27,239 nt of DNA from a virus. How positions within the stretch are numbered: position 1 is the first letter of the stretch; the number at the start of each line of letters is the position of its first letter. Positions 1 to 27,239 of this stretch are shown here, one piece after another. The position numbers and the translations under genes are program-made. The notes below the pieces were generated by a model that saw only the letters and a program-made list of their open reading frames with translations, ran no database searches and had not been told where the DNA came from. The stretch lies in IMG/VR virus record IMGVR_UViG_3300032287_001043, positions 1 to 27,239 of that record, one strand, 5' to 3'.

Positions 1-2
1 CG

Positions 3-113
3 ACTCTGAACAGCATTGCCCTGCGGATGCTGGGCACCATCGAGCGTGACGCTCACTACCTGCCTGAGATCACCGACACCATCCGCAAAGCACTGGAGCA
101 ACTCAATGACTGA
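3..113 (+). CDS. C-terminal end of an unidentified protein (5' truncated)
   Basis: Frame 3 is open from the window edge to a TGA at 111-113 and gives about 36 residues ending in KALEQLND. Only the tail of the protein is visible, so its function cannot be named. It appears real because the next gene begins inside its last codons in an ATGACTGA overlap, the same junction style used by the genes that follow. Upstream of the RNA polymerase in T7-like phages lie early, often host-takeover genes. That is context only, not evidence of role. Confidence 0.6.
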   Translation, partial: TLNSIALRMLGTIERDAHYLPEITDTIRKALEQLND

Positions 114-324
114 CCGTCATTCCGTTGTGACTGGTGTACGCATGACCGGGCAGGATCGAGCAATCGCACTGCGCTTGGGCAACGGCAACATGAGTGATGG
201 CGTGCGTCTTGCCTTGCGCTTCACAGCCAAGGAAAGCCTCATTGCCACACCGCTGTCTGCCATTCTTCGGTCTGCCGCCTATCGGGCTCAGGTCCTGGAG
301 TACCAGCTGAGGAACCATGACTGA
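106..324 (+). CDS. Small hypothetical protein, 72 aa
   Basis: The start is taken at the ATG at 106, which overlaps the upstream stop by 8 nt (ATGACTGA), rather than at an in-frame ATG at 16 that would run deep into the previous gene. The product begins MTDRHSVVTG and ends YQLRNHD. It is basic, with no signal peptide, membrane segment or motif that I recognise. It ends in the same kind of 8-nt overlap with the next gene, so it is probably co-transcribed and translationally coupled. Its place upstream of the phage RNA polymerase suggests an early gene. Function unknown. Confidence 0.6.
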   Translation: MTDRHSVVTGVRMTGQDRAIALRLGNGNMSDGVRLALRFTAKESLIATPLSAILRSAAYRAQVLEYQLRNHD

Positions 325-580
325 CACACAGAGACGACGAGGAAAGGATGCTGGCTTTGTGCTGGTATTCGCCGACGACACGTTCACTCCACCCAACCTT
401 GGGGAGGGGATCAGTCGAACCTCCAACCCAAGGGCCCGACTCTGGAAGGTGAAGGTGTCCTTCGCTGACGCCTTGCCCATGTCAACCACCGTGTTGGCAA
501 CCAGCCAGAAGGAGGCGGTTCGCTTCACCAAGAACCGCTACCCCGCATCCACTTCAATCATCTGCACAGGAAAAGCATGA
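317..580 (+). CDS. Hypothetical protein, 87 aa
   Basis: It starts at ATG 317 inside the last codons of the previous gene, in an ATGACTGA junction identical to the one at 106-113. It ends at TGA 578-580, overlapping the next ATG by 4 nt. The product is basic and soluble-looking, opening MTDTQRRRGKDAGFVLVFAD, with a central stretch rich in beta-forming residues. No family recognised. Support is the unbroken chain of overlaps and a composition like its neighbours. Confidence 0.6.
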   Translation: MTDTQRRRGKDAGFVLVFADDTFTPPNLGEGISRTSNPRARLWKVKVSFADALPMSTTVLATSQKEAVRFTKNRYPASTSIICTGKA

Positions 581-888
581 GCACTCAAGCCTTTGACGTC
601 GACGACGTGATGCCCACGCTCGAGGATGCCGACAGCGATCTGAAGGTGAACTGGTTTCACCCTCGCTTTGGCTGGGTTCAGGGTCACTGGGAGTTTCCCA
701 GCTACTCAGACAGCACCCACTGGGCGCGACTGCCCGAGCGCCCCTCTGCCGTGGATCCCGAGGAAAGGATCAACGCTGCCTTTGACGCATGGATCGCCAC
801 GTTCCCAACTGAGTTCGAGGAATCAGCCAAGGCCCTGTTCAAGACTGGATTCCGTGCTGGTCTGAAGCGTGCCAAGCGTGGCTACTGA
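577..888 (+). CDS. Hypothetical protein, 103 aa
   Basis: It starts at ATG 577 (ATGA overlap with the previous stop) and ends at TGA 886-888, one base before the RNA polymerase ATG. The N-terminal half is acidic and aromatic (residues around WFHPRFGWVQGHW). The C-terminal half looks like an amphipathic helix ending in a basic tail (FRAGLKRAKRGY). No catalytic motif is visible and I do not recognise a family. The immediate coupling to the RNA polymerase suggests co-expression. Confidence 0.65.
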   Translation: MSTQAFDVDDVMPTLEDADSDLKVNWFHPRFGWVQGHWEFPSYSDSTHWARLPERPSAVDPEERINAAFDAWIATFPTEFEESAKALFKTGFRAGLKRAKRGY

Positions 889-889
889 C

Positions 890-3286
890 ATGAGCTACAC
901 CGACGAGCAGATCAAGGAGCAACTGATCCTTGAGCAAGAGATGCTGGCCCTCGGTGCTGATGCCTACGACACCAGGCTCAGGCTCAACAAGCAGAAGCGA
1001 CGGGAGTCACTCAGTCCACCCGGTAACAAGCTGGCCGCTGCTGGTGTCGGCAAGCTCTGCGATGCGATCGAAGCCCTGCTTGATCACCTGGAAAACGGCA
1101 AGGCCTACAAGTGGGCGGCTTACCTGCACCCACTGAAGGAACTCACCGCTGAACAGATTGCCGGGACCACCATGCGTGTGGCCCTGGACAAGATCAGCCA
1201 GCACCGCAAGGCCAATGCCATGGCCCTCGAGATTGGCGCTGCCCTGTGGGCGGAGGCCATGCTTGGCAAGGCTGGTCACTTCGATCTGGTTGACCACCTT
1301 GCCGTCAAGCGGTGGCGCAACAAGAGCGAGAAACGGGCCGACATCCTGCAGATGGAGACCACCACCATCTGGTCCCTGCGTGAGCGCCAGTCCATCGGTC
1401 TTGTCCTGCTGCAACTGCTGGTGTTCCACACCGGCATCGTGCAACTGACGACCGTGCAGCAGGGGCTAAAGCGCACACGGATCGTGTCGATCACGCCGGA
1501 AGCTTTCGAGTGGTTGGAGACAGGGCACGCCAAGCACCGCCTCCTCTGCCCGATGCGGCTGCCGATGCTGATCAAGCCGCAGCCTTGGACGAACCTCCAC
1601 AATGGCGGGTACCTGACCGACATCCCAGGCAACACCCTGATCAAGGATGCCAAGGCAAGCAGGGATCACACCACTGGCAAGGAGCCGTTCCTGCAGGCCG
1701 CCAACCTGCAGCAGGAGGTGGGCTGGCAGATCAACAGATGGTTGCTCGAGCAGGCCAACCATGCCTGGTCACAGGGCCTGGGGATTGGAAGCATGGTGCC
1801 CAGTCAGGGGTACGAGATGCCTCCATTCCCCAAGCACCTGCCACCCACCCACGTGGACGTCACCCAGTGGAAGCACAACGCCCGGGTGATCCACGAGAAG
1901 AACGACGCTGAGAAGAGCCAGCGGGTTCAGATCCTCAAGGCCCTGTGGGTTGCTGATCGGTTCAAGAACCGGGAGGCCTTCTACTTCCCGATGCAGGTGG
2001 ACTTCAGGGGCAGGTTCTACTACCGCTGCTACCACCTGAACCCGCAGGGGCACGACCTGTCACGGGCTCTGCTTCAGTTCGCTGAAGGGGAGCGGATCGT
2101 GGATGACCAGGCCCTGTCCTGGCTCAAGGTCCACGGTGCCAACACCTACGGGCACGGCAAGTTCTCGTGGTCTGACCGGATCGCATGGGTGGAGGAGAAC
2201 GAGGAGGCGATCCTCGCTGCTGGTTCCGACCCTTGGGGCCCGTCCTCCGTCTGGTGGCAGGGGGCCAAGTCACCTTGGCAGTTCCTTGCCTTCTGCCGCA
2301 GCTACCGGCAGTTCACCGTCAATGGCTGGGGATACATCAGCAGGCTGCCAGTCCAGCTGGACTGCACCTGCTCTGGGATCCAGCACTTTGCTGCCCTGCT
2401 CCGCGACGAGGACATGGCGGGCATGGTCAACCTCATGCCAAGCGAGGAGCCCATGGACATCTACACCGAGCTCACCAACCGGGTGCTTGCCTTGCTGCGA
2501 AACAGCAGCGAAAGCTATGCCGCCATGTGGCTGGAGCTTGGGCCCGATCGGTCACTGACCAAGCCGATCGTCATGACCTTGGCTTACAGCGCCACTCGAC
2601 GGTCAATGATGAGGCACTGCCAAGAGTGGTCACACGAACGGGGGATGCAACTCAATGGCATGGAGTCCTGGCCCTTCAAGGCAGGGGGACTGAAGGCTTG
2701 CTACTGGATGGCTGACCTGCTCTACAGCGAAGCGACCAAGCTGATCCAACCAGCACAAAGCACCATGGCTTGGTTCAAGAAGCTTGGCTCCGCAGCCGGG
2801 AAGCTTGACACTGAGTTGATGTGGACTTCGCCAAGCGGATTGAATGTGTATCAGAACTATCCTCGATACACGGCAACATCAATCAACTTGCGAACTCTCA
2901 GTCCTGTTATGCATTTCATCGGCAAAGTCTACGACAATGTTGATGGCTTGGATCAAAGGCGAATGGCCAATAGCCTTAGCGCAAACGTCATTCATAGCCT
3001 GGACTCTGGCCACATGGCATTGACATTGTGCAATGCAAGTCGTGTCATTAAAAACTTTGGAGGAATCCATGATTGCTTTTTGACAACAGCTGCAGAGATG
3101 GCAACCCTACGCCAGGTTGTCCGTGCTACCTTTGCTGAGATGTACGCCGACGATCCGTTGGCAGACATCACCGAACAACTGGCTGGACAGATCCCAGTCC
3201 AGGCCTATTCAAAGCTGCCACCACTTCCACGGCTTGGCAACTTTGACATTGACCAAGTAAACGACGCTGACTATTTCATCTCATGA
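890..3286 (+). CDS. gp1: T7-like single-subunit DNA-dependent RNA polymerase
   Basis: This 798-residue enzyme (T7 gp1 is 883) would transcribe the phage middle and late genes from phage promoters. The conserved core is clear. Motif A is LPVQLDCTCSGIQHF with catalytic D491 (T7 D537). Motif B is RSLTKPIVMTLAYS with K558 and Y566 (T7 K631 and Y639). Motif C is GGIHDCFLT with D728 (T7 D812). The segment FRGRFYYR...LNPQGHDLSRALLQFA also matches T7. The start is placed at ATG 890, right after the upstream stop; an in-frame GTG at 869 would overlap that gene by 20 nt. No strong Shine-Dalgarno sequence precedes it. The C-terminus ends DYFIS where T7 ends FAFA. The last roughly 400 bases are clearly lower in GC than the rest of the gene, although they encode the essential motif C. 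Confidence 0.97.
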   Translation: MSYTDEQIKEQLILEQEMLALGADAYDTRLRLNKQKRRESLSPPGNKLAAAGVGKLCDAIEALLDHLENGKAYKWAAYLHPLKELTAEQIAGTTMRVALDKISQHRKANAMALEIGAALWAEAMLGKAGHFDLVDHLAVKRWRNKSEKRADILQMETTTIWSLRERQSIGLVLLQLLVFHTGIVQLTTVQQGLKRTRIVSITPEAFEWLETGHAKHRLLCPMRLPMLIKPQPWTNLHNGGYLTDIPGNTLIKDAKASRDHTTGKEPFLQAANLQQEVGWQINRWLLEQANHAWSQGLGIGSMVPSQGYEMPPFPKHLPPTHVDVTQWKHNARVIHEKNDAEKSQRVQILKALWVADRFKNREAFYFPMQVDFRGRFYYRCYHLNPQGHDLSRALLQFAEGERIVDDQALSWLKVHGANTYGHGKFSWSDRIAWVEENEEAILAAGSDPWGPSSVWWQGAKSPWQFLAFCRSYRQFTVNGWGYISRLPVQLDCTCSGIQHFAALLRDEDMAGMVNLMPSEEPMDIYTELTNRVLALLRNSSESYAAMWLELGPDRSLTKPIVMTLAYSATRRSMMRHCQEWSHERGMQLNGMESWPFKAGGLKACYWMADLLYSEATKLIQPAQSTMAWFKKLGSAAGKLDTELMWTSPSGLNVYQNYPRYTATSINLRTLSPVMHFIGKVYDNVDGLDQRRMANSLSANVIHSLDSGHMALTLCNASRVIKNFGGIHDCFLTTAAEMATLRQVVRATFAEMYADDPLADITEQLAGQIPVQAYSKLPPLPRLGNFDIDQVNDADYFIS

Positions 3287-3915
3287 ACTTCATCATCACT
3301 GACAAGATCCGCATCACCACCCCGATCTGTCGTTTCTCCTTCCCCAAGCTGGTTGAACCCGAGACCAAGTTTGACCCGGCCGGTCAGTACAAGGTGATGG
3401 GTGTCATGGCCCCGGATGTTGCATCCGAGATCGCCGATCGACTCGATGCCCTGCTGAACCTGCACAAGGGCAGCCTGAAGCAGCAGGCCCCGACCCAGTC
3501 CTTCAAGCTGGCCGACCTGCCCTTCGGCTTCGAGGAGATCGACGGTCAGCCCAGCTTCGTGGTCAAGACCAAGATGAAGGCCAGCGGCATGGAGCGTGAC
3601 GGTCGTCACTGGTCCGCTGCTCCTGCCCTGTTCGACGCCAAGGGTCAGCCGATCCGTGACCGGGAGTCGCTCAAGGGAATGTGGTCCGGCACCACCGGCC
3701 GCATCGGCTTCGATGCCTGCCCCTTCTACAACGCAGCCATTGGTGCAGGCATCACCCTGCGCCTGCGTGCTGTCCAGATCGTTGACCTGGTGGAGAGTGG
3801 TGGTAACGCCGCGTCCTTTGGCTTTGGAGAGGAAGAGGGATTCACCGTTGGCGAGGCTTCAGCGCCGATCCCGTTCGACGCAACCGGATCCGTCACCGAT
3901 GCCGGGGACTTCTAA
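3283..3915 (+). CDS. gp2.5: Single-stranded DNA-binding protein (T7 gp2.5 family)
   Basis: This 210-residue protein (T7 gp2.5 is 232) coats single-stranded DNA and in T7 coordinates the replisome through its C-terminal tail. Evidence is its position directly after the RNA polymerase, its size, the N-terminal region around ITTPICRFSFPKLVEP, and a C-terminus ending in a phenylalanine after acidic residues (GSVTDAGDF), the hallmark of gp2.5. The tail is less acidic than in T7. It overlaps the polymerase gene by 4 nt (ATGA) and endonuclease I by 17 nt. The family call rests on architecture and order, as no catalytic residues apply. Confidence 0.85.
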   Translation: MNFIITDKIRITTPICRFSFPKLVEPETKFDPAGQYKVMGVMAPDVASEIADRLDALLNLHKGSLKQQAPTQSFKLADLPFGFEEIDGQPSFVVKTKMKASGMERDGRHWSAAPALFDAKGQPIRDRESLKGMWSGTTGRIGFDACPFYNAAIGAGITLRLRAVQIVDLVESGGNAASFGFGEEEGFTVGEASAPIPFDATGSVTDAGDF

Positions 3916-4285
3916 GTTCCGCTCCAAGTTCGAGGCATCGGTCGCTTTCTCACTGGCCAAGCGGGGCCTGCCCTTCAAGTACGAAGGGCTAGCCCTGCCC
4001 TACACAGTGCAGTCGGTGTACACCCCGGACTTCATCCTCCCCAATGGAGTGATCGTTGAGACCAAGGGACTGTTTGATCAGGACGACCGTCGCAAGATGA
4101 TCGCCGTGAAGAAGCAGCACCCCGACCGGGACATCCGCATCTGCTTCATGAAGGCAGACGTCAAGCTTTCCAGAGCTCCACACTCGCTCAAGTATTGGCA
4201 ATGGGCTGAGCGACACGGGTTTCTCTGGTGCCAAGGCCACATACCAACGAGCTGGTTCGATGCCGTCCAAGTTTCAGAAACATGA
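3899..4285 (+). CDS. gp3: Endonuclease I, Holliday-junction resolvase (T7 gp3)
   Basis: This 128-residue product (T7 gp3 is 149) resolves branched DNA and in T7 helps degrade host DNA. The core YTPDFILPNGVIVETKGL is nearly the same as in T7. The likely metal-binding residues D44, E54 and K56 correspond to T7 D55, E65 and K67, and E12 to T7 E20. The start is ATG 3899, inside the end of gp2.5. The frame stays open far upstream, but only through the gp2.5 gene, and homology begins near FRSKFEASV. It overlaps the helicase gene by 26 nt. The short N-terminal arm and the missing basic C-terminal tail account for its smaller size. Confidence 0.95.
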   Translation: MPGTSKFRSKFEASVAFSLAKRGLPFKYEGLALPYTVQSVYTPDFILPNGVIVETKGLFDQDDRRKMIAVKKQHPDRDIRICFMKADVKLSRAPHSLKYWQWAERHGFLWCQGHIPTSWFDAVQVSET

Positions 4286-5867
4286 ACCCTGCCCCGAGTG
4301 CAAGAGCAAAGACAATTTCGCTCGCTATGACGATGGCCACGGTCATTGCTTTGGCTGCGGCTACAGGGAAGGAGCACCAAAAGCTGATCGTCCACCCCCA
4401 GTCATGTCACCACCATCAACGCCGTCACTGATTCCCTTCGTCACACCTCAAGCTCTGGTCAAGCGAGGGATCACCGAGGAGACCTGCAAGCTCTACGGCT
4501 ATGGCACCACCAGCTACATGGGCCAACCAGCCCAGGTGGCGGAGTACCGCAACAGCAAGGGTGACGTTGTCGCTCAGCATGTCCGCTTCCCCGACAAGCG
4601 CTTCCGCTGGGTGGGGGACAGCACCGACATGCAGCTATGGGGTCAGCACCTCTGGCGGCAGAACCACGGCAAGGAGACCAACGTCTTCTGCGTGGTCACC
4701 GAGGGGGAGATCGACGCCATGTCGGTCAGCCAGGTGCAAGGCAACAAGTTCCCCGTGGTCTCGGTGCCCAACGGGGCCCAGTCAGCCAAGAAGTACCTGG
4801 CCGCCAACCTCGAGTGGCTCAGTCAGTTCAGCCGGGTGGTGCTCTGCTTTGACAGCGACGAACCCGGACGCCAGGCAGCAGAGGCTTGCCTTGCTGTCCT
4901 GCCCCTCGGCAAGGCAGCGATCTGCCACCTTCCTCGGAAGGATGCCAACGACATGCTGCAGGCCGGGGAGGAAGCGCAGCTGCGTGACCTCCTGTGGAAG
5001 GCAACACCCTCCAGGCCGGATGGCATCGTCAACGCTGCCGATCTGTGGGATGAACTGATCCGGCCGGGCTCTGCTTCGGTCTGCTCCTACCCATGGCCAG
5101 CCCTGGATCGCATGGCCCGGGGCTTCCGCAAAGGGGAGATGGTGACCCTCACTGCTGGCAGCGGCATTGGCAAGTCGCTGATCTGCAGGCACATCGCCCA
5201 TCACTTCCTCGAGCGTGGTCTTCGCGTTGGGTACATCGCCCTCGAGGAGTCACTGCAGCGCACCATGCAGGGGATTGTGGGCCTGCACATTGGCAAGCCC
5301 ATCCACCTGGACCCGGCACTCGCCGACCAGCAGGAGGTACGCAATGGCTTCGATGAAGTGTTCGGCTCCGGCCGGTGCTTCCTCTATGACCACTTCGGAT
5401 CCATGGACCCGGATCACCTGATCAACAAGATCAGGTTCTTGGCCGATGGGGAGGGGGCGGACATCGTGTTCCTTGACCACCTGACCATTGTGGTCAGTGG
5501 CCTTGCTGACATCGACGAACGTCGAGCCATTGACGTCACCTGTACCAAGCTGCGCCAGGTGGTGGAGCAGACAGGCATCGGCCTGCTGCTGGTCTCTCAC
5601 CTCAAACGACCAGAGGGACGGAGCCACGAGGAAGGCGCAGCAACCAGCCTGTCTCAACTGCGTGGCAGCCATGCCATTGCTCAGCTGTCAGACATGGTGA
5701 TTGGTGCAGAGCGCAACCAACAGGGCCAGGCGCATGAGCGCAATGAGCTCCAGCTCAGAGTGCTGAAGAACCGCCATGCTGGCCAGACCGGACTCGTCGA
5801 CAAGCTGCTGTACGACGAGGACACCGGCAAATTAATTGTCCCAATGTCAACCTACTTCGGATCATGA
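4260..5867 (+). CDS. gp4: Primase/helicase (T7 gp4)
   Basis: This 535-residue bifunctional replication protein (T7 gp4A is 566) makes primers and unwinds DNA 5' to 3' as a ring. In order it shows an N-terminal zinc site (C11, C14, C30, C33), a TOPRIM primase centre (E148 in VTEGEIDAMS; D198 and D200 in DSDEPGR), a helicase Walker A motif (AGSGIGKS, about residues 299-306), Walker B (IVFLDH, D406), motif H3 (LLLVSHLKRPEG) and a C-terminal arginine-bearing segment (LRGSHAIAQLSDMVIGAERN). It overlaps gp3 by 26 nt and the exonuclease by 4 nt. It ends KLIVPMSTYFGS, so it lacks the acidic tail ending in Phe that T7 gp4 uses to hold its DNA polymerase. No DNA polymerase gene follows it. Confidence 0.97.
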   Translation: MPSKFQKHEPCPECKSKDNFARYDDGHGHCFGCGYREGAPKADRPPPVMSPPSTPSLIPFVTPQALVKRGITEETCKLYGYGTTSYMGQPAQVAEYRNSKGDVVAQHVRFPDKRFRWVGDSTDMQLWGQHLWRQNHGKETNVFCVVTEGEIDAMSVSQVQGNKFPVVSVPNGAQSAKKYLAANLEWLSQFSRVVLCFDSDEPGRQAAEACLAVLPLGKAAICHLPRKDANDMLQAGEEAQLRDLLWKATPSRPDGIVNAADLWDELIRPGSASVCSYPWPALDRMARGFRKGEMVTLTAGSGIGKSLICRHIAHHFLERGLRVGYIALEESLQRTMQGIVGLHIGKPIHLDPALADQQEVRNGFDEVFGSGRCFLYDHFGSMDPDHLINKIRFLADGEGADIVFLDHLTIVVSGLADIDERRAIDVTCTKLRQVVEQTGIGLLLVSHLKRPEGRSHEEGAATSLSQLRGSHAIAQLSDMVIGAERNQQGQAHERNELQLRVLKNRHAGQTGLVDKLLYDEDTGKLIVPMSTYFGS

Positions 5868-6613
5868 CTCTCTTAATTGACGCTGACTGGCTGATCTACT
5901 CCGCCTGCTCTGCATGTGAGTGCGACATCAGGTGGGATGAATGGATCCACACCCTGCACCTTGAACCAGCTGACGTCTATGCGTTTATCGGCAACAGGGT
6001 TGAGGAATGGAAGAACATCACCAACCACAAGGACGTGGTCATGTGCTTCTCTGACTACCCTTCCTTCCGCTATTCCCTGTACCCCGAGTACAAAGCAAAC
6101 AGGGTTGGCAAGCGGAAGCCACTCGGCTTGCGTGATCTTCGGATGTGGGTGCAGCAGCGCTACGAAACCCGCACCATGTTCGGGCTTGAGGGGGACGACG
6201 TCCTTGCGGTCCTGGCAACCAATGGTGCGTACACCTCGCCGATCATCATCTCTCCTGACAAGGACATGAGGACGGTGCCTTGCCAGCTGCTGGCCAAGGA
6301 CACTGTTGAGTCCATCACCAAGGAAGAGGCCATGCGCAGCTGGATGCTGCAGACCTTGACCGGTGATCAGTCAGACAACTACCCCGGCATCAAGGGGTGC
6401 GGTCCAGTCAAGGCCGACAAGATCCTTGGTGATGAGCAAGACCCCATGAAGATGTGGACGTTGGTCCTCGAGGCGTACCGCAAGGCAGGCCTCACCTTTG
6501 CCGATGCCCTGCTCAACGCCAGACTGGCCAGGATCCTGCGTCATGGTGATTACGATTGCCACAGTGGTGAGATCGACCTTTGGGATCCGTCCCACCTGCT
6601 GAGGAATCAATGA
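5864..6613 (+). CDS. gp6: 5'-3' exonuclease (T7 gp6, FEN-like)
   Basis: This 249-residue nuclease (T7 gp6 is 300) would remove RNA primers and degrade host DNA from 5' ends. FEN-family features are visible: N-terminal LLIDADWLIY with metal ligands D6 and D8, FRYSLYPEYKANR, the acidic GLEGDDVLAV, SPDKDM, and LTGDQSDNYPGIKG leading into a helix-hairpin-helix (GCGPVKADKIL). It starts at ATG 5864, overlapping the gp4 stop by 4 nt, and its stop overlaps the next ATG by 4 nt. In T7, gene 5 sits between gp4 and gp6; here the two genes are fused end to start with nothing between. Confidence 0.95.
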   Translation: MTLLIDADWLIYSACSACECDIRWDEWIHTLHLEPADVYAFIGNRVEEWKNITNHKDVVMCFSDYPSFRYSLYPEYKANRVGKRKPLGLRDLRMWVQQRYETRTMFGLEGDDVLAVLATNGAYTSPIIISPDKDMRTVPCQLLAKDTVESITKEEAMRSWMLQTLTGDQSDNYPGIKGCGPVKADKILGDEQDPMKMWTLVLEAYRKAGLTFADALLNARLARILRHGDYDCHSGEIDLWDPSHLLRNQ

Positions 6614-6792
6614 ACCCAGAAGACCTGTATCCCACAGTCGAGAAGGCTTGGCTTGATCGTCTCGAGGAAACCTTCCCTGAGCGATGCCCAGATGAAAGCT
6701 GGACTGATCGCCAGATTTGGATTTATGTGGGACAACGCAACGTGGTTCGCATGTTGCAGGCCATTTACATTGAACAGCAGAACGAGGCTTGA
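6610..6792 (+). CDS. Small acidic protein between exonuclease and gp7.3-like gene, 60 aa
   Basis: The start ATG 6610 overlaps the exonuclease stop (ATGA) and follows a TGAGGA Shine-Dalgarno-like sequence about 6 nt upstream. This is preferred over an in-frame GTG at 6580. The 60 residues (MNPEDLYPTVEKAWL...IEQQNEA) form two probable amphipathic helices, the first acidic, with no catalytic motif. T7 encodes small proteins gp6.5 and gp6.7 in this interval, but I cannot show homology. Function unknown. Confidence 0.7.
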   Translation: MNPEDLYPTVEKAWLDRLEETFPERCPDESWTDRQIWIYVGQRNVVRMLQAIYIEQQNEA

Positions 6793-6795
6793 CCC

Positions 6796-7110
6796 ATGTG
6801 CTTTGGCGGCGGCGGAGCTCCCCCTGACAACTCGGCAGCACTGAACCTGCAACGGGAACAGATCGCTCAACAGCAACAGCAGTTCGAGCGGCAGATGGCC
6901 GTTCAGCAGGTCCAGTACGACGAGCAGCGGAGGATCGCAGCAGCACCTCCGCCGCCCGCCCCCAACCCCATGGCGTCTGCTGCTGCCCCAGCAATCCAAG
7001 GATCCACTGCTGGCACCATGCTCCCCACCCGGGTTGGCGCTGGTCGCCGGGCCCTGCGGACTGACATCACTGGTGTTGGCACGGGTGGCCTCAGCATCCC
7101 TGGAGCCTGA
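6796..7110 (+). CDS. gp7.3: gp7.3-like virion/tail assembly protein
   Basis: This 104-residue protein has a short N-terminal cap (MCFGGGGAPPDN), a Gln-rich coiled-coil-like helix (about residues 15-50), a Pro/Ala linker, and a C-terminus GRRALRTDITG...GGLSIPGA. That C-terminal pattern resembles the GRKKAR...SLSV...GGGINI end of T7 gp7.3 (99 aa), a virion protein needed for tail assembly, and the position just before the portal agrees. It lacks the Lys-rich N-terminus of T7 gp7.3. It begins 3 nt after the previous stop (TGA CCC ATG) and shares one base with the portal start. Confidence 0.65.
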   Translation: MCFGGGGAPPDNSAALNLQREQIAQQQQQFERQMAVQQVQYDEQRRIAAAPPPPAPNPMASAAAPAIQGSTAGTMLPTRVGAGRRALRTDITGVGTGGLSIPGA

Positions 7111-8858
7111 TGGAACTCAACCTGACCAACAGTGTCGACAAGCAATCCAAGCCCTATGGGGGCGAGGAGGAGGGCACTGCTGCGGCTCGATACCACCAGC
7201 TGGTCACCAACCGTGACGCCTACCTCGAGCGGGCACGGGATTGCAGCAAGGTCACCATCCCCTCTCTGATCCCTGATCAGAACTTCGGGGACCGTGGCCG
7301 ACTGAAGACCCCGTACCAATCGCTTGGCGCTCGGGGTGTGAACTACCTGGCCAGCAAACTGCTGATCACCCTGTTCCCACCCAACGCTGCGTTCTTCAAG
7401 CTGGAGATTGACGACCTCGCTCTGCGAGTTTCTGACACTGACCCGGCCATCAAGACAGAGCTGGACACGGCGCTGGTCCGAGTGGAACGGGCCATCATGT
7501 CTGTGCTTGAGGTGGCCAATGGCCGGGCCTCGATGCACGAAGCCTTCAAGCACCTGTTGGTCGGTGGCAACGTCCTGCTGTACGTCGCGCAAGACGGCAT
7601 CAGGGTGATCCACTTCAGCCGCTACGTCCTGTGTCGTGACCCCATGGGGAACGTCACCGAGATCGTGGTGGAGGAGGAGGTCTACCCCGAGGCCCTGCCC
7701 TCTGACTTCCTGCCTGAGGACACCGAGGACGAGGAGTACCGGTCCGGCCAGAAGACCATCCGCCTCTACACCTATGTGGAGTTCGAGGACGGCAAGTGCC
7801 ATTGGTGGCAGGAGGCCAAGGGCAAGGAGATCCCCGGCACTCACGGCATGTGTGATGAGGACGTGTCTCCTTGGATCCCACTCCGCTTCAACCGGGTGGA
7901 CTCTGAGGAGTACGGCCGCTCCTACATCGAGGAGTATTACGGGGATCTGCTGGCCCTCGAGTCCCTGTATCAGGCGGTGCTGGAGGGATCAGCTGCTGCG
8001 GCGAAGATCCTGTTCCTGGTCAATCCCAACGGAACCACCAGGCCCCGCACCCTGCAGAACGCCGCCAACGGAGCGATCGTCCAAGGCAATGCAGCGGACG
8101 TCAGTGTCATCCAGAGCCAGAAGGCTCAGGACCTGTCGATCGCACAGAACACCATCGACCGGATTGAAGGCCGACTGCAGTTTGCCTTCCTGCTGAACAC
8201 CGCCATCCAACGCCCGGGTGAACGAGTGACGGCAGAGGAGATCCGGTTCATGAGTCAGGAGCTGGAGGCTGGCATCGGCGGTCTCTATTCGATCCTGACC
8301 CAGGAGCTCCAGCTCCCCTTGGTGCGTCGGTTGATGCATGTTCTGCATAAACAGCGGAAGCTCCCTGCCTTTCCGAAGTCATCGGAAGGTGGCAAGGATC
8401 TCGTCAACCCCAGGCCGGTCACCGGTCTCGAGGCCATCGGTCGAGGTGACGATAGCAACAAGCTGGTGGAGTTCATCACCACCGCGCAACAAGTACTTGG
8501 CCCCGAGATCATGGCCAAGTACATCAACGTCGATGAAGCACTGCGTCGCCTTGCGGCCAGCAATAGCATCGACACCACCAACCTGGTCAAATCCAAAGAG
8601 CAGTTGCAGGGTGAAGCAGCGCAAGCTGCAGCAGCCCAACAGCAGCAGTCTCAGCAGGAGATGATCACCAACGCTCTGTCGTCACCAGCAATGGCGCAGG
8701 CAGCCAAGAACTACACCGCACCTGGAGCTCCCTATGGTCCGCAGAACACCCCAGATGGACTCAACACAGTCCTCCCAACCACGGCAAGCGTCACCGGAGG
8801 AGCAGCCCCTGTCCCTGGTGGGCCCCCCGGCGAAGGTGCCCCAACCCCAGCCGGTTGA
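7110..8858 (+). CDS. gp8: Portal (head-tail connector) protein, T7 gp8
   Basis: This 582-residue protein (T7 gp8 is 536) would form the dodecameric portal for DNA packaging and tail attachment. Blocks matching T7 include LGARGVNYLASKLL.TLFP, VGGNVLLY, EEYGRSYIEEYYGDL, RPGERVTAEEIRFMSQELE, GGLYSILTQELQLPLVRRL and VTGLEAIGRGDD. The Gln-rich stretch after about residue 490 and the Pro/Gly-rich end (GGPPGEGAPTPAG) are longer than in T7 and probably disordered. It starts in a TGATG overlap with gp7.3, preceded by TGGAG. Its last 125 nt are overlapped in another frame by a small gene. Confidence 0.96.
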   Translation: MELNLTNSVDKQSKPYGGEEEGTAAARYHQLVTNRDAYLERARDCSKVTIPSLIPDQNFGDRGRLKTPYQSLGARGVNYLASKLLITLFPPNAAFFKLEIDDLALRVSDTDPAIKTELDTALVRVERAIMSVLEVANGRASMHEAFKHLLVGGNVLLYVAQDGIRVIHFSRYVLCRDPMGNVTEIVVEEEVYPEALPSDFLPEDTEDEEYRSGQKTIRLYTYVEFEDGKCHWWQEAKGKEIPGTHGMCDEDVSPWIPLRFNRVDSEEYGRSYIEEYYGDLLALESLYQAVLEGSAAAAKILFLVNPNGTTRPRTLQNAANGAIVQGNAADVSVIQSQKAQDLSIAQNTIDRIEGRLQFAFLLNTAIQRPGERVTAEEIRFMSQELEAGIGGLYSILTQELQLPLVRRLMHVLHKQRKLPAFPKSSEGGKDLVNPRPVTGLEAIGRGDDSNKLVEFITTAQQVLGPEIMAKYINVDEALRRLAASNSIDTTNLVKSKEQLQGEAAQAAAAQQQQSQQEMITNALSSPAMAQAAKNYTAPGAPYGPQNTPDGLNTVLPTTASVTGGAAPVPGGPPGEGAPTPAG

Positions 8859-8955
8859 GCTGGTGATCGGTGACGTGCCGACATCAGGCATCCAAGAGCA
8901 GCAGGGCCGTCCTCAGGTGACGGTCGACAAAGACGGAATCACCACCATCAACTGA
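8734..8955 (+). CDS. Small Pro/Gln-rich protein overlapping the portal 3' end, 73 aa
   Basis: This frame begins at ATG 8734, preceded by GGAG (8722-8725) at good spacing, and ends at TGA 8953-8955, four bases before the scaffold ATG. The part beyond the portal stop (8859-8955) would otherwise be unexplained, and it reads as ordinary coding sequence (VELVIGDVPTSG...VTVDKDGITTIN). The first half is low-complexity (Gln, Pro, Ser). I recognise no family. It could instead be a C-terminal extension of the portal reached by a +1 frameshift in the G3C6 run at 8820-8828, but the ribosome binding site favours a separate gene. ATG 8755 is an alternative start. Confidence 0.5.
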   Translation: MVRRTPQMDSTQSSQPRQASPEEQPLSLVGPPAKVPQPQPVELVIGDVPTSGIQEQQGRPQVTVDKDGITTIN

Positions 8956-8959
8956 ACCC

Positions 8960-9799
8960 ATGCCTGAAGGAATCACGATCTCCGACCCCCAGACCCCGGC
9001 CCTCTCCCCTGAGAACGAGGAGATGCTCAAGGCCATGGCAGGAGAGGGGGAGTCGTCCTCCTCTGAACTGCTGGCTGGCAAGTACAAGTCAGTCGAGGAG
9101 CTTGAGAAAGGGTACAAAGAGCTTCAGTCCAAGCTCGGCCAGCGGACTGAAGCGACTGGAGATGAGTCGCCCCAAGGTGATGAAGGCGACCAGGACGAAG
9201 AACCCGACCAGCAGGCTCCAGAGCCCTCTGGCGATGCCAAGGAGATCTACGGCGAGTTCATCGGCTCGCGCCTTGAGGAGGCTGGGATCGACTTCGGCGA
9301 CATGAACACCCGCTGGCAGCAGTCGGGTGAGTTGACGGGGGAGGACTACACGCAACTTGAGGAGGCCGGTTTCAACAAGGCTATGGTCGACGCCTACCTG
9401 GCGGGCCTGCAGTACAAGGCCACCCAGGACAGCGACCTGTCTGCTCAGCAGATTGCTGCGATCAAGTCTGAGTACGGCGGGGATCAGGGCTACAGCCAGA
9501 TGCTCGAGTGGGCGGCAAGCAACCTGAGCCAGGAGGAGATTGACGGCTTCAATCAGATCGTCAACACCAGTGGCAACATGGCCACCATCAAGCTGGCAGT
9601 GGCTGGTCTCCATGCCATGTACTCCCAGCAGGCTGGCCGGGAACCGAAGCTGATTGGTGGTCGCACTGCCAAGGCCAGCAACGATCGCTTTGAGTCAACG
9701 GCTCAACTGGTTGAAGCGATGAAGGATCCTCGGTACACCAACGACTCCGCCTATCGCCGGAAGATTGAAGAGAAACTTTCTCGGTCCTCGATCTTCTAG
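8960..9799 (+). CDS. gp9: Capsid assembly scaffolding protein (T7 gp9)
   Basis: This 279-residue protein (T7 gp9 is 307) lies between portal and capsid genes as in T7. It would guide procapsid assembly and then leave. It is strongly acidic in its first 120 residues (SSSSELLAGKYKSVEELEKG, then a Glu/Asp/Gln-rich stretch) and largely helical, and it ends in a basic helix (YRRKIEEKLSRSSIF), the usual capsid-binding end of scaffolds. The 'ELLAGKYKSVEELEKGYKEL' segment is typical of podovirus scaffolds. It has no clear Shine-Dalgarno sequence (TGA ACCC ATG junction), so reinitiation is likely. It ends in two consecutive TAG codons. Confidence 0.9.
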   Translation: MPEGITISDPQTPALSPENEEMLKAMAGEGESSSSELLAGKYKSVEELEKGYKELQSKLGQRTEATGDESPQGDEGDQDEEPDQQAPEPSGDAKEIYGEFIGSRLEEAGIDFGDMNTRWQQSGELTGEDYTQLEEAGFNKAMVDAYLAGLQYKATQDSDLSAQQIAAIKSEYGGDQGYSQMLEWAASNLSQEEIDGFNQIVNTSGNMATIKLAVAGLHAMYSQQAGREPKLIGGRTAKASNDRFESTAQLVEAMKDPRYTNDSAYRRKIEEKLSRSSIF

Positions 9800-9828
9800 T
9801 AGCCTGATTCAGCAAGCAGGACGTCGAG

Positions 9829-9859
9829 ACCCTTGGTGCAAGCCAGGGGTTTTTTCTTT
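9829..9859 (+). terminator. Rho-independent-type terminator between scaffold and capsid genes
   Basis: An 8-bp stem pairs 9829-9836 (ACCCTTGG) with 9843-9850 (CCAGGGGT, one G-T pair) around a 6-base loop. Six T, a C and three more T follow. It lies 30 nt after the scaffold stop, in the only long non-coding stretch. It would lower read-through from upstream genes into the capsid gene, just before the candidate promoter. Confidence 0.75.
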
Positions 9860-9884
9860 GCTTGACATTGCTCTACCATTTGTT

Positions 9885-9908
9885 CACCTAGACCCGCTCA
9901 CTGAAGCG
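9885..9908 (+). promoter_or_regulatory. Candidate phage RNA polymerase promoter upstream of capsid gene
   Basis: The segment CACCTAGACCCGCTCACTG matches 15 of 19 bases of a second site right after the gp12 stop (14277-14295). It contains CTCACT, the core of the T7 promoter; 12 of 20 bases of 9889-9908 match the T7 consensus when aligned on that core. It sits 80-100 nt upstream of the capsid ATG, the place of T7 phi10. CTCACT also occurs by chance inside genes, so this remains a candidate. Confidence 0.35.
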
Positions 9909-9976
9909 ACGGCCCTCCGAGGAGGACACCCCCAGTAGAAGGGAGATTGAGGTCGGGCCAACCCCCAACTTCCTCT

Positions 9977-9981
9977 AGGAG
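9977..9981 (+). promoter_or_regulatory. Ribosome binding site of the major capsid gene
   Basis: AGGAG lies 6 nt before ATG 9988 and fixes the start. It follows a long untranslated leader (about 80 nt after the candidate promoter). The flanking AACT...AGTT repeats could form a weak hairpin over it, which is too small to claim as regulation. Confidence 0.8.
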
Positions 9982-9987
9982 TTCACA

Positions 9988-10971
9988 ATGGCTGCACCTA
10001 CCTTTGACGCTTCCAGGCTTGGCCTGGTCAACAACGCCGGTGGTGGTACCTGGGCAGGCGACAACGCTCTGTTCCTCCAGGTCTTCGCTGGTGAAGTGCT
10101 GACTGCTTTCCGCAAGGCCACCATCTTCGAGGCCCTGCACAGTGTCCGCACCATCAGCTCCGGCAAGAGCGCCAGTTTCCCGATCATCGGTCTCAACAGT
10201 GCTGCGTATCACACGCCCGGCACGATGATGACCGGCACCCAGATGAAGCACGCTGAGGCTGTCATCAAGATCGACGACAAGCTGGTGTCGAACGTCTTCA
10301 TCGCCGACATCGACGAAGCGAAGAACCATTACGACGTCCGCTCTCCCTACTCCGGGGAGATGGGCAATGCTCTGGCCTACACGTTTGACAAGAACGTGGC
10401 TGCCACCATCGCCAAGGCCGCTCGTACCGCCACCAACTTCAACACCGATCTGCCCGGCGGCACCCGCATCAAGATCGTTGCTGCCTCCAAGAGCGCCATC
10501 ACCGGCTCTCAACTGGCTGCTGCACTCTTCAGTGCTGCCACTCAGATGGATGTGAACAACCTGCCTGAGAACGATCGCTATTGCGTCCTGGCTCCGGCCG
10601 AGTACTACAAGCTCGTCCAGACCACCGACGTGATCAACCGTGATTGGGGCGGTGCTGGTGCCTATGCCGACGGCACCGTCCTGCGGGTCGCTGGCATCAC
10701 CATCCTCAAGTCGAACCACCTGCCCACCACCAACCGGTCCACCACTACCGGTGAGCAGAACGACTACACCGGCAACTTCACTGACTGCGTGGCCCTTACC
10801 TTCAACAAGCAAGCGGTCGGCACTGTGAAGCTGATGGACCTGAAGATGGAGCAGACTGGCTCTGACGTTCACGCCCTCTGGCAGGGCACCTTCATGGTGG
10901 CCAGCATGGCCCTTGGCACCGGGGTTCTTCGCCCTGACTGCGCCGTGGAGATCTACACCGCCACCAGCTGA
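9988..10971 (+). CDS. gp10: Major capsid protein (T7 gp10A)
   Basis: This 327-residue protein (T7 gp10A is 345) forms the icosahedral shell with an HK97-type fold. Conserved blocks include LFLQVFAGEVLTAFRKA, VRTISSGKSASFPIIG, AAYHTPG, NHYDVRSPYSGEMG, then QAVGTVKLMDLKME and GTGVLRP near the C-terminus, all aligned in order with T7. It is the only structural gene with its own long leader, flanked by a terminator and candidate promoter upstream and a strong hairpin downstream, as expected for the most highly expressed gene. I see no slippery site or downstream frame that would give a T7-like gp10B. Confidence 0.97.
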   Translation: MAAPTFDASRLGLVNNAGGGTWAGDNALFLQVFAGEVLTAFRKATIFEALHSVRTISSGKSASFPIIGLNSAAYHTPGTMMTGTQMKHAEAVIKIDDKLVSNVFIADIDEAKNHYDVRSPYSGEMGNALAYTFDKNVAATIAKAARTATNFNTDLPGGTRIKIVAASKSAITGSQLAAALFSAATQMDVNNLPENDRYCVLAPAEYYKLVQTTDVINRDWGGAGAYADGTVLRVAGITILKSNHLPTTNRSTTTGEQNDYTGNFTDCVALTFNKQAVGTVKLMDLKMEQTGSDVHALWQGTFMVASMALGTGVLRPDCAVEIYTATS

Positions 10972-10982
10972 CGGTTGACCTT

Positions 10983-11000
10983 GGGGCCCTTCGGGGCCCC
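10983..11000 (+). terminator. Perfect GC hairpin after capsid gene (T-phi position)
   Basis: GGGGCCC pairs with GGGCCCC around a TTCG tetraloop closed by C-G, an exceptionally stable RNA hairpin, 12 nt after the capsid stop. The following bases are TCCCCCTTTCC, so the U tract is poor. T7 has its main late terminator (T-phi) at the same place. It may act as a partial terminator, or as a 3' mRNA stabiliser or processing boundary. The gp11 ribosome binding site (CGGAG, 11011-11015) lies just downstream. Confidence 0.6.
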
Positions 11001-11021
11001 TCCCCCTTTCCGGAGTCCACC

Positions 11022-11630
11022 ATGACCCTTGCTCGCACCACCTTCCTGGAGGCCGTGAACCGAGTCCTTCAGATGATGGGGGAAGCTCCGGTCAATGGCT
11101 TGGATGGCCAGTACGGCCTGGCCCAGCAGGCCCAGACGATGCTCAACGAGATCAGCCGACGGATCCAGTCGGAAGGCTGGTCGTTCAATACAGACTTCGA
11201 GTTCACCCTGATGAGGGACGCCGTCACCGGTGAGATTGCGGTGGGCGCCAACGTCAGCAAAGTGGTCATCGACCCCTACAACTACACGAACCTGGACGTG
11301 GTTCAGCGTGGGAGTCGGCTCTACGACAGGCGCAACAACACCTACTCCTTTGATGCCGACCTGAAGGCAGACATCACCTACATCCTCGAGTGGGAGGAGC
11401 TCCCCGAGTACGCCCTGGAATACATCACCACCAAGGCTGGTCGTCACCTGCAGGAGGCGATCCTTGGCAGTGCTGACCTGACCCGGATCAACATGTCCGC
11501 AGAGGCTGAAGCCCGGTCTGCGTTCCTCGAGCAAGAGATGAGCGTCAGCCAACCCAACATGCTGAGAGGGAACCCCAACCACACTGGGGTCTTCATGACC
11601 TTCATGCCCAGTCGGGCACTGCAGCGTTGA
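11022..11630 (+). CDS. gp11: Tail tubular protein A / adaptor (T7 gp11)
   Basis: This 202-residue protein (T7 gp11 is 196) forms the ring joining portal to nozzle. Family features are the N-terminal FLEAVNRVLQMMGEAPVN, then MLNEISRRIQSEGWSFNT, IDPYNY.NLDVVQRGSRLYDRRN, and Y.LEWEELPEYALEYI...AGRHLQ. It starts at ATG 11022 with CGGAG 7 nt upstream. It follows the capsid gene and hairpin as in T7 and is 3 nt from gp12. Confidence 0.95.
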   Translation: MTLARTTFLEAVNRVLQMMGEAPVNGLDGQYGLAQQAQTMLNEISRRIQSEGWSFNTDFEFTLMRDAVTGEIAVGANVSKVVIDPYNYTNLDVVQRGSRLYDRRNNTYSFDADLKADITYILEWEELPEYALEYITTKAGRHLQEAILGSADLTRINMSAEAEARSAFLEQEMSVSQPNMLRGNPNHTGVFMTFMPSRALQR

Positions 11631-11633
11631 ACC

Positions 11634-14285
11634 ATGCCACTTATCAGCAGCTCCATCCCCAACCTGATCAATGGGGTCAGTCAGCAACCTGCTGCACTGC
11701 GCCTGGCCAGTCAGGCCGAGCAGGTTGTCAACTGCCTGCCAAGCCCGGTGGAGGGACTGCGGAAGCGGCCACCCAGCAACCACATCGCCAAGCTGTTCAA
11801 TGGCACCGCTGGCACCGGTCGCCCCTTCACCACGATCGTTGACCGAGACGGGGTGATTCGGTACCTGATCTTGATTCAGGACAACGCCATCAAGGTCTTC
11901 GGGTTGGACGGGTCAGTCAAGACGGTGGCCACCCCTGACGGCACGTCCTACCTGGACATTGTTGGCGAGCCAAGCAACGTGTTCCGAGTGGCATCGGTTG
12001 CGGACTACACCTTCATCGTCAACCGAGAGAAGACGGTGGCGATGAGCGCGACGACGTCCCCGACATGGGGCACCAAGTCGATGGTATTCATCCGGTCGGC
12101 CGAGTACGCCACCACCTACAGCATCACCGTCAACAGCACGACGGTCAGCTACACCACGCTTCCGGCTGGCGGCAAGAGCATCGCTGCGTCCTACGCCCGG
12201 GCAAGCAACACCGTCACTGTGACCTGCACGGCGGCCCATGGCTTGGCTACCGGCAACCAGGTTGACATGACCTTCCAGTCGGGTTCTGGCACGGCTGGCA
12301 CATTCACGATTACCGTCACCAGCTCTACAGTCTTCACTTACACAGACCCAGTCGGTGGTACGACGTCAGGAAATTGCACGATTGTTTATCAACCAAACTA
12401 CTCACCAAGTACAACGGAGATTGCATCGGCACTGGGTACGTCGCTTGCTACGGCATTGGGCGGAAGCTGGACTGTCACTAGCAGCTCAAGTGCTTACGTT
12501 GTAAGGATTGCCAAGAATGATGGCACTGACTACACACTGAGCTCTTTGGACACAAAGACAGGTCTCGCCAGCGTGGCCGTCAAAGGTTCGATTGACTCCA
12601 TCTCTGATCTTCCAACCACTGCAGAACATGGATTCATCGTCAAGATCCAAGGGTCGGTATCAACAGGGTTGGATGATTACTACGTTCAGTTTGTAGCAAA
12701 CTCTGGATCTGGCTTTGGTCATGGCATCTGGCAGGAGACGGTGGCCCCTGGCATCCAGTACCTGTTCGACGCCACGACCATGCCGCATGTGCTGGTCCGG
12801 GAGAACGACGGCACCTTCACCTTCAGAAAGTTCACCTGGTCTGGTCGCATTGCCGGGGATGCTTCGACCGCCGCAAACCCCAGCTTCGTCGGCAGCAAGA
12901 TCCAGAACATCAACCTGTTCCGCAACCGGCTGGTCTTCCTTGCGGATGAGAGCGTCATCCTGTCGACCACCGATGCCTACGACCGGTTCTGGCCGGAGAC
13001 GGTGCAGACGGTGGTTGACAGTGACCCGATCGACTTGCTGGCCGGTGGTCGGAAGATCAACTTCCTGATCAGCAGCCTGGCCTTTGCCAACACCCTGCTG
13101 CTCTTCAGTCGCCACGGCCAGTTCCGCCTGGACAGCGGCGCATCGGTTGGTTCAAGCCTCACACCCAAGACAGCCAACATCACGCTGGTCACCACCTTCG
13201 AGATGCTGGACAACGTCGACCCGGTAGGTGTCGGCCGCACCATCTATTTCGCCATCCCCAAGGGGGACTACAGCGGGCTGAGGGAGTTCTTCCTGCCGGA
13301 TGCCAGCGGCCCGGTTCCCCTTTCGGAAGAGGTGACGTCCTCAGTTCCCAAGTACCTTCCCCTGAATCTGTCCACGCTGGTGGCATCGGTCTCCGAGGAG
13401 GCCATGCTGCTGATCGGCAAGGACCAACCCAAGCGGCTCTACCTCTACAAGTTCTATTTCGAGGACGACAAGAAGCTCCAATCCTCCTGGTCCTATTGGG
13501 AGTTCACCAGCTCCAAGACCGTGATCGGTGCGGACATGATCGACAGCGATCTGTACGTCGTCGTCGAGTACAGCAATGGGGTCTACCTCGAGAGGATTCA
13601 GACGCGCCCGGACAACGTGGACAGCGGCAGCACCATTGAGATCGGCCTGGACCGCAAGGCAAGTGAAGCCAGCTGCTCTGTGGCACTGACCAACCCTGCT
13701 GGTCTCGATGTCCAGAGCACCATCACCCTGCCGTACCCGATCGCCAGCGGGAGCTCCATGGTGGTGGTCGGTCGGTTCTATGCAGGCAACACCCTGCAGC
13801 ATGGGCAGGTTCTGGTTCCGATCAGTCAGACGACGTCCGGTGGTGCTGGTGGCAACGGCACCCTTGTGGTCCGTGGTGATCTGACGGCTGCCAAGTTCTT
13901 CGTTGGCGAGACCTACGAGATGCTCTACCAGTTCTCCACCCAGTTCCTGAAGGAGCAACCGCCGGGTGGTGGCATGGCAGTGATCGGTGGGCCCAAGCTG
14001 CAGCTGCGGACCTGGACCCTGGTCTTCGACAAGACCAGCCACTTCAACCTGAAGGTGACTCCCCGCAACCGCGATACCTACACCTACCCGTACAACGGGA
14101 CAGAGATCGGTGACTCCGAGATCAGCATTGGCGAGGTGGGCCTGCGAACGGGATCCTTCAGAGTTCCAGTGATGGCCCAGAATGTTGATGCCAGAATCGA
14201 AATCACCAGCAGCAGTCCGCTGCCGTGTCGGATTCAGTCAGCCGAATGGGAAGGATGGTATCACTCCAGAGCAGCCCGCCTGTAA
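11634..14285 (+). CDS. gp12: Tail tubular protein B / nozzle (T7 gp12)
   Basis: This 883-residue protein (T7 gp12 is 794) forms the tail nozzle. Family blocks include the N-terminal LINGVSQQPAALRLASQAEQ.VNCLPSPVEGL.KRPP, then RNRLVFLADESVILSTTDAYDRFWPETV and DNVDPVGVGRTIYFAIPKGDYSGLREFF. Between about residues 155 and 345 it carries extra beta-rich sequence, including a repeat-type block around VTCTAAHGLATGNQVDMTF (near residues 187-245) of a kind found in many phage tail proteins. The second half of this insert (about 12300-12715) is lower in GC than its surroundings. It starts 3 nt after gp11 with no Shine-Dalgarno sequence and overlaps gp13 by about 30 nt. Confidence 0.95.
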   Translation: MPLISSSIPNLINGVSQQPAALRLASQAEQVVNCLPSPVEGLRKRPPSNHIAKLFNGTAGTGRPFTTIVDRDGVIRYLILIQDNAIKVFGLDGSVKTVATPDGTSYLDIVGEPSNVFRVASVADYTFIVNREKTVAMSATTSPTWGTKSMVFIRSAEYATTYSITVNSTTVSYTTLPAGGKSIAASYARASNTVTVTCTAAHGLATGNQVDMTFQSGSGTAGTFTITVTSSTVFTYTDPVGGTTSGNCTIVYQPNYSPSTTEIASALGTSLATALGGSWTVTSSSSAYVVRIAKNDGTDYTLSSLDTKTGLASVAVKGSIDSISDLPTTAEHGFIVKIQGSVSTGLDDYYVQFVANSGSGFGHGIWQETVAPGIQYLFDATTMPHVLVRENDGTFTFRKFTWSGRIAGDASTAANPSFVGSKIQNINLFRNRLVFLADESVILSTTDAYDRFWPETVQTVVDSDPIDLLAGGRKINFLISSLAFANTLLLFSRHGQFRLDSGASVGSSLTPKTANITLVTTFEMLDNVDPVGVGRTIYFAIPKGDYSGLREFFLPDASGPVPLSEEVTSSVPKYLPLNLSTLVASVSEEAMLLIGKDQPKRLYLYKFYFEDDKKLQSSWSYWEFTSSKTVIGADMIDSDLYVVVEYSNGVYLERIQTRPDNVDSGSTIEIGLDRKASEASCSVALTNPAGLDVQSTITLPYPIASGSSMVVVGRFYAGNTLQHGQVLVPISQTTSGGAGGNGTLVVRGDLTAAKFFVGETYEMLYQFSTQFLKEQPPGGGMAVIGGPKLQLRTWTLVFDKTSHFNLKVTPRNRDTYTYPYNGTEIGDSEISIGEVGLRTGSFRVPVMAQNVDARIEITSSSPLPCRIQSAEWEGWYHSRAARL

Positions 14286-14755
14286 CCGCTCACTGTCGAC
14301 GCACTCAGCCGTCTGACATCCGCGTCGTTGCCGACAACATGCGGGCAGAGGACGTGGCAGAAGTCAAGGCCCACTCAGGATTGGATCCTGACCAGGCCTT
14401 GCTGCTGTCCTACTTCCACAGTGAACCCTGCCTGTCGATTGTCAGCCGTCACGGCGACGTCATCGGCATGTGGGGTGTGGTTCCGCAGGAGGACAGGACA
14501 GGAAGGATCTGGATGCTTGGGACTGATGCGATGCTTGATGATCCCCAAGATCGACGCACCTTTCTTCGGCAGTCGAAGGAGGTGCTGCGTGAACTCCATC
14601 ACCAGTTCATTCTTCTCTTCAACGAAGTCGACGCAAGGAACACTGTTCACATCCGCTGGTTGCGATGGATGGGCTTTACGTTCGTCCGGTATCGCCCAAA
14701 CTATGGGACAGAGGGACAGCCTTTTTACGAATTTTGCAAGGTGAGCCATGTGTAG
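14255..14755 (+). CDS. gp13: Internal virion protein gp13-like (GNAT-like fold)
   Basis: This product is about 166 residues (T7 gp13 is 138). The best match is the C-terminal half: WMLGTDAML, a helix RRTFLRQSKEVLREL, NTVHIRWLRWMGFTFVRY and GQPFYEFCK, matching the T7 gp13 pattern of W.VTSDQVWRL, NTSHIRFLKTIGA and GQFQLFTITK. The pattern resembles an acetyltransferase fold, but no activity is implied; T7 gp13 is needed for assembly of infective virions. The start is uncertain: ATG 14255, ATG 14246 and GTG 14225 are all inside gp12, and homology seems to begin only near SDIRVVADNM (about 14318). The gene overlaps gp14 by 8 nt. Confidence 0.8.
   Translation: MVSLQSSPPVTAHCRRTQPSDIRVVADNMRAEDVAEVKAHSGLDPDQALLLSYFHSEPCLSIVSRHGDVIGMWGVVPQEDRTGRIWMLGTDAMLDDPQDRRTFLRQSKEVLRELHHQFILLFNEVDARNTVHIRWLRWMGFTFVRYRPNYGTEGQPFYEFCKVSHV
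14277..14295 (+). promoter_or_regulatory. Candidate phage promoter at gp12/gp13 junction
   Basis: CGCCTGTAACCGCTCACTG straddles the gp12 stop and shares 15 of 19 bases, including an unbroken CCGCTCACTG, with the site before the capsid gene. T7 has promoter phi13 at this junction. It lies within the 5' coding part of gp13, so it would have to serve gp14 onwards, or gp13 would start later. Confidence 0.3.
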
Positions 14756-15470
14756 CGCACTCGTACTCGGACTGATCAGCGGCGGTTTGGGCATTGCTCA
14801 GAGCGTGGCTAGTTATCAGCAGGCCCAGCAGACGACGGCCTACGAGAACGCCGCTGCTCAGCAGAACTTCGTGTTCCAGCAGATGCAGGCGTCCGCTGGT
14901 CGGCACTTCGAGCAGATGCGGGAGAACCAGCAGAACTCCGTCATCGAGCAGAACCGCTTCCTTGCGGACAAGGCCTACCAGGACGAGATCAGCCAGCTCA
15001 ACCTGCGCCTGATGCAGGAGCAAGAGGCTGCAGCGCAGAAGCAGCAGGAGGCCGCAAAGCAGGGGATGCAGCTGCGTGGCGAGGTGGTGGCCAGTGGTCG
15101 CATGGGAGCCAGTGTCGACAACCTGATCGCCGACTACTACCGACAACAGGCTGCCTTCGACTACGCCACCCAGCGGAACCTGGCCTTCACCGGGGCGCAG
15201 GTCCAGCAACAGAAGGTGGCCAGTGCAGCGACTCGAGGCAGCAGGATCGCCAGCCAGCAGCCCTACATCCAGCAGCCGATCCTGGATCCGATGGCGCCGA
15301 TCGAACGACCACAACCCAGTGCTCTGCCGTACCTGCTCAGTGGCGTGAGTGCTGGCATCAGTGGATTCACGTCCGGCTACGAGATGGGGAACAAGCTGAC
15401 AGGCTTGAGCAAGGGGGCTCCACCCCCCGCAGGTCGCCTCACCAACCTTCCCCGTTCAAAACCGAAGTAA
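14748..15470 (+). CDS. gp14: Internal virion protein gp14 (ejectosome outer-membrane channel)
   Basis: This 240-residue protein (T7 gp14 is 196) starts MCSALVLGLISGGLGIAQSV, resembling the T7 gp14 start MCWAAAIPIAISGAQAIS: a Met-Cys cap, then a hydrophobic membrane-active helix. A long Gln/Glu-rich helical region follows (residues 25-130) and then ASGRMGASVDNLIADYYRQQ, comparable with the T7 AAIGESMLEGSSMDRI region. In T7, gp14 is ejected and makes the pore in the outer membrane. It has a good Shine-Dalgarno sequence (AAGGTGAG, about 3 nt before the ATG) and overlaps gp13 by 8 nt. Confidence 0.88.
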   Translation: MCSALVLGLISGGLGIAQSVASYQQAQQTTAYENAAAQQNFVFQQMQASAGRHFEQMRENQQNSVIEQNRFLADKAYQDEISQLNLRLMQEQEAAAQKQQEAAKQGMQLRGEVVASGRMGASVDNLIADYYRQQAAFDYATQRNLAFTGAQVQQQKVASAATRGSRIASQQPYIQQPILDPMAPIERPQPSALPYLLSGVSAGISGFTSGYEMGNKLTGLSKGAPPPAGRLTNLPRSKPK

Positions 15471-15473
15471 CCC

Positions 15474-18185
15474 ATGGCCAAGCTCAGCACCGGTGCTTCC
15501 TATGGGGACACCAACAAGCAGACGTCTCAGCGGCTTGTAGGGGCTGCTGAGCAAACAGCGGTCGGCGGGGAGCTGGCTAGGCAGCAGATGGCGCAAGCTG
15601 CTCTCCAACCTGCTGCGTCACCGGTCAACACTTTCCAGCAGGTGGGTGCTCCCACCCTTGGAGGGCCGGTCAAGTTCTTCGGACCGCCTGACCTGCCACC
15701 GCCCAGTCAGGATCTGGCCAATCTGGCTAAGTCACTGGGCGGGTTCAGCTCCACCTTGAGTGAGGTCGGTGACTTCCTTGCCAAGAAGCAGGAGTACGAC
15801 CAGAAGCAAGCTGAGCTTGATACCCAGCAGATCTCGACGGCACTGTCAACTGCATTCCCGGGTCAGCAGTTCGCTCAGATCCGGGACTCCCTGTACCGAC
15901 AGGCGACAGCAGGCGATGAAAATGCCCGGGCACAGTACGAATACCTGCAGGGCCTGAACCCCTTGCGCTTGGCTTGGGTCCAGCGAACCCTTGCAAGATC
16001 CGTCTATCGCCAAGCGATTGCGACTGGACTCGAGCGGTGGCAGCAGATGCCCACGGTGCCGGGCCCAGACGGCAAACCAGTTCCAGTTGAGCAACTGAAG
16101 AACGGAGACCCGTTGCTGCTTCGAGCATGGAGCGGATTGCTGCCGACGATCAACGATCCAGTTGTCGCCAAGGAGTTTGAGGCCCAGTCGTATGGCCTGT
16201 TCCAGCAACTGAATGCTGCACAGGGCAAGCTCGTCACCAAGGCGGAGGAACGCCAAGCATTTGCCGCCGCCCAGCAAACCGTGAGGGACATCCTCAACCC
16301 CGGGATGTCAGTCGAGCAAGCGCGGATGGCCCTTGAGGCGATGACGCTTGGCTTCAGGCAGTCAATCGGACCAGAGACGTATCAAAAGCTGATTGAAGGG
16401 TTGCCGGGCATGTTTTATGCATCACAAAGCCTGCTCTCCAAGGACACCGTCAACCCAGAACTTGCACAGAGAATTGAAACCCTTCTGAAGACAACTGTCG
16501 TTGGGGCCAATGGTCAAACTATTAGCGATCGTCTTGGCGAAAACGGAGGGGACAGGCTCACTGTTGACATCACCAAGAATGCAATGCAGAGCACAAGGGA
16601 GTGGATGGCAAATGTGCAAACGACAGCAGACTATGACGCAAAACTTGTTGCCACAAATCTTGTCGAGCAACAAGGACTAAGACAGCCGGGCCTGTCACCA
16701 GTTGAACTACGCAAGCGCATTGACGAAGGACGTCAGTCAATTATCGCTACAACACCTGATCCAGTGTTGCGAGCATCAAGGCTGTCGGCCTACAACGCTC
16801 AGGTGGCTGGGGTTGAAGAAGCTTTCCTGAAACCAAGGCAACGCGAGCTTGAAATACAGGCTGACGCGATTACATACAATTCAAGCCTGACTGCACAACA
16901 GAAGCAGAAACAGCTTGACGCACTCATTCTCCAAGGAATGGATCCACTGTCCGTTCAAAGGTATCGCTCAGATATTGAGCGAGACGCCAAGACCGAAGGG
17001 ATTCCTGATGCCAAGGAGCGCGAACGCAACATCACGGATCAGGTGAAGGCCCTGACCGAGTTCCTGAAGGCGGGAGAAGGTGGCCTGACCGTTGGAGAGC
17101 GCAATGAGATCGCCAAGTACGAACGGGACATGCGGGCCAACATTGCCCAGCTGGATCGAGCAGGACAGGCCAAGGGTCTTGCTCCTGAACAGATCAGAGA
17201 GAGCGTCAACAAATACTTTGAAAGAATGAGGACTGACTTCAACAACAGGGTTAATGATCAAAGGTTGCAGACCTTGGTTCCACTTGTTCCCAGCGTCGAC
17301 AATTACCAAACAGCTGGTCCCAGCTTGAGACAACGCCTGACGGCAGCTGTCACCGTCACTCCGATCCTTCCAGAAGAAGTCTTCAAGCAGGAGTTGGGCA
17401 ATGCCTACCAGAACAACACCATCTCCCCTGGAATGCGTCAGCTGATCAAGGATGCCGGGTACGCCGGGCGAGCCGGAGACTTCTTCAAGGCCCAGTGGAA
17501 GACCCTGTACCGGGACGGCAGGCAGATGCCACCGGAGATGCTGCAGCGTCTTGACGTGATCAACCAGCACACACTGAGCTTTGCCGCTCCAACAGCTCCG
17601 GTTCAGGCTGGCATGAGCCCTCGAGCGACTCACGTCAACGACGTCGCAAGCATCCTCAGGGGCATGGCCAACCAAGGAGTGAATACCTTGATTGGCGGAG
17701 CTTCAGCTGCCACCCGGGAGGGAGGTGGTGAGATGGGTTACACCGGCACTCCTCCGGTCGGCACTCGCAATGCCGTCATCTCTGTCGCCAGCAAACTTGG
17801 AGTTGATCCGATCTGGTTGGCGGCCGTAATCTCAAAAGAAACAGGCGGGACCTTCAACAAAGACATTCGAGGAGGGGAAGGAGGCAACTACAGAGGGTTG
17901 ATTCAATTTGGCCCAAGCGAAAGAAGGACGTATGGCTATCGAGATGGAATGAGTTTTGAAGAGCAAATGGTTGGTCCGGTCTACCGCTACCTCAAAGCCA
18001 GGGGCGTCCGCCCGGGACACACCGCAAAGGAAATCTATGCAGCTATCTTGACTGGCAACGTCTCCACCCTTTCAACAAACGGTTTGGATCGGAGAGACAG
18101 CTTTGGGACCACAGTGCGAAACTCGCTACCAGGACTCACCAGTGGTGGCCACTACAGAAACGCAAGACGTTTCCTTGGTCTCTGA
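15474..18185 (+). CDS. gp15: Internal virion protein at gp15 position with C-terminal lytic transglycosylase-like domain
   Basis: This 903-residue protein (T7 gp15 is 747) lies between gp14 and the gp16-position giant. Residues 1-750 are Gln-rich and helical, as expected for a gp15-type ejectosome tube protein, though I cannot align them firmly with T7. The last 150 residues look like an SLT/lysozyme-type murein hydrolase: ASKLGVDPIWLAAVISKETGG with likely catalytic E789, then GLIQFGP (808-814), YGYRDGMSFEEQMVGPVYRYL and a helical end. In T7 the transglycosylase is the N-terminal domain of gp16. It begins after TAA CCC ATG with no Shine-Dalgarno sequence. GC falls between about 16400 and 17030 and again from about 17830. 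Confidence 0.85.
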   Translation: MAKLSTGASYGDTNKQTSQRLVGAAEQTAVGGELARQQMAQAALQPAASPVNTFQQVGAPTLGGPVKFFGPPDLPPPSQDLANLAKSLGGFSSTLSEVGDFLAKKQEYDQKQAELDTQQISTALSTAFPGQQFAQIRDSLYRQATAGDENARAQYEYLQGLNPLRLAWVQRTLARSVYRQAIATGLERWQQMPTVPGPDGKPVPVEQLKNGDPLLLRAWSGLLPTINDPVVAKEFEAQSYGLFQQLNAAQGKLVTKAEERQAFAAAQQTVRDILNPGMSVEQARMALEAMTLGFRQSIGPETYQKLIEGLPGMFYASQSLLSKDTVNPELAQRIETLLKTTVVGANGQTISDRLGENGGDRLTVDITKNAMQSTREWMANVQTTADYDAKLVATNLVEQQGLRQPGLSPVELRKRIDEGRQSIIATTPDPVLRASRLSAYNAQVAGVEEAFLKPRQRELEIQADAITYNSSLTAQQKQKQLDALILQGMDPLSVQRYRSDIERDAKTEGIPDAKERERNITDQVKALTEFLKAGEGGLTVGERNEIAKYERDMRANIAQLDRAGQAKGLAPEQIRESVNKYFERMRTDFNNRVNDQRLQTLVPLVPSVDNYQTAGPSLRQRLTAAVTVTPILPEEVFKQELGNAYQNNTISPGMRQLIKDAGYAGRAGDFFKAQWKTLYRDGRQMPPEMLQRLDVINQHTLSFAAPTAPVQAGMSPRATHVNDVASILRGMANQGVNTLIGGASAATREGGGEMGYTGTPPVGTRNAVISVASKLGVDPIWLAAVISKETGGTFNKDIRGGEGGNYRGLIQFGPSERRTYGYRDGMSFEEQMVGPVYRYLKARGVRPGHTAKEIYAAILTGNVSTLSTNGLDRRDSFGTTVRNSLPGLTSGGHYRNARRFLGL

Positions 18186-18217
18186 CCACACCGCTTCAGC
18201 ACCACCACCCCATCCCC

Positions 18218-18225
18218 AAGAGGAG
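18218..18225 (+). promoter_or_regulatory. Strong ribosome binding site of the giant gp16-position gene
   Basis: AAGAGGAG lies 7 nt before ATG 18233, in a 47-nt gap. It is the best Shine-Dalgarno match in the window and fixes the start. Most neighbours rely on overlap or reinitiation, so this gene is translated independently. Confidence 0.8.
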
Positions 18226-18232
18226 TTGATCC

Positions 18233-21200
18233 ATGCCCGGTTTCTCTTTCCAGAAGGGCCCTGACGGCAAGTACGTCACGACCTTTGATGGCCCTGCCTA
18301 CCAAGGCAACGAGCCACTGAAGAGCCCGGGCGCGAGCACTGCTCCTGCTCCTGCTCCTGTGCGACAAGCTGGCGCACCGTCAGCTATGACCATGCCAGAC
18401 CCAGGTCGTGTGCTGAACACGATTGGCTCGATGTTTGGCGGGCCTGCGGGTCAAACGATGCCAATGATCCTTGGCGGGATCGAAGGCGCCCAGACCCTGA
18501 TGAAGACTGGTGACGTCGGCCAGGCTTGGAAGAAGGGCACGGCAAGGACAGCCAGCCTCCTCGAAGACAGCCTCCCATCGCCACTGGGCATGGGTGCAAT
18601 GACTCCTGCGCGGATCGGCTACAACGCCACCCGCAACTTCTACCAAAGTGTCTTTGGCAACCTGCCTGCCTCGGGAAGCAGGAAGCCAGGCCAGGCCGAC
18701 TCACCCATTCTTGGGTTCATTCCTCCATTGCCCAAGGCAAAGAGCACGGGGCCAATTGAGGACATGGCGACTGACCTGCTTCAAATGGGCCAAGGCATTG
18801 CTGCCGCTGTCGTTGCCACAAGGGTTGGTGGTGCAGCGCTTGGCGCAGTTCCCGGGGGAGCCACTATTCTTGGCGGCCTTGCTGCGGCAGGTCGGGTCCC
18901 GGCAGCCTTGCGGACCATGGCAGCTGCCACCGAAGGGGTTGGCGGTGTCAGTGGTGCCCTGAATGCAGCAGCAAACGTCGCCCGTGTCACGCAGATCGCA
19001 ACCCAAGGCGGCGCTATTGGCGGCCTTGCTAACTACGCCGCCTTCACCCCAGAGGAGCAAACACAGGCCGATCAGTGGCTTGGATGGGCCAAGGGATCCA
19101 ACTGGCTGCCGCTGCAGGAGTACATCTTCAGCAAGCCCGGAGACACGGAAGCAGACGCAAGGTGGAAGAACGCTGTCTTCAACCTGCCGATTGATGCTTC
19201 GATGAACCTGGGCCTTCATGCCCTTGGCATTGCTGCGAAGGTCGCCATCAGTCGGCTTCGTGGCAGCGCACTGGAGAAGGCTTTCCAAGGCTTTGAGGCG
19301 CAGCGAACAAAGAATCCAAACGTTCCTGCTGGCCAGCAAACGGTTGACGTCACTGCTCAGCCTGTTGCTGAGCCTGTTGCGCCCCCTGCTCCTGCCCCTG
19401 CGGCTCCTGCCCCCACCGCTCCAGCTCCAAGCTTTGTCCCCGTCCCCCCTACGCCTCAGCAGCAGGCCCGGATTGACATTGCCCAGCAGGGCTACAACAC
19501 GGCCAAGGCGAAACTGGATGCCATTGGCCCTGAGCCCCCCAAGCCCAGCACTGAAAAGGTGCGCTTTGGTCCCAATGGCATCGCTGGTGCAGATCCGGCT
19601 GCTGTTGCCAAGTGGAAAGCGGAAACACGGGCCTACCAGAGCTGGAGCCGCAAGTACCTGAAACTCAAAAAGGAGGAGGTGTCAGCGTCCAACCTTCTGT
19701 TTGACGCCAAGAAGGAAACGCAGATAGTCACTCCTTCCAAGGACTTCTGGCCGTGGAACGACGCAGCTCCCACTCCTGCTGCTCCGACTGCAGCTGACGT
19801 CAATCGAGCAGTTGACAATGCGGCCACCAAACTGGCTCACCTGAGTGGGACTGTTCCCACGGAGATGGGACCCGTCACTTCAGAGACACGAGGTTCTTGG
19901 CGGCCATCGTTTAATCAGCTCCAAGAGCGGTCTGTCTCCGACCTGTCCACCGATCCCCAGCGCCTGCAGTACAAGGAGGCTGGCCAGCTTGCTGAGGGTG
20001 GTGTCACCGGAACGCTGAAGGATGTCAACGTCTACAACCCGCTCCTCGCTAAGCCCATCAGCGTCTGGACGGATCCGGTTGACGGCAAGCTCTATGTCGT
20101 CAATGGCCACAACCAACTGGACCTGGCCAAGCGAGCAGGTTCCGAAAGGGTTCTGACGTGGGAGATCCAAGCCTCAACTGCTGAGGAGGCCCGGGCGATC
20201 GGTGCCATTGAGAACATGGCCGCCGGTCAAGGGACTGCGCTTGATGCCGCCAAGGTCATCCGTGACATGGGCATCACCGGCGAGGAGCTCAAGACCCGTG
20301 GTGTCGACCTGAATGCACCGATCACCAAGGACGCCATGGCGTTGGCGCAGCTGCCTCAGCAGACCTTCAACAAGGTGGTGGCTGGCAAGCTCGACCTCGA
20401 CAAGGCGATTGCCCTGGGTAGCAAGGAGCCAACTCCTGCCGCACCCGTGGTTCAGGCAGCCCCCACTGGCAACGTCACGGTGATCCCTTTGGAGGAGACG
20501 TCACCCACGACGGTCGTCCCTCCAGTGGCAGCACCGGAGATTCAGATCCCACTCGACGCTTCACGTCCCCTTCCCCCGGGCAGCCCAAGGGTCGACACCG
20601 TGTCTCAGAGCATCTCGAGGTGGCTGGGCATCGGCCAGGAGGAAGCTCGCAACCTGCTGCTGACAAAGGGTGAAGTGCTGGACGTCACCAGGGTTCCCGG
20701 GATCGACCTGGAGAAAGCCCTGGATGACGCTGCCATGGGTCGGACGTCACCAGAAACCCAGGCGATCACCAGGGCTTACCAGCAGTTCTACGGTCCCAGC
20801 TCACGGCAGCAACAAGAGGAGATGCTGTCCCTCGTGAACCGAGTTGACGGGGCCATGCCTGATGAGCTCCCCGAAAGCATGAGGGTGGATCCAGAGATCG
20901 CTGCCGCCGTCAAGGAGGCGATGATGGACACCGTCCGTCGCATTGCCGGTGACGACATTGCCTTCATTTTTGAAGAAGGCATGGCCAAAAAGCCGGGCAC
21001 TCGGGCTCATGGCACCCAAGGCCAGGTGCGGCGGACCCTTGGCAACTACCGCGTCAACTCCGTTGGAATCATTGAAGACGGAGATCCAATTCAAGAGATT
21101 GTCCAGTTCAATGAAATGGGTTGGTTGCGCTACGAAGGCCAGTCCATGATCGACTGGACGCAGCAAAACCTGGCAACAGCAGCACACGAAGCGTTCCACA

Positions 21201-24200
21201 TTGTCCAGAATCGCTATCTCTCAAGCAAGCAGCTTGATGTGCTGGACAACGTTTTCGCCAGGATCAGACTGTATAGGATGACGGAGAAAAACATACGAAA
21301 AGCAGCGGAGCGAAAAGCCATTGGGGCCCAACCGCAGATGCCAATTGAACTGCAGCCACAAGCGTTTGAAGGGTTTGACCAAGCACGCAGAGAAGGTGTT
21401 TCACCGGCTCATGTCATTCTTGGCATGAACAAGGAAGACGTTGAGATGTTCAAGGAAGTTGCTGCAGACCGCAACAGCCCAGCCGCCAGAAGGCTTGCTG
21501 CCAAGTTCGGGGAACTGATTTTCTCCGCAGTCAAGATCCTTGACAATCTGGCCGACTTTGCTGAGAAACTTTGGAACACTTTCCGTGGTCGTGGGTGGAC
21601 GTCAATTCGAGACATCTTCTCCCAAGCTGCTGCTGGTGAACTGAAAGTGTCTGGCGCCGCTCGTGGCAATGTTTATGACCTGTACCAGGTAGCAGGTGAT
21701 TTCAAGAATGCAACCGACGAAGGGAACAAGGAATGGGGACGAAGAGTCCGCGCTCTTCTGAAGCAGGGATCCCCCTACGAGACCCTTCGTTTTGTCGGTG
21801 AAAGCGAAGGACTCTTCAGCGAACTTGCTTCGGAGGCTGGCCCTCCTCGCACTCCACCCACTCCACCCATGCCTGATGGCCCGGGCAACGAGAACTGGGC
21901 CACCCGGTTTGCCAAGGTCCTGGCTGAGAACGAGGCAGCCCTGAAGAGCGGTGACATCACCATGGAGGAGCTCTACGTCCTCAACCGGATGCAGAAGACG
22001 GAGAGCCCATCAGGTAGCCAGGTCTACACCGCCAAGAGCCAGGAGCTGATCCCGGGCTATGCGGCAATGAGTCAGGTGCTTCCCGATCGCCCGACTGCCA
22101 CCGGTTACCCGATCTTCAACGGGCCAGAGATCGTCGCCAAGAACCAGGCGTGGTTTGACATCCATGGATGGGACGGCAAGGCAATCATGGCTGGTATCAG
22201 CTCCCTCCAGCAGGGCTTCAGGGGCCATGAGATGGGCGCCCTGAACCGCGCCATGTCCTATGCCGACATGCTGCAGAAGGAGGCCCAGATCCAGGCTGCT
22301 CAGTGGCTGAACAGTGTTGGCAGTGGCACCGTCAACAAGTCAGAGCGACTGACGGCACTGATCATTGCAGCTGACAATGCTCGCCGGATTCACCTGGCCA
22401 TTGCCAACGTGACTCGTCCTTGGGGTCAAGCTGGTGCAGAGATGCAGCTGCCCCGGGACTACCAAGTTTCGGCCAACGTCATTGAGACACCGGCTGGCGT
22501 GGAGCCTCCTCCGTCGATGATCCAGCAGCAGATCAACCAAGAGTTGGCGCAAGGAGATGCCAACCCCAACGCCGTGTTCGAGGAGATCACTGACGTCCTC
22601 GACCCGGAACTGACTCATGCCGCCAAGGGTGGTGAAATCACTCCTCAAGCGGAAGCAGCAGCTGATGCCTTGGCTGAGTTCATCAATAGCGGTGGCGTCG
22701 ATCCCACGATCCGTACTGGCGTGTGGCAAGACCTGGCCAACGTCAGCTCCGCCAAGCCCGGCATCAAGGCTGGTGTTGTTGGCGCAACGGGTGACAACCC
22801 TCTGACGATGCTGCGGGTCAACAACCTGATCTCGTCTGGTGAAACATTCAACACCAACTTCATCAACGGCCTATTCAACACTGCGCGTTTTACTGCTGCC
22901 CAAGGAATTGGCGCACTTGCTGAAGGCGATCTTGACAGGATGCTTTACAGCGCAACCATGTTCTCCACGGCTTTTGCCAACATTCCCAACGCATTGCGCT
23001 TGGCTGGTCACGCAATCAAGGCAGGAAAACCGCTGTTCAATCTGTCGTCTGGTGTCGTTGACAGGTATCAAAAAGCAGCACTCCAGGATGCGTTGAGTGG
23101 CGGTCCTGCTTCGGCAGATCCAAACGCAAAGACTGGGTGGACGCTCACAACTATGAATCTTGGTGAGCAGTTTGCCAAGACACCCACCGGCCAGGCCCTG
23201 AACTGGCTTTGGGGAACGGTTGGAACCGGTGCATCCCGCATTGCTGTTGGCCTCGACACCTTCAACGCGACGCTGGCCGGTCATGCCTTTGAGCACTTCA
23301 ATCACTTGCCACGGGGCATGGAACTGGCGGTTGAGAACGGACTGCGGAAGTACACTCCAGAAGCTTTTGCGTATGCCACCAACTACGCCAAGGCCCGGGT
23401 GAAGGCTTCACTGCAGGACGCAATCATCAACGGCAAAACCATTGCCGATGCGGTGATGACCAGCAAGGACGCTCAGAAGTTCATGGACGCAGTCAATTTC
23501 ACTGAGGATCTGCGGGTCAAGATGGAGCCGAGGACTCTTGCCGAGGGAATGCGCCTTGGCGAATCTCGCGGACTCAAGGGCGACGAGCTCACCAAGTACG
23601 CGCAAGAGTACGTCAATACCGCAAACTGGGAGCACAAGGTTGCCACCATGGGCCACGATGTACTTGGCCCGGTCGCCAATGTGCCTGGCGAAATCTTGAC
23701 GGCATTGTCAAATGCCGGTCCACTTGTTGGCCCAGTGTTTAGGTTTATCCAGCCTTTTACAAGGGTTCCAGCAAACATATTCAAGGAGTCACTCCGATCA
23801 ACTCCTGGTCTCAACTTGTTTGTTGATAGTTTTTACCGTGACATCACGAGTGAAAACCCAGCGATGCGTCAACGAGCCAATGGCGAGTGGTTGCTGGGTG
23901 GAGCTGTAATTTCTACTGCCGTCATAGCCACCACTTTGGGCTTGATTCGATTCAACGGAAATGGACCCACAGATCCAATTGCAAAAGAAAAATGGTTGAC
24001 GGATAGGAAAATGCCAAACTCAATTCAGTTTTGGGATGAGTCCATCAAGGGCTGGGGACCCGCTATTTCCATGAGGGCCTTTGAGCCGTACTCAACCTTG
24101 CTTTCTGCGATTGGCGACTACAACGATGTAGCAGCTGGCTTAACAACAGAGCAAAGGACACGGCTTGGATCAGCTCTTGTGTTTGACGTGCTTCGCATGC

Positions 24201-25108
24201 AAGCGCTTGGCCTTCTGAACAAGACCTATTTCCAAGGAATCAACGAGTTGTATCAAGCGGCGTTTGATCCAAGCAAAGTCATGACTGGTCCTTCCAGTCG
24301 GAACTCAATGACCAGACTGTTGGAGCGGTTGGTCGCATCCATGCAGCCATGGAGCTCTGCAATGCGAAGTGCCAGAAGGCAGGTTGATCCCATTGCCCGC
24401 AGTGTCGATCCAGCCGAGACAGGCAATTTCGTCATGGACTTCTTCAAGGAGACCATGGACGAGATCAGAAATCAAACCCCTGGCCCGTCCTTTGCTCTCG
24501 CTGGTCGCCGGGACTGGTCGTTACCGGGTGCTCCGTACGTGACGGTGCCTCAGATCCTTGGCAGTGAGGTCGTCAGGGACAACCCGTTCCTGGTTGGGTC
24601 AATGCAGTTCACCCCGTTCTCAATCATGCGGGTGTCGGATGGCCCCACTGATCCAGTGCAACGGGAGATGTCCACGCTTTACGGCAAGGGCACGGCCTTC
24701 AGTGGGCCCAGGGCCGCCGACTTTGGCCCCGAACTGCGCCTGACACCCACTGAGCTGTCCGAGTACCAGCTGGCCTTTGGGACGGTTAGGGACGCCGAGG
24801 GCTTCACCTGGTACGAGCGCATGTCCGAGATGATCAACTCACCCAGCTACATGGCACTGCCCGTTGAGGCCCCCTCGAGCACCACGGTCAGCGAACGGGC
24901 GGCTCGTATCCAGATTCAAATCGACAAGTTCAAGAAGCTCGCCAAGGAGGAGTACAAGCTGACAACCGAGAAGGGCCGACAGATCACCGCTGAACAGCTG
25001 CGAGCAGAGCAGCGGAAGCAGGAAGTCCTGTTTGGGCGGCAGTATGGTACCTCTAACGCTCCGCAACCCGGCGGCGCTGAGCGCTTTGTTCGGGAGATGA
25101 ACCCCTGA
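18233..25108 (+). CDS. gp16: Giant ejection protein at gp16 position with ParB-like and zinc-metallopeptidase-like regions
   Basis: The protein has 2291 residues (T7 gp16 is 1318). Residues 1-340 contain small-residue hydrophobic stretches (AAAVVATRVGGAALGAVPGG near 187-210). Residues about 370-410 are a Pro/Ala linker. Residues about 575-690 look ParB-like: PISVWTDPVDGKLYVVNGHN (NGHN at 624-627), LAKRAG, then ARAIGAIENMAAGQG. Residues about 900-1000 lead to HEAFH (H985, E986, H989), a zincin motif, followed by a helical segment with FRGRGWTSIRDIFSQAAAGEL, a pattern I associate with phage polyvalent proteins. The C-terminal half is helical, with PFTRVPANIFKESLRSTPG and one likely membrane helix (LLGGAVISTAVIATTLG, about 1887-1903). 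By position it is the inner-membrane/DNA-translocating ejectosome component. The T7 N-terminal transglycosylase is missing. Several internal patches are low in GC. It ends in a TGATG overlap with the fibre. Confidence 0.85.
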   Translation: MPGFSFQKGPDGKYVTTFDGPAYQGNEPLKSPGASTAPAPAPVRQAGAPSAMTMPDPGRVLNTIGSMFGGPAGQTMPMILGGIEGAQTLMKTGDVGQAWKKGTARTASLLEDSLPSPLGMGAMTPARIGYNATRNFYQSVFGNLPASGSRKPGQADSPILGFIPPLPKAKSTGPIEDMATDLLQMGQGIAAAVVATRVGGAALGAVPGGATILGGLAAAGRVPAALRTMAAATEGVGGVSGALNAAANVARVTQIATQGGAIGGLANYAAFTPEEQTQADQWLGWAKGSNWLPLQEYIFSKPGDTEADARWKNAVFNLPIDASMNLGLHALGIAAKVAISRLRGSALEKAFQGFEAQRTKNPNVPAGQQTVDVTAQPVAEPVAPPAPAPAAPAPTAPAPSFVPVPPTPQQQARIDIAQQGYNTAKAKLDAIGPEPPKPSTEKVRFGPNGIAGADPAAVAKWKAETRAYQSWSRKYLKLKKEEVSASNLLFDAKKETQIVTPSKDFWPWNDAAPTPAAPTAADVNRAVDNAATKLAHLSGTVPTEMGPVTSETRGSWRPSFNQLQERSVSDLSTDPQRLQYKEAGQLAEGGVTGTLKDVNVYNPLLAKPISVWTDPVDGKLYVVNGHNQLDLAKRAGSERVLTWEIQASTAEEARAIGAIENMAAGQGTALDAAKVIRDMGITGEELKTRGVDLNAPITKDAMALAQLPQQTFNKVVAGKLDLDKAIALGSKEPTPAAPVVQAAPTGNVTVIPLEETSPTTVVPPVAAPEIQIPLDASRPLPPGSPRVDTVSQSISRWLGIGQEEARNLLLTKGEVLDVTRVPGIDLEKALDDAAMGRTSPETQAITRAYQQFYGPSSRQQQEEMLSLVNRVDGAMPDELPESMRVDPEIAAAVKEAMMDTVRRIAGDDIAFIFEEGMAKKPGTRAHGTQGQVRRTLGNYRVNSVGIIEDGDPIQEIVQFNEMGWLRYEGQSMIDWTQQNLATAAHEAFHIVQNRYLSSKQLDVLDNVFARIRLYRMTEKNIRKAAERKAIGAQPQMPIELQPQAFEGFDQARREGVSPAHVILGMNKEDVEMFKEVAADRNSPAARRLAAKFGELIFSAVKILDNLADFAEKLWNTFRGRGWTSIRDIFSQAAAGELKVSGAARGNVYDLYQVAGDFKNATDEGNKEWGRRVRALLKQGSPYETLRFVGESEGLFSELASEAGPPRTPPTPPMPDGPGNENWATRFAKVLAENEAALKSGDITMEELYVLNRMQKTESPSGSQVYTAKSQELIPGYAAMSQVLPDRPTATGYPIFNGPEIVAKNQAWFDIHGWDGKAIMAGISSLQQGFRGHEMGALNRAMSYADMLQKEAQIQAAQWLNSVGSGTVNKSERLTALIIAADNARRIHLAIANVTRPWGQAGAEMQLPRDYQVSANVIETPAGVEPPPSMIQQQINQELAQGDANPNAVFEEITDVLDPELTHAAKGGEITPQAEAAADALAEFINSGGVDPTIRTGVWQDLANVSSAKPGIKAGVVGATGDNPLTMLRVNNLISSGETFNTNFINGLFNTARFTAAQGIGALAEGDLDRMLYSATMFSTAFANIPNALRLAGHAIKAGKPLFNLSSGVVDRYQKAALQDALSGGPASADPNAKTGWTLTTMNLGEQFAKTPTGQALNWLWGTVGTGASRIAVGLDTFNATLAGHAFEHFNHLPRGMELAVENGLRKYTPEAFAYATNYAKARVKASLQDAIINGKTIADAVMTSKDAQKFMDAVNFTEDLRVKMEPRTLAEGMRLGESRGLKGDELTKYAQEYVNTANWEHKVATMGHDVLGPVANVPGEILTALSNAGPLVGPVFRFIQPFTRVPANIFKESLRSTPGLNLFVDSFYRDITSENPAMRQRANGEWLLGGAVISTAVIATTLGLIRFNGNGPTDPIAKEKWLTDRKMPNSIQFWDESIKGWGPAISMRAFEPYSTLLSAIGDYNDVAAGLTTEQRTRLGSALVFDVLRMQALGLLNKTYFQGINELYQAAFDPSKVMTGPSSRNSMTRLLERLVASMQPWSSAMRSARRQVDPIARSVDPAETGNFVMDFFKETMDEIRNQTPGPSFALAGRRDWSLPGAPYVTVPQILGSEVVRDNPFLVGSMQFTPFSIMRVSDGPTDPVQREMSTLYGKGTAFSGPRAADFGPELRLTPTELSEYQLAFGTVRDAEGFTWYERMSEMINSPSYMALPVEAPSSTTVSERAARIQIQIDKFKKLAKEEYKLTTEKGRQITAEQLRAEQRKQEVLFGRQYGTSNAPQPGGAERFVREMNP

Positions 25109-26139
25109 TGGCCTACAGCTACGTCGTTTACACCGGGAACGGCTCAACCACGCAGTTCAGCGTGTCGATGCCGTACATCCGCAAAGAGCACGTCCACGTC
25201 TATGTGAACTACGTCGAGCAATCGTTCACCTGGGCGACGTCAACCAGTGCTCAGCTGGCATCAGCACCTGTCGCTGGTGCCCGGGTGGAGGTGCGCCGGA
25301 TCACTCCGGCAGTCCTTCCCTTGGTGGACTTCACGGATGGATCCACCATCGTTGCTGCCGATCTGGACACCAGCAATCTCCAGCACCTGTACATCGAGCA
25401 GGAGCTGGACGACGGCAATAAGCAGGCCATCTACGTCGATCCGACCACGGGTCAGCTGACTGCTGGCAGCCAAAAGATCACCAACGTCGTCAATCCGACG
25501 AGTGCTCAGGACGTTGCCACCAAGAACTACGTCGACAACGTCGTCACCACCGGCGTTCCTGATGGGGACAAAGGGGACATCGTTGTCTTGGTCGCTGGAA
25601 CCCAGTGGACGATCGACACGAATGCAGTAACAAACACGAAGATCGCCAACTCTGCTGTGACAGCAGGGAAGATTGACACCAGTGCATTCACGGACAGCAC
25701 GTCTTCGACCAGTACCAGCACGATTGCAACACCGAACAGCGTCAAGAGCGCCTATGACCTGGCCAATGCAGCGCTGCCAAAGAGCGGTGGCACTGTCGCT
25801 GGCAACCTGACCGTCACCGGCAACGTGATCTTGTCGGGCACGGGGTACATCGACCTGCCGGTTGGCACCACGGCCCAACGGCCGGGATCGCCCAGCATCG
25901 GCATGGTGCGATTCAACACCGACATTGCCCAGTTTGAGGGCTATGGGTCTGCGTGGGGTGTGCTGGGCGGTGGGGCAGTGGGCGGCAGTGCTGACCGGGT
26001 GTTCCTTGAGAACGACCAGACCATCACCACCAACTACACGATCACCAGCAACAGGAATGCAGTGACAGCAGGGCCGGTTACGATCAATGCAGGTGTGGTC
26101 GTCACCATTCCATCCGGCTCAACCTGGAGCATCGTCTGA
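25108..26139 (+). CDS. gp17: Tail fibre with T7 gp17-type N-terminus
   Basis: This 343-residue protein (T7 gp17 is 553) carries a typical T7 fibre attachment domain (residues 1-150): YVVYTGNGSTTQFSV, a YVNYVEQSFTW hairpin, VRRITPAVLPLVDFTDGSTI, LDTSNLQHLYIEQELDD, and QDVATKNYVD. A short repeat shaft follows (SGGTVAGNLTVTGNVILSGT), then a C-terminal block (TITSNRNAVTAGPVTINAGV, ending PSGSTWSIV) common in marine phage tail proteins. It lacks the large T7 tip, so receptor binding may fall to the separate genes downstream. The TGATG overlap with the gp16-position gene couples their expression. Confidence 0.92.
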   Translation: MAYSYVVYTGNGSTTQFSVSMPYIRKEHVHVYVNYVEQSFTWATSTSAQLASAPVAGARVEVRRITPAVLPLVDFTDGSTIVAADLDTSNLQHLYIEQELDDGNKQAIYVDPTTGQLTAGSQKITNVVNPTSAQDVATKNYVDNVVTTGVPDGDKGDIVVLVAGTQWTIDTNAVTNTKIANSAVTAGKIDTSAFTDSTSSTSTSTIATPNSVKSAYDLANAALPKSGGTVAGNLTVTGNVILSGTGYIDLPVGTTAQRPGSPSIGMVRFNTDIAQFEGYGSAWGVLGGGAVGGSADRVFLENDQTITTNYTITSNRNAVTAGPVTINAGVVVTIPSGSTWSIV

Positions 26140-26141
26140 TC

Positions 26142-26567
26142 ATGCCAATCACCATCAATGGATCAGGGACACTCACCGGCATCAGCACAGGCGGCCTGCC
26201 TGATGGATGCATTTCTACCGATGACCTGGCGAACAATGCCGTCACCACCGCCAAGCTGGGCAGCGGTGAGGCTAGCGGCCTGTGCAAAGCCTGGGTGAAC
26301 TTCAACGGCACCGGCACCGTTGCAATTCGCGCCAGCTACAACGTCAGCTCGATCACTGACAGTGGAGTTGGTCAATACACAGTAAACCTTACGACGGCAA
26401 TGCCAGATACTAACTACGTGCCCTTGGTTGGATCAACTTTAAGCTCTACTTTTGTAAACATGGGTACTATTGCCGGAATTACTTCTTCCAGCCAAGTAAG
26501 CGTTCAACACGCTGAAAATAACGCATACGTTGACGTCGCTTATCTTTGGGTCGCCTTCTTCCGCTGA
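26142..26567 (+). CDS. Tail fibre tip / adhesin-like structural protein, 141 aa
   Basis: It begins 2 nt after the fibre stop. The N-terminus (TLTGISTGGLPDGCISTDDLANNAVTTAKL) is the short repeat linker found in many phage fibres. The C-terminal 95 residues (KAWVNFNGTGTVAIRASYNV, then a beta-rich end with VAYLWVAFFR) match a receptor-tip domain I know from unrelated tailed phages. It probably forms a trimeric tip or second short fibre. From about 26360 to the end, GC drops to about 40-43% in the lines I counted, against clearly GC-rich sequence before it. This suggests the tip was acquired by recombination. Confidence 0.75.
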   Translation: MPITINGSGTLTGISTGGLPDGCISTDDLANNAVTTAKLGSGEASGLCKAWVNFNGTGTVAIRASYNVSSITDSGVGQYTVNLTTAMPDTNYVPLVGSTLSSTFVNMGTIAGITSSSQVSVQHAENNAYVDVAYLWVAFFR

Positions 26568-26570
26568 CCC

Positions 26571-26891
26571 ATGAACACCATGAACCAACGCATCATCTAC
26601 CCAACCCCTGACGGCGGCGTCGCCATCGTCATCCCTACCGGTGAGCTGCCCATCGAGGAGGTCGCCAAGAAGGATGTGCCCGAAGGTGTGCCCTACACCA
26701 TCGTGGACGCCAGCGAGATCCCCGAGGATCGCACCTTCCGCGCTGCCTGGTCCGCTGACTTCCCCGGCGTCGCTGAGTACCTCGCCTCACTGGCTGAGCC
26801 CACGCCTGAGCCTACGCCTGAGCCCGAAGCTGGGCCTACGCTTGAAAGCGAAAGCCAAGCCGAATCCGCTGTGTGTGAGGTGAGCCAATGA
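26571..26891 (+). CDS. Fibre-associated conserved phage protein, 106 aa
   Basis: It starts 3 nt after the previous stop (TGA CCC ATG); a second in-frame ATG at 26580 is equally possible. The N-terminal 65 residues (RIIYPTPDGGVAIVIPTGEL, then EEVAKKDVPEGVPYTIVD and DRTFRAAW) belong to a small family I have seen beside fibre genes in many tailed phages, probably fibre assembly or chaperone proteins; the role is not established. The C-terminus is an acidic Pro/Glu tail with a short repeat. Its stop overlaps the next ATG by 4 nt. Confidence 0.65.
   Translation: MNTMNQRIIYPTPDGGVAIVIPTGELPIEEVAKKDVPEGVPYTIVDASEIPEDRTFRAAWSADFPGVAEYLASLAEPTPEPTPEPEAGPTLESESQAESAVCEVSQ
26796..26831 (+). repeat. Short tandem repeat encoding EPTP units
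   Basis: Two 12-nt units (GAGCCCACGCCT, GAGCCTACGCCT) and a diverged third (GAGCCCGAAGCT) encode EPTP-EPTP-EPEA in the acidic tail of the gene. The repeats differ at synonymous sites, so they are not a fresh slip. Confidence 0.7.
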
Positions 26892-27133
26892 CCATCTCGA
26901 TCAACCTCGACAAGGCCAAGGACATCGCGCACAACCTGCGCCGTCAGCAGCGTGCAGCAGAGTTCGCACCACTCGACAAGGCCATCGCAGCACGGATCCC
27001 TGGCATGGAGCCGGATGTGATTGAGGAGAAGCGCGAGGCAGTGCGCGAGAAGTACGCAGAGATCCAAGAGGCCATCGAGGCCGCCAAGACTCCTGAGGAA
27101 ATCAAAGCCGCTATCGAGGAGGTGATCTCATGA
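26888..27133 (+). CDS. Small helical fibre-associated/chaperone-like protein, 81 aa
   Basis: It starts at ATG 26888 in an ATGA overlap, with a GAGGTGAG Shine-Dalgarno sequence just upstream (26876-26883). The product (MTISINLDKAKDIAHNLRR...EEIKAAIEEVIS) is entirely helical and charged. It resembles the small 'ITIDL.KAK.I' proteins that follow fibre genes in many phages and are thought to help fibre or tail assembly. Function inferred from context only. It overlaps the next ATG by 4 nt. Confidence 0.65.
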   Translation: MTISINLDKAKDIAHNLRRQQRAAEFAPLDKAIAARIPGMEPDVIEEKREAVREKYAEIQEAIEAAKTPEEIKAAIEEVIS

Positions 27134-27239
27134 GCTTGCGTCTTAACGGCTCCACCAGCGGCTACACCGAGCTCGATGCTGGTGCGGTCGCAGGCAACAA
27201 CACCATCAAGATGCCAACCGCTAACGGCAGCGCCTACCA
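27130..27239 (+). CDS. Start of a further tail fibre gene (3' truncated)
   Basis: An ATGA overlap at 27130-27133 starts an open frame running to the window edge: MSLRLNGSTSGYTELDAGAV and further to NGSAY, 36 residues. This N-terminus (LRLNGSTSGY.ELDA...AGNNT) is typical of secondary fibre or tail proteins of cyanophages and other marine phages. The end lies outside the window. Confidence 0.75.
   Translation, partial: MSLRLNGSTSGYTELDAGAVAGNNTIKMPTANGSAY

Follow-up and report, generated by a model that had tools for sequence, protein, structure and literature searches.

A high-GC branch of T7-like podoviruses without a detectable DNA polymerase gene, beside the MPP-C cyanophages

The MPP-C phages, described in 2022, are cyanopodoviruses without a DNA polymerase (PMC9860041). 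According to that paper, DNA polymerase has been a marker gene for counting cyanopodoviruses, and polymerase-less phages are missed by surveys of this kind. The same paper names the host's Pol III, the host's Pol I and a diverged phage enzyme as possibilities for the missing activity. A preliminary description of the DNA analysed here asks which polymerase would cooperate with the phage's helicase and SSB, a question already posed in PMC9860041. A literature search on "MPP-C" together with "cyanophage" returned only that paper and one on the structure of P-SCSP1u (PMC10575957). In T7, gp4 attaches through its acidic C-terminal tails to basic patches on the polymerase (gp5), and removal of these tails lowers processivity (PMC12593628, PMC8472574).

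The window, by which we mean the whole stretch of DNA analysed, is the entire 27,239-base record IMGVR_UViG_3300032287_001043, classed as linear. Its genes lie on the + strand in T7 order: RNA polymerase, SSB, endonuclease I, gp4, 5'-3' exonuclease, portal, scaffold, capsid, tail tubes A and B, internal virion proteins and tail fibre. The single-subunit RNA polymerase together with the T7 virion genes identifies a T7-like phage (Autographiviridae). The window is a genome fragment that ends before any terminase (TerL is absent from it), and comparison with its relative G002 puts the missing DNA at about 1.5 kb at the left end and some 10 kb at the right end. The features on which the argument depends are as follows.

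869..3286, + strand: T7-type single-subunit RNA polymerase (PF00940, 2.1e-81)
3283..3915, + strand: SSB of the gp2.5/Enc34 type (PF10991, 2.6e-7; SBB_T7, 2.7e-5), with C-terminus ...DAGDF, terminal Phe kept
3899..4285, + strand: endonuclease I of the gp3 type (PF05367, 5.7e-32 in the ORF 3596-4285, matched from residue 106); probable start at ATG 3899
4260..5867, + strand: gp4-type primase/helicase, 535 aa (DnaB_C, 4.3e-17; Helic-prim_T7_N, 2.4e-15; Toprim_2, 3e-11)
4290-4358 and 5157-5177, + strand: zinc motif and Walker A motif of gp4
5793..5864, + strand: C-terminal tail of gp4, 24 residues, ending ...STYFGS, without the terminal Phe of polymerase-bearing relatives
5864..5867, + strand: ATGA overlap of the gp4 stop and the exonuclease start, where CRP-125 and similar relatives have a DNA polymerase
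5864..6613, + strand: 5'-3' exonuclease of the gp6 type, 249 aa (PF02739, 5_3_exonuc_N, 1.2e-10)
6580..6792, + strand: small conserved protein (phrog_4970), 3' of the exonuclease
7110..8858, + strand: portal, or head-tail connector (PF12236, 1.5e-82)
9988..10971, + strand: major capsid protein, MCP (PF21703, 2.8e-66)
11634..14285, + strand: tail tubular protein B, TTB, or nozzle (PF25675, 3.9e-245)
15474-18185 and 18233-25108, + strand: large proteins of 903 aa and 2,291 aa, occupying the places of internal virion proteins gp15 and gp16

The ORF coordinates bear out exactly the 4-nt overlap of gp4 and exonuclease reported in the preliminary description, and the Pfam matches identify the three replication genes that it listed as retained, gp2.5, gp4 and gp6, as a gp2.5/Enc34-type SSB, gp4 and the exonuclease. 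It had also stated that no frame of the window carries a DNA polymerase, and profile searches of the whole 27,239-base record agree. Neither PF00476 (DNA_pol_A) nor, in searches whose controls worked, PF00136 (DNA_pol_B) and PF07733 (Pol III alpha) found a match. A further profile, built from the polymerases that adjoin related gp4 genes, matched 21/21 polymerase-bearing whole records and 0/16 others, the window being among the 16. Two additional searches were uninformative: with DNA_pol_B_2 (PF03175) neither the record nor the control gave a match, and PF01612 was insensitive enough to miss T7 and CRP-125. Judged by similarity, then, it is a detectable polymerase that appears to be absent.

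Because the window is a fragment without a terminase, its own ends are unseen, and the preliminary description had allowed for a polymerase gene in the same genome upstream of position 1 or downstream of 27239. This was checked by proxy on relatives. The nearest long relative, G002 (39,726 bases; 94% identical to the window in gp4, 82% in exonuclease, 77% in RNA polymerase and 93% in capsid), passes the window at both ends, terminase included, and has no PF00476 match. Another relative, G008 (40,298 bases), carries an exact 127-nt end repeat and is therefore probably complete; it too has no PF00476 match despite the presence of RNA polymerase, gp4, exonuclease, portal, capsid, tail and terminase genes. 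None of 18 IMG/VR records with a window-type gp4 that were searched whole matched PF00476. Among 22 whole records the single match was CRP-125, the intended positive, with 0/21 in the window and MPP-C sets, and among a further 29 records the 13 matches were all 13 of the polymerase-bearing ones, with 0/16 in the P-SCSP1 and P-SCSP2 sets. With no room in the slot between the window's gp4 and exonuclease either, a polymerase at a missing end is extremely improbable.

The lineage might instead have a DNA polymerase too diverged for the profiles, an option also listed in PMC9860041. The window does encode two large proteins, of 903 and 2,291 aa, that match no Pfam family at E 0.01. However, they sit at the gp15 and gp16 positions and match the P-SCSP1u proteins found there (35% identity in 127 aligned columns for the first, 27% in 908 for the second), and every other frame of 250 aa or more common to the window and P-SCSP1u has been assigned a known function. 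We consider a diverged polymerase very unlikely.

The absence of a polymerase from this slot is a general property of these phages. A total of 267 loci came from four scans of viral contigs, made with the gp4 of the window, of P-SCSP2, of CRP-125 and of P-SCSP1u; four reference phages and the window brought the number classed to 272 (35 of the 272 undecided). Both gp4 and exonuclease are held by 74/81 loci of the window set, 23/27 of the P-SCSP1u set and 77/80 of the P-SCSP2 set, giving 177 polymerase-less-type loci with the addition of three references. A polymerase lies between the two genes in 0/177, and the gap runs from -4 to 1,341 nt, a single estimate of -165 excepted. Of the CRP-125 set, 38/80 loci hold both genes (21 end within 1,431 bases after gp4 and were left out as undecidable); with CRP-125 itself this makes 39, and a polymerase lies between in 39/39, with gaps of 1,990-3,710 nt. 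The small phrog_4970 protein occurs in 141 polymerase-less and 11 polymerase-bearing loci. ThyX is found in the slot or at its edge in 9/177 polymerase-less loci, but the idea that the slot is a remnant of an ancestral gp4-polymerase-ThyX-exonuclease order was not borne out, the ThyX being just 26-30% identical to that of CRP-125 where it matches.

The preliminary description had proposed that this genome may belong to a described lineage of polymerase-less cyanopodoviruses, and best matches, gene order and the gp4 clade indicate that this lineage is MPP-C. The best named matches of the window are MPP-C phages, at 57.6% identity in gp4, 53.5% in exonuclease and 70.2% in the capsid protein. In a tree of 42 gp4 proteins with the tails removed, a single clade (support 100/100) unites all 15 polymerase-less rows, among them the window, P-SCSP1u and P-SCSP2; within it, ten polymerase-less rows, the window included, make up the window's branch (97/94), beside P-SCSP1 and P-SCSP2. 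The window also groups with P-SCSP1/P-SCSP2 in the exonuclease tree (support 100) and the SSB tree (99). In the MCP, RNA polymerase (RNAP) and TTB trees it groups with P-SCSP1, and P-SCSP2 is loosely placed; the placement of the RNA polymerase among known cyanopodoviruses, which had been suggested as a check, thus joins the window to a polymerase-less phage. The window RNA polymerase is 77% identical to that of G002, 42% to that of P-SCSP1u and 28% to that of P-SCSP2. The alternative that the window represents an independent case did not hold up, the 100/100 gp4 clade arguing against an independent loss relative to MPP-C. The GC content of the window set ranges from 53.7 to 63.7% (median 0.599, 81 loci), with medians of 0.415 in the P-SCSP1u set and 0.373 in the P-SCSP2 set. 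As judged from sequence, the window is a new high-GC branch beside P-SCSP1/P-SCSP2, within an already described kind.

The clade is further marked by the C-terminus of gp4. Tails were counted in 250 full-length gp4 proteins and 3 references, 26 of them undecided. A terminal Phe is present in 0/169 polymerase-less proteins versus 56/58 from polymerase carriers (the other two end in Asp), and at 90% redundancy in 0/29 versus 25/26; on the tree the tail changed just once, and these counts therefore amount to a single contrast rather than many. The T7-replisome trait, in which a family A polymerase docks on an acidic tail with a terminal Phe, is missing from the window gp4 with its ...STYFGS end. 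The absence of the gp4 C-terminal Phe across the window/MPP-C clade is new here. It does not amount to a rule that polymerase loss entails loss of this residue, since S37-C6 and S31-C1 have no polymerase match and their gp4 keeps the terminal Phe. Polymerase carriers whose gp4 lacks it include an L246-type phage (D), CRP-118 (Y) and S30-C28 (E). The SSB ends in Phe in 145/145 scored polymerase-less loci and in 36/44 others. The simplest reading would be that in this clade gp4 has been freed from docking a T7-type polymerase and that the SSB tail keeps a partner.

Because the window has intact frames for the SSB, the primase/helicase and the exonuclease, whereas a polymerase is detectable neither in it nor anywhere in the clade, we infer that a host enzyme must copy the DNA. 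In the model that we favour, gp4 would open and prime the fork and the phage SSB would coat the lagging strand, DNA synthesis would be carried out by a host enzyme, most likely the Pol III holoenzyme, and the exonuclease would remove primers and degrade host DNA. The preference for Pol III stems from its role as the replicative enzyme. Host DNA polymerase I might serve instead: it belongs to family A, as does T7 gp5, and is among the candidates of PMC9860041. The Discussion of that paper gives Pol I a mainly repair role in cells, however, and the gp4 tail, the docking site for a family A polymerase in T7, is the very element that is altered in this clade, so that we regard Pol I as an unlikely choice. 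As to how Pol III might be engaged, no sliding-clamp-binding motif is conserved in gp4, exonuclease, SSB, endonuclease I or three small proteins, and no protein able to recruit a host polymerase was identified. A gp4 pattern in 54/177 was considered as a clamp-binding motif and set aside, as it looks like a chance hydrophobic stretch. We hold it to be quite probable that the window is a fragment of an MPP-C-type T7-like podovirus, from a polymerase-less lineage that has its own replication set (SSB, endonuclease I, gp4, exonuclease and RNA polymerase) and replicates by a host DNA polymerase.

The history of this replication set may differ from that of the virion. For trees and tests of the module, eight long-branch or partial rows were dropped beforehand. 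In the MCP, RNAP and TTB trees, P-SCSP1 joins the window clade with support of 99-100, and a grouping of P-SCSP1 with P-SCSP2 is rejected by all three (p 4.9e-7, 2.0e-5 and 3.5e-71, respectively). In the SSB, gp4 and exonuclease trees, P-SCSP1 instead goes with P-SCSP2 (supports 99.7, 95.2 and 93.7). This conflict suggests an exchange of the replication module between backbones. It could mean that SSB, gp4 and exonuclease are a mobile polymerase-less module swapped between two podovirus backbones, and that the MPP-C virion genes are not one lineage. On the other hand, the replication genes do not firmly reject P-SCSP1 with the window clade (SSB p 0.047, exonuclease 0.0615, gp4 0.313, all three joined 0.0502), the branch leading to P-SCSP2 is long, and MCP does not reject one clade of all three groups (p 0.287). 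We would put the chances of a mobile module at somewhat short of even.

A second polymerase-less set is formed by S-SRP02, a freshwater Synechococcus isolate, with S38-C3, S37-C6 and S31-C1. S-SRP02 has no PF00476 and no DnaB_C match, and nothing in it is found at E 10 with the gp4 or polymerase profiles, with both of which T7 and Syn5 score at least 577 bits. S38-C3 is likewise without polymerase and gp4 (DnaB_C), and S37-C6 and S31-C1 are without polymerase only, gp4 being kept. The S-SRP02 protein annotated as "DNA polymerase I" (p034, SSRP02_p034) has 246 aa, matches 5_3_exonuc_N at 3.7e-11 and is 39% identical to the window exonuclease; by these matches it is an evident exonuclease that has been misannotated. 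The description of S-SRP02 mentions a "DNA polymerase" gene used in a concatenated tree (PMC8790148), and this is presumably p034, because the table lists no other "DNA polymerase I". No printed statement of the missing polymerase or gp4 in this group was found in a literature search that had subscription journals outside its scope, and the apparent lack of a detectable DNA polymerase or gp4 in S-SRP02 is new here. According to PMC3861242, group G9 could not be given a host. The trees neither establish nor reject a single clade of all the polymerase-less rows, whether for gp4 with S37-C6 and S31-C1 added (p 0.353) or for exonuclease with the whole S-SRP02 group added (p 0.513). A broader and rather doubtful speculation is that SSB, gp4 with its rebuilt C-terminus and exonuclease might constitute a self-contained, exchangeable front end that couples to the host replicase and has moved between backbones, and that such phages might be commoner than recorded, extending over high-GC hosts and counting among them the isolate S-SRP02, which would hand helicase, primase and polymerase to the host.

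To judge by kinship, the window's own host may be cyanobacterial, and the GC content of 58.8% suggests that it is not Prochlorococcus MED4. MPP-C phages are characterised by a lack of auxiliary metabolic genes; psbA is absent from 23/23 records, and the 20 window proteins scanned include no such gene, but ThyX is present in the nine polymerase-less loci mentioned above. A single scan of genome contigs with the window gp4 found only two distant contigs, 45-47% identical and both polymerase-bearing.

The absence of a polymerase is itself of an already described kind; what is added here is the high-GC branch, the gp4 tail, the conflict between modules and the S-SRP02 annotation. With the window and its kin, the polymerase-less type takes in a large branch of high GC content represented in public metagenomes. 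A phage helicase-primase deprived of its own polymerase partner also lends itself naturally to studying how a ring helicase and a replicase of different origins are coupled, and the gp4 tail comparison supplies a concrete residue to test.

Among known systems, the closest parallel is with the MPP-C phages P-SCSP1a-u of Prochlorococcus MED4, which share with the window the gene order from RNA polymerase to tail fibre and the lack of a DNA polymerase; P-SCSP1u even has the 4-nt overlap of gp4 and exonuclease (6340-6343). They differ in GC content, 38.7% as against 58.8%, and in genome size, MPP-C genomes measuring 37.3-37.9 kb and the long relatives of the window set a somewhat larger 38.7-40.3 kb, the window being a 27.2-kb fragment. 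P-SCSP2 and Jalkavirus S08C159 likewise have no polymerase match, and are 52.6% and 52.4% identical to the window in gp4 and 53.5% and 51.2% in exonuclease. Their RNA polymerase is only 28% identical, however, their capsid about 50% and their tail tube B 40%; in these three proteins P-SCSP2 stands no nearer to the window than polymerase-bearing phages do, and it differs further in having an integrase. The S-SRP02 group is T7-like, as is the window, and a PF00476 match is found in 0/4 of its whole records, but it lies on distant capsid and terminase branches. Finally, the Roseobacter phage CRP-125 and the LUZ100-type phages have the T7-like gene order of the window and a gp4 that is 50.9% and 39.2% identical, respectively; unlike the window, they carry a DNA polymerase and ThyX between gp4 and exonuclease, and their gp4 has an acidic tail that ends in Phe.

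The cyanophage S-SRP02, a freshwater Synechococcus isolate (L327, MW822601), carries two genes whose annotations name a DNA polymerase:

10903-11607, product labelled "DNA polymerase III beta subunit"
22389-23129, gp6-type 5'-3' exonuclease, annotated "DNA polymerase I"

The second product is a gp6-type 5'-3' exonuclease despite its label, and neither a DNA polymerase nor gp4 (primase/helicase) was detectable in the S-SRP02 genome. The first matches PF02767 at 0.0065 and the processivity-factor family phrog_947 at 2e-8, alongside a match to the RusA-like phrog_3007 at 4.2e-8; the beta subunit label is weakly supported. Among phage records, this protein matched only S-SRP02 itself.

Two large proteins are encoded in the window:

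15474-18185, internal virion protein, 903 aa
18233-25108, 2,291-aa protein

Neither was matched in a Pfam scan. By eye, the C-terminal part of the first reads like a lytic transglycosylase, an activity that in T7 sits on gp16, and the second contains an HExxH-like stretch, AAHEAFHIV.

In G002, the window's nearest long relative (locus L087), two genes adjoin, and the pair probably represents nucleotide metabolism and endolysin functions:

13891-14406, dCTP deaminase-like protein (7.2e-27)
14406-15047, peptidase M15 (5.6e-15)

The IMG/VR record G006 (60,395 b; loci L101-L103) looks like a chimera of two podoviruses: beyond about 39.5 kb, tail, capsid and portal genes occur a second time, and a 1.2-kb repeat (90%) lies at 1 and 38,647.

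Among the polymerase-less loci, ThyX lies between gp4 and the exonuclease in L014, L015, L022, L023, L028, L029, L032, L055 and L067, the L015 protein matching PF02511 at 3.8e-43. In polymerase-bearing relatives such as CRP-125, this slot holds both a DNA polymerase and ThyX.

Follow-up and report, generated by a model that had tools for sequence, protein, structure and literature searches.

A predicted zincin metallopeptidase domain carried with a ParB-like domain in the cassette of a gp16-position protein of a T7-like phage

Computational analysis of the window, a stretch of 27,239 nucleotides of viral DNA (IMG/VR record IMGVR_UViG_3300032287_001043, positions 1 to 27,239), revealed a zincin domain with intact zinc ligands that lies in a cassette of the protein at the gp16 position. 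What we consider new is a zincin clade that is not covered by any Pfam or PHROG model and that gp16-position proteins of T7-like phages carry as a cassette. Our best explanation as a whole, a polyvalent gp16-position protein with a cassette and a zincin that acts as a protease in cis, has in our judgement an even chance of being correct.

Gene position and parts of the protein

The late region of the window is T7-like. It contains genes for RNAP, helicase-primase, portal (head-tail connector), scaffold, capsid, adaptor, nozzle and a gp14-like protein, then an ORF of 903 aa, an ORF of 2291 aa and a T7-type tail fibre. Because of this gene order the 2291-aa ORF was assigned to the gp16 position. 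Like polyvalent proteins it is encoded amid virion structural genes and unites two disparate domains, a ParB fold and a zincin, in one ORF. Its gene position and the analogy to T7 and N4 led us to expect that it enters the virion together with the other internal proteins and that its ejection into the host comes early; that it is virion cargo appears very likely. The parts of the protein are listed with their positions in the window.

18233..25108, + strand: giant ejection (gp16-position) polyvalent protein of 2291 aa without cysteine; ORF between the ORF following the gp14-like gene and the tail fibre
18233..19357, + strand: N-terminal part of the core, about residues 1-375, common to relatives without the ParB and zincin modules (alignment)
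19934..20422, + strand: ParB-like domain, residues 568-730, motif NGHNQ and not NGHNR (AlphaFold model and Foldseek match 6t1f)
20891..21643, + strand: predicted zincin metallopeptidase domain, about residues 887-1137 (conservation, model, structure matches)
21185..21199, + strand: HEAFH, predicted zinc-binding and catalytic motif, residues 985-989 (invariant in 46/46)
21347..21349, + strand: E1039, most likely the third zinc ligand, motif E-x-Q-x-x-A-F (invariant in 32/32 and 46/46; in the next helix of the model)
21575..21643, + strand: segment N1115...GRGWTSIRDIF...G1135, C-terminal signature of the zincin clade (conservation)
21842..21883, + strand: proline-rich linker, residues 1204-1217 (homology to module-less relatives restarts at residue 1219-1222)
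21896..25105, + strand: C-terminal core of the ejection protein (residues 1222-2291), encoded by its own downstream gene in split relatives

In the preceding gp15-position protein (ORF 15474-18185) the C-terminal part (window 17766-18062, residues 765-863) matched PHROG profiles named 'peptidase' and 'baseplate hub'. A cell-wall enzyme may reside there rather than in the gp16-position protein.

The zincin and the ParB-like domain

The original prediction of a zinc-metallopeptidase motif at H985-E986-A-F-H989 was correct. HEAFH is located at residues 985-989 (window 21185-21199) within NLATAAHEAFHIVQNRYL and is the sole HExxH of the 2291-aa protein; when its sequence was shuffled 2000 times, any HExxH arose in just 0.6% of cases. 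Relatives of the protein are ULF50148.1 from Prochlorococcus phage P-SCSP1u and BAQ94395.1 from the uncultured marine phage MedDCM-OCT-S31-C1 (S31-C1), both annotated as hypothetical, and their HExxH (HESFH 1204 and HESWH 1263, respectively) aligned with HEAFH of the window.

Conservation of H985, E986 and H989 in homologues had been proposed as a check of the motif. In the relatives from the first searches, with near-identical sequences removed, these three residues and E1039 were all kept (32/32). Because the query of these searches included HExxH, the conservation was examined anew with two queries devoid of it, the C-terminal core and the second gene of the split relatives described below. 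All four residues were invariant in 45/45 zincin-bearing relatives recruited in this way, or 46/46 counting the window protein; the 45 relatives were chosen by a domain profile and are somewhat biased to intact copies, with no degenerate HExxH among them.

A third zinc ligand had been suspected near FKEVAAD, which is located at residue 1073. The glutamate of this motif (E1075) is present in only 4/46 sequences and was ruled out, whereas E1039 is found in 46/46. In zincins the third ligand is expected in the helix that comes after the one with HExxH, and E1039 is placed there by the model (model helix 183-199). Thus alignment and model point to E1039 as the most likely third ligand. Zinc would be bound via H985, H989 and E1039 with E986 as the general base, and going by the conserved residues and the predicted fold the domain is probably catalytically competent.

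Next we consider the fold. The AlphaFold2 model of residues 855-1160, calculated with 30 sequences, had a pLDDT of 81.9 and a pTM of 0.80. It shows an N-terminal helix, strands, the HExxH helix and then the E1039-bearing helix, which is the layout of zincins. A Foldseek search of the PDB with the domain model gave no match at E<=0.001. In VIA structure alignments the top PDB matches were almost all zincins with Z up to 7.0, all of them in the range of common arrangements and weak if taken alone. They comprised TTHA0227 (2ejq, Z 7.0), a zincin-like protein (3e11, Z 6.5), M32 peptidases, IrrE, a DPC-repair protease and ArdC (6i89, Z 4.5), an antirestriction protein encoded by a conjugative plasmid. 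The zincin fold of the original prediction thus obtained moderate support from the model and the zincin-dominated VIA matches, the Foldseek E-values being not significant. Yet, because the matches are consistently zincins and the ligands are invariant, the assignment is firm, and we are highly confident that about residues 887-1137 represent a real zincin domain. Pfam, PHROGs and PDB sequence profiles contained no significant family for it; the nominal top Pfam match, AAA_lid_9 (0.013), was below the cut-off and was taken as chance.

The segment following the motif had been associated with phage polyvalent proteins, and this association was borne out. FRGRGWTSIRDIFSQAAAGEL begins at residue 1117, GRGxxSxxDIF is conserved in the family, and the best viral structure match of the domain was the S31-C1 homologue, which carries the name 'Large polyvalent protein associated domain'.

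The predicted ParB-like region was confirmed at the level of the fold. The AlphaFold model of residues 568-730 had a pLDDT of 84.4 and matched Caulobacter ParB in Foldseek (6t1f, E 1.6e-6), i.e. the domain has the ParB/Srx fold that characterizes DdrB-like ParB domains. The ParB motif at window 20099-20119 (residues 623-629) reads NGHNQ in the window and in the closest relative L007/L068, and NGHNR in most relatives. Because of NGHNQ in place of NGHNR the ParB activity of the window protein is uncertain. The nucleotide site of the domain may be altered by this exchange. DdrB-like ParB domains have a conserved active-site arginine; should it correspond to the R of NGHNR, it is replaced by Q in the window and its closest relative and retained in most other relatives.

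Cassettes and split genes in the relatives

Direct searches of viral contigs gave no matches, whether the query was the domain of the window, the whole protein or its N-terminal part. A three-sequence alignment of the proteins from the window, P-SCSP1u and S31-C1 reached 34 viral contigs, and a P-SCSP1u query yielded 28 further ones. The dereplicated full-length fused relatives (n=33, leaving out the 635-aa L078 fragment) contained ParB and zincin in 23 cases, zincin only in 4, ParB only in 2 and neither in 4. The zincin module was present in 27/33 fused ORFs, with HExxH in all 27, and absent from 6, the flanks of which still align. In module-less relatives homology to the window spans the N-terminal part, stops and restarts at residue 1219-1222; therefore the insert acts as a cassette. 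The position of the zincin is fixed: it follows ParB where both exist, and it is located directly ahead of the core or of the end of the first split protein. Relatives have either the whole module or none of it, and wherever it occurs it is intact. Thus the zincin is an accessory, and relatives without it retain the rest. The original prediction had pictured a gp16-position protein loaded with effector-type domains, and an effector-type cassette at this position is supported.

ADP-ribosyltransferase-like segments (DUF3990 / ART-PolyVal) were seen in the cassette region of relatives at L069:4977-6239, L132:2907-5126, L117:3690-5336 and L068:3369-5090. The segment in L069 matched DUF3990 with an E-value of 2.9e-6 and ART-PolyVal with 0.0033, both below the Pfam cut-offs.

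A second group of phages encodes the protein by two genes with the boundary just after the zincin module, e.g. L028:6413-10990 and 10996-14376 or L003:6417-10871 and 10874-14311. Where the zincin is present, the first split protein ends some 180-300 residues past the HExxH. The second split protein of about 1130 aa is, along the greater part of its chain, homologous and colinear with the C-terminal region of the window protein (hhalign probability 97.9, E 4.9e-13). The zincin is intact in 18/28 dereplicated first split proteins.

The split proteins are distinguished by cysteines. Among the split relatives (L147-L210) a cysteine is found among the last four residues of the first protein in 57/57 loci, and the second has one near the N-terminus in 58/58 loci, the exact start codon being uncertain in a few. 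First split proteins end with ...GGC or ...EGC, and the product of the next gene starts with MSNCDD.... The terminal cysteine is the only cysteine in 27/28 dereplicated first split proteins, while 32/33 fused forms are cysteine-free. The P-SCSP1u protein is fused, and that of S31-C1 is a split form which is divided past the zincin and bears the terminal cysteines. A literature search on cysteines or disulfides of ejection proteins returned no relevant title, and in it we did not find the terminal-cysteine rule described. The simplest reading of the cysteine pairing would be a disulfide where the fused chain is continuous. We tentatively propose that the ParB(/zincin) protein is linked through its C-terminal cysteine to the N-terminal cysteine of the core protein by one dedicated disulfide. 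This bond would withstand the oxidising conditions of the periplasm and, upon reduction in the cytoplasm, release the payload. Fused phages would use a peptide bond instead, with the zincin as a possible release device.

Known systems and the possible role of the zincin

The original prediction spoke of an undescribed system. This applies to the clade and its setting, but not to the combination as such, because Iyer et al. described in 2017 (PMC5512222) polyvalent phage proteins in which ParB and zincin occur together and for which injection was predicted, and the ejected RNA polymerase of N4 has the same layout. Like the window protein those polyvalent proteins are large and multidomain, are encoded among virion genes and combine a ParB-superfamily domain with a zincin in which HExxH is followed, one helix further on, by a glutamate, along with variable further cargo (PMC5512222). 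The main text of that paper does not contain the term T7-like. Furthermore, the window clade has a Q three residues after HExxH in contrast to the aspartate described for one widespread phage clade (PMC5512222).

The N4 vRNAP (gp50, domains C1/C2) is an ejected giant protein analogous to gp16 with enzyme cargo, a HExxH domain of about 250 aa and a C-terminal part of about 1100 aa (PMC12633501). It is devoid of cysteine like the window protein, yet its cargo is an RNA polymerase and not ParB. Comparison with the single N4 sequence did not indicate homology (hhalign probability 1.5 for C1 and 0.1 for C2). T7 gp16 resembles the window protein in its gene position and in its expected role, that of the largest protein ejected, and is cysteine-free as well. 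It is 973 residues shorter (1318 vs 2291 aa), as anticipated by an estimate of nearly 1000, and a HExxH-ParB cassette was not recognised in it. Profile comparison of T7 gp16 with the C-terminal core found no homology (hhalign probability 0.1); the likeness is one of position. The P-SCSP1u and S31-C1 proteins share the order of ParB then zincin and the gene position with the window. In the papers on P-SCSP1u and its clade that were searched for virion mass spectrometry this term is absent.

Two observations concern the genomes at large. Family-A DNA polymerase (PF00476) had no match in window 4260-8858, the record as a whole, the records of L007, L014 and L028, or P-SCSP1u; several of the records may be fragments. 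The P-SCSP1u clade has been published as being without this enzyme (PMC9860041). ORF 3283-3915 is ssDNA-binding-protein-like, and a scan of genome contigs with it produced only two distant matches.

The mechanism we favor starts from a core, composed of about 375 N-terminal and 1070 C-terminal residues, which would hold the inserted cassette of ParB-like domain, variable linker and zincin, the latter being last and abutting the C-terminal core. The protein would be packaged and then ejected early into the host. We infer that the zincin would then act as a protease, either while the protein enters or afterwards, and most likely in cis. A cut upstream of the zincin would detach the part with ParB from the core, which would be anchored in the envelope. 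Self-processing is favored because the zincin is fixed beside the core. On the other hand, the N4 vRNAP has a HExxH domain and is packaged uncut (PMC5512222; PMC12633501), which counts against it. The precedent of P1 is ambiguous because processing was assigned to DdrB (PMC5512222), while a later virion study names DarA (PMC9024508). We rate the odds that self-processing is the main role of the zincin somewhat below even.

Alternatively, the injected zincin may be a host-directed effector that cuts one or more defence or regulatory proteins in trans early in infection. The literature offers effector action next to the processing of polyvalent proteins (PMC5512222), and a host target is favored because the presence of the zincin is patchy: all-or-none occurrence with invariant catalytic residues is the pattern of an accessory effector, and other cargo, such as the ADP-ribosyltransferase-like segment in L069, occurs in the cassette region of relatives. 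Yet a free effector would not need the fixed place of the module next to the core. We regard this possibility as real but the less probable one; the evidence is divided between self-processing and a host target, with self-processing slightly ahead.

A cut at the proline-rich linker (1204-1217) would part the cassette from the core and give fused phages the two proteins of the split phages. This is suggested by the colinearity of the second split gene with the fused C-terminal region and by the gene boundary just past the zincin domain. However, such simple self-cleavage is disfavored because the split relatives have two genes at this point and yet an intact zincin (18/28), so that the work of the zincin cannot be only to separate the halves. 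In addition, the terminal cysteines suggest that the halves are meant to remain joined. We consider this cut unlikely. Even less probable is a non-proteolytic module, in which the zinc site serves folding, assembly or scaffolding without peptide cutting. The same may hold for the uncut N4 vRNAP, but the general base E986 is invariant in 46/46 sequences, which structure alone would not require. Finally, the weak Foldseek scores might suggest that a helical region contains HExxH merely by chance, a notion refuted by the conservation (32/32; 46/46), which holds also in relatives recruited without the motif, and by structure matches filled by zincins, and one to which we give practically no credence.

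Taken together the findings widen the range of virion-borne zincin/ParB cargo to include a broad set of T7-like phages, in which the protein can be investigated in a genetically simple virion. E986 and E1039 are the exact residues with which to ask whether such zincins cut a phage protein or a host protein. The comparison of fused and split forms along with the terminal cysteines provides a testable idea of how injected cargo may stay attached and then be released.
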